From Antedon bifida (Eukaryota; Echinodermata; Crinoidea; Comatulida; Antedonidae), in assembly GCA_963402885.1 (NCBI GenBank), contig OY727099.1:9970001-10034000 (forward strand): 64,000 nucleotides of DNA, in the 5' to 3' direction. Every line of letters starts with the position of its first letter. The stretch's first letter is position 1. The notes beneath the pieces were generated by a model. That model saw only the letters and a program-made list of their open reading frames with translations. It ran no database searches and was not told where the DNA came from. A program made the position numbers and the translations under genes. Positions 1-64,000 of the stretch are shown piece by piece.

Positions 1-283
1 TGTATTCCAGTATTGGAATAGATTGAAAGTTCTTTTACTTAATCATGTTTTTTAAGCAGGTAGTGGAATGTCACCATCAGATTACTATGGGTATAAGCTG
101 TAATATTCATGTCTTCAAGCTGGGTTTCAGGGCTACCTCCAATCATATTTATAATAAAATAATTAAGTACTAAATTCCTTTTTGCTTTAAACAAGTAAAT
201 TAGTGTTTACATGGTCTAAACAAAGTTTTAACATTTGCCGTCATACCTCAAATTTTTCTTATTCAACAAAAATTGTTACCTAC

Positions 284-3200
284 CTTAGCCTGTTGAGCCA
301 GTAACTCGCGTAACTCATTATCTTTCTGCGTAAGTTGTTGCGATAAATTATCCACCACTTTTTTCCCTTTATCCTGCTCCTGTATCAACAAAGGTCGGAC
401 AAACACATAGAAGATATAGATAAATATCATACCAACGGCATACGTAAATAGATATTCCATGGAAAAAGATTCTTGTTCCGTAGTAATAATATAAAAGATG
501 TCATTAAACAGTGGAACTGTTCAGGAAAATAAACAATGTTTTTTAAAAGGCAGATTCTTTATAACAATCAACAACCAGGCACTATCAATTTGAACTTGAT
601 TTTTGTGGTTGTCTATTGAACAATACAACTGTGAATGAACTACAAACACAGCTACAATTTACAATAGCATTGTAATATCACTTTTAAATGGTTGACTTGT
701 TTGATCTTTATTGTTGAAATAACCTTTAACCTGAAGAAAAAAACTCAAATAGGGCAACAGACACCCTTTTGTACAGAAGAACATAAATTCTGTAGAATTC
801 TACATAGATGATTCTATATCAAACAACCAAATATATCCTGATGTATTCCATGAAACAGTGAAAATAGACAACTTGTCAAAATAGATTTGTTAATGTCTTC
901 AAAACAAAACAACAATTTTCCAGCACCAAAAACTTCTACTTTAGTATACTGCACAGGATACAGCTACAGATCTACAATTGTATCCATTTTAAACTCTCTA
1001 CTGTACAGCCATTATCCATTCTTTTAACACAGTGTGTTTTAAAGTTACTGTACACATCTTGAATCTAACATTGCCAAATCCAAAACATCTAGTCACAAAA
1101 TGAGGGTTGATAGTTCACTAGTTTTTAAACCTAATCAACAGTTTCAGCCAAAATCTTTTATAAGATTGCAAAAACAATCTGCCTTGTGTTTTATTTTTTC
1201 AAGGCTGTAATATTGCGTGCTTGAAGTCATTTGAGCTGATATGTTTAACATTTGCTGGTGGGTAGCAAAGCAGTTTGGTATGATGTCAAGGCAATTGTAC
1301 AGACTTATAGGAAACAGAATAATACTAATAATAGGTTACTAGGGTTGATATAGCTAATTAAAATAAAAAATTGTCAGATCAGTTGCAAATCCAGGGGCCC
1401 TAAAGCTGCAAATCCAGGGGCCCTGAAGCTGCAGATCCAGGGATCCTAAAGCTGCAGATCCAGGGGTTCTGAAGCTACAGATCCAGGGTCATGAAGTTGC
1501 ACATCCAGGGTACTGAAGCTGACATCCAAATTATTAATTCCAAAATTAACTTTAATGAGAACATTAGGTTGTATACTAGTTAAACAGAATGTTTTATGAG
1601 GTCATTTTTTGGAGGATAAAGTATGACACCATTAATAACAAAGTATTTTACCTCAGCTGCAATTCTGTCTTTCTCCGTTTTTAATTGATGTTCCATTTCT
1701 TCATAAAGTTTTCTCACTTCTTGGTCATGTATTACTGACCGACTGTAAAAAACAACTTATATTTAGAAATAAAGGTATGTGGTTGCAGATTTAGGACTTA
1801 CTGAAGCTCTATTTTGAACTAAAGAAATCTATAATTGTGACATGAGATATTTGAATTAAAACGTTTACTTACGATTTGAGTGCATTTTCTAGTTCGTCTG
1901 TATTGTGTTGTACCTGTCTTACATCCACTGATATTTTCTGCATAAAATCTTCAAAACGATTCAACAAATCAGGCTGATTCTCTTGTTTCAAATGTGTCCA
2001 GATTTCACGGGCTAACTCGTGACTAATAAAACAAAATTACAGTTTGGGTTACCACTATCAATACAATGCCGAAGAAAGTTAAAATAATGGTACCTCTAAG
2101 TTTACACGATGTGTGACCACATTATCATCAGAAGTGGAGGGCACTGTCTGCCTTTGGAGCTGGAAAAGAACATATTCACTCAGACAACAACACCACAAAC
2201 ATTACTATTAACAAATAAATGACAGTCAGGTGAAAAATGGCAAAATGTTTCCTACTTTCTAGGCGTTTTAATCTATATTATTTTGACAATTCTTGTAACA
2301 TGACCACAGTGCTGATTTTGCCATTTTCTCCCTATGGTTAAAATAGTTTGCTTTCGAAACTCTTTATTTATATTTAAATCTAAAAAGTTTACTTAAAACA
2401 ACCCATACAGTACAATACTGCTGTAAACCAAAAAGCCAAGAATTAGTAAAGTTAGTAAAAAAAAACACCAGAAACGAAATCAAATACCTGTGTTCACCTC
2501 CAATGCTGTGGGAAGAAAATGACTGGTGAAAATATTGGATAAATCACAACTATTTTGATAAGATCTTAATATTGAATGTGATTAGGACCTTGAAGGTACA
2601 GTATCATCTAAAGTAAAGTGTACAAAGCCACAAGGGTCATTTATATACAACCTCAATCAACCAAAGGTCACAGATTACAGTATTATTATCTCCAATAATA
2701 TGTTTACATACAGTACACAATTTTATAAGTAATATCTTATATATAAGTTCATTCACAAAAGCACAGGCAGATATTTTGAATTGAAAAATCCAATTCAGCA
2801 CTTCATTTTTACAAAGTAAAATTCTGGGTCACTATAAAACTAGCTTGACAAAAAAGTGTGATGTGGCCAAATATGATAGTGATATGCCTAAATATGGTAG
2901 TGATATGACATTATCATATCCATATATGGGCACATCACATTTGTTTGTCACATAAAGTTTGATAGTGTAGACAGAACTTAAGACATTGCTTCTCTCACCT
3001 CTGAAGAACATCAGATGCGTCAATTGTCTCCATTGCACGTTTAAAATCTTCGTCCAGATTTAAATCTTTTTCTTCTACATCATTTGCTTCAAACAATCCA
3101 TCCGTTTGTTCTTCTTCGACTGTCTCTTGAGGGAGCCCTAGATATCCTCCTAAAATTAAATACAGTAGATGAGTGCATTATGGTTTTATTGTTGGTTTAC

Positions 3201-3955
3201 TGTTGCATTCATTCAAACTTCTAGTATTAAAAATCTAGTTTCACCTACTATTAAATGTGATGAGTTAAGTTTTAAATCTCTGTCTACACTATCAAACTTT
3301 ATGTGACAAAAAAATGTGATGTGCCTACATATGGACATGATCACTACCATGTTTCAGGATATCATATTTGGCACATCACACTTTTTTTGTCAAACTTGTT
3401 TGATAGTGTTAGACACAGCTTTAGATCAAACTGAAGGTTAACTTGACTTTATAAAATACATAAAAGATCTTTTAAGATACCGTTATGTAACTGAGGCCTT
3501 GTTCACACTACAGGAGCTCCAGTGTTTTAGTGTACGATATGAGTAAGGTTGTTATGTATTTAGGTCCTGTTCACACTACAGGAGCTCCAGTGTTTTAGTG
3601 TACAATATGAGTAAGGTTGTTATGTATTTAGGTCCTGTTCACAATACAGGAGTTCGAGTGTTTAGTGTACAACGCCAAAGTAAGCAAATATCTTACCAAA
3701 TCCATCAGTAAATTCTTCTAGAGTCAAGAAGCCATTGCCATCATCATCGAGGGAATCAAAGACAGCTTCCAACTGGTCAGGACTCAATGGCAACTCGCTC
3801 CCTAGACGCTGCATGTCACGTTTTGTAATGAACCCCTTGACTTCTTTATCGCAGATGAGAAACAATTCGCGTGATTTGTCCACTATCATGGCTTTCATCT
3901 CGTCCTGCGTTGGCAGTGCTTTCATTCTGCTTGTATTGGTGGACAGATCTGCCAT
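284..3955 (-). CDS. CRACR2/EFCAB4-like EF-hand coiled-coil protein, N-terminal half
   Basis: Family members (CRACR2A/EFCAB4B, CRACR2B/EFCAB4A) are cytosolic Ca2+ sensors that regulate store-operated CRAC channels; long forms end in a Rab GTPase. Six exons join in frame: 3697-3955, 2999-3149, 2488-2505, 1873-2022, 1652-1742 and 284-379, giving 255 codons before a donor at 283; the rest lies left of the window. Residues 36-47 ([12 protein letters not shown]) form a degenerate EF loop and 70-81 ([12 protein letters not shown]) a canonical one. An acidic segment follows, then the family hallmark around [11 protein letters not shown], then a Lys/Glu/Gln-rich coiled coil ([22 protein letters not shown]). 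The ATG follows directly on an acceptor (TTAG|ATG), so a 5' UTR exon must lie upstream; I could not place it. Exon 2488-2505 is an 18-nt microexon. The family call rests on remembered similarity; Rab domain presence is unknown. Confidence 0.84.
1384..1530. repeat. Minisatellite, ~25-bp unit, about six copies
   Basis: Imperfect tandem copies of a unit close to GCAGATCCAGGGGCCCTGAA, in the intron between the two most distal exons seen of the EF-hand gene. Copies lose identity towards the right end. Confidence 0.85.
2829..2981 (+). mobile_element. MITE family A, copy 1
   Basis: Palindromic element ending in GTTTGATAGTGTAGACAGA; the left end is worn. The middle carries two copies of the 20-bp unit built on CAAATATGGTAGTGATATG. 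It lies in the EF-hand gene, ending about 20 bp before the exon at 2999. Confidence 0.85.
3276..3424 (-). mobile_element. MITE family A, copy 2 (reverse orientation)
   Basis: Starts CTCTGTCTACACTATCAAAC and ends GTTTGATAGTGTTAGACACA. Relative to copy 1 the interior is reversed (CATATATGGACATGAT first). It sits in the intron between the first two coding exons of the EF-hand gene. Confidence 0.85.
3493..3672. repeat. Tandem repeat, ~68-bp unit, about 2.7 copies
   Basis: Unit starts GTTCACACTACAGGAGCTCC and contains GTTTTAGTGTACAATATGAG. The last partial copy stops about 25 bp from the donor of the EF-hand exon, so the array abuts that splice site. Confidence 0.88.
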
Positions 3956-4204
3956 CTAATATTAAAAAATATTAAAAGTTATAGCATTATAAACATCAAT
4001 CAGTATTTGACAACATTACGTGGGATAAAATTCCAGAAAAATATGCAAATAAATTACAAATTAAGTCAGACAGTTAAATAGTGACAGATGTCACGCTTTT
4101 TATATTTCAGGCCATAATTAAAGATTTTTTTAAACAATTGTGATGTCACAAATAAAGTGATTTTTGAAGTGAAAAAATAATTAACATACTGTAGACAGTA
4201 GACT

Positions 4205-4363
4205 TAAGATCTGTCTACACTATCAAACTAGTTTGACAAAAAGTGTGATAATCAGGCCAAATATAGTGGTGATATGCTCAAATATGGTAGTAATATGACA
4301 TCATCATGTCCATATATGGGCACATCACATAAAGTTTGATAGTGTATGTAGACAAAGCTTTAC
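4205..4363 (+). mobile_element. MITE family A, copy 3
   Basis: Left end CTGTCTACACTATCAAACTA, right end AGTTTGATAGTGTATGTAGA, two internal 20-bp units. It lies in the 5' flank or first intron of the EF-hand gene. Confidence 0.85.
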
Positions 4364-5287
4364 AGTACTGTATTATCTATTATATTGTGATAACAATAAA
4401 ATATTGAATGCTGCCCTCACCTTGACTATTTCTGGAAGGATTCCTTTTAAAGCACCAATGAAATGTCATCAAAATTTGACAATCAAATCTAAATAAAAAC
4501 AATTTCAAAAGCGTTGAAATAAATTCTAAAATAATTTGAATACATTCAAAGTAAGTTAGAATAATGTTGGAATAATGTATCATGTTTGCTCTAACATTTC
4601 CTAATATCTAAAAAAAAAACCATTTATGATCTAAATTTTATATGCCAAATTTCAGAATTAGGTTCTACCATTGCGTCATTGAGGTAAACAAGGGCGGGTC
4701 CACTTATATATTTTTTTTAAATTCATCTAATAATCTTGACCACAAAGATCATTCATTTTTGGATAATCTGTCTTTATTGATGACAATATGTTGAGTGAGT
4801 TTATTTGATTAAAACAAGCCACAAATTGCATTTCAATTCATCTTTTAAATCTCTAATGATGACAATGATGATGATGATGATAATGATCAATATTCCTGCA
4901 CATATTAAATTATTAATTTATAATTCAAATATGAATTATTCAATGAACCACCTTGCCAAAAAAGCACAACTTCCATCTGTTAAGTTATTATCAAAATATT
5001 CGACCAAGGTTGAGATATTAAAACACAATCAATTCATTTGCATATTTAATCATTTAATTATGTTATACTAATATATCATCATTTCTCTTTTTATACATTG
5101 AATTATATTTGCATTTAATATTCTTAGTATCTAATTGAGAATTTGCCAGCCTAAATGAAAAACATTTAAAATTGGAAATTTAATATTAGGATAATGTATG
5201 TTAATGCAATATTGTATGATTTCACTTTTGTTTCTAATGTAAAAGCTCACTGTGTATAATTAGCTCAACTTGCTAATTTAGATCTAT
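4364..5287. other. Gene-free AT-rich stretch, possible upstream region of the EF-hand gene
   Basis: A minus-strand GTGAGG donor near 4419-4424 could end a non-coding exon of the EF-hand gene, but nothing confirms it. A short GAT microsatellite lies at 4855-4885. No other coding signal seen. Confidence 0.4.
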
Positions 5288-5512
5288 TTTTGTAGGGCAG
5301 AAGGCGCCTGAGTCCGGGATGACCGAGACACAACTGGTGCTGACCGGGGTTCAATTAGACCGATCCCTGGTTAGCGACGAAGGCGTATCCCCTTACTGCG
5401 GTTTGGGTTTTTTTTTGGCATGGTTGGATTTCCCTTTTTTCATATTTATTTATGTACAGCGCTTAGAGGATTCACAACATTAGGCGCTATATAAATCCAG
5501 GATATTATTATT
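5288..5512 (+). mobile_element. tRNA-headed SINE
   Basis: GC-rich head in an AT-rich setting, with a B-box-like GGTTCAATTAGACC near 5348. The tail TACAGCGCTTAGAGG...GGCGCTATATAAAT is the kind of 3' end shared by many deuterostome SINEs and their partner LINEs. It ends in an ATTATTA-rich stretch. Family name not assigned. Confidence 0.75.
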
Positions 5513-7395
5513 AATTAAAAATAAAACATGTTAAAAAGTAAACAAATGTAATTACTGCAGTAGAATAATTTTGACATGGCCAAATTTAAGAAGAGTTTAA
5601 GCAAAACTTACCATATTTACTTATAGCAGCTGAATAAGTCAATCATTTACTGTTTATTCTTTCTTTATACATGATGGCAATCTTTACAAAAAACCTAAAA
5701 AAATGTTAATAAAAAAAACATAAAGAACAGGTTGCAGGGGTTTTTGTGCATGGTTTTAAACTAAATTGATTTAAGAATAAAAGATATTAAATTAATTAAG
5801 AATATACAGCACAGAATTACATAAATACTACACTATATCATAGGTCTGTCTGTTGGAGAAGAATTATAGACGAACAAGTTGAGAAAAAAAGACAACAGTG
5901 CATAAAATGTACCAACAATTTTGCTTTAGTGCTAAAATCAAATAGTATTTCAACAAATGAAACAAATACTGACAGTGTACTAGTATTTATCAAGTATTAA
6001 ATTCTCGTTTATTGACCTGTATTATACGCTACTGAATAATATAAAGTGTTTAGTTAATTAATTAATTTGTTGCTGGTACAGTTGGAAAAATCCAATAGAG
6101 AAGTCATCAGCAATGTGTTACCTTGTATTGTATATGTATGTGTAGTATTATATTGTTTAATTTATTGTTTTCACAAATAAAATGATAAAATGTAATTTTT
6201 AAGTGCGATACTTCATAATCTGGAATATAATATTTATGGTGCAATTTTCTCAATTTTTTTAGAATGCTTCCATTATATGTTATTGTTTTATAATTTGTTT
6301 TATATACCGTAATAAAAAAAATAAATAAAATGAGAAATGGAAGACTATACAGTGAGACACACGAGGGAAGACCCAGGATGTTGAGAAGGTGGCTATGGAT
6401 TAATTGTCAAATCTGAAAACCACCTTTGGGCTGGCCCATCAATATTTACATTTTGAATAATCCAATTACATATGTACATATTATCTGATAAAATTGTACG
6501 AACGTGTTTACGATCATTGCAGTAAATCAATGCTAGTGGTTTATACTAGCATCTAGCCATTTTTTTTAATTGTAGGTGTTACTGTAAGACTGTAATATTG
6601 TAGAGCCTTACAAGATATAAGATATTTATTTAATTTGGATAGTAATGTGATTGCTTCTTTTACATGGTATTGTAATGTTGAATAACACAAAATTTATTTG
6701 AAAATAGATTTTAAAAACTAATAATTTCTGCTATTTATTAAATACATGTGTGAATGTTCAACATTTTGATTTTAAAAAAATGATGTGACAGATATTCAAA
6801 TAGCACCTTTGATTTTTACTAGCAATTCATATAAACCTCAACAATATACAGAGAGACCAAAAGAAGCTTGCGTTTGAGCCACACATGGAAAAATGAATAT
6901 AATATTAATAATTGTACTGTACTTTAGGTCTATATATAACTGTTCAATAATTAGTAATTGAATTAAATCTTTTGTCTCACTGTCATTAAAAATCAATACC
7001 TCAACAGGTGGAAATTGGCAGAAAAAGTGACAAATTGTTTGCATTCCATCGCACTCATAATTTATTGGTTTAATAATTGAAATATATAATTTATAATATC
7101 AGGTATATTAATATAACCATTTTCAAATTAAAAATTCAGTTTTGCAATTAATACATAATCATGTATTCATAATGAGGTTTACATAGCACATACGGTTTGA
7201 ACTCCTTTTCAGTTATACTTTAATATGGCATTAGATATATTTACTTTTGCTAATTAATTTGGATATGCTAATGTAATTGTGACAATGTAATGGAAACCTG
7301 TGGGACTTTCTACACATGTACAGTACAGTACATTGATTATTCAAAAGTTGGGGAAAGTTATACCTGTATAAGTTTTAAATTATCTGCCATTGATT

Positions 7396-7502
7396 GAATA
7401 TTATTATTAGTGGAAGAAAGAGGAGGTATAGCTTACTGTGGGGTTTAGTTTTTAGAAAGAAAGAGGAGGAATGTAGCCTACTGTGGGTTTTAGCTATTAG
7501 AT
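7396..7502. repeat. Short tandem duplication, ~55 bp, two copies
   Basis: GAAAGAGGAGG...TAGC(T/C)TACTGTGGG(T/G)TTTAG occurs twice in direct orientation. Confidence 0.7.
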
Positions 7503-7785
7503 GGTGATTCAACATAATATTGGTATAAGATTAACAAATTGTAAAGGAACACTAACAGCATAAAAAAGACAATAAATAGGGAACGTCGATGTAGTCATTG
7601 AGATTGTACCAAACAAAAACTTGTATGATTTTTGGGAGACTTCTTGGGAGGTCTTGTAGGATATCCATAAAATTCTGATGCTAATAGTTCTTACAGAAAT
7701 ATTTATATAATACTATTTACTTTCCAAGTCATTAGGTTTCAATAATAATTGCTCGGATTAAAAGCCTCTCCCTGGCAAACAAAGG

Positions 7786-8240
7786 TACATACAAAGTATA
7801 GTAATTCAGATTCATACATAAATACACAATAATATGCGCAGTACAATATCTTAGATTTTTTACTGTTTCTATAGGTTTCCATTAATAATTGGCCCAAATT
7901 GAAAGCTTCATGGAACAAAGTATAGTATTTTAGATTCGTACATAAAATTACAGAAATCTAAGAAGTTTACAATAGGCCTATCTAATAGATTTTTTACTGT
8001 TTCATAAAACAACACTACATTTACAAATGTACAAAGTAGTATTTTAGATTTGAAAATTGTACATAAATACATAATAATATGCATATAAAGTATTTTACTG
8101 TTTCATAAAACACTACAGTACATTTACAAATGTACGTACAAACTAGAGTATTTTAGATTCGTACATAAATACATAATAATATGCATAAAGTAGAATATCT
8201 TAGATTTTGTACTGTTTCACGTAAAAACACTACAAACGAG
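7786..8240. repeat. Degenerate tandem array, ~130-bp unit, three to four copies
   Basis: Repeated phrases in fixed order: TTTTAGATTCGTACATAAAT, ATAATATGCATAAAGTA, TTTTTTACTGTTTCATAAAA, ACTACATTTACAAATGTAC. Copies differ by indels. Confidence 0.75.
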
Positions 8241-9934
8241 TATTTAATCATGGAAGGTCAACGACAAGCAGGTCATCCTCATTAAGCAAAATAACTACAA
8301 ACTTTTCATTGCATTCAACAATATAACTAAATGTCAATAAAGGTCATCTTCTGCATCAGAGTACATAAAAATTCAAATGTAATAATTAATATTGAATAGA
8401 ATATTGATTGAACTTTAGTGCTCAGCATGTTTAGTATTAGAAGGTCAATATATAGTATTTACAGTAACTGAATAATGTTACAAAGTTCAGACAGTATCCA
8501 TTAAATGTTGTTTGTCAAAGTACAAATGAAAACAAACAATGAACAATTATATCATAAAAAATATTTTACAGAGATAATAACGTTACAAAGTTCAATGAAA
8601 TGAGTGGTGAAAACACATGTTGAACATGGAGAACAATATTAATAGCATTTCAAATATAATACTGATGTTTCAATATATCATATTTTATTTGAGGATATCT
8701 CTGTACGCCTACAGACAAAATAAATAACTAAATTTCAATTCACCGCGTACAGGAAAAAAAATCTATTTAATCTGATGTATAAAATAATTCTATTATTACC
8801 AAAACTCAGCAGACAATAATTATAATTCCACAATAATTCCTTTAATAATTAAAAAATTAATTCTGATTTATAATTTGTTTTTAAGTAAACACATGTTGAC
8901 TATATATACCGTAATTTAATTTATTTTTATAATGTGCAACATAGTAAAATAATAAAAATGTAATATCTGTTTAAAGAAAGGAAATATAAGGAGGGACCAC
9001 AAATACTCATACTATAATGCTGATGCTGCAATAAGGGAGAATCATCACAACGCTACAAAGATGTAAAAACATTAACAAATTCACAAATCATTCTTACCGT
9101 TGATTATACCAAACCTATCTTCTTATAGTAGTGCACAATCCCTACAAATCACAACCGGTATTCCATATGCTGTGCCTGTCCAGGTATGAAATTAACATAG
9201 CATCAAATAACTTACATTTTATTTGTATTGAATGAATATCAATATTCGATGCTATTCCATCATTGGCCACCTGTTGGATCAGGACTCTACCATTTTTCAA
9301 ATAGGGGTTTAAGCTTTAATTAAAACAATTGTGAAAAGTAATTTGAATTTTAAATATTGACTATGATAATAAGTATTGCTCATTGAAATTGAAAGTATTG
9401 CATATCATTATTGAATTGTCATATTGTATGACATATCAGTTTACACTGTAGAATTATTTGCATTGTTATAGCCAGTATGATATAATTAAATTCGAAGAGA
9501 AGTGTAAACATCAGACTGGAATATTGTTAAATTAATAAGCTTACAAAATTCTAAAATACTTTACACTTTATACTAGAATTCAATGTTATAGTGTTTGTAA
9601 GATAAAAATAATGCAAGGCATAAAAAGGGAAGGGTTGATGTGACTATATCAGTTGTGCAACCGTGCTTATATATTCATTTCTACTATTAGTACAAGTTCT
9701 CTGTGCCGATAAACAATATAAATTATGCACACCTTATCGCTGGAATAGTGCAGCAAGGCATTTTATATATTCTTCATATGGTTAAAGCCCCCTTCCCTAC
9801 GTTTTTTAGATCTAATTTAAGATCACAAACTATATTTAAAGTAAAAATAATACTATATGGTCCTATTGCGATAACTTTTTTCGTCTTTAAACGGTTAAAA
9901 ATGTGAAAATTAAGTAGATTCTAATAATTATAGC

Positions 9935-10280
9935 GGCCCGCTATAAATCCCAAAATGCATTGCGCGCGGATTGATATTTTTGTTTTCCACCTGTAATTCG
10001 CCCACTTTTCGATCGATCGTGAGGCCAAAACAAATGGAAGACTCCTAACTTTTCAGCGAAAATACCGGGTTTTCCCCAATTTGTATCAACGGAGTCTGGC
10101 AAAAATAGAAAGACAATTAATGCAGCAACTATACAACGTCAGGCTAGGTATATAGCTAGCGTACGATGTTCGTACGTTACCGATGTTTACCAGCTAGGCC
10201 TACAAAACTAAGCCTAGCTAGGCTAGGCCTAAGACCGTCCACGAGAGGTCGATCGCCGCGAGCTACTTAGGTAGTGCATT
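9935..10280. promoter_or_regulatory. CpG-rich promoter-like patch
   Basis: GC and CpG content rise sharply against the AT-rich flanks (for example TGCATTGCGCGCGG, CGATCGATCG, GATCGCCGCGAGC). A TATA-like GCTATAAATCCC lies near 9944. It could be the promoter of the minus-strand EF-hand gene, but the distance to its ATG (6 kb) makes this a guess. Confidence 0.35.
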
Positions 10281-11060
10281 GTTTCTCACTTTTTATCATA
10301 ATTTACCATAAAACGTACATTTAAGACAAGGAATGACATGGTTTAATGTTTTTAAAGTGATATATATGTATTATTTTCCAAAAAACGTCCAAAATTGCAG
10401 GGAAGGGGTCTTTAATCTTGTCGATATATACCAATATATGACACATGATGGTCGACCATCCATGCCGATGGTGGTATCCGCACATATATTATTTGCCATC
10501 CAACCGTATAATAGTAGAAAATAAATGTACACGCAAGGTCGACTGTGTCTATAGAAAACTTGATATCCTCAAGAGTAGGTAGGGGCAGGGGTAACCTGCC
10601 AAGCAGAAACAGCTCATCAAGGCAAGCCTGTCCTGCTCTCTCTGACTCATGATGAGGGAGTTTGGTCTGGTTCCTTCTGATGAGACGGTGTGTGGGACTG
10701 TTAATGTTATTGTTTTCTCAATTTATAAAATAACGTTAATACATACTTATATATTGATAATAATACACAGGCCTACTATAATATACTTACAACAAATATT
10801 ACTAGTATATATGAAGAATAAATGAAGTTAGAGAGACGGAGACAAATATGAGATGCCAGTCTTCCCTCTTTATTTTTGTTTTGAAAACTTTGTTTTGGAT
10901 AGCCTTGACAAGGTCGTTTTACGGTAATTGATGATAGCCGCAAAGAGACTATGTGCATTATTTATTAAAACACTTTTGATTGGACTGCAGTTGCCACATA
11001 TTTGACAAACAACCAATGATGACACGCCTATCAATTAGTTACGTTGTGGCGCTATTTCAG
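10281..11060. other. No gene recognised
   Basis: Ordinary intergenic sequence upstream of TMEM167A; nothing supportable seen apart from proximal promoter sequence towards its right end. Confidence 0.5.
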
Positions 11061-11179
11061 CCAAATTAGCAGTCGGCGAGATAAATACGTGGAGTTTTCG
11101 CTTTCCTATCTCGTAGGCTATACAAACAGCTATAAAATAACGTTTTCAGGCTCGGAAGAGTTTAGATTTTAATATAAAC

Positions 11180-11854
11180 ATGGTAAGGTACTTTTTCAGA
11201 TAAACTGTTCTATTTTAAATATAACAAAACATAAAGCTAGGATAGAAATTCCTTGCTAAAAAAGCTAGGCTAGTGTCGAGCTAGTTCCGCCTGAAGACAG
11301 ATAGGCTTACCTCCCCCTATCTAGGCGTAACTCCTGCAGATGGATCGAAGTGGCAGTGTATGCTGGGCCTAAGCCAGTTTAAACTGTCTCTTAAGAATTA
11401 TATTGTTGTGATTATACATGCATAATGAACAGTATCTCAATTTTATTTGTTTCGCCTCTAAATTCAATTTTTAATTTATTTTTAGGCATTTCATTGATCA
11501 TGTAAGTAGGTGTATGTTGCTAAAATGTTAATTAATCCTCTCTTTCTTGCAGTCGGCTTTATTTAATTTTCAAAGTCTTTTGACAGTTTTACTCCTTCTC
11601 ATCTGCACATGTGCATATATAAGAAGCCTCGCTCCAAGGATACTAGATAAAAACAAAGAAGGGTAAGTTGTACACAATATTAATGATGATGATGAATGTA
11701 TTTAATTACTTTATTGTGATATGACTACTGTTTTTCTTTCTATTACAGATTCCTTGGAATTTTTTGGAAGTGTGCTCGAATTGGAGAAAGAAAAAGTCCC
11801 TATGTTGCATTTTGTTGTGTTGCCATGGCATTCAGTATTCTATTTTGGAGCTGA
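11180..11854 (+). CDS. TMEM167A: TMEM167A / kish, secretory-pathway membrane protein
   Basis: Kish proteins are tiny Golgi membrane proteins needed for constitutive secretion. Three exons give 72 residues: 11180-11182 (the ATG alone, donor GTAAGG), 11553-11662 and 11749-11854 (TGA). The product starts [20 protein letters not shown] and contains [19 protein letters not shown], nearly identical to remembered human TMEM167A, which is also 72 residues. It has an N-terminal hydrophobic segment (about 9-24) and a second near the C-terminus (about 57-71). An initiator codon sitting alone at the end of exon 1 is notable but fits perfectly. The promoter is presumably at 11050-11175. A family A MITE lies in the likely 3' UTR. 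Confidence 0.97.
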
Positions 11855-12047
11855 TACATCACATTACAAAAACAATTAAAAAAACTTTTAATAATGGATG
11901 TATCTTATAAAATGTAAAGCAACTTGCAAGGGTACTTTATCAAAGACGGTGCTTGTACCATGTAAGAGCATAGCTGACCAGACCAAACATACACACCAAT
12001 TTACAAGATATTTGCACGAGTCACACATTTTATAATAGCTCTTTTTT

Positions 12048-12190
12048 AGCTCTGTCTACACTGTATCAAACTAGTTTGACAAAAAAAGTGTGATGTGTCC
12101 AAATATGGTAGTGATATGACACCATCATCTCCATATATGGGCACATCACATTTTGTTGTCACATACACAGTTTGATAGTGTAGAGCTTTA
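12048..12190 (+). mobile_element. MITE family A, copy 4
   Basis: AGCTCTGTCTACACTGTATC at the left, CAGTTTGATAGTGTAGAGCT at the right, a single internal 20-bp unit. It is about 190 bp after the TMEM167A stop and upstream of AATAAA-like motifs, so probably transcribed in its 3' UTR. Confidence 0.88.
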
Positions 12191-13403
12191 GCACAACAGA
12201 CTGTTATGTTTGAGAATGATCTGCAATTCTAAATTTATTTAGATTTTGTGCATTTTGTTTGCCTCTGGCTATAAACTGTGAAAATAAAGCTGTTTAATGA
12301 TTCTAAGTAGAACTTTATTGCATTAAAAAAAATCTGAATTTGTATAATGAGATGGAAAGAGGACCATGCAAAATAAATATTTATATAAAAACAATTGTGC
12401 TTGTCAATATATTGCAAAATCAAACTTGTTTCTCAATTCATATATAATTTATTCAGAGCAAAAAGCAACCTTAAATTGATTTCTCAAACAACAACACTTT
12501 ATGTAGTTCGTGACTTCGGCGGTCTTTGGTAACTACAGTTTAAGCTTTCAAGATTTTTAGAAAATTGTAGTACATTTCATTTTTGTATAAAACACCAAAT
12601 AATTTCTTACTCTGAAAATATAATATTTACCAACATTGGTGAATACAGAAATATAAAACAAATATTTTGGCAAAGAAAATACAATCCTTTATATAAAAAT
12701 ATAATGGTTAAATTTAGAGTGAATATATGTGATATACTACTATATCCTGTTGGATACAGAAGCAAGTGGTTCAAGAAGGCACGACATCGTGATCATGTAA
12801 ACTATAAACATATTAGTACAGTATTCAATACCTACAGTATTATGGGTCAACTTATGTACTAACAAGAAATATATAAGCATATTGTCCTACAGTCTTTACA
12901 ATGTCATGTTATAATCTAATCCCACTAATATTACACTGTATATACCAAGGCCCACATTTTTATCCTAACCTATTTCACCATTACAGCAGTTCATATATTA
13001 TAGTTTTACTGTAAATAATTAAATTATTATATACATTTAATTAAACTTAGATATTTCATTTTAATATCGTTTTCTTTGTGCACCTTTAGCAAGAGACGTA
13101 ATTTCGAGTTTGCGGGCGGCCAGACCACTGTTGACCTTACATGCATAAAATTAGGTCGCAGTTCTAGATTGGAAAAATCACCCAATGTCACAATTGGTAA
13201 ACGTTTTTCAATACAATTTTTTAATTCAAGACAAAAAGACAACTTCTTTATACAAACTGTATCTTATAAACTGTTATTTGTCTAATAAAACTAACATTTG
13301 AGAGCATTTAATATAACTTTATCCCTGTACTTATATACAGAATTTCAATATAAATGATTAAAATAAGTTATTTTGCTTGTTATTTACAATACATTGCCGT
13401 AGC
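12191..13403. other. 3' regions of TMEM167A and SFT2 genes (convergent)
   Basis: Convergent 3' ends of a plus and a minus gene. Two short overlapping frames of about 70 residues at 13027-13285 show no recognisable domain and are not called. Confidence 0.5.
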
Positions 13404-17338
<3,935 letters not shown>

Positions 17339-18560
17339 TACTAACGGAAAACAGAGAATAAAATCTGTTTCGAAGTCGATAAATGTTGATGATAAAGCGG
17401 ATGATGTCTTCAGCTCGAGCGGAAACAATCGATTTTCTCGAGCGGATTTCTTAATGAAATCTCTCAAGAGTACGTACTTAGTTAGCAAGTACCCATTAAG
17501 GCGATACTATACTCGCACCATGGAGCTAGTCGCAATACCTCCCTGAAAACATTTGATCGAAAACAAAATATTTATCTGATAAAACCGCGGTAATTTAATA
17601 GAAACATATTCAACAGTATAAATAAAGGCTATTATAATAATAAATGATAATAAATTTGGAGTTTTAAGCGAAATAATGCATAAACCATCTATGCGCTTCA
17701 CATAAAATAAAAGTAATCCAGGAAATAAATAAAATAAAAAGAACAATTAAAAATTAGAGTGAAAGGCCATGAAATAATGGATCTCAACTGAATTGCTATT
17801 TTTTGTTGACAAGCTGAGTTTTAGAGCTGTTTAAATATGGTGGTTGTGTTTTATTATCGACGGTTTTCAGGTTAAGTTCAATATAAATTTTTACTTTAAA
17901 TTCTTTTTTTTTTCATTAAATAACTTCATTAAAACTATAAATTATATTCAATTCAGATTCTCCATGTTTTGCAATCGCACTGCTGGGAATCGCGCGTGTG
18001 GTTAAATTTCGTCCAATCTCTTGTGTTCGCTCGATCGATTAGACAAGAAAAGCAACCGGTGTAGTTGAATCAACGTCGGATTATTGACACGTAAAAAAAG
18101 ATGTGCGGCGATTGCCTTGTATTTGTAAGTATCTTTATTACCGTATTCAATTTGTTCTCTATTCACGTGTAGTCTTAGATTTGATTAAAATATAATCGTA
18201 AGTTAGTATCCGTAGATGATTAATGAATTAAAAATAATACTGTACAGTAATTGAATAATTTGTGTGAAGGCCGCTTGCCTTGATTGTACGTAGTGACCGT
18301 ATTGTTTACATAATGATTGATCCCATCGTTGAGGGCCAATATTTATACAATTAATAATAATAGTTCTCATTCTCTGAAATTAATTAATTACCGATACTGT
18401 ATTAATACAACAGAAACCTGTACCTAAAGTGAATAGTAGGCCTACTAGTAGTAGTATAAGTAGATACTAATAACGTTTCATTTTATGTTTACTCTAGTAG
18501 AACAGAATTGTAATGGTGAAAAGAAATGAAAAAGTATGAATTGATTTGTCGGAGGCAAAG
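17339..18560. promoter_or_regulatory. Shared head-to-head promoter region of SFT2 and MGAT4-like genes, with a likely 5' UTR exon
   Basis: The two start codons are about 1.2 kb apart and divergent. A plus-strand donor GTAAGT at 18125 and an acceptor near 18497 (TTTACTCTAG) suggest a non-coding first exon ending near 18124. It carries an upstream ATG at 18101; after splicing this would close on a TAG, giving a peptide of about eight residues. CpG-richer sequence around 17990-18070 is a likely start region. All of this is inference from sequence. Confidence 0.45.
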
Positions 18561-20444
18561 ATGCCGTCTGGGAGAAGGTGGAACCAAACCCTATTGGGCC
18601 TGCTTGTTGTCATGTTTCTGCTGAACACGTGGCTTATGAGGACAGTTAATTGGATGGGTGAGTGAGCAGGATGATGACGCAACACAACATAGTTAACCAA
18701 TCACATGCGACAGATCAATTGTCGCTCGTGATTGGTTAAAAGTGTGTTGCCTCTTTAAAGATGACTTTGGGGCGATGACGACTCAATCACGATGAGTTTA
18801 TGGTAATTGAAGTTGTTATGACGTAAACAAACTGAGTTGGTCTAATATAAAATATTCATTTCAGGTAATCTACCATGCATGACCAATTCTTTGAAAATCC
18901 AAAGACAAGATTCTAATACGGGTAAAAAGGTAAATGTTACTATAATTTTGAAGTCTTTTATATACTACTATACACTCTTTTCTTTTGTTGATATTTTGAC
19001 ACAAGGCTGTGTCTGAATCATTGAACAGCATTTTAAAGTTATCAATTTTATTGTTTTTTAAACAGGGTAACTGGCAGTCAGACCTGATCGGAATTCGAAG
19101 TGAGCATCGGAAAGATGGTATGTTCCGTGTTTTAAGTTTTTTCAAGTTGTCAGGTTTTACAACTTTTAAAATAAATGTAACATTCTGAAGCTGTTCCAGA
19201 GTGGTTTATGTCTCATAATTTTAAAAAGCAGCTCAAGCCGTTGCGTCAAAAACACGTTTATAAAAATAGATCAATTTTATCTTATTTTAGGTTTCCTGAC
19301 AATAGGTATCCCAACGGTCCATCGTGATAAAGGCTTCTACATTATCGACACACTTCAATCAATTGTTGATAACACGTCTGAAGATGATAAGAAGATGTTA
19401 ACAATTATTGTATTTACCGCCGATTCCAATACAACCTACAACCAAAAAGTCTTTCAAGAAATCAATACAAAGTTTGCAAGTTACGTCACTTCCGACTTAA
19501 TACGCGTCATCGATACTCCGCGTAGTTACTACCCGGATCTTTCGAATTTAAAACGCAATTTCGGCGACAGTGAGCAACGTGTTGTCTGGAGAACAAAACA
19601 AGTTCTAGATTATTCATATCTCTATCAGTACTGCAGTAATTTATCAAAGTATTATTTACAGCTTGAAGATGACGTCAAAGCTAGTCCAAAATTCGTGCAA
19701 TCGATTCAAGAATATATATATATAAATAAGAATGAGAACTGGAGCGTTTTAGAATTTTCTGAACTAGGGTTTATCGGGAAGTTATTCCGCTCAGCAGATT
19801 TAAATCAGTTTCGAGAATTTGTCTTAATTTTCTACGCTGATCAACCAATAGATTACTTGTTAAAGTATTTTCAGATACTGAACGGACAGACGAAATCGCT
19901 ACTACGTGTTCCTTCTTTGTTCCAACATATTGGAAGTTATTCGTCATTGCAAGAAAAACAACAACCGCTTAAAGATCGATTCTATGAGGAGAATATTCGC
20001 GCGCATCATTCAGCAGACAATCCGCCAGCTGATATTTACAGTAGCATATCAACTTTTAGTATGTACGCGCCAAAATTAGCATATACAGACGATCCGGGGT
20101 ATTTCTGGGGACGTGTGCCAAAAGTTGGTGACGTCATTCTAGTTATTTTCCATGAAGCCGTCCGATTGAAGCGGGTACTTTTCCAAACTGGTTCATCTGA
20201 TCATCCTCAAGATGTTCTAAACAGCGCCATCTTAACCGTTGGGAGACAAGTATTGAAGATGGGTACTTCTCCTCCGTTGTGTCAAGACGAGGTTGAGTTG
20301 GATGTGTTCAAAGATGGCAAGGTAGATGTAAAGAACATAGACGATAAAATAAAGTATGACGTGGCATGCTTGAAGGTTTTGGTTACTGGAACTCAGTCTC
20401 AATGGGTGGTGCTCCGCGAAATAGATGTTTGGGTGCTTAAGTGA
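18561..20444 (+). CDS. MGAT4-family N-acetylglucosaminyltransferase (GnT-IV)
   Basis: MGAT4 enzymes are Golgi type II membrane proteins; active members add a beta-1,4-GlcNAc branch to the alpha-1,3-mannose arm of N-glycans. Exons 18561-18657, 18865-18929, 19066-19117 and 19291-20444 give 455 residues. A short basic tail and one anchor (about 10-26, LLGLLVVMFLLNTWLM) precede a stem. The catalytic part has family blocks GIPTVHR, SYYPDLSNLKRNFGDS, VWRTKQVLDY, LQLEDDV (acidic metal-binding EDD at 197-199), EFSELGFIGKLF and SLFQHIGSYSSL. The C-terminal part (FWGRVPKVGDVILVIF; GSSDHPQDVL) matches the carbohydrate-binding-like tail. The N-terminal anchor resembles MGAT4C more than A or B, but subfamily and activity are undecided. 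The large last exon carries most of the domain. Confidence 0.93.
18672..18766. mobile_element. MITE family B, degenerate copy
   Basis: Hairpin core AACCAATCACATGCGACAG against CTCGTGATTGGTTAA with worn outer arms. It begins immediately inside intron 1 of the MGAT4-like gene, about 15 bp from the donor. Confidence 0.6.
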
Positions 20445-20811
20445 TCTCTAATTGTAGACCTACTATTTTACCGTCCATAGCGAGTGTTTATTTGGCATGT
20501 ATTGGCAAATAATCACTTCTAACTGTCTTCTGCCTTATTGTTTATCTACGAAGGGCTTATAAAAATCTTGTGTGTGTTACTAAAATACGATGGATGGTGC
20601 TTATAACTTTCCACCATTTCGCCCGGACATTGTCACAACCGTGTGTGTTCATCATGCCAAATATTTTCTTCCACTCTGGACCAAAACAAATGTTTGTCTC
20701 TTCGTTCGCTCGAGTAGACCCGAACACCAGCTTCCCACGAATCAGGAGCTGCGTTGCACAAATTTTCAATCTCCATTTTAACTAATTTTTAGAAACATTA
20801 CTGTATACGAA
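20445..20811. other. 3' flank of the MGAT4-like gene
   Basis: Probable 3' UTR. Overlapping open frames on both strands at 20557-20785 show no domain and are not called. Confidence 0.5.
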
Positions 20812-20962
20812 AGCTTTGTTCCCACTTGGAAGCAACACAATGGCGTAGGTAATTGAGTTGACCAATCAAAGGGACAATTTGGATAATCCATCGCGTCGTG
20901 ATTGGTCGAATTATTTGCGTTTACATCCTTGCGTTGGTACTATAGTGGGAACCAAACTTAAC
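20812..20962. mobile_element. MITE family B
   Basis: Ends TTGTTCCCACTTGGAAGCAA and ATAGTGGGAACCAAACTTAA, centre GTTGACCAATCAAAGGGAC with TCGTGATTGGTCGAA. Arms partly decayed. Confidence 0.82.
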
Positions 20963-21469
20963 CAAGGTCCGTCATGTAAGTGCTGGGTCTGACGCTCTGG
21001 GTGTGTACGTTAAGAAAATAAATTGAGAAATTTATTTATCTAAAACCTATCAATCTTAGTCGATGCTTAGTCGAATAATATTAATATAGGAAAAAGAAAC
21101 ATTTACAGTTATAATTAATGTTTCTCATTCCTAAACAAATTTAATTATAGCATTACACTTTTTATATTCTTATATTTTCAGATTAATATACAATATGATC
21201 GATTATCATTATTATTCTATATTTGTCTTTGTTAAACATTGTTAGCTTTTATATAAAAATCAATAGCGTTAATAGGATTTTATAAAATTAGTTCGAATAC
21301 AATTTATTATTATTGTACGTTATTAAATGTTTCATTAGAACGAACTGCCTTGAGGGTTAAAAATTAATTTAGGATCTGAACGGATAATTCACGTTGACGC
21401 TGCTTAACTGTACGAAATATAGGCCTATTCCCAAACATTAAATTATCTGTGTTTACGTGGTGTAATATA

Positions 21470-21612
21470 AGAAGATTATTGTTGTACTTTATTGCCGGTC
21501 CGCCAGATAGTCTGATGACTTTCCCGCCTCGGCTGCTTGGCTTAATATATCTCGGATTGCCTTCCTCCAGTCCTGTCTGTTTTCTGCCATTCTCCGAATC
21601 TTTTCTATATCT
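21470..21612 (-). mobile_element. LINE fragment, reverse transcriptase C-terminus (tentative)
   Basis: On the minus strand one frame reads KIRRMAENRQDWRKAIRDIL, resembling the end of non-LTR retrotransposon ORF2 proteins where 'A-x-D-R-x-x-W-R' is typical. Only about 45 codons remain; no endonuclease or polymerase core nearby. Confidence 0.42.
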
Positions 21613-21834
21613 TATGATGATTGTTGTAACATGGATTATTCATTAATTCATTGTTGTAATAACCATGTGCTTTGTTTATTTTACTCTCACCTAAATTATT
21701 CTTCTGATGAAACAATTGTATTGTACTGTATTTACTGTCTCTATTACTTAGTGGTGCATAAGGTATAGAAAGTATGTTTTTGCTCGAAAATAAAAGAAAA
21801 CGATTGCCTAGTTACTGTGAAACAAGAAACAAAA

Positions 21835-24800
21835 TCATTTTCGGTATACATGAAAATGATAACATTGATATTGCAAATGTATATGATGAGATATTTCGTT
21901 AAACATTTCGCATGTCCATGTCAGCGTTCCATACTTTGATGATGGATTCGGATAGACATTCAACACAATGCAATCTTTAGTGGCCATACACATCTTGACG
22001 CAACGAATTTTAGACCTAACGGTTTGTGACTGTATGTAAGAACCTTGAAAACAAACGCCCACATCTGTGATACGAATGGCGGTATCACCACCTGTGTAAT
22101 AAGACAATGTTTGAAATATTTAATTGATGTCTAATTTGCGCCCCGTATCATTAATTATTTTGAAACTTGTTAATTGGTCTACTTGGCTTTACCCTCAGTT
22201 TTAACAACTTTGTTATCAATATTGCCAATTAAGATAAATAAATCGATAAATTATTGATTTATAATCAACTACTGATCGATCACAAAGCAAGCAATTCTCT
22301 TATAAAAAGCCTATTATGCCTAAATAATACATTGATCGAGAGCAGGCAACATACCAATACGATTAGCCTCCTCTGCAGGGCAATCACTACTGGGAAGCTC
22401 TGATGTTATATGTGGAGTTGAGATGGCAGAAGTTGTTAGTTGTGTTGTCGTGACGTCACCTGTGCTGGCTTAATTATATTAAATGTATTCAGTACTATTT
22501 AGTATATTGTTTTGTAGTGATCATTGATTTCATTCAATACATTTAAAGAAGTAATGGACCTACCAACTACTGCAGTTGTTTCCAAAACCTCAGCACTGGG
22601 AAGTGATGTCATATCTTTAGTTGTGACGACAGAATAAGTCGTTGGTTTTTTAGTTGTGACGTCACTGGTTGTGGCTGTAAAATGCAAATAATTATAACAA
22701 TATACTTAATAAATTCGAACGCGTCAACAAATAAGTTAAAAAGACATAAGTTACACGAGAGGTGTTTAATTTCAAAATCGTGTTTGATCATTACTATGAA
22801 ATTCTAAATTTGAATCTCATTTGGATATCCTCGTAAGGTGGTTTCCCGATTAATCGTACGATCAAAATGGTACTGGGTATGATCAACTAGCGTTCGTGTT
22901 CCCACCTAATCATCCATTCGTAGAAGTACTGATGAAGATATCAATCTGTGGCGACAATAGAATGGACCCGAGGTGCTTAATTTCAAAATCGTGTTTGATC
23001 ATTACTATGAAATTCTGAATTTGAATCTCATTTGGATATCCTTAAATGCAGTCAATCGATTAATAATCAATACTGAAGATATGTCAAACGGTAACGGTGG
23101 TGGTGAAAACAAAATGACCATACCAATCTTAGTAGTCTGTTTGCGAGTTGTTGGTATATCTTGAGTAGTAGTTACTTTCTGAGTTGTTGGAACTATTGCT
23201 GTACCGCTACCTATACAATAAAAAGGCACGAATTGCCCGAGTTACTTCACTAATATCGGAAACCAATCCGATCATTAATCCTTACCAGTACACTCCTCTT
23301 CAATATTCTTTACGTATAATTATCATTTTCTATTTACTTCAGAAATTTTACATCCGTATAATACAATAGTCAATTATAAAATTATCAATAAATAGGCCTT
23401 TAATGACAATTCGTTATTAGCGATATTTGATCGTTTTTGTTAATAATGAATAAATAATATAACTACAGTATTGTTAATAAAAAACCAGCCTATGCATACG
23501 TACCTTTTTGGCAAACAAAAGAATTCAATTCCGAGCAGTCAGTTGTATACATCTTTTTGTTTACTTTTAGCTTTGCACAGTCTTGAAATACAAACAGTTA
23601 TATTATTCAACGCATATTATTTACAAAATGTCTACATTCATAATGTGTTCTTAGCTGCATCTCCAGAGTAAATTTCCACGTTTTGTTGCGCATCTAGCCT
23701 ATGCTCCAGACGGCGATTCGGCTTAATATGCGTTAAAATAAAGAACATTTTGGCACACGTGGCATGTTGTAACTATACTTTCAATACGCTAAAGAAATAA
23801 CAAGAAATTGTTACTTGCGAATTGCTCGTATTCTTATAGATTTCATTATCTTTAAATTGTATATTATTTGACTACGTACATGAACAGACCTAATGTGTAA
23901 AGTGTCCAATAAACACATCTCTTTCAAAACACATGCAGTCGGCCGTCGGGCATCCGACATAATACAACTTGACAATCACTCAATTACTTTTCTACAATTA
24001 ATTTCAAATTATTTCAATTCAAAAGTAAATGCGGCGGCGCACTGCGGATTTAGCGTCATCATCTTACCTCCGTCATCTGATTTGTGTTCCACTGGATCTC
24101 CATTGGGTTGTACAATCCATGACAAAATAGAATTCTAAACGTAAATGTTGGTACATAGAAAAATTATGACAAATCAAATCGTTAGGCCTACTATACCACA
24201 TTTGTAAATTTGTAATACCGTACTCAACGAATACCGATATCGTATTGTGGACAATTTAAGTTGAGTATATACATTAGTATAAGTATATATTAGGATGTTT
24301 TCGATGGCGAAAGAAGAGTATCAAATTATTGGTCCTACTACAATTTAGGAAAGAAAATGTGTACTGGGTTGGCATGCGCTGGTGTCACATTCATTATCTC
24401 TATAGGCCTACATGCGATAAAATGTTAGTATGTACAATAAGTGAAGCGATGGGCAGCTATCATGCAGATAACCATGACAATATTGCATCTTCGTTGTGTA
24501 TGTAGGGCATTGACAATAATACGAAATAATCCTCAAGGAAGAAGAAAAAATAGAAAAGAGATTAAACTAACCAGTCTGTAGTATCCAATCCAATCATATT
24601 GGTTTTTGTGTAGTTTTGTTACTGCATGTGCTTGATCGGTGCTCACGCCTGCTAAGTTCGCACCTTCCGACTCACAATGTGTCTGCGAGTCTTGCCATGC
24701 TAGAACCAAAATGTATCATCAATAACCGGGACTCGAACTTTACCATTTATTACCATACTCTATTCTAGTACGTTCAACTCTTTTCACCCTTAATGCGATA

Positions 24801-26433
24801 GGGACGGGGGTTGGGGGAGGGGTGTCACTAAAAAGATCCCATAATATATGCATTCTCATTTTGTATGCACCACCATAACATCTAAAGACCAGTGGCGTAA
24901 CGTAAAGGCCTGAGGCTGGTTTAGGAACCCTAAGTGGCCTCCAACGCTGGAAGCCTCGGGCGTTTTTAGCCTTTTCGACATATTTTAATACCCTTTTCCT
25001 CCTCTGTGCACTGCTCAGGGGCCCCATAAGCTCAGCCCCCTCCCGGGTTTAGCCCAGTGAGCGCTCATAGCCGTTAGGCCACTGCTGAAGACTTTTATAA
25101 TAATATGCTTTGCTGAGTATACATTAGGTTTAGTTATTTTTAGTATCATAATTTCTTTAGTCAACGATGCAAACATAATAAATGAAAAGCCCATTATAGT
25201 CTGAGATGCTCTCAAAATTAACGAAGAGACAATATCATAATAACCGTAAACCAATCGAATAAGAGGCTCAGTCGAATCGTGGGTATAGCAAGTAATTACA
25301 GCAGTGAATTAAAACCAAAGAACACCGCGAATCAATTTCAAACGATAATGCTCAATATAGGCCTATTTGTTGGGCTGAACCAACACTACCAAAGATAAAA
25401 TTGCAGTCTGTAAAAACATGCGTCGCAATGGAATAAAGCTTGGTTCCCCGGACTTGGGGACGCAACGTAAGGACGTGAGCCCATCGTAAAGCTCTGTCTA
25501 CACTATCAAACTAGTTTGACAAAAAAAGTGTGATGTGCCCAAGTATGTCAGTGATATGCCCAGATATGGTAGTGGTATGCCCAAATATGGTAGTGATATG
25601 ACGTCATCATGTCCATATATGGGCACAACACATTTTTTAGTCACATAAAGTTTGATAGTGGAGACAAGGCTTAAGTAACTTGACCAATCCCAACGCGGTG
25701 CACATCATCCGAACTGTTTTGTGATTGGTAAACTCAATACGCCTACAGTACGTCGCACACAATCGTATAAACGTCGCATGAATGATACCTTCCATATTGT
25801 CGCACTTTTATACAGTAATGATATTTCGTGTAAGTAGTAGTAGGCCCAGTAAGTTACAGTACTTACTATTCTGAATGTCATATGCTTTAAAACAAACTTC
25901 GCCAATCAACGTCCAGTCCGGTTCACAACTTGTAGAAATAACATGCAATATTGGTAGATCAATACCTAAAATGGAAACATTAAAAAACGTCATATTTGTC
26001 ATTTCAATATTGCAGTTCACCAACTAGGCCTATAGTAAAGCGTGGTTCCCACACTAGAACGCAACGCATCGACGTATCGTGCTGTATTGCGTAATCACAA
26101 GTGGGAACCGACGACACAACATCACGCATACGGGGGAAAACACAATTATTGGAAGGGCATTTTCTTACGTTGCGTAGGTTACGTTGCGTCGTCGGTTCCC
26201 ACTTGTGATTACGCAATACAGCACTTTGCGTCAATACGTCGCTGCGTTGCGTTCTAGTGGGAACCAAGGCTCAGGTATATTTACGTGCGAATCTTTTGGT
26301 AGGGAGACGCAATGGTGTGATTTAGTTTGACAATAATTGCTACCCATTTTTTTTACAATAATGTAACTTTGAGAATTAATTATTTAAAAATCAACTTACC
26401 TAAAATGATTACTACTACTGTGCAGAAATGCAT
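21835..26433 (-). CDS. Secreted C-type lectin / mucin-like linker / PAN protein, paralogue 1
   Basis: Nine exons: 26400-26433, 25867-25965, 24572-24699, 24068-24134, 23504-23581, 23124-23210, 22564-22674, 22355-22468 and 21835-22091; 324 residues. The signal peptide starts MHFCTVVVIIL. A long-form C-type lectin domain spans about 25-135, with CEPDWTLIGEVCFKAY, HCESEGANLAGVS, DWIGYYR, a QPN where EPN/QPD sugar motifs occur, and the final Cys pair in DCSELNSFVCQK. Three Ser/Thr-rich exons form the linker (about 136-239); the last two share a DVTT and an (S/T)S-LPS phrase. A six-cysteine PAN/apple-like domain follows (GVCFQG, RCVKMC, DCIVLNVYP, WTCEMFN, YQCYHF). The canonical WND Ca2+/sugar motif is missing, so sugar binding is uncertain. 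An in-frame ATG lies 8 nt further upstream in another frame and hits a stop, which decides the start. Confidence 0.86.
22760..23044. repeat. Direct repeat, 74 bp, two copies 211 bp apart
   Basis: Copies at about 22760-22833 and 22971-23044 share AATTTCAAAATCGTGTTTGA and CTCATTTGGATATCCT with two or so differences. Both lie in the intron between the first two linker exons of paralogue 1. Confidence 0.88.
24890..25084. mobile_element. MITE family E, hAT-like, 195 bp
   Basis: Ends CAGTGGCGTAACG and CGTTAGGCCACTG, near-perfect inverted repeats. Flanks CTAAAGAC (left) and CTGAAGAC (right) match at 7 of 8, fitting the hAT 8-bp target duplication. GC-rich interior unlike its surroundings. It lies in an intron of paralogue 1. 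Confidence 0.8.
25437..25764. mobile_element. MITE family B split by a family A element
   Basis: Left part 25437-25486 (AGCTTGGTTCCCCGGACTTG) and right part 25675-25764 (CTTGACCAATCCCAACGCGG; TTTTGTGATTGGTAAACTC) are the two sides of one family B copy, interrupted by family A. Confidence 0.82.
25487..25674 (+). mobile_element. MITE family A, copy 6, inserted in family B
   Basis: TAAAGCTCTGTCTACACTAT at the left, TTTGATAGTGGAGACAAGGC at the right. It holds three consecutive internal units, the most in the window. Confidence 0.92.
26037..26270. mobile_element. MITE family B, long nested-hairpin form
   Basis: Outer ends GTGGTTCCCACACTAGAACG and GTTCTAGTGGGAACCAAGG. Inside, 40-bp arms at 26081-26120 and 26183-26222 are inverted copies with one mismatch, themselves carrying GTGGGAACC. 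It lies in intron 1 of paralogue 1. Confidence 0.85.
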
Positions 26434-26916
26434 ATTTCCATGCGGTTGTTAACGTTCACGACTGACAGTCATCCAGCACTCACGATCTGTCAATTAAACA
26501 ATAGAAGCACAGCATTTTCATACAATTAAAAAAAACGACGATGGCGACGCACTTTTTTACGACCACTAATAGTTATCTAAAAGTTATATAACATCAATTA
26601 CATTAAATCAATAAAATAACGTATGTGTAATCATAATAATGATGAACATCATTGACTCAACGCCAGTGCTGAATGGTCTCTCCTGGTAACATGATAAATA
26701 TGCTAATTACCCAACCAATCAAATCAATTCAACCATTTAAGGCGATACGCGATATGTGAGAAGCAAAAACAAATAAAAAAATACCGTAAATAAATAAATA
26801 AAAATTATGCAGCATAATCCGATAAAATGAAAGCATACAGCCAAGAAATAAAAATGTACCAGACAAATCCGTAGGCCTATAGGTACGTAGCCAGAATAGA
26901 GGGCTATTTATTTAAC

Positions 26917-26968
26917 CAGGGAAGAGTTAAATTACTTAATAATTTATTATTAATTTAACTCTTCCCTG
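26917..26968. mobile_element. MITE family C, 52-bp palindrome
   Basis: CAGGGAAGAGTTAAATTA against TTAATTTAACTCTTCCCTG. Both flanks contain ATTTAAC, offset by one base, consistent with target duplication. Confidence 0.7.
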
Positions 26969-27685
26969 ATTTAACTGAGATCCCAGATTTAATGACAAGG
27001 CAAACATGGTAACAGGAGGGAGCCTCTGACTGTGCTTGCCATCGAAATACTCAACTCAAAAAGCATTGATTTTAACTTAAAAGTTTGACCTGTTGATTAA
27101 TGAAATATTTTATTTTTTTAAAAGTAATATGGCCTAAAAAATAAACCTGCAATATTTTATCGAGTATCTTAAGATATAGGGAAATTCTATATAATACAGT
27201 GTTACATGCCTGCTTAACTTTACCTTAATAAGACGACTCATGTGACATGCCTGTGACACTGTATTTCAGACTTTGCCTATCACACGGGCCAAATCACGCC
27301 ATATGCGGAGATACAGTACAGAATTGCAATGAATCCATCCACGCTTTCTCAGCCTCCTGGCCAAACACAATAATGATTCTTTAATTGTTCGTGTCGGCAC
27401 AATCACTGCATGAATATAAGTCTATACACACACATGAAGTAAAAGTCATAATCATTGTGCGAGTATGGAATGCAAAAACCGCTAAAAAATACAATTACAC
27501 AACGTACGTGATACGTATTTACTTTTACAAACACACGTCACATGCTACGTATTTACTACATACACACAGCGTGTAGTAAGGACAAGACTTAAACCGCCAA
27601 AATACATATATTACATGACTATTACATTGTAAGTCAAGTTTAAGGACACACTTTATTTAGGTACTTTGGTATTAACAATTATCAG

Positions 27686-27719
27686 GAAAGAGTGAAATGA
27701 TTCTTCACTCTTCCCTGAA
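27686..27719. mobile_element. MITE family C, ~34 bp
   Basis: CAGGAAAGAGTGAAATGA against TTCTTCACTCTTCCCTG. No clear flanking duplication. Confidence 0.55.
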
Positions 27720-28215
27720 AATATTATGCCTATGGCTAAAGGACAAATGACACACGTTAATATCCGCAACTTCTATTAATTTTCCTTTAATTTCCTTTTT
27801 CAAAAAAGGCAATTATAAACGCAAAGCACATTTGGCTAATATATTTAAAATTCTAAAATCTTATTACAACCCTGAATATCTTTGAAACATTATTAAAATT
27901 GATTGAGTTTCTCGACAATTTCCGTTAGTGGCTACAGTAAATTGCCTTAATAACTATCTATTGTATTAGTTAAAAGAGTTGGTGTTTTAAAATGACCTTT
28001 GACCTTTTTTTGGACACGTTTTCCATGAAAAATTCAACTTATAAAAGGCTTACAGTATTGCAATATTAGAAATGTAAGAGACAATAAAGAACAGTTCACA
28101 TGTATTTAAAGTTGACTGTATATATACAAATGATTTGATTTAATAAATTGTATAGTTTCAAGATCATCATCAGCTAACCATGCCCTTTGCGTTCCCAAAA
28201 CCTCAATTTAACTCA

Positions 28216-31200
28216 TTAATTTGCTGGATCTATAATGGCCCTCAGCGGCGGCAACTGGTTGTCACTCTTTAATTCATCGTCATTGTCAATTGAATGTCTT
28301 ATACTATAATGATAACACCCAGAGTGTTCTTTTGTCGAAGTTAGCGTACCATCAAACAAGTTGCAGATGAACGTCGGTTTAACATACGGGTAACTGTTGA
28401 CTGACGTACATCCTACGGTCTCCATACATAATTTGACGCAGTATACACGAGACGATACAACGAACGTCGACTGAGGGAGCCCTTGTACGCAGATTCCAAT
28501 GGCGGCTGAGCGTATGGCGTATGACCCTATTAAACATAAAATCATAACTTTAGTGTTTCAGCAAAGAGAATAATATAATGATAATTCCAGTTTATTTAAA
28601 TTTGGTTCCCACTCAGACGCAACGCAAGTGATTTGACCAATCACGACGCGATGGATTAATCGAACTCGCCATTGGTCAACTGGTTTGTGTTGCGTCTACG
28701 TCCCTTGTGTTGCGTTCTAACGGGACAATCAAATCATTGCACTAGTTAAACCATGTGCATTAAAGAAGTAATGAAAAACGATTTTTTAGTGACCTACGTG
28801 TAACACGTGTAGTGGGTGTAGGCCTTGTAGTAGCAGGTGCAGTTGTAGCAGGTACAGTTGTAGCATACGCAGTTTTAGCAGGTGTTATAGCAGGTACAGT
28901 TATAGCAGGTGTTGTATCAGGTACAGCTGTAACAGTTGCAGCTAGTGTAGTAGCAGGTGCAGTTGTAGCAGACGTAGTTGTAGCAGGTTTTGTAGCATAC
29001 GCAAGTGTAGCTAGTATAGTAGCAGGCGAAGTAGTAGCAGATGTAGTTGTAGCAAGTGCAGTTGTAGCAGGTGTGGTTGTTGCAGCTGCAGTTGTAGCAG
29101 CTGCAGTTGTAGCAGGTGCAGTTGTAGTAGCTGCAGTTGTAGCTAGTGTAGTAGCAGGTGAAGTAGTAGCAGATGTAGTTGTAGCAAGTGCAGTTGTAGC
29201 AGGTGTAGTTGTTGAAGCTGCAGTTGTAGCAGCTGCAGTTGTAGCAGGTGCAGTTGTAGTAGCTGCAGTTGTAGCTAGTGTAGTAGCAGGTGAACTAGTA
29301 GCAGATGTAGTTGTAGCAAGTGCAGTTGTAGCAGATGTAGTTGTAGCAGGTGTAGTTGTTGCAGCTGCAGTTGTAGCAGCTGCAGTAGTTGTAGCAGCTG
29401 CAGTTGTAGCAACTGTAGTTGTAGCAGCTGCAGTTGTAGCAGGTGCAGTTGTAGCAGGTGTAGTTGTGGTCGTTAATGCCGCTGTAGTTAAAGATATCAC
29501 TGTAGTTACGGATGCCGCTGTAGTATGGTGTACAAAAATACTAATTAATGATAACACACTGGTGGATAACAATATATGAACAGTCATTATTAAGTGATGA
29601 AGTTTAAAAAACTCACCCTTTTCGCAAATGTAACTCGTCTCAAAACTGCATGAAACTGACTCCATCCTTCTTTGATTTTTAAGAAGTAATACACAATCTA
29701 GAAATGTAGATTTAGAGATAAATGCATTACATATGTTTCACGTAAAGCAGTCATTGAATTCATCGTTTTTGTTGATGGTGAAATGTTTTCCCAATTTTAT
29801 TTCTAACCTTTGTGTAGATCCCCGTCAACGAAAGTCAATTGCGTTCCTCCTGGATCTGACAGCCAAGTATAGGTATGAACCTATTTATAAAAAAAAAGAA
29901 TACGTACAACAAAGGTAAAACAAACGCGCCCGTGTAAAAAATATCTAATACTTACAACAATACTCCGTGTATACTCTATGATGTAAATAAAATCCTAACC
30001 TAACTCGATTCCTTTGCTAACAAATTAGGAATTAGGCAGAGCGCTGTACTTATTTAAGCCGATTTTCCACTAGGCGAATTTGTTCGCGCAAATCGAAGGC
30101 TTCAGCTAATACGCATGCGTAGAGAACGATTTGGAAGATGTAAACATGAATACGCATTCGTACAAACTGGCGCTTTCAATTCGCGCGAACAAATTCGCCT
30201 AGTGGAAAATCGGCTTTATTGCGATAATTAGCTTACTTACAATCTTATACATTCCTATGTAAGCGTAATTCGGTAACATCATGGCAGAGATGGCTGTTAC
30301 GCGTTCTTGGTTCACTCCTGCGACAACCCCACCTAACTGGCCACATGCGCCTGCAGCGTATCCAAACGCTGTACAAATAAAACATAACGAATGAATGGAC
30401 CAAAAGAACATTTGCAAGTTTTAAAACAATTCTACCTCAAACAATTGTGGAACAGAGCATATACATTGTATTAAGGTGTTTATACTGTATTTTTGTATAG
30501 TATATAAAAATAGTTTATTATGATTATTATTAATTTTTATATGTATACACTGGTTATGGAAATGAAATGATTATTATTGTTGTTAAATTACCTTTTGCGT
30601 TTGTGAAAACTCTGAAACATTGGTTGTCGACAGGTGTCCAGTCCGGATCACATGACACGGCATTCACGGATGATCTATACATCACGATCACAACTGAAAC
30701 GATAATGGGTACATGATACAGGCACACATGTGAGCCTGAGATGCTGTATTACGAAATATTCCTATGAAACTGGGAAAATATCGTAGTACACGTGGAGATA
30801 CAGCACTGGTAATCGGGTAAGGTAGTTACTCTTCTATGGCTATTCTCGAAGACGTGACACAAGTTTATCTAAAAATGTACTCTCAAGCTTGGTTCCCACT
30901 AGGACACAACGCAAGGACGTAAGACGCAACGCAGGCGAATAGACCAATCAAAAGCAATGGATTATTTGAACTGTCGCTTGTGATTGGTCAATTCCCTTGT
31001 GTTGCGGCTTACATCCTTGCGTTGCGTCCTAGTGGGAACCAAGCTTTATGTGTGGTTTACAAGATACAAGATAACTTTATTGTCAAATAGTTCATCAACG
31101 AAAGATTTGAAATTAGTTTTTCTCATGGCAACTTAATAAAAATAGAATAAAATCAGTAAAATGTTAAAACACAGAGTAAAATACACATTTCATGTCTTGA

Positions 31201-31443
31201 AACACAAGTTACTTTTATACTGGTTTAAAATTAATGAACTACATATCAATATGTGTGGTTTAGTAAGCGTTTCTTTATCGAAAAACAGTGTAGCTTTTCC
31301 GTACAGGTTCTATGCCTACCTAATTTAAACTTACATCAAGAACTAAGTTTGATTACACAAAATAAACAACTTTAAAAAAAAATTAACTACTTACTTTGAA
31401 GAAACGCAACAATCCGCCGACAGCGCATCATGTTAGCATTCAT
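28216..31443 (-). CDS. Secreted C-type lectin / long mucin / PAN protein, paralogue 2
   Basis: Seven exons: 31395-31443, 30592-30693, 30241-30368, 29808-29880, 29617-29697, 28798-29517 and 28216-28526; 487 residues. A signal peptide precedes Cys31. The lectin domain (31-143) has CDPDWTPVDNQCFRVF, ACGQLGGVVAGVNQER, AYIGMYK, TWLSDPGGTQLTFVDGD and the closing SCSFETSYICEKG. The 240-residue linker is almost pure Thr/Ala/Pro (ATTAAATTT-type), a mucin-like O-glycosylation target, all in one 720-nt exon. The PAN-like domain (385-487) has GICVQG, YCVKLCMETVGC, FICNLFD and GCYHYS, with an extra acidic tail. The linker donor was taken as GTAGGT at 28797, because it alone keeps phase 1. Sugar motifs EPN/QPD and WND are absent. 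Its upstream region is occupied by a family B MITE. Confidence 0.85.
28600..28728. mobile_element. MITE family B
   Basis: TTTGGTTCCCACTCAGACGC at the left; TTGTGTTGCGTTCTAACGGG at the right; centre TTGACCAATCACGACGCGAT. It lies in the intron between the linker and PAN exons of paralogue 2. Confidence 0.88.
28798..29517 (-). repeat. Coding minisatellite in the mucin exon of paralogue 2
   Basis: Built from a GTAGCAGGTGCAGTT-like plus-strand unit. A higher-order block of about 130 bp (running through the Pro-Ala-Thr-Thr-Leu-Ala-Thr-Thr phrase) recurs two to three times nearly unchanged. Repeats keep multiples of three. Confidence 0.9.
30056..30216. mobile_element. MITE family D, 161 bp, perfect 34-bp inverted arms
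   Basis: Arms 30056-30089 and 30183-30216 are exact inverted copies beginning AAGCCGATTTTCCACTAGGC. TATT flanks both sides. It ends 24 bp from the lectin exon at 30241. Single copy in the window. Confidence 0.9.
30890..31048. mobile_element. MITE family B, best-preserved copy
   Basis: AGCTTGGTTCCCACTAGGAC and GTCCTAGTGGGAACCAAGCT are exact inverted ends. Centre ATAGACCAATCAAAAGCAAT pairs with CGCTTGTGATTGGTCAATT. It lies in intron 1 of paralogue 2. Confidence 0.93.
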
Positions 31444-31468
31444 CTACAGCATCAAGTGATCGCAAGCA

Positions 31469-31622
31469 TTGGATTTCCATTAGGACCCAACCAACAAGGA
31501 CGTAAGCGCACCAATTTGACCAATCACGGCACGATCAATCATCCGAACTGTCGCTTGTGACTGGTCAACTCGCTGCCGGAGCGCTTACGTCCTCACTTTG
31601 CGTCCAAGTTGGAACCAAGCAC
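31469..31622. mobile_element. MITE family B at the 5' end of paralogue 2
   Basis: TTTCCATTAGGACCCAACC and GTCCAAGTTGGAACCAAGC ends, with TTGACCAATCACGGCACGAT in the centre. It ends 25 bp from the paralogue 2 start codon. Confidence 0.87.
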
Positions 31623-32373
31623 AATTTTGATATTGATCACGTGACTCTTATTCTTTATTAATTTCATTTTGTTTAATCATTGCTAAACTAAACGCGATTT
31701 TTAATTTATTTTCTATAAAAAATCACAAAGAAAGAGCACTACAGATTATTACATGAAAACCACTTAAATTGTGTTTGCTATAATAACATCAAAATAACCG
31801 TTTTACCATTATCGCTGGCCCTGAGCAAACCATGTTGAGATTACGTAGGTTGTTCATTTTATTGTTAACTGCAATTATCGCTAAAAAAGAGTTGACGTTT
31901 AATTAAATCAAATAAAAGATGGTGTTGAAGTAATGTCAAGTAGAAATGTCAACGCTTCCCTGGTAATCACATTCAATGCGTTTATTCATAAACCTATGAT
32001 AATATTAATGTTTTTATATCACATAAGTTTAATATACACGTTTTAATTGTAATTAGTTAGCAAAACCTATATGCAATAAGGAAACAATGTCTTTTTTAAA
32101 CATTGTACAAATAGTTTTCAAAAACAGTATTATGCCTATCCATTAAATGGACGCATTGAAGGCATTACGTTCTATTCTACATGTTTTTGTTAAATGTTTT
32201 ATCAATTGCTTACTACAACCATCATACACATTTATTTGTCTTTTGAATTAGGTAAAGGTAAAGCTTTCCTCAGATGTCGAATCCTCCATCAAGTCATCGC
32301 ACCGAAACAATACAAATTCAACAAGTTTATATATAGCAAGACCATCGATCATTACACCTCGCATGCACTAAAT
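31623..32373. other. Intergenic, paralogues 2 to 3
   Basis: AT-rich, nothing recognised beyond the 3' flank of paralogue 3. Confidence 0.55.
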
Positions 32374-35300
32374 TTAGAGTGTACTCAATTTATAATGGTA
32401 ACACCCCGAGTGCACTTTTGTCGAAGTCGGCGTGCCATCAAACAAGTTGCAGATCCACGTTTGTCCATCATGTGGGTTAATGTTCACAGACGAACATCCC
32501 TGTACCGTGTTCACTCTATGGCGCTTGCAGATGTTGACGCAGTGGATATGAGATGGTACAACGAAAGTCGACTGAGGGAGACCATCTACGCAGATCCCAA
32601 TGCTTGTTGAACGTATCGCATATGGACCTGGTGTACAAAATAGAGTACTGAAACTTATAGATAGTACTAAAAATATATATTATTAATATACGAACAATAA
32701 CTAATTGCATATGCAATGTAGGCGTACATTGGTTTGTATTATATCGATTTTTATATCAGAAGAATAAACATAAAAGTGACACCATACCTGTAGCAGATGT
32801 TTTGGGGCCATCTGTGATAGTTGATGTCGTGTCTTGAGTTGTGACGTCATGCGTGGTTGTGTGTTCTTCAGTGGTCATTGCGTCCTCGGTAGTAGTCAAC
32901 ACAGATGTTGTATCTTGAGATGTAACGACGTCGTCAGCAGGCGTTGTTGGGTCACTTGTCGTCGTGTGTTTTATGCATTCTTCATCCACTTCGTCCTCCT
33001 CGGTGTGCACTTCGTCCTCCTCGGTGGTAGTGGTCAACATAGATGTTGTATCAAATTGAGTTGTGATTGCAAGCGTTGTTGGTGATGGTGTTTCTGCTGC
33101 TGTATGTACAGTAAATGTAAACAGTTATTAATATTGTATTATATTTATCGCAATATACTTCATTGGTTGTGTGAGATGGACATTATCACAATACTTCCTG
33201 GGTTGTGACGTGAAATGGACATAGAAAATAGTAAAATAAGTTAGAATGAAAATCGAAAGTCTAAAATAACGAAGAGGAATTAATTCCTATAAACAATGCA
33301 ATCCGTCGTGTAGGCCAGTTTTTAGTTTTAGTAAACAAAGTATACTACATAAACATACAAATTGTGAGTACTGATTTAAAATATAATAAAAGAAACAGCT
33401 ACTTTTTAATACATTTCTTAATATAAAGTAAATGATAAATAGTCGTACTTTTAATATAACTTGCAATAAACATAAAATGTACGTTTTTAAAGCATACTTT
33501 TACTCCATCGATTTTATGTACATGTATAGATATAGTGCCTTTTTAACTACTCTATTGGATTTTATTGTTTTTATATTTTTACAAAAATGTATGTATAATA
33601 TACATAATATATATTAGTAAAAGGAATGAATGAATGTGGGTGACCCCCACGAAAGAGAAAAAAAAACAAAGTATACTAAAGTCAAATAATTTCATGAATT
33701 GAGAAACTAGGCAACTATAAGTATTAATTTTTTCATACAATTCAATTATACATACATTCAATATTAATTAATTTCTATCAATGGTAAACAATATAATAAA
33801 AAAGTGGTAATATATAATAATGAAACAATACAACAATACCAATAATAGAGGATCTTGCAAGAAGAGATTTCTTGTCACGCAAGACCCACAAAGAGGTGTT
33901 CACATACAAATATTATTTCAAAACCAATGTAGGCCTACAAAATAAACCAAAACAAAATCTGTAGAATATCGATAAGAGATGCTTACGTAGAGTGATTTGA
34001 CAGATTCCATAGGCTACATAGGAACAGTCCTTCGATTCCATCAATAAATCAGCTTTACGTAATAGAACGCAATCTAAAGACAACAAAATTTGTGTTTGTT
34101 TATCAACCACCTCAGTTCCGCTTCAAAATAAGATCTAATTATCGTAATAGTAAAAGTAAATATTTCTGAACATCAATGTAGTCTGTGAAATGTTTCGTTT
34201 ACGATGGGACCTAAAATACCTCCTAACTTCTACCATGTGCCTATATTTTATAGGTTCATGCCTCGCATTAATGTTCTAACTTCAGTTATCTCATCGAAAA
34301 CCATCTGGTGACTTACCTTGTCCAAGATCACCATCTACAAATTCCAGAAGGTTCCCTCCGGGATCAGAGTACCAAACATACGTTTTAACCTAAAACAAAT
34401 GTCACGGAAAAGCTAATAAGAAAAATGCTCGATATAAATGAACACAACGTCCTTATTTTTAATGAATTAATTTAGATATATTAAGTGTTGTATAGGCCTA
34501 ATTAATTGCATTTATGAATATAGTAACTATCATTGTATCATAAATATATATTTTGTTGTGCTATTTGATTCGGTACATCAAGACCTACCAAACCTGCCAA
34601 GCAGACCCAATATCCCATGGCTTCATTAAACATTCGGTACGGCACATCAAAACTCACTAAATATCACTCTCAAACATACCATACAGTGGCTGAGACCCTA
34701 TATTACATGGCTTCGGCCTAAACATTTATTCCACCGTCATGCTGAATAATATGGACAAATTATTTTACTGGTAAATCTATAATATATGTGCTAATCAAAA
34801 TGTAATGTAAATAAATGAATTACAGCTAAACCACCGACAGATGTTGTTTCTTTTCTGTACCCTATCCAGGCGTTGTGTGGTATTATATTAGACACGGCAT
34901 TGGCACGAACATCATTTATGCCCGCAAGTGTTCCTCCTTCATGCAGACACATTTTGTAAGATTCGTGATAGTCTGCAATATAAAGTTCATTTTGATTTAG
35001 TTATATTCATTCGCGCGAATCGAATTTTCATCTCATTTGGAGTGACATGCATGGCGCACATCCAATCAAAACTCCGAAAAGTTCGATTAACGACAAAGAC
35101 AATAAGATCAATCAATCAAAGTAACATTTATTTTTCTTATAATTTCATTTTTTTACACCATATTTAATGAGGGTGATCCATCCAGCAATTGCTGATCATT
35201 AGGGATCACACACGATGCTCTACATAAACAAAGTCTTATTACAAGTCTTTGGGAGTGGATTTGTAATTTTGTCCTGACATCTGACGGGACTTGAACCCAG

Positions 35301-36871
35301 GACCCTTGGAGTGGTAGCCAAGCATCAAAACCATCAAGCCACAACTCCACTCATAGTAAATAAAAATTAACTATGATTAAAATAAGAGAGGCAAAATTGA
35401 GATCTTCAACGAATTTGGCGGACATTTATTCCAAAATACGATTTAATGTCATATTAGTATCTAAAATTTACAATACATTAAAAAATGGTGAAACTAAAAT
35501 AAGACAAGGTCTTGGAGGAAAAGCTAAAAGCAGAAGCAATGAAATCGCCATAGATCAGGCCTAAAGTTCTGTCTACACTATCGAAGATTTTGTGACAAAA
35601 AAAATGTGCCCGTATATGGACACGATGACGTCCTATCACTACCATATTTGGGCATATCACACTTTTTGTGTCAAACAAGTTTAATAGTGTAGACTGCAGA
35701 ACTTTAGTGATACTTAAGATCACAGCTCATCAACGAATAACACTTACTGTATCTAGTGGCTATAGACTTGAAGCATTGACCGTCGATTAGGCTCCAGCCT
35801 GAATCACATGTTGTGGCATGGGTAAACAGAAAGATGTTAATAACTACAGAAAAAACAATGATAAATTGACAAAATAATTAGCAAAACCACCACAAATTCA
35901 ACATTTATTTAGAAACATTTCAAGAAATAAAAGAAGCATACATTTATTCGTTATTAACTGTTTGAAGCATGTTGCAGGAAGATAAACTGTATTAAGTTTG
36001 GTTCCCACGAGCGACGCCACGCATTTGACCAATCACACGCGGTGGATTATTCGAACAGTGGCTTGTCATTGGTCAACTCGCTTGCGTTGCGCGTAAGTCC
36101 TTGTGTTGCGTCTGTAGTGGGAATCAACTCTCGGTAAAAATATGAAGTGTATGAATTATGAATAATCAAAATCTATAATCAGATATTACACTATTTATTT
36201 CAACACGGAAAGGCTATAGTATCACCTCAAACCAGGGCCATGGTTAACTTAGGGCCTAATTAAAAATAACACAATTAAAGAAAACAAAATAGTAGGCAGA
36301 AACATAAATTAGGCCTACAATATAAAAAGTATATATACATATACTTTTAAAGTATTTACATTTGTATGGTATTGCATAAGTTAGCACCGTTACATGGGTC
36401 TACTAATTTTTTTTCACAGATGCGCCTTACAAGATGGAACCACCTTAGCTTCAAGGCGCCTCAGATTAACAAATAACAGAACCATCAATCAAATCTTCCA
36501 GAATTAACAAGAAATTGTTGTACATAATAAAACAATAAAGCATTTTCACAATTCGAAAGAAGATCGGAACCAAAAATAAAAATTTCACTTATGAAAAATT
36601 ATATGTTAAAGAAAAATCCTTGGCTAAGATATCCTCAATAATTGAAAACAAAATAGTAGGCAGAAACATAAATTAGGCCTACAATATAAAGTATATAAAT
36701 TTAGTTTCAAGTATTTTTGTGATATTCCATGAATATAGAACCGTGGAAAACTGTTATATACGCCGTTAAAAATAACAATGTAACTCACTTACCTTGGATG
36801 AAAACGCAAAACATAGTGGATAACATTATGTTTCCAACAATACAGAGTACTCGACCAAGTACTTTGCTCAT
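32374..36871 (-). CDS. Secreted C-type lectin / mucin-like / PAN protein, paralogue 3
   Basis: Seven exons: 36793-36871, 35748-35843, 34824-34972, 34317-34389, 33987-34073, 32788-33099 and 32374-32627; 349 residues. The signal peptide runs to about Thr38. The lectin domain (39-160) has CDSGWSLIDGQCFKSI, MCLHEGGTLAGIND, AWIGYRKE, VWYSDPGGNLLEFVDGD, DCVLLRK and DCSYVAYGICQ. The linker (162-265) is Thr-rich with two acidic EEDEV phrases and one Cys. The PAN-like domain (266-349) has GICVDG, HCVNICKR, GCSSVNINP, WICNLFD and GCYHYK. Exon phases match paralogues 1 and 2, and the 73-nt exon is the same length as in paralogue 2. Sugar motifs EPN/QPD and WND are not seen. Confidence 0.85.
35160..35347 (-). 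mobile_element. tRNA-derived SINE in an intron of paralogue 3
   Basis: Read on the minus strand: a head with A-box-like TGGCTTGATGG and B box GGTTCAAGTCC, then a body of about 100 bp ending near CACCCTCATTAAATATG. The open frame across it is a by-product. Different family from the SINE at 5288. Confidence 0.78.
35565..35706 (-). mobile_element. MITE family A, copy 7
   Basis: AAAGTTCTGTCTACACTATC and GTTTAATAGTGTAGACTGCA ends, reverse orientation, one internal unit. Intronic in paralogue 3. Confidence 0.86.
35998..36128. mobile_element. MITE family B
   Basis: GTTTGGTTCCCACGAGCGAC and TCTGTAGTGGGAATCAACTC ends, centre TTGACCAATCACACGCGGTG with GCTTGTCATTGGTCAACTCG. In intron 1 of paralogue 3. 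Confidence 0.87.
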
Positions 36872-38944
36872 ACTAAATCTAAGTTACTTTCTTAAGAAAT
36901 ATTTATACAGAATTATAGTACGCAACGAAGCGAATCAATTAAAATCTCAGACTACTTAATTTCTTCTAAGCTTTTAAGTGGAATGTTCGATATTTTTTTA
37001 ATAAAACGATAGACACAGTATCGGCTATTGTAGTTATAAATGTTATTATGAGAGGGGTTGACCTTATAATCTTAATATATATTTAAAACGGCCTGTATAC
37101 AATAACCTTGTCATCCAAGACATTATTGGTATAAACCCACGCAACAAAAAATCTCATAAAAAAAACACGATAAAAAAGAGGAGACAAATTTAAGGCCTAC
37201 AGGTGATGTACAATACAGTTTCAAAAGTTGTATTTTTTCAAATTTTATAATGGTAAACTTTCCATAACAATTCCTAACGGTTGTTTTTATTTAGTATCAA
37301 ACGAAGAAAAAAACACAATTGGATACAATTAAGTGATTAGCTGCATCCATATCGTTAATACATTACATTTCATGCATGTGAACCAATATGCGTTTCGTCT
37401 ATCTTTTTTATTGTAGCCATAGATACCGTACTCAAACGAACTTGAAAAGAAGTACAGGCTTAAACGGCAGTAGCCTATGAAGAAGTCAACTTTATAATCG
37501 AATCATGGGATAGATATCAAAGCAGTAATAATCTGGAGATCGAGTAGTAGCGGGCGCGAAATTTCTATTACTCGACGTCTCAGACAGAAATCATGAATAA
37601 TTCATGAGATAAATCATGGGATAAGTTAGACAATTATAGGGGGCGCAATAATATAAGCAATATTTCTCGTACCGTCCTGTACAAGCTGCTAGTTCATTCA
37701 TTTCATGGGGTTTTTCAAGATTATGTCATGTCGGCGGATTATGTAATACGACCTATTGAAGTTGACAGTACAGATTCTAACGTTTGAGGTACGTAATATA
37801 TACTACTAAAGTTTAAAATAGTTATAGTTTTTGACTCATATATTTATCATACTGATTGACCTAATTTCCTATTCAGTAGCCTATGCGAAGAAATTAATTC
37901 ACTAAACACTGACCGGAAACGTGCAAGGACAATTACAGTTGTTTACAAATATTTTGAAGTAGCAATATTATTTTTACTATACTTAACGGAAGATACAGGG
38001 TACAATAATTTAACAGTTAAAAACATAAATCTGCCCATATCTTTTGGATGTATATTGCAACTCTTGACATATATTTTAGGGCATATTGCCAGTTAGGTAT
38101 AGATAAACAGTATTGCTGGTATACCCGATATAGCCAGCTAAGGCTTGCAATTTAAATTGAGTGTCATTATTTCCATTTCTGTATGCTAGGCCTATTTTAA
38201 TATTTATGGTATAACATAATATGTGGTAGAAACTGGATTGCTATTACGATATGCCTTCAATTTTAAATTGAGTGTTATTTAATATTGTCGTATGCTACTT
38301 CAATATTTACGGTATATCATATTATCTTGGTATATTATTGTATTTTTATGGTACAATGCATTTGTTGTATACAAGGTCAATGTCATAATACAGCCTAGTA
38401 TAATCTGTGTTTGCAAAAGGGCAAAGTTTGTGTCATTGTTTATGTGCAGTTAGGTCAAACAGAAGATATTTTTAATATTACTCGACGTCAACTTGTGTCA
38501 TATAAAACTTAGAAATTGGACGTAAGCCCGTAAGTAAAGCTTCCTCAGTTAGGCCTATATGTACTGTACGTACAGCTGTGTCCATGCATAGAGAAAACCC
38601 CATAGTCACAACACATAGTGAATTCACGGTGTACAACTATGTATTTTAATAACACATAGTTAACTTTAACGGAGTTCTTAAACAGTGGAGCACTGTGTTT
38701 TAGTATGGAGTAGGCCTATTATTATTACTCCATGGTTTTAGTACACAGTGAAATCACAGTGTCCACACATTGGGGAGAACTAATTTTCACTGTCTGAACA
38801 CACTGTTTCACAGTGTGTTCACTCTGTGGCTTTTACCAAGGGCACACCACAATCGTAGTTATCAAAGATTAACGTTAGCTTAAAATGAAATAAAAATTGT
38901 TTTTATTATCAATTGTCTTAGGAGAATATTTCAACGAGTAGTGG
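36872..38944. other. Intergenic; likely promoter and 5' UTR exon of transporter Y1
   Basis: A non-coding exon probably ends at GTTTGAG|GTACGT (near 37787); the same junction occurs before transporter Y2 (near 43171). Sequence after both donors is similar (CATACTGATTGACCTAATTT here), so the 5' regions are duplicates too. 38570-38840 is dense in CACAGTG/CACTGTG. Confidence 0.5.
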
Positions 38945-41457
38945 ATGATCATCATGACAACGAACAATCCAAAATCATCTTCCGGATATCGACCTTTGAA
39001 TGCAGCAGGCAAAATAAATGCACGTTTGATAACAATAGAACCAATTCTGTGTTGCTTTATGTTGGGAGATGGTATCTACTATGGCTTACAGTCAGAGTTC
39101 ATCCAAGGAAGAATCGCTGACATGCATAATTATACCTTGCCGAACAATAATGAAAATGGAACTTGTTCAATGAACGCGTCCAGCCCAGAAGGAAAGTTAC
39201 AAGCCGATATCGAGGCAGAGGCTTCCAACTGGGTGATGTATTTAGCAATTGCCTATACGTTTCCATCCGTGTTCATGACATTGGTACTCGGGTCTTGGAG
39301 CGACTCTGTTGGTAGGAAACCAGCTATATTAATAACGGCTGTCGGAAATCTACTTAATTTGATTATTTGGACGATTCTTGCTGCTTTAAATCTTCCATTA
39401 GAGATTCTAATTGCGTCAGCCTTTTTAAGAGGAATGAGCGGCGGCACTTCTCTGTTCATGGCTGCGTGTTTTACGTACATATCAGACGTAACTACAACTG
39501 AAAACAGAACCACCAGAATTATTGCCTGCGAGTTTGTGTTTCTGGTGTCGTTTAGCTGTGGTCAGTTCGGTGGCGGATTTCTCGTTGATCAATTCAGTTA
39601 CACGATTGCGTACACCGTCGCCATTGGTTTTACATTTATATCAATTATTTATACTACAATACCGTATTTACTCCGTGAAACTATCGTAACAAAGATCAGA
39701 TTTAAGGAGAGTATAAAGAAACAGTTAGTTGCAATCTCAGCAATATGGACAGAAAAGGACTTGGAATACAAGAAGATGTTTGTTGTTGTAAATATCTGTT
39801 TCTTTATTGCAATAAGCTGCATAGCCTCTACCACTGTAATGGCGTTGCTAACTCTTCATTTTCTAGCTCAACCATTTTGTTTCTCTTACCTGATGATATC
39901 ATACTACACTGCTTCACTTGCATTGGCTGCCACAATTGGTAAGAACAGAGAATATCTAAAGAAAATTCAATGAATTTAAAGAAATGTAATGAATTTAAAG
40001 CTCTGTCTACACTATCAAACCAGTTTGACAAAAAAAGTGTGATGTAGCCAAATATGGTAGTGATATGCCATCACCGTGTCCATATATGCCACATCACATT
40101 TTTGTCATATAAAGTTTGATAGTGTAGACAGAGCTTAAGGCAACAAACATAAAGATATTCAATCTTATAACTTTTGACGATTTGACGTATTTATTTTAAG
40201 TGTATGCCCATAGCTAAACATTCTTTGCACGAGTAAGTAAAAGGTATTTAGAACACATATCTATAATATAACCTAAAACCTTGATATCCCAGTTGACACT
40301 GACCAAATAGGACCTCAATATTAGGGGGCGGGGAAGAAGAACAATTGGCACCAAATGAAAACTATTATTTTTTACATTCTTTTTTTCTGACAGGATTACT
40401 ATTATGTGTGGTGCTATTGAAGAGATGGCTAAACGACTATTGGCTGATTCATTTAAGTATGTTGTCGGCTATTTTATCTAATTTTGTGAGTGCTATTGCA
40501 AAAACAACTACGATAGCTTTTGTAGGTAAGTACGGAACTCAAGCAGTCTGTCTGACCAAAAAGTGTGATTTCCATACGATATTGACGTTTTGAAGTGCTA
40601 TGGTTTTTTTTCTCTCTTTGGTGGGGGTGTCCCACATTTATTCTCATATGCATAAACTATACAGTCTAAATAAAATAGGGTTAGTTATAGTTTCTTGTCT
40701 TGTAATTCGAGTCATTTTGATACCGTTTAGGAGGTGGACTTGGAATTTTTAAAATGTTGTTTGGACCACCGTGTCGTTCCATAATTTCCAAGAAGTCGTC
40801 TCAAGAAGAACAAGGTAACATATAGGAATATCTCTCTCTTTAGTCTCAGTGAACACGTTCTTGTATAGGCCTACAACCGAATACAATTGAATTGAAGATT
40901 AACACAAATATTCTAATAATTCCAGGTGCCGTATTTGGGTTCTTAGGAATGGTGGATTCACTAGCTGCCTTCATCTCGCCACTTATTCTAAACAACATCT
41001 ACTCAGCGACCGTACACACAATGCCAACGTTTGTTTTTTGGATGTGTGGCAGCTTTAGTATTATACCGATTATATCAGTCTGGTAAATATAAATACTATG
41101 ATTTTATTTACGACGCACAACGCAAAAAAAACTTCAATTCAATAGAAACCGAACTTGAAAATACAAGCACTTCAAATTAAACAGACCGTGCATGTCATAT
41201 TATAAATACGCGAGCGCGTGTAAATATGTCATTTGAACCCATCACGCGGTTTTGAAAGGCCTTATGGCACACTTGTTCTTATAACCGAGCATTAGGCCTA
41301 GAGTCGATTGCTCCGAATAACATTACTGTTTTTTTCCAGTTATCTTCAGTACGAAGACATGAAAAGGCAACAGATGCTGACAATAGATCCATCAGATACC
41401 ACACCTGGCGATCCAGTGCTTAACCACGTCACCTCTAAGCAGATACCTTTCACATAG
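38945..41457 (+). CDS. SLC46-like transporter Y1 (major facilitator superfamily)
   Basis: SLC46 members are 12-helix membrane carriers; known ones move folate with protons, or muropeptides and cyclic dinucleotides. Exons 38945-39938, 40394-40525, 40731-40814, 40926-41082 and 41340-41457. Two starts are possible; the ATG at 38954 aligns with the only start of Y2 and gives 491 residues. Visible: N-terminal TM1 (ILCCFMLGDGIYYGLQSEFI), an extracellular loop with N-glycosylation sites (NYT, NGTC, NAS), the MFS loop 2-3 motif GSWSDSVGRKPA, GMSGGTSLF and FTYISDVTT. A small exon encodes a cytosolic loop (KMLFGPPCRSIISKKSS). Acceptor of the first coding exon lies near 38921. Substrate unknown. Confidence 0.9.
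39996..40137 (+). mobile_element. MITE family A, copy 8
   Basis: TAAAGCTCTGTCTACACTAT and GATAGTGTAGACAGAGCTTA ends nearly perfect. One internal unit. In intron 1 of Y1 and absent from the same intron of Y2. Confidence 0.93.
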
Positions 41458-41580
41458 ACTTTGGGCAATTTTGTGGAGTTCTTTAGTCTATGCGATACCA
41501 CCGGTATTAGGTCTCACGAGTTGGAGGCACCCTACGCACAAATATCTTTGAAGATACTACGGATATATAGCATATAGGCC

Positions 41581-41702
41581 TAAAGCTCTGTCTACACTAT
41601 CAAACTAGTTTGACAAAAAGTGTGATGTGCCCAAATATGGTAATGATATGACGTCATCATAGTTTTTGTCACATAAAGCTTGATAGTGTAGACAGAGCTT
41701 AA
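41581..41702 (+). mobile_element. MITE family A, copy 9, internally shortened
   Basis: Perfect ends (TAAAGCTCTGTCTACACTAT; GATAGTGTAGACAGAGCTTA). The central CATATATGGGCACATCACA part is missing, leaving about 122 bp. Confidence 0.92.
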
Positions 41703-41754
41703 AACATATCGCTAATCTGTAAACTTATTTTTTTGTCTTTATACTATATCAAAA

Positions 41755-42210
41755 AACTGAAAATAAGTAACACTTAAACACAGCACACAATTCGTTATAT
41801 TTGGGCACGCCATACTGTGTAAATTCTGATCTTATATTACAAATACCCGAATATAAAATAACACCATATGATTTTAACCAGGGAATAGTTAAATTATTGT
41901 AATTTTCATAATTCTTATCTGAAGAACAACTGGTGTCATTGAATTGAACAATTAAACTAAAATATATAAGCTTTAACAAATGTTTTTCCCCTAAAATTAT
42001 CACACACAAATTAAATAATAGTACATAATTATAATATAAACAGAACTTACCCAATTTTCAGCAGAGGCAAGGAGCCACGGTAGCCACAATGCCATAAAAC
42101 AAAGTAGTAGGCTTAAGGTTTACCGGTCGAATGTTTTCAAAAACGAACGCACAGAAAAACAATTCCGAGAGATTCTGTAAAACGTTAGATATTTGTGTAC
42201 TGCTCCTAGT
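41755..42210 (-). pseudogene. Decayed exons 4 and 5 of a Z-type SLC46-like transporter
   Basis: 42054-42206 aligns on the minus strand with exon 4 of Z1 and Z2 (TTTTACAGAATCTCT, TTGAAAACATTCGACCGG in place of the intact NNIYSAT region, and the end GCTGAAAATTGGGTAAGT). It carries indels that break the frame. 41755-41848 matches exon 5 (GTATTTGTAATATAAGATCA...GGCGTGCCCAAATATAACGA). No exons 1-3 remain between here and Y2. It lies convergent to Y1, as intact Z1 lies to Y2. Confidence 0.75.
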
Positions 42211-43778
42211 GAAAAACAAATAAGTACACTATTTTAGTAAATAAATATTTCTGACCTTGGTGGACAGAAGAAGGATTAGAAACAAATTTATAAATTTATA
42301 TGAACGTAAATAAAACACAATGAGAACAAATATCTCGCATTACTTAAGTGACACGCCTCGGCGACAGACGCTTTTGGACTCTTTTGTCACTCCTTGGGTA
42401 AAATACTATTTAATGGTATTTTAACCAATTTTGTTGCCGAAAAATTTAAAAAAATAAAAATAAAATTAATTTATATAAAATAAGAGCAATTCATTGAATA
42501 TAATTGTATTATCTATTTATATGTTATACGTATTTTTAATATCATAGTAATAAAACGCTTTTCCATACGTTCATTGGTGTTGTTATATTTTAAAAATTCT
42601 AAATTTGTGTTGAGAACATCAAAACAAATTCTATTCTCAAATTCATATTATGTTATTAAACATCTTACCATAGAATGATTTTCTTACTTTTGTTCGTTTT
42701 ATCAAACATATACCATGTATATTAGTATAAGTACAATTATATGAACCAATAGAGTCTTGTTCTCTCTCTAATATCATTGCCATCAAGAGGAAGTACCGCA
42801 CACAGCAGCAGTCAATAAATTGATTTCTTCATCCGTGACAAATTTAATCAGAACGGATTTAAACCGAGTAGTAGTACTGTGTTGTAAGCTGTTTTTTGTT
42901 GGTAGTTTTTACAGACTCTACAGCTCACTATGTCGGTCGGTTGGTCGGTAAACACTAATTTGAGCACGCGACTGCAGCCATGTATATAGCCTTGTTTACA
43001 ATATTTTATATCTCATAACGATATAACTTGTTTGTTACTTTGTTTGTTACTTGTTTTGGTTTTTTATTTGTTGCTCATTCATCAACTACTATTACAAAGA
43101 CATATACTGTATAAAATAATTATTATATAGGAATAAGTCCGATCAGCCTATGAACTCATGACAACTTGTTTGAGGTACGTGATCGATATACTTATTCTTA
43201 AAGTTATTTTTTAAAACTCATTGATTAAATACTGGTTTACTGATTGACTTAATTTCCGATCTTACTGAGTACGAGAATAAGTCAATCAAAATACTGACCG
43301 TACCGGTTATAAGTCCGGTACAAGGTCAATATACCGAAACTGCTGTTTATATAAGTAGAGTATTAAAATCCACAAGCATTATACTTACTATCGGTACTTA
43401 GGTAGGTATATAATAATTTAACAGTACTATCAATATATCTCGATACAGTAGGCCTATAGGCCTATATAATGATTGTATTTGTGGTACGATGTATTTGCTC
43501 TAGGTTCTGTATAGCTAGGGACAAGGCCTAAATACGAATAGTAAATACTATTTATAGGTATTTGCAAAAGTACAAAGTTTGTGTCGTTGGTCATGGCCAT
43601 GCAATAAGGTAAACATATCAAGTTTACACTGTTTGAATTGGTATTTCAGTACCCACCACCTTTCATCAGGTATTATAGGCCCTACCTTTACGATGGTACT
43701 AAGGTTGATAACTAACATAGGCCTATCATTGTTTTTTGTCTTATATTTATGAAAGAGAACGAGTAGTTCTTCATCATC
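42211..43778. other. Upstream region of transporter Y2
   Basis: Probable non-coding exon ending at CTTGTTTGAG|GTACGT near 43171. Otherwise AT-rich; TAGGCCTATAGGCCTATA at 43450. Confidence 0.5.
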
Positions 43779-46104
43779 ATGGCAGCTGGAAATGCCGGGT
43801 ATCAGTCTTTGAATGCAGCAGACAAAATAAATGCACGGTTGATAACAATAGAACCGATTCTGTGCTTCTTCATGCTGGGAGATGGTATCTACTATGGAAT
43901 ACAGTCAGAGTTCATTCAAGGAAGAATCGCTGACGAGCATAATTATACCTTGCCGAACAATAATGAAAATGGAACTTGTTCAATGAACGCCTCCAGTCCA
44001 GAAAACAAATTGCAAGCCGATATCGAAGCAGAAGCTTCCAACTGGGTGATGTATATAACAATTGCCTATACCCTACCGTCTGTGTTTATGACATTGATAC
44101 TCGGGTCTTGGAGCGACTCTGTTGGCAGAAAACCGGCTATATTAGTAACGTCTGTGGGAACTTTACTTAATTTGATTGTTTGGACAATTGTTGCGGCTTT
44201 AAATCTTCCATTAGAGATCCTAATTGCGTCGGAAATGTTAAGAGGAATGAGTGGCGGCACGTCACTTCTCACAGCTGCATGTTTTACTTATATATCAGAC
44301 GTAACTACAACCGAGCACAGAACCACCAGAATTATTGCCTGCGAGTTTGTTTTTCTGGTGTCGCTTAGCTGTGGTCAGTTCGGTGGCGGATTTCTCGTTG
44401 ATCAATTTAGTTTTGAGATTGCCTACTCGGTTGCAATAAGTCTTACGTTTATATCAATTATTTATACTACAATACCGTATTTACTTCGTGAAACTATCGT
44501 CGCAAAGATCAGGCTTAAGGAGAGTATAAAGAAACAGCTAGTTGCAATCTCAACAATATGGACAGAAAAGGCTTTGGAATATAAGAAGATGTTTGTTGTT
44601 ATAAGTGTTGTTTTCTTTATTGCAACAGTTTTTACCTCTGTGATGTCGTTGCTAACCCTTCATTTTCTAGGAGAACCATTTTGTTTCTCTTACCTGATGG
44701 TATCATACTACACTGCTGCACTTGCATTGGCTTCCACAATTGGTAAGAACGATTGGATATCTAAAAGTAAAAGAGCTAATGTGAAACGTGAAACGATGAT
44801 GGCAACAAACAAACTATTATTCGGCTTGATGCATTAGTTAGGCCTAAAACTTAACATCCCGTGCTCGGGATGATAGAGATACAGTAGGCCTACTAAAAAA
44901 TATATATAAAGTAATTACCAAAGTATTTAGAATCGATCAAAAATAATTATCCTATTTTCTGTCTTAATGTATCTGATAATGACCAACCAGAGGCCTAACT
45001 CGGGAAGAAAAAAGTCAATTCTCACCGCAAAACAACGTTGTTGAAACTATTTCTATTAGGCCTACTATTATTTTTTATGTCAGGATTGCTATTATCTGTG
45101 GTTCTCTTAAAGAGATGGTTAAACGACTATTGGCTGATTCATTTAAGCATGTTGTCGGCTATTCTATTCAATGTCGTGAGTTCTCTAGCCAAGACAACTA
45201 CGATAGCTTTTGTAGGTAAGTTATACGAACTCTCTGGTTTAATTGTCTGTTTGGTAGTTTAGTCCCAAATCAAAAGCATTTGAATAAAAACGACTTACCT
45301 TACAGCTTAAGTTTTGAGTTAATGATAAGTGCTACACGCACACCATAAATCATTATGGTTAACAAAAATCATAGTTTCTTGTCTTGTAATTCGAGTTATT
45401 TTGATATCGTTTAGGAGGTGGACTCGGAATGTTCAAGATGCTATTTGGAGCACCGTGTCGTTCCATAATTTCCAAGAAGTCGTCTCAAGAAGAACAAGGT
45501 AACGTTATAAGGAAAATCCCTTAACTCAGTGAACACGTTACTGCAGTATTATGCAGTTGCCGAGAGATTGAATTGAAGATTGATACAAATATTTAAATTC
45601 CAGGTGCAGTCTTTGGGTTCTTTGGATTGGTCAATTCACTCGGTGGTTTTATCTCGCCTCTTATTCTAAACAACATCTATTCAGCGACCGTACACACAAT
45701 GCCAATGTTTGTTTTTTGGATGTGTGGAAGCTTTAGTCTCATACCGATTATATCTGTCTGGTAAATATATTATGATTTTATTTTTATATTTTCAGAATAT
45801 GTGCGTGTGCGTAATTTGATTACGCGCGTGTGTAAATTGTTATGTTAACATATCCCGTGGTTTTGAAAGCCCTTATGACACACTTGTTCTTATAACCAAG
45901 CATTATAGTAGGATCATGACGCCGATTTCTCCGAAAAACATTAATATAGAGGTACTTCTATAGAGTTGATTCCTTAGTAGCACTGTATTTTGTTTTAGGT
46001 ATCTTCAGTACGAAGACAAGAAAAGGCAGCAGATACCGACAATGGATCCATCGGATATCACACCTGGGAATCCAGTGCTCCAAGTCAAGATGCCATCGAA
46101 ATAA
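43779..46104 (+). CDS. SLC46-like transporter Y2
   Basis: Tandem paralogue of Y1 with the same exon plan: 43779-44742, 45084-45215, 45415-45498, 45604-45760 and 45999-46104; 480 residues. Exons 2, 3 and 4 have exactly the same lengths as in Y1 (132, 84, 157 nt). It keeps the MFS signature GSWSDSVGRKPA, the glycosylated first loop (NYTLPNNNENGTCS) and ends WYLQYEDKKRQQIP...MPSK. The shorter first exon reflects fewer N-terminal residues and a short gap near the seventh helix. Intron 1 lacks the MITE present in Y1. Substrate unknown; Y1 and Y2 are much closer to each other than to Z1 and Z2. Confidence 0.92.
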
Positions 46105-46980
46105 TACGCCTTTGGCCGGCCATCACTGTTGGGCGGAGGATATCCCCAGTCGCGAGCATGCGCAATAAGTACATTGTATATCAATAAAATATACCGCACA
46201 AAATAAACGAATTTTATATAACAATATTGTAGAAAATTCGATCTACCCATCTGTCACCATATGATATTATGATTATTATGATATTATTCTATTGATATTT
46301 ATAAACGGTAACGGCAATCCAAAGAAGCATTTAGGCCGAACCATATGATTATGGTTCCATAAATACCACATCAAATTATTTTTATAAACGATACATATCA
46401 CAGTATTAATATGACAGTACAGTATTTAGGACCTCATATACTGTAAAACAATTTGAAATATGCTATTGTCCACGTAAAAAAACATTATAATATAAATATT
46501 TAGTGTAATAATATTGTGTAGGCCCATTGCTTTTAAATTTAACACAATCCCTTGACAAAAACGACAAAGATCAACAATCTATACTTGCCCTAAGTCTTTA
46601 GTAAATTTTTGTCTTTTTATGTTGTTAGTATTCCTTTGATTTTTTTCAAATATATGTATGGCACGCCATGTGTGCCGAAATGTTTCTTTTTACCAATAGA
46701 AATCTAGAATCTCAGAGTAAACCATCTATTGTCTTATATAATAATATTTTTATATTGTAAATACTTGAATAAAAAAAAAAAACATAATTTTAATCATACT
46801 GATTATCATAATCAAACAAAAGTCTCCTTGTCTGAATAACAGCAGGTATCGGTGAAGCGAGTCATAGATGTTACTATATTAGCACTTTGCCAGATTTTGT
46901 TTCTAAAATAATCACACACTTAAATGAGGTAGACTAATACAATAATACATAAACTTATTCAAAAAATAAAATAAATGCAA
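46105..46980. other. Region between convergent Y2 and Z1, with one more decayed exon 5
   Basis: 46675-46772 on the minus strand resembles the Z exon 5 acceptor and start (ATTCAAGTATTTACAATAT against ATTCAG|GTATTTGCAATAT) and further on AAGACAATAG; the acceptor is lost. Rest is AT-rich. Confidence 0.5.
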
Positions 46981-49380
46981 CTAATTTACTGGAGCACATT
47001 CGTTACTACCGTGCACGTCTGATGAGCAGCAAGCTATTGTCTTCACATTATTAACTCTGTTTTTGTATTGCAAATACCTGAATAAAAAATAACACCGTAT
47101 GATTTTAAACAGTTCAACAAAATGCTTAATAAACAAAGTTAAGGGTGCTTGTCTGAATAAGTGCATGTGGGATGTTACTGGATTGTGATTACGTCAATTA
47201 AACCAGTGTATTATTAATTTCCAGAATAATAATAATAATTAACTGAAGTATACACCATGGAGGAAGAAACCACGATCGCGTAGGCTTACCAATATTAAAA
47301 CTATTTAACTTACCCAATTGCCACAAGAGGCAAGGAACAGGAACCAGCACAAAGCCAGAAAACAAAAGTAGGCATACTGTTCACTGTGGCCGAATAAATG
47401 TTGTTTAAAATAAGCGGACAAAGAAACATACCAAGAGATTCTGTAAAACCTAGACACCCGTATACTGCACCTAAAGGAAAGAACAAACGAACAGTTATGA
47501 TATATTTTATTTATGTATTTCATTGCGACCATCCTATTCTGTACATTTTCGTTCCCATTTCCAATTACGACGCAACGCAAGGGCGTAAATGCATCACAGA
47601 GCAAGAGACGGTTCGGATGGTCAATCGTCATTGGTCAAATTACTTGCGGCAAACGCCTATACGTCCGGCCTTGCGTGCGTCCCAGTTCTGGAAAGTATTA
47701 ATACTTACCTTGTTCTTCAGCAGACGACATTTTAGATACATACGAGCGGCAGGCAGGAGCGAATATTGACTTGAAAATTCCCACACCAGCTCCTGCAGTC
47801 AAAACAAATTATTAAATTTGATAACAATATCATGTCAAAGTGTATTCAGACAATACAGATTCAATTAGGTAAATCTTACCAACAAATGCAAGAGTTGCCG
47901 TCTGAGCAAGCGCACTCACGATAAGGAATGCCATAGATGAAATCACACTTAGATGAAGGAGACAATAGTCATCCATAAATCGCTTCAATATTAAAGCACT
48001 CAATAGCAGACCTAATGAATTAACAAAAGAATTATGTATCATAGATAAAAATGTTCATTTAATGTTTTTACGAAATGAAAACCGTTTCGTAGAACGAAAT
48101 AGGTGTGAATGATTGAGGTTGTTCAAACAGGTATTTACCAGTAACTGCCACAAGCAGAGAATATCCGATTGAAAAGTGTTCTTACTAGTATGGCAGCAGG
48201 CCTACAGTTTCTGTGTCACGTAAATGATTTAATATGGAAATTGGGAAAGCTCCAATTAAAAAAAAATAATGAGCTAGAGACTATTATCAGTACTAAAATG
48301 TAACAACACAAAAGTGAAAGATGCGGTATGATTTTATTTTATTACTAAGTAACCAAAAGCCAAGTGTGACCAGAGATACTAACCTATACCAGGTGTGAAG
48401 AGCAGTGTAGTTGTGTAGTAACCAGACAGCAAGTACGAAAAACAAAACGGTTCATCAAGAAAATGAATCGTTAATAATGACACCACTGTCGCAGCTATTG
48501 AAAATGTAAATACCATAAACATAATAAAATTCATCAAATAGAACTTAATTCTATAGTCTGAACTTTTGTTTACTGTTATGTTCTTGATTCCTCGCAATGA
48601 AGCTACAAGTCTTCTTTTGAAACTGCTTGGACTATTGTCGACTACGCGGCCCACTGTTTCAGGAGACAAACATGGCAAAGACATGTAAATGATTGCACCT
48701 ATTGAAATCGCAGCTGCGACAGAAAAGGCGATGAAAAAATTATATTTATCGAGAACATACCCAGCAAATATTTGGGCAATACCAGATGACGATACCAAAA
48801 CACATTCTCCAATAACAATACGCATAGTCCTGCTTTTATGTGTGGTAACATCGGAAATATAGGTGAAACATGAAGCGATGAAAAGCGCGGAACCTCCCGT
48901 TAGCCCTTGAAGAAACATTGCCCCAATGAGGTACTCTAAAGGTAGATCAAAGAACACGGTAGCGATCCACATACATAGAGTCTGAAGTTGACCAAATGAT
49001 GGAAGCAGAATAGCAAATCGTCTGCCAACGGAGTCGCTCAGTGCCCCGATGATAACAGTCATAAACAGGGATGGCAACATATTGGAGACTGTAAAATACA
49101 TCAACCACCTTGATGATTCAGCCTGGATCTCCTGCTGTAAAATGTACTCTTCGCTTGATTTATTCGTCAAACAAGTCCCATTGTCAGCGTTATTCGGAAG
49201 AGTGTAATTGTGGATTCTAGCAACCCATGCCTGGATATATTCCGACTGTAGACCTATAATAAAACCTTGTGCTAAGAAATAACATGAGATCGCGGGTTCG
49301 ACGGTTAATAATCGCCCACTGGATGGGGCGTTTAGGGGTTGGTAGTCGACCATTTCTTGACCTTTATTCCAACACTTCAT
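46981..49380 (-). CDS. SLC46-like transporter Z1
   Basis: Exons 48384-49380, 47880-48011, 47709-47792, 47314-47470 and 46981-47077; 488 residues. Exon lengths 132, 84 and 157 equal those of Y1 and Y2, so the gene structure predates the split. Visible: LTVEPAISCYFLAQGFI, HNYTLPNNADNGTC, GALSDSVGRRFAIL (MFS loop 2-3), FTYISDVTTHKSRTMRI, NNIYSATVNSMPTFVFWL. The tail is Cys-rich (IACCSS) unlike Y. An alternative start is Met10 (MVDYQPL), which aligns better with Y2. The 47548-47695 MITE splits intron 3. Convergent with Y2. Confidence 0.9.
47548..47695. mobile_element. MITE family B in intron 3 of Z1
   Basis: TTCGTTCCCATTTCCAATTA and GCGTCCCAGTTCTGGAAAG ends; centre CGTCATTGGTCAAATTACTT. Worn. 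At the matching place in Z2 only a short remnant (GTTTCGTTGCGTAGGT) remains next to a retroelement tail. Confidence 0.7.
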
Positions 49381-50241
49381 AAACGCTTAATTCAATAACA
49401 ACAGCACTCCATGAAAAAGTCAGCAATATTGACAGGTTTTTCTCTGCATTTGAAAACCTCAACCATCGATTAGCCTACAGTCGCTATCACAGCTGGCAGT
49501 CTTGTGATTAATATCGTTATAATATATAACTCCGATCCGCATGACTGAATATGATATGGTTCCGGTACGACGTACACACAACAATCAAATATAAGTACGA
49601 TAATACGAAATTTACTGTGATTCTATGGAAGGTCATATATTAGTCATAGGTCAGTATTTTCTTAAATAAAAACATTAAACGCTACACAACAAGTATGTGA
49701 CAAAGCTGGTTTTGTATCTGCTCATCCAGATGAATTGTGATTGGTCAACTCACTTGCATTTGCAAGTTCATGACTTATAAATCCTAAATATATATTTTCT
49801 AAAAATTAAAGTGCCTATCAATGTCTATAAATGAAGAGATTACGTTAATAATTATATACTGTACAATTTGTATCAGTTTCGTTATAGTATTGAAACAAAT
49901 TAATTAAGCATATTAATGATCTTTTAAACTTTCCTTCTTTCGTTATTGAAAACGTACAATCGTCTTTAAAATGCCTATATTTGGTTTTGTTGGTGAAAAT
50001 GTGTTCCAGAGAGTCTGTAGAATGAATTCTTAACACCAAACATGCAAATCATATCACATATTAACGACATTCGTTCTTCCTATTTCTATGGCCTTTTAAC
50101 CCATATGTTTTTTTTTTGGCGAAACAGGAAAACTTCTAGGCCCTATACGTTACTTCCACTGGTTTAATACTGGAAGGCGGCATTGGTGGTGGTGAGTGAG
50201 CCAATGTATGAGGTAACTAAATACCGATAGTTTTTTATTTT
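49381..50241. other. Upstream of Z1, downstream of W1
   Basis: No gene. A family B-like half (GAATTGTGATTGGTCAACTC) at 49734 is shared with 55118 in the other duplicate. Confidence 0.5.
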
Positions 50242-50782
50242 CTAATCCTTCATTATCTGTTCTCTGTTATCACCTTTCCGACATCTGAAATCCAGAATTA
50301 AAACTAAGATGAAAACAGCGACCAAGAAACTTCCCACCGTGATCGCAAGGATGTCTTTCCAGTGGTCATCTACCTGAAAGCAATCATATGAAAATTAAAA
50401 GGCGGCGTACAAAAGAGATTATCTTGTGCGTGTACACACGCACGCGTCAAGTAACGCTGCTGACGTCATGAATAAAAAGTGTGTAGTATGAAAGAATGAA
50501 TGAATAATTGTAACTTCTAATGTAATATACAAACAGTACAAAAAACAAAAATTTGAAAAATAAAAATAATGAGAATGATTAATTAACAAGCCTAAATCTT
50601 TTTTAAAAATAAAAATGTAGTACGTTCGGGGTCTCTGTCGTTGAATCTGTATATATATTGTTACTCGTTGCTGTGTAGGTAGTTGTAGCAGCCATAACAT
50701 CCGCATCCGATGTATCACCAATACAACATACGGCTAGTATGCTTAGTGTGAAAAGCAGCAGCAATGGTTTAACAACAGTCAT
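50242..50782 (-). CDS. W1, small orphan single-pass membrane protein
   Basis: Not recognised. Two exons, 50624-50782 and 50242-50373, give 96 residues in phase 0. The signal peptide starts MTVVKPLLLLFTLSILAVCC. A Thr/Ser-rich stretch of about 30 residues follows (TSDADVMAATTTYTATSNN). One transmembrane helix (DILAITVGSFLVAVFILVLI) precedes a charged 16-residue tail (DFRCRKGDNREQ). The layout is that of a small type I mucin-like surface protein or a fragment of one. The exon 1 donor (GTACTA) is weak, so a longer product is possible. It lies about 860 bp upstream of Z1 on the same strand and was copied with it; the second copy (W2) is broken. Confidence 0.55.
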
Positions 50783-52556
50783 TGTACCGAATAGTCTTGT
50801 ACACAGTATACTAAAAACTTGCGTTGCCGATTGAAACATATATAGAGTAAAAAACACAATCACATTATGAGCGAACTGATGAACACGGTCCTTTGGGAAT
50901 CTTGCACTTGGAGCACTATTTATTCAAAACTAATAAATATTACCGGATACGTAGAGTATAGATATTAGTATCAATATTGAATGGTTGTAACCGTGGAGTT
51001 TATTTCTCCGTGGTAGAAATAATTATGTCTATGTTACGTGGTAACAGGGGATTTTGAATCGACTTTAATCAGTGGACTTTAACCATACATATCCAACTCA
51101 AGATTCGCAAGATTATTTATCAAGTTTATGACATGTAAATAAAAATATCCTGACACGATGATTGGCTGTAGCAATGTGCTGACGCGTGGTGACCAGTGCG
51201 CGTTGCTTGTGTCTACAATTATTATTAGTAGTAGGCCTGCCATGAGTCGTATTTTGGCAACTTTTAATAACTCCGGATATCACACTTATCATTTCGAATA
51301 CAATAAGCTGTGGTTTTAAGATAAACATGATAACAGGGGCACGAGAAAGCTTCGGGGAACCCCAAATCAATCGTTAACATTTAATTACAATTGTTCCAGT
51401 AGTAATTGAGGAAACTTTGAACCTGGTAAAAATGTCATTTTCAATACAAAGCAAGTCGTTGAGATAATAGTATTAATATTTAAAATAATATACATAAATA
51501 TTCATGTATACGAACGGTATATATTACAACATGTAAGTAAATTTTATAAAACAAATATTAAATTAGTTCAACTTAGATTTACTTCCCCACCCTTTCTCCA
51601 TTTAAATTCAATCAACCACCACACTCGTTTTTGCGACACAAGTAATTGTTGACCAATCACAAGCGATAGATAATCCGCCGCTTACGATTGGTTAAAAGTT
51701 ACCGCAGTTGCGTGTACGTACGTATAACAAAACTGCTCATTGTAGTTTTCAATAAAAAATTGGCAAATAAGTTGTTGAAAACTGCACACTTTGCGTACAA
51801 AGTACCAATTTGATATTTCAGTAAGTTTGTTGAATATCGCACACTCGGTCATATCCAAATTACTCCCTCTATTTCTGTTATTTACGTCATACCTATTTAT
51901 GTATAGGGCCAAATACACCTCAACTAAAATAAAATAATAACGTACTCTATATCTTGGAAACCGCTAGCCACAAATACTTAATTATCTGTCAAAATCTTAA
52001 CAATATATGTTTTTATATTCACTTTAATTAAAAGGTGTGTCCAAAAAGAAATGGAAGTGCTAATTCTAACATTATTGACATTTCACCTTGATTTATCATA
52101 TCCCAGCAACCACTAATCGGAGAGATACAAATTAGGGCTCAAATTGTTCAGAAACTACACATTTATATCAGTCTAATGGCAAGTTTTTGCAGAAAATAGT
52201 GGATTCTAACATTGACCTTTAACCTTGATTTATTATTAGCAACCACTTTGGAAAGACAAAATATGGCTCTAACTGTAAACTATACACTTATAGTTAGTCT
52301 AAATTCGATTTTAACATTATTTACCTTTGAATTTTACATTACATAAAATCGTATAACTTTGAAAATATTGTACATATGAAATTATTTTTAGTGTCAAATT
52401 GTTCAGAACATACATTTTGTCCAATAATGGCATATTGTATGGTTATTACACTTCCAACTATATTTTAAAAGATTCAAACCTGGAATCTTTTTCAAGTAGA
52501 CATCTTTGGAACATGTGATTTGGCAAAGTTTAAAAGAGTTAACAAAATTATTACCT
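50783..52556. other. Upstream of W1 and spacer before Z2
   Basis: Up to about 51930 it is paralogous to 55885-57830. A worn family B half sits at 51618-51720 (TTGACCAATCACAAGCGATA; CTTACGATTGGTTAAAAGTT). 52030-52420 has an imperfect repeat of about 100 bp containing ATTCTAACATT, ACCTTGATTTAT and AGCAACCACT twice. No gene. Confidence 0.55.
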
Positions 52557-52638
52557 TTTTCCTAAAATAATCACACACTTAAATGCGGTAGGCTCTAAAC
52601 TGTTTAAACTTATTAAACAAATAAACAAATAAATGCAA

Positions 52639-54960
52639 CTAATTTATTGGAGCACATTCGTTATTATCGGGCACGTCACGCTTTGATGAGCAGCAAGCTA
52701 TTGTCTTCATATTCTTAACTCTGCTTTTATATTGCAAATACCTGAATAAAAAAACACCGTATGATTTTAAACAAAATGTTTTATTATACAAAGAAGTGTG
52801 CTTCTCTGAATATAGGTGTATATGGGATGTCAGTGGATTATGATTACGTCAGTGGAGTGCAATTAATAGGCATCTCAGTCATTTTTTCTATAATAATCCC
52901 ACCCAAATTAAATCAAGTGTTGACCATGGACGAAGAAACCACGATCGCGTAGGCCTACCAATTTTTAAAACATTTAACTTACCCAATTGCCAGAAGAGGC
53001 AAGGAACAGGAACCAGCACAAAGCCAGAAAACAAAAGTAGGCATACTGTCCACTGTGGCCGCATAAATGTTGTTTAAAATAAGTGAACAGAGAAACATAC
53101 CAAGAGATTCTGTAAAACCTAGACACCCATATACTGCACCTAACGGAAAGAACAAATTAACAGTTATGATCAAGGAAAAGTGACATCATTTCACTCTTCC
53201 CTGGTTATATATTTCATTTATGTTTCTAATTGCGACCATTCTCTATTTTGTACACACAACAGTTTCGTTGCGTAGGTTTTATAATTATTTATAAATACAA
53301 ATGTGTATATTGTGCAATATATTGTTTGAAATAAAACTGAAACTGAAACATTTCTGGAAATTATTAATACTTACCTTGTTCTTCAGCAGACGACATTTTA
53401 GATGCAAATGAGCGGCAGGCAGGAGCGAATATTGCCTTGAAAATCCCAAGACCAGCTCCTGCATATATCAAAACAAATTATCACATTTTTATATAACATT
53501 ACCAAAATGTATGCAATAAATAAAGTCTTTTCAAAGAACACAGAATAGTTCAATAAAAAAATTAAGTAAATCTTACCAACAAATGCAAAAGTTGCTGTCT
53601 GAGCAAGCGCACTCACGATAAGGAATGCCATAGATGAAATCACACTTAGATGAAGGAGACAATAGTCATCCATAAATCGCTTCAATATTAAAGCACTCAA
53701 TAGCAGACCTAAAGAATTAACAAAAGAATACATAGGACCTAATGTATCAGATTACAAAAAATAAAACGCAAGATAGGCCTATTTAATATGCATACGGTAG
53801 AAAAGTGTTTTAACGATGGAAATTGGGAAAGTTCTAATTCCAAAACAATGACCTAGAGACGTTTAATAACGTATTTCAAAAGTGAACTTATTAGAACTTT
53901 CCCATGATTTTATTTTATTATAAAGTGAGCTTTCAAATACGGTTTTAGGAACCAAAAGATACTAACCTATCCCAGGTGTGAAGATTAGTGTAGTTGTGTA
54001 GTAACCAGACAGCAAGTACGAAAAACAAAATGGTTCGTCAAGAAAATGAATTGGTAATAATAACGCCCCTGTCGCAGATATTGAAAATGTAAATACCATA
54101 AACATAATAAGATAGAATGCGATTCTATACTCTGAACTCTTGTTTACTGTTATGTTCTTGATTCCTCGCAATGAAGCTACAAGTCTACTTTTAAAACTGC
54201 TTGGACTATTGTCGACTACGCCTACTGTTTCAGGAGACAAACATGGCAAAGATATGTAAATGATTGCGGCTAATGATATCGCAGCTGCGACAGAAAAAGC
54301 GATGAAAAAATTATATTTATCGAGAACATACCCAGCAAAAATTTGGGCAATACCAGATGATAACATCAAAACACATTCTCCAATAACAATACGCATAGTC
54401 CTGCTTTTATGCGAGGTAACATCGGAAATATATGTGAAAGATGAAGCGATAAAAAGCCCGGGACCTCCCGTTAGCCCTTGAAGAAACATTGCCCCAATGA
54501 GGTACTCTAAAGGTAGATCAAAGAACACGGTAGCGATCCACATACATAGAGTCTGAAGTTGACCAAATGATGGAAGCAGAATAGCAAATCGTCTGCCAAC
54601 GGAGTCACTCAGAGCCCCAATGATAACAGTCATAAACAGGGATGGCAACAGATTGGCGATCGTAAAATACATCAACCATCTTGATGATTCAGCCTGGATT
54701 TCTTGCTGTAAAATATACTCCTCACTTGACTTATTCGTCAAACAAGTTCCATTGTCAGCGTTATTCGGAAGAGTGTAATTGTGGATTCTAGCAACCCTTG
54801 CCTGGATATATTCCGACTGTAGACCTACAATAAAACCTAGTGCTAAGAAATAACATGAGATCGCGGGTTCGACGGTTACTAATCGTCCACTGGATGGGGC
54901 GTTTAGGGGTTGGTAGTCGACCATTCCTTGATCTTTATCCCAACAGACTTTTCTCTGCAT
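52639..54960 (-). CDS. SLC46-like transporter Z2
   Basis: Near-copy of Z1. Exons 53967-54960, 53577-53708, 53375-53458, 52983-53139 and 52639-52741; 489 residues. MFS motif GALSDSVGRRFAIL, glycosylated loop HNYTLPNNADNGTC, NNIYAATVDSMPTF and Cys-rich tail are all kept, and all splice sites are intact. It differs from Z1 by scattered substitutions and small in-frame gaps (for example one Arg fewer at ETVGVVDN). N-terminal Met13 (MVDYQPL) is an alternative start. Substrate unknown. Confidence 0.9.
53171..53203. mobile_element. MITE family C in intron 3 of Z2
   Basis: CAAGGAAAAGTGACATCA with TCATTTCACTCTTCCCTG. Flanks GTTATGAT and GTTATATA match at 6 of 8. Absent from Z1. Confidence 0.62.
53285..53350 (+). 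mobile_element. Retroelement 3' tail
   Basis: AATGTGTATATTGTGCAATA followed by AATAAAACTGAAACTGAAAC; an AATAAA-bearing, short-repeat-ended tail as left by 5'-truncated LINE or SINE insertions. The same tail occurs inverted at 55434. Confidence 0.55.
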
Positions 54961-55433
54961 TCGAAGACCTAAACCATCGTTTACCCTTCAGTCGTCCGTA
55001 CATACCACAGGTAGCAGTCTTGTGATTATCGTTACAATACGCATGTCCGAGTATGATAAAGCTAGTTTTGAATCTGCTCATACAGTTTGTGTCTATCTTT
55101 GACCAAATACGATCAACCGAATTGTGATTGGTCAACTTACTTCCATTTTTGCAAGTGCATCACTTCTAAATCCTAAATATACATTATTTTTCTAAACATA
55201 AAAATGTCTAAATAAATAGATTGCGTTATACTGTACACTTTTTTTAGTTTCGATATAGCACTGAAACAAAATTAAGCATATTAATGATCTTTTTCTCTTT
55301 CCTTTCGTTAGTTCGTATACTTAATATGGTATTCTATTCTATATATAGAATGAATTTCCAACACCAAACATGCAAATCATAACACATATTCACAAAATTC
55401 GTTCTTCCTATTTCTATGGCCATTTAACCACTT

Positions 55434-55495
55434 CAGTTTCAGTTTAATTAAACACAACATATTACACAATATATACATTTATACTTGTTTTCTTT
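55434..55495 (-). mobile_element. Retroelement 3' tail inside W2
   Basis: Inverted form of the 53285 tail: TTCAGTTTCAGTTTAATTAA then ATTACACAATATATACATTT. It meets the last remaining bases of the W2 membrane exon. Confidence 0.55.
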
Positions 55496-55885
55496 CCAGT
55501 GGTCATCTACCTGAAAGTAATCATTTGAAAATAATTAAAAGGCGGCGTACAAAAGAGTGATTATCTTGTGCGTGTACACACGCGCGCGTCAAGTAACGCT
55601 GCTGTCAATTGATAATTATGTTGAATACCATCTTTTATATTTAATTGTGTAGTATGAAAGAATGATTAATTTAAGTCATTACACAGTACAATTTTTTTTA
55701 AAGAAACAATATGTTTAACCTGACAAATACAAAGAGAATTTAATAATTAGGCAGCCTAAGTAAAAAATCTAAATTTCAGGGTCTCTGAGGAATCTGTATA
55801 TATTATTGTTACTCGTTGCTGTGTAGATAGTTGTTGCTGAAGCCATAACATCCGCATCCGATGTATCAACATCAGCATGACTATT
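55496..55885 (-). pseudogene. W2, broken copy of the orphan membrane protein
   Basis: The Thr-rich part of exon 1 survives (DTSDADVMASATTIYTATSN) near 55800-55880, but the signal-peptide part is deleted. Of exon 2 only the acceptor side (CTTTCAG|GTAGATGACCACTGG region, 55496-55514) remains; the transmembrane and tail coding part is replaced by a retroelement tail. The donor region also changed. Could not make the W1 product. Confidence 0.7.
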
Positions 55886-57960
55886 AGTATAAATAGCGGA
55901 TGGTGTAAAATGGAGCTTATTTCTCCATTGTTGTAATATGATGTTACGTGGTGGTAACAGGGGATTGATACATATCCAACTCAAGATTCGCAAGATTGTA
56001 GTTATCAAGTTTATGACATGTAAATAAAAATATTCTGCCACGATTGGCTGTATGTAACGATGTGCTGACGCGTGGTGACCAGTGAAGTGCGCGTGCTCGT
56101 TGCTTGTGTCTGCAAATGCGCAAGTAGGCCTACCATGCGTGGTATTTTGGCAACTTTTAATAACTCCGGATAATAATATCACACTTATCATTTCGATTAC
56201 AATAAGTTGTCAGTGGTTTTAAGAACACGATAACAGGGGCACGCGAAAGCTATGAGGAACCCCAAATCAATCGTTAATATTCAATTACAATTGTTATAGT
56301 ATTAATTGAGAAAACTTGAACCCGGTAAAAATGTCTTTTTCAATAAAAAGCAAGACGTTGAGATAATGTATAGTTTATTTAAAATAATATACATACATAT
56401 AAATGTATACGAACGGTATATATTACAACATATAAGTAAATTCTATAAAACAAATATTAAATTATTTCAACTTAGGTTTACCTCCCCACCCTTTCTCCAT
56501 CATCCAATCAACCGCCACACTTTTTTTGCAACATAAGTAATTGACCAATCACAAGCGATTGATAATCCGCCGCTTACGATTGGTTAAACGTTATCGGAAG
56601 TTGAGCGTACGTACTTGTATGGGCAGATGCTTACTATTAAACCGTCCACCCTCTCGTATACTTCTCTCTTGTCCCAAGATAATTTAGCCTAATCTTATAC
56701 TATATAACATTATACAACTGGAATACAAAAATAATAAAGTCTCAACATTTATATTGAAAGACTTTGCAGAAATGTATACATTTAAACAGTATTAAAATGA
56801 CTATACTATACTATATATATATATATGTTTAAAAAAGGTTAGTTTACAGTGAGTTGTATATAAAATAAAGATTTATATACGAGAAAGAATAATTTACACT
56901 ATATAATATAACACATAAATATCTATAATAGTTATAATAAAATGCAAGAATTTTATTTGTGCTTGAAAGATGAAAAAATAGAATTAAATTTTATTTCCGA
57001 ATTTAGTAATAAAAATAGTAAAGTGAAATAGATATAAACAAATGAATTTTAAAAGAAAAAAAGTTTGAACTGGGATGTTTTGTTTGTGTGCAGCACGAAT
57101 TGGCAATAAAATGACTTTTTACTGTATACAATATGTATACAATATATTATGTGTTCATGCATACAATTTCCAAAAAATCTGCATTTGTTGCATTTAGCAG
57201 TTTTACTGATATAGGCAGTACGATTTCACAAAGCCAATCCATACCATGTTCTACACCGTACATTCTCCCATTATTCGAGCAGTACGGTTTCACAAAGCCA
57301 ATCCATACCATGTTCTACACCGTACATTCTCCCATTATTCGAGGAGGGCGGTTTATTTTTCGCGGATCTGCGTATTATGAAGATTGACCAATCAGATTGC
57401 TCCATTTTGATAAAGCACCATGTTGTCTTGAAGTTTATCGATAAGCTTTTCTTGCCTTGATTTGCATGGCTTGCAAGATTCATATGAAATTAATTGAATA
57501 AAACAGCAATATATGTTTTAACTATTTCATTATAAATAATTGTTTTGCTCATCTACCAATACACATACTGTATGTTATGTGAAGATCAATAACAAAACTG
57601 CTCAATGTAGTTTTCAATAAAAAAAATAATTGGCAAATAAATTGTTGAAAACTGCACACTTTGCGTTAGTCTGCGTACCAAGTACTAATTTGATATTTCA
57701 GTAAGTTTGTTGAATATCGCACACTCAGTCATTTAGTCTGCGAGCATATCCAAATTACTCCCTCTATTACTGTTATTACGTCATACCTCTCTCTTCATGT
57801 ATAGGGCCAATATACTTCATCACATGTGTAACATAGGTGATTATGATACTGTTATTATACTGGGTTACCTATCTATAGAGTTACACTGCCGTTACGTTCA
57901 TTTTTTCACGTTCAGCAATCTCTGCCTCCTTGGTTTTTTTCATAAGAGCATTTCTTCGAT
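55886..57960. other. Gene-free part of the distal duplication
   Basis: Contains a worn family B half (56525-56610, TTGACCAATCACAAGCGATT), the extra ~950-bp segment at 56625-57590, and the 64-bp tandem at 57215-57342. No gene. Confidence 0.55.
57215..57342. repeat. Tandem duplication, 64 bp, two copies
   Basis: GCAGTACGATTTCACAAAGC at 57215 and GCAGTACGGTTTCACAAAGC at 57279; nearly identical copies, so recent. Confidence 0.9.
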
Positions 57961-58102
57961 GATTGCTAAAAAAAAAGAAATTGAATCATGTTATCCACTC
58001 AAGCTTTTTTAAATGTTTTATTTGGAGGTTTGGGGCTGCAGGGAGGGGAGAGAGCAGAATAATGTTGCTAATAATAATAATATTAATGTTTTGGGTAATA
58101 AT

Positions 58103-58530
58103 GGATATTGATGTTGATAAAGATAATGTTGATAAAGATAATGTTGATGATGATAATGTTGATGATGATAAAGATAATGTTGTTGATGATAAAGATAATG
58201 TTGATAAAGATAATGTTGATGATTATAAAGATAATGTTGATAAAGATAATGTTGTTATTGATAAAGATAATGTTGATAAAGATAATGTTGATGATGATAA
58301 TGTTGATGATGATAAAGATAATGTTGTTTGGATAAATATAATGTTGATAAAGATAATGTTGTTGATGATGATAATGTTGTTGATGATGATAATGTTGATA
58401 AAGATAATTTTGATAAAGATAATGTTAATAAAGATAATGTTGATAAAGATAATGTTGATAAAGATAATGTTGATAAAGATAATGTTGATAAAGATAATTT
58501 TGATAAAGATAATGTTGATAAATCACAATA
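58103..58530. repeat. Minisatellite of 15/18-bp units (GATAAAGATAATGTT)
   Basis: More than 20 units, mostly GATAAAGATAATGTT with GATGATGATAATGTT variants and higher-order order. Long open frames on both strands are by-products. Confidence 0.95.
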
Positions 58531-59529
58531 ATAGTAAAAATTATCACCCAATGTAAAAACGATATCATACCCCAAAAATAAAACAAGGGTTTGTAAAGTG
58601 CTATTAACACCACATGTAAACAATACCAGTAAAGCAGACATCAATGGGTAATTATTAGGAGCAACAGAAAGTGCAGTGATAAGGGGATTTTATTTTTTAA
58701 TCAACAAGTGAACACAAACTTGGAGGAAACAAAAGCGAACCTAAAGTTTTTAAAAATTTCTTTTTAAAAGAAAAAAGAATTTGTGGAAACCACAGAATTG
58801 CAAAATGATGCAAACAACAGAAAGTGAATATTAAGTCCCATTTCAATATTCCTCGCAGATGATATATAATTTATCAATAAGTTTTAACTACTATCAACTG
58901 AAATCTCTGACCAATATCAAAGTTAAATAAATGAATTAATACATATACAGTATATTTCATGATGCATTTATACAAAATATTGCATTCTCTCTGAATTCAT
59001 TATAAAGTACTATATATTGGTATGATAAAGTTTGCTTTCCTATGCTAGAGGTCTGACATTTGGATATCAACAAAGAGCACCAACAACATTGCATTTAAAT
59101 AGGACCTCTGTTTAAAACAGCTTTCATATAATTTCATCATTTGTACATTTTTATGCTGGTATATATTATTTTTTATATATGCATAATAAAAAAACTGCAG
59201 AAAAGATATAAAAAATCGGAACCACTAATTGTGTAACAGTAAAAATGTATCCTATTTTTTATTAAATGATTAACGAAACAAAATGCTATGTAATGATGTT
59301 TCATACACAAGTAATGTTAAAAGGTGCATGAGGTTGTATGTGACCAAATCAATGCAGAGTTCTACTAAACACCAAGCAAATCCATTATGAAGTATAAAAA
59401 GTGAACTGTAATTGTGAAAACTTGCCAAATGGCGGATCCAGGATGTTGAAATAAAGTTCAATATTAACCAAAAATATAATATAAAAAAGAATGTAGTAAT
59501 AATAGTTTTGTTTTGGTGTTTAGTTAGAC
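58531..59529. other. No gene recognised
   Basis: AT-rich sequence downstream of the THSD7-like gene, possibly its 3' UTR or further 3' exons. Nothing supportable. Confidence 0.45.
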
Positions 59530-59830
59530 TTAAGCACTGTCTTCACTATCAAACTACTTTGAGAAAAAAGTGTGATGTGCCCAAATATGGTAGTGATATG
59601 ACATCATCATGTCCATATATGGGCCCATCACATTTTAAGTTTGATAGTGTAGACAGAGCATGAAGCACTGTCTTCACTATCAAACTACTTTGACAAAAAA
59701 AGTGTGATGTGCCCAAACATGGTAGTGATATGCCCAAATATGGTACTGATATGACATCATCATGTCCATATAATTATGGGCACATAACACTTTTTTATCA
59801 CATACACTTTGATAGTATAGACAGAGATTT
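59530..59830 (+). mobile_element. Two MITE family A copies in direct tandem
   Basis: Copies at 59530-59660 and 59661-59830. Both start AAGCACTGTCTTCACTATC with the same TCTTCAC variant of the family TCTACAC, and share CTACTTTGA. The first has one internal unit, the second two. The shared variants show one arose by duplication of the other. Confidence 0.93.
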
Positions 59831-59836
59831 ATAATA

Positions 59837-62800
59837 TTATGTGATAATGCATTCAAGAATAAAAAAAATTTTGTGAGTGAATTTGAAACAATGTTGTAGA
59901 CAATCTTCTCCAAAATAAAACAAAAAAAAATCATAATTCACAGAAATGGATGTATAAATGAATAAATATTTGTGATTAAATGAAGACGAGCAAATACAAA
60001 TGCAGTGCATAAGATATAAGGCTTGTGAACCTATTCGCTTCTTGAAACTCGCTGCCGATGTTTTTGTCACGCTATGGCAAGTGAAAATTTAAAAAATGAA
60101 TTATAAACAGGATGTTAATAACATAAATGAAAAAAAAACGAATGAAACAAAATTTAATAGACTTGAAAACTTTTGTTAAAATTGATGAGTTAAAAATATT
60201 AATATTTGAACAGGATAGAAAGGATATTTTTTTGTCTTAATTCCTTTGAGATCCTAAAAAAATAAAGATATTTAAAATTAAACTTATATGATTGAGAAGA
60301 GATTAAAAGTTTTCAACTTTATCAAAGATTTGTATAATGATTACATTCCTTGTGAATCAAATGTCAATCGATTGATGAAATAGATAGAATCTATTTTTTT
60401 ATTACACAATAAATAAATAGTCACACGTTTACTCTATATTTTCATATAAATATCTATATTGTCTCTTGTGTTTCTTAAAACAAGACCCTGAGAAAAACTT
60501 AATATGTATAATTACTGAAGATTAGTTTATCCTTGGAGGCTACACACAATTCTTGAAGCATTGACGAATCAGAATTGACAACTCAATCAAGCTCAAATGA
60601 GTCGTCACTAGTGATTGGTCAGATTACTTGCATCATATAGTGTGAAGACTAGTTTGTACTTGGGGGCTACACAACAATTCTTGAAGCAAATTGACCAATC
60701 AGTAGCGACGACTCATTCAATCTCAAATGAGTTGTCACTAGTGGTTGGTCAGATTTTACTTGCATCATACAATAGGAACCAATCTTAAGAGAATTTAGAA
60801 TAATATATATTGGGCTTGAATAATAATAAATGATATACATACCGGAATATAAGAATACAAAATATAACAAAGACAATAATCATCAAGAGACATACACCAA
60901 TAACTATCCAAATCCAGATATCTAAAAAAAAAATTAAAAAATGATATATGATATGTGATATACCCAAATATGGTAGTGATATACCCAAATATGGTAGTGA
61001 TATGACATCATCATGTCCAAATAATTTTTTTGCCACATAAAGTTTGATAGTGAAGTTTGGTAGTTTAGAATCACTGTTTGTCATAATGATGTCACTACAC
61101 ATAATAACTATCATTTTATGAATAGTATTAAAACAGAATTAATGAGAGTTGTAATGGCTTCATTAAAAACATAATGCAATGTACTTTCACAATCCAACTT
61201 CAAACATGTTTTAGGTGTGATTGTGGAAGATGTCTGTTTAATTTTCTACTCAAATATTTTCCTTGTTTTTTTTGTGGATTGAGCAAAATATCTACTAAAA
61301 AAGCAGTAAAAGAAAATGAATATCTTACTTGATTCATCCTCGTATGCTATTCCACTGCTATCATATGCACCATCCACCTTGCAAAGACCATCTATAAATA
61401 GATTATAAAAACAACAAAATAAAAGAATGGTCAAGTAAATGCACTGTAATCAGAAACTGGGGATGCTGTTTGTGACCTTTCTTTCAATTCCAGATCACAT
61501 ACAGTAAGCCTACATTGGAATGACTACACATGGTTGAGTTTCTGTAGCCAATTTTCTTTAATTCAGAAAGACCCTTAAAATGCTTAATTTTAATAAAAAT
61601 ACAGCTAGGAGTTCACAATAATAAACCTAAATCACAAAAAAATTAAAAAAATTCAATTACAGATATCTTGTATGTATCCCACGTTACAATGGCATTTGTC
61701 TTCTGAGCAGTGACTGTACAAAGGACAATGAGAATCCAGTTGGCATCCTTCTAATGGTATGCAAACGTTAAAAAACACTGTGAAATGAAGAACAAATATT
61801 GCATTAATAAACTACTAAATATCCTGTACCAAGGATAATCCCATACTCAAGTTTAATCCCATACTCAAGTTTAATCCCATACTCAAGTTTAATCCCATAC
61901 TCAAGTTTAATCCCATACTCAAGTTTAATCCCATACTCAAGTTTAATCCCACGCTAAAGTATAATCCCACTATCAGGCCAATTTAGGCTATGTATGAACA
62001 CAAGACTTTAGATAATTCTCTAATTAAATTCAAATATAATCTCACCCCCTAATTATTCACCATATTTTTGTATTTTTGAAAAATCTTTGATTAACGCTCT
62101 GTCTACAGTATCAAACTTTATGCGACAAAAAAATGTGATATGCCCATATATGGACATGATGATGTCATATAACTACCATATTTAAGCATATCACTACCAT
62201 ATTTGGGCAGATACATTTTTTTTGTCAAACTAGTTTGATAGTGTAGACATGTAAAATTGTTGTGAAGATAACTACTTCAAGATTAGAACCTTTAATCTTT
62301 TACAGATATGAACAGCACTCACTTTGGAAACCATCTTGGCATTGACAAAGTCCGTCGACGCATTGCACGAATTGGTCTTCACAATCGTTGCTACATTGCA
62401 TTTCTGATATTGGCTTTAATTTATGGATACATCCTCCAGTTACTTTTCGGCCATCTAAAAAAAACACACTTGTCATAAATGATATCACATCATGCAAAGA
62501 GTAAAGTAGACTACCGAACAATTTTAGGCAAATATAAGAAAATGGATAATTATGATGGTGATGATGCAACTGAATGTCAAATGAGGTCAAACCTTGATCT
62601 TGACACCATACAGCACGTTGCTTAGTATCCAGGTTCCAGGGGGAAGTATGCCACATATACATTGGACAAATAGCTTCTGACACCAAACAAGACCTGTCAT
62701 AGATACAAAGAATTATTATTATAATAGAGGGATTACTACTTGATATTTTGGTCCATGTTTAAAGAATATCTCGTATGAAAGATAAAGGTAAGTCATATTT

Positions 62801-64000
62801 TAATATAATAAGCTTTTGTGATGTGACCAATATATCAATTTTCCTGAAAATCAACAGGCATGTTCTGTAAGTATCTACACCCAAAAATTCAGGATAACTT
62901 AAAAATTGTGGACACTATCGCGCTTTAACAAACAAACGAAGCAAACTACTTGGGAAATTCTATTTACCTTTCCTCCTGCATGAGGTCAGGGCATTTCAAT
63001 CCTCCTGTTGTAGCCGTCTTGATAATAGCTCTAGTTCTTACTTTCACTGGGCTAGTTGATTCGTCACCATAACAATCATTTATACAGGGGGTAAATGAAC
63101 TCCAGTTGGTCACCTAAACATGAATTACTTTATATTTTTATTATTTTCTAACAAAGCTGGAATGGAATGATATTACAACAGTTTGTGTGATTAAAATTGT
63201 CACATTGTGTGATTAAAATTGTCATATAGTAATATCACTCATAGGGCTTGTTGCACATACTTAGTGATACAGTATGCATAATCAGGGTCCAAACATGGTG
63301 ACAACATTATGCATAATCAGGGCTCACAATGAATATGTAACAATGCATTATTTAGGGTTCATAGTAAAAATGTTATATGCATTATAAGGGCTCACAAACA
63401 GTATTTAAAACATATGCATAATCAGGGCTTACAATGAATATGAAATTATGAATAATCAGAGTTCACGAAAATGTCACACACACATGACGAATGTACATTA
63501 TGTATATGAGGGGGCTGTTACATAGTGAACGTTTTCAAAAGATCCTTATAGGCTTACCTGACAATCCCCAGGACAAGGCCTTCCACATGTCTCAGATGTG
63601 TGAATGTCAAGTTGAGTCTTATTGGCTGACGAAAGTTCAAACTCAATGTCTGTTACAGTTGAGGGATCACCTAAAAAAATGGTTTTAAAAATTGAATTTA
63701 GGACAAATATATTTTGATCTACTGATGACACATAAACAATTGGATACAGTTCAAAGTTCAATTTTTTTCTTATTATAGATAAACTCTAGGTCTACTATAG
63801 ATCCAACAATAAAACACAAAAAAGTAAAACTAAGATTTTCATACATACGATTTAATATTAATGCAATAAGACAGTCTCTTTCAGCTCCGAGGGCGTCATC
63901 ACTGCGACGACATTCCACTGACCTTGTACGAAGTCCCGACCCGCACCCCATTTCCAAGTTGATACTGCAGCTACTCCACTCCCCTCGTTGGAACTTGTAT
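59837..64000 (-). CDS. THSD7-like thrombospondin type-1 repeat membrane protein, 3' part
   Basis: THSD7 proteins are large single-pass surface proteins with many thrombospondin type-1 repeats, linked to cell migration and adhesion. Exons, 5' to 3': >64000-63850, 63558-63670, 62968-63113, 62593-62693, 62323-62454, 61661-61777, 61329-61391, 60843-60921 and 59837-60071, all in phase. Visible: a repeat with EWSSCSINLEMGCGSGLRTR, then CGRPCPGDCQ, a second repeat (VTNWSSFTPCINDC), a third (MWHTSPWNLDT, RAVWCQDQG, GGCIHKLKPIS, CSNDC), Cys-rich EGF-like modules (CQCQDGFQ; CPLYSHCSEDKCHC), a short stem, one helix (IWIVIGVCLLMIIVFVIFCI) and a basic tail (RVTKTSAASFKKRI). Beyond KKRI the frame becomes hydrophobic and unlike known tails, so the true last exon may differ. 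5' exons lie right of the window. Confidence 0.8.
60540..60785. repeat. Tandem duplication of a family B-related hairpin
   Basis: Two copies of about 125 bp, each with GGCTACACA(A)CAATTCTTGA at the left and GT(G/C)ACTAGTG(A/G)TTGGTCAGATT at the right, inverted around TGA(C/G)(G/C)AATCAG. They lie inside the last intron of the THSD7-like gene. Confidence 0.75.
60952..61055 (+). mobile_element. MITE family A, partial
   Basis: Lacks the left arm; two internal CCCAAATATGGTAGTGATA units and the right arm AAGTTTGATAGTGAAG remain. Intronic in the THSD7-like gene, about 30 bp from the transmembrane exon. Confidence 0.8.
61827..61976. repeat. Minisatellite, 18-bp unit, about eight copies
   Basis: AATCCCATACTCAAGTTT repeated almost perfectly, with two diverged copies at the right end. 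Confidence 0.95.
62094..62250 (-). mobile_element. MITE family A, last copy
   Basis: GCTCTGTCTACAGTATCAAA and CTAGTTTGATAGTGTAGACA ends, reverse orientation, two internal units. Intronic in the THSD7-like gene. Confidence 0.9.
63245..63475. repeat. Degenerate tandem array, ~50-bp unit, about five copies
   Basis: Recurrent ATGCATAATCAGGGCTCACA followed by ATGAATATGTAACA-like sequence, with substitutions. In an intron of the THSD7-like gene. Confidence 0.82.

Follow-up and report, generated by a model that had tools for sequence, protein, structure and literature searches.

Three tandem genes of the crinoid Antedon bifida, here called A, B and C, each encode in one modelled chain a candidate signal peptide, a long-form C-type lectin domain (CTLD), a Ser/Thr-rich linker and a PAN/apple-like domain. 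They occupy positions 21835-36871 of the window, the 64,000-nucleotide stretch of contig OY727099.1 that was analysed as a whole. The original prediction had proposed this domain order for a cluster of three neighbours; the gene models and profile matches bear it out, and the three-gene cluster is confirmed. All the modules are known; their combination in this order (CTLD, Thr-rich stalk, PAN) was not found described in the literature searched. Whether the products act as secreted, two-headed bridging or recognition glycoproteins is, in our estimate, evenly balanced.

Gene models and candidate signal peptides

All three models lie on the minus strand and have seven to nine exons; position 21835 is the final base of the gene A stop codon, and 36871 is the A of the candidate ATG of gene C. 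As modelled, the chains contain no frameshift and no stop, and the introns are GT-AG. CTLD exon phases agree across the genes (1-1, 1-0, 0-1 and 1-1) and the linker exon phase is 1-1 in each, with the qualification that phase fit partly guided the choice of donor at two sites, C exon 3 and the B linker. Both of these donors are weak: TCT/gtcggt at C exon 3 has an alternative 15 nt downstream, in frame, that would add five residues, and the B linker uses ACAC/gtaggt. Cross-gene tblastn joins the PAN exons of A and B (E 2.7e-9) and of B and C (E 3.6e-24). With an E limit of 1, a single match fell clearly beyond the exon models (35198-35326, E 0.90) and was judged chance, hence no fourth copy is recognised in the window. 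Scanning the window for tRNA genes and Rfam families gave no matches.

The candidate first exons carry the putative signal peptides: 26400..26433 in gene A (MHFCTVVVIIL/G, donor TAG/GTAAGT), 31395..31443 in gene B, starting at the first of three in-frame ATGs, and 36793..36871 in gene C, with a start codon, a hydrophobic signal peptide and the donor AAG/GTAAGT. These candidates are rarer than chance: among resampled upstream regions, a signal-peptide exon candidate equalling the best was present in 0/300 for A and in 3/300 each for B and C. Nothing upstream of A or B corresponds to exon 1 of gene C or to the DNA around it (best E 0.33).

CTLD head and Thr-rich linker

The CTLD is encoded by exons 2 to 5. 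Exon 2 carries the end of the signal region and the N-terminal hairpin, CEPDW...CF in A (25867..25965), CDPDW...CF in B (30592..30693) and CDSGW...CF in C (35748..35843). Exon 3 holds the domain core, reaching WIGYYR in A (24572..24699) and WIGY in C (34839..34972), with the B counterpart at 30241..30368. A short loop follows in exon 4, together with W..PNG in A (24068..24134) or W..DPGG in B (29808..29880) and C (34317..34389), and exon 5 supplies the C-terminal part (A, 23504..23581; B, 29617..29697; C, 33987..34073, the last reading DCVLL...C...C). Pfam Lectin_C scores 43.5 bits for the whole chain of A (E 6e-11), 28.2 bits for the CTLD part of B (E 3.3e-6) and 30.8 bits for the whole chain of C (E 5.4e-7), above the curated cut-off of 22.6 bits in all three. 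Each domain has six cysteines that align with those of NKG2-D, an extra N-terminal pair and four core residues, which is the long form.

Classical Ca-dependent sugar-binding C-type lectins carry two motifs, a triplet of the EPN/QPD type within the long loop and WND ahead of the following Cys. In the alignment with MBP-A, EPN is absent from all three CTLDs and so is WND, and the loop is 7-9 residues shorter in each. The prediction of altered lectin loops is thus borne out; the sense of 'lectin' as a sugar binder is not supported, and since the sugar and calcium motifs of MBP-A are missing, the word names the fold. A QPN triplet does occur near the loop of gene A, aligned off the motif position and with no WND, and counts against the main reading. 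The best PDB sequence matches of the gene A CTLD are NKG2-D and other NK-receptor CTLDs, Ca-independent domains which are also of the long form, with six cysteines, a W-[IM]-G type motif and neither EPN nor WND.

The linkers were predicted to differ strongly, and they do. Gene A has three small exons of phase 1-1 (23124..23210, 22564..22674 and 22355..22459, the third with one odd Cys), gene B a single exon encoding a 240-residue tandem repeat (28798..29517), and gene C a single acidic, Thr-rich exon of 104 residues, likewise with one odd Cys (32788..33099). Ser and Thr make up 38% of the linker in A, 48% in B and 41% in C. The B linker, about 43% Thr and 31% Ala, is built on 15-bp and 132-bp repeat periods and is the only one with a long tandem array; C has a 40-bp two-copy array. 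A mucin-type domain is a long Pro/Thr/Ser-rich region, usually repeated. The description as mucin suits gene B best, and A and C fit it just loosely.

PAN tail and divergence between B and C

The terminal exons lie at 21835..22091 in A and 32374..32627 in C, each with the stop codon, and at 28216..28526 in B, where a short C-terminal tail precedes the stop. Of the two profile matches expected from the original prediction, the CTLD was recovered in every gene; PAN was not, being below threshold in B and A and absent in C. PAN_1 gives 19.3 bits (E 0.001) for gene B and 13.8 bits (E 0.053) for the gene A exon, both under the cut-off of 21.4, and PAN_4 gives 13.4 bits for B against a cut-off of 27. 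The gene A exon has other sub-threshold Pfam matches, p31comet (0.018, ahead of PAN_1) and MANEC (0.059). The gene C exon has no Pfam PAN match, and PAN is not listed in the whole-chain Pfam scans of A and C.

The case for a PAN domain comes from profile-profile comparison. A three-row profile of the tails against factor XI apple domains (hhalign) scores 26.6 (P 1.6e-4, probability 50%), a value reached by 0/200 column shuffles and 0/200 Cys-fixed shuffles (shuffle maximum 21.8); the single rows score 18.4 (B), 16.9 (C) and 16.3 (A), none above the best shuffles. The cysteines of the apple domains of factor XI and plasma kallikrein, C-x3-C-x5-C and the next C, are matched by A and B; gene C has a 5-residue insertion in this pattern. 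Unlike those proteins, the chains here have a single module, no protease and scores below threshold to PAN_1. The PAN/apple fold is a helix on a five-stranded sheet. Two predicted models of the tail are poor (mean pLDDT 47 and 42); a PDB fold search with the first (pLDDT 47) gave nothing at E 0.001 (best match E 1.3), nor was PAN present in the best 50 of 120 rows. PDB sequence searches with the PAN profile and with the B tail returned no PAN protein; a nanobody (E 0.63) and a tailocin fibre (0.041, 0.12) from these searches were judged chance. Taken from sequence, the PAN identity of the tail is of moderate strength.

The PAN exons of B and C are under purifying selection (dN 0.185, dS 0.573, dN/dS about 0.32). 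The original prediction of fast evolution is not borne out by these values, which concern the PAN exon, the CTLD dS of this pair being not computable (NG86 yielded dS for 2/6 pairs and YN00 for 1/6). At fourfold sites B and C differ at 11/28 positions in PAN and 17/21 in the CTLD (Fisher p 0.004). The same holds at third positions, with 25/73 and 72/112 differing (p 8e-5); because some of these changes alter the amino acid, the fourfold sites make the cleaner test. Silent sites far less diverged in the PAN exons than in the CTLD suggest that the tails of B and C were homogenised by gene conversion or exon replacement. The ends of a conversion tract are not visible: in the adjoining intron and 3' regions, the alignment of B with C does not exceed that of shuffled sequence. 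Constraint on synonymous sites in the PAN exon, or misalignment of the CTLD, would give the same inequality by a different evolutionary route, with no bearing on function; the fourfold comparison has just 28 and 21 sites, the CTLD alignment has 45% identity, and no homology of B and C is visible past the borders of the PAN exon. Against this stands CTLD exon 4, gapless and 67% identical, where 15/24 third positions still differ, compared with 25/73 in PAN (p 0.018), and we regard constraint or misalignment as rather unlikely. Neither the minus-strand orientation nor this unequal silent divergence had been part of the original prediction.

Proposed function and related systems

In the favoured reading, the three genes are tandem paralogues, and the N-terminal head of their products would be a long-form CTLD that, since it lacks the classical calcium and sugar motifs, probably contacts its ligand (a protein, a lipid or a glycan) by another, non-classical surface. 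A Thr-rich stalk of 101-241 residues, probably O-glycosylated, would space the head from the PAN module at the C-terminal end; that module probably self-associates or attaches to a partner protein or glycan. The whole protein could then bridge a recognised surface to matrix, mucus or an effector. The copies would vary in head and stalk, and B and C would retain a similar tail under purifying selection; the lower silent divergence of the tail compared with the heads is what homogenisation by conversion or exon replacement would leave.

The main competitor for this role is a structural one, in which the proteins are components of an adhesive or mucus (e.g., of an adhesive gland) and CTLD and PAN merely help to cross-link a Thr-rich matrix. 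One study names lectin-like and mucin-like proteins as adhesion candidates in the adhesives of sea stars and sea urchins (PMC7037938), and the 240-residue Thr/Ala repeat of gene B and the odd linker Cys in A and in C are in line with such a role; each chain is short, however, and contains a single CTLD and at most one short repeat, and the A and C linkers are not long repeats, so that we consider it unlikely. The leading hydrophobic segment might also stay uncleaved, which would count against secretion. NKG2-D and the NK receptors are type II membrane receptors and are not known to carry a Thr-rich linker or PAN. An uncleaved N-terminal anchor of this kind would agree with NKG2-D as the nearest PDB sequence match of the gene A CTLD and with the long hydrophobic N-terminus of gene C, but the segments of A and B are short and signal-peptide-like, and in 3/3 models no stalk separates the hydrophobic segment from the CTLD, the Thr-rich stalk being on the opposite side; membrane receptors are quite improbable. 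Least probable of all is that CTLD and PAN exons end up in different transcripts, or that one or more copies are decaying: the two weak donors would allow it, and the intact frames, the phases consistent in all genes and the B-C PAN dN/dS of about 0.32 speak against it.

Among the matches listed, no paper had a single secreted chain with CTLD, Thr-rich stalk and PAN in this order; the searches covered papers and not protein databases such as InterPro, and could not take the spelling 'PAN/Apple' as such. PAN and CTLD in one animal chain were likewise not found in the accessible portions of PMC10140915, PMC6322860, PMC3269628, PMC7037938, PMC5119243 and PMC8878817, and PMC5094078 had no match to PAN/CTLD terms. 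Lectin and apple/PAN terms occur together in, among others, Cryptosporidium papers (PMC10034466, PMC8710574, PMC10865969) and an apicomplexan one (PMC2575384). Some echinoderms have expanded CTL sets, and multidomain CTLD proteins of invertebrates are reported to stem mostly from species-specific domain arrangements; the partners named in the available sections are WSC, sushi, scavenger receptor, apextrin and immunoglobulin domains, and PAN is not among them (PMC10140915). The sea urchin Sp185/333 (SpTransformer) genes likewise form a tandem cluster, with repeats inside the coding sequence, for which gene conversion has been proposed (PMC5103432).

Extending the favoured reading, the three genes may represent a lineage-specific secreted recognition family in which the Ca-independent CTLD head and the length-variable Thr stalk diversify and conversion keeps the PAN tails of neighbours alike, different heads thus serving one common partner. 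The Sp185/333 proteins belong to another family and are not known to contain a CTLD or PAN. The extension is tentative and, for now, doubtful. If true, a shared tail would amount to a simple, testable design, in which diversified recognition heads are set on a common output module.

Gene models and candidate signal peptides

Sequence reading and a scripted exon check place three gene models on the minus strand, arranged head to tail: C (36871-32374), B (31443-28216) and A (26433-21835). Their chains are open and their introns are of the GT-AG type. The outer limits in the original prediction, 21835 and 36871, fall precisely on A's stop codon and on the candidate ATG of C. In each gene the CTLD (C-type lectin-like domain) occupies four exons of identical phases (1-1, 1-0, 0-1, 1-1), linker exons are of phase 1-1, and the PAN (apple-type) module is a single exon with a phase-1 start. 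The donors of C exon 3 (TCT|gtcggt; another in-frame donor follows 15 nt later) and of the B linker (ACAC|gtaggt) are weak, and were picked in part because the phase fits. Outside the modelled exons, tblastn at E<=1 gave a single clearly separate match (35198-35326, E 0.90), which is taken as chance, and hence no fourth copy within the window.

Exon 1 of C is apparent directly from the sequence. The search for those of A and B combined a start codon, an uninterrupted reading frame and a donor of phase 1, and gave minus-strand candidates at 26433-26400 (MHFCTVVVIIL|G) and 31443-31395 (MNANMMRCRRIVAFLQ|I), respectively. When each upstream region was resampled 300 times (first order), a donor plus hydrophobic segment of equal quality turned up 0 times for A and 3 times each for B and C. 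The three chains would be secreted if these candidate signal peptides are cleaved.

Lectin-like head, linkers and PAN module

All three CTLDs match Lectin_C above the curated cut-off (A 6e-11, B 3.3e-6, C 5.4e-7) and have the extra cysteine pair of the long form. The three-row CTLD profile matches 165 PDB sequences at E<=0.01; the A domain alone has 65 matches, the top one being NKG2-D, an NK-receptor CTLD. When the three are aligned with NKG2-D and rat MBP-A, none shows either of the calcium/sugar motifs of MBP-A, EPN and WND, and between the conserved turn and the DC pair they are shorter than MBP-A by 9 residues in A and 7 in B and C. A QPN triplet in A lies off the EPN position in this alignment and is not accompanied by WND. 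On these grounds the heads are lectin-like in fold, and would not be expected to bind sugars in the classical calcium-dependent manner; the term "lectin" in the original prediction thus holds for the fold, but not for the sugar-binding motifs.

The linkers comprise 101 residues in A (three phase 1-1 exons, 38% Ser+Thr), 241 in B (48% Ser+Thr, 31% Ala) and 108 between the CTLD and PAN landmarks in C (41% Ser+Thr, 22% Asp+Glu). The B linker is encoded by a minisatellite (28830-29467, periods 15 and 132 bp), a possible site of length polymorphism. In addition to six CTLD and six PAN cysteines, A and C each have one linker Cys, through which a covalent dimer could form. The intron between A linker exons 1 and 2 contains a direct repeat of about 96 bp (22759-22854 and 22970-23064, 87.5% identical).

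PAN is the less certain module. Pfam PAN_1 stays below its cut-off of 21.4 bits in B (E 0.001, 19.3 bits), reaches E 0.053 with the A PAN exon alone, where an unrelated p31comet match ranks higher (0.018), and is not listed in full-length Pfam scans of A and C; the C PAN exon has no Pfam match. The aligned PAN exons share six cysteines, and their three-exon profile scores 26.6 against the four human factor XI apple domains (P 1.6e-4, probability 50%, 50 columns). This score was reached by 0/200 column shuffles (maximum 21.8) and 0/200 cysteine-held shuffles (maximum 19.7), and the CTLD profile scored 12.8. Single rows score low (B 18.4, C 16.9, A 16.3), so the profile support comes from the three rows together. 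Predicted PAN structure models were too poor to be informative. In our judgement the tails are very probably a divergent PAN module.

Unequal divergence of B and C, and surrounding elements

By protein identity, B and C are the closest pair. Over 73 codons the PAN exons of the two reach 70% identity, and an NG86 dN of 0.185 against a dS of 0.573 places them under purifying selection; their CTLDs are 45% identical, and NG86 yielded no dS. Of the fourfold sites where both genes have the same first two bases, 11/28 differ in PAN vs 17/21 in CTLD (p 0.004); for all third positions, amino-acid changes included, the figures are 25/73 vs 72/112 (p 8e-5). Within a single duplicated gene, silent sites would be expected to diverge to a similar extent in every exon; the PAN exons thus appear younger than the CTLDs, through gene conversion, exon replacement or silent-site constraint. 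Dispersed repeats aside, B-C DNA similarity (blastn, E<=1e-3) covers only the PAN exon and the 13 preceding bases; the exon's flanks align no better than shuffled sequence, introns of this age being hard to align anyway. The two modules show unequal histories, and the proposal of fast evolution is not established.

Six related repeat copies, about 68-83% alike where matching, lie in introns and between genes (20813-20938, 26043-26266, 28596-28782, 30885-31046, 31460-31620, 35992-36176). They carry TTGACCAAT/ATTGGTCAA or GTGGGAACCA, those at 26043-26266 and 30885-31046 are palindromic, and the set resembles a MITE family. Units of 21 bp close to GTGATATGCCCAAATATGGTA form short arrays at 2858-2907, 25530-25600, 59704-59753 and 60946-61003, an inverted element is common to 25487-25675 and 35561-35706, and a GAT-rich minisatellite (periods 15, 18, 21 and 36 bp) spans 58108-58522. 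The minus-strand stretch 35160-35350 contains GGTTCAAGTCC, which is similar to the B box of SINEs derived from tRNA; the ARAGORN scan for tRNA genes was empty across the window. Neighboring ORFs include one long MGAT4-type N-acetylglucosaminyltransferase (19170-20441, plus strand, MGAT4_cons 1.3e-81) and a tandem/inverted cluster of four Pfam MFS_1 transporters (38942-39970 and 43767-44834, plus; 48382-49386 and 53965-54987, minus), which we take to be SLC46-like and which by eye form two closely similar pairs. Nothing bearing on the function of the trio was noticed in the MGAT4-type and MFS-type ORFs. Intron-rich genes and the families present point to an animal as the source of the DNA.

Domain combination and possible role

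Some echinoderms have expanded CTL sets, and the majority of multidomain CTLD proteins are reported to stem from species-specific arrangements (PMC10140915). A new CTLD arrangement is therefore unsurprising in itself. Among the matches listed in the literature searched, in which the PAN/Apple spelling is unsearchable, none was seen to describe a single animal chain that combines CTLD, Thr linker and PAN. Invertebrate database architectures include CTLD and PAN combinations, which serve as a lead only.

The same predicted domains can be read as an adhesive component, which is rather unlikely, or as a type II receptor, which is less likely still; extracellular recognition or surface bridging is favored over both, with about even confidence. 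Ligands of PAN/Apple modules are given as proteins or carbohydrates (PMC6322860). Because two binding modules would terminate the stalk, probably O-glycosylated, of a secreted chain, the proteins may act as bridging molecules, the CTLD end of which would bind its ligand without a classical calcium site.
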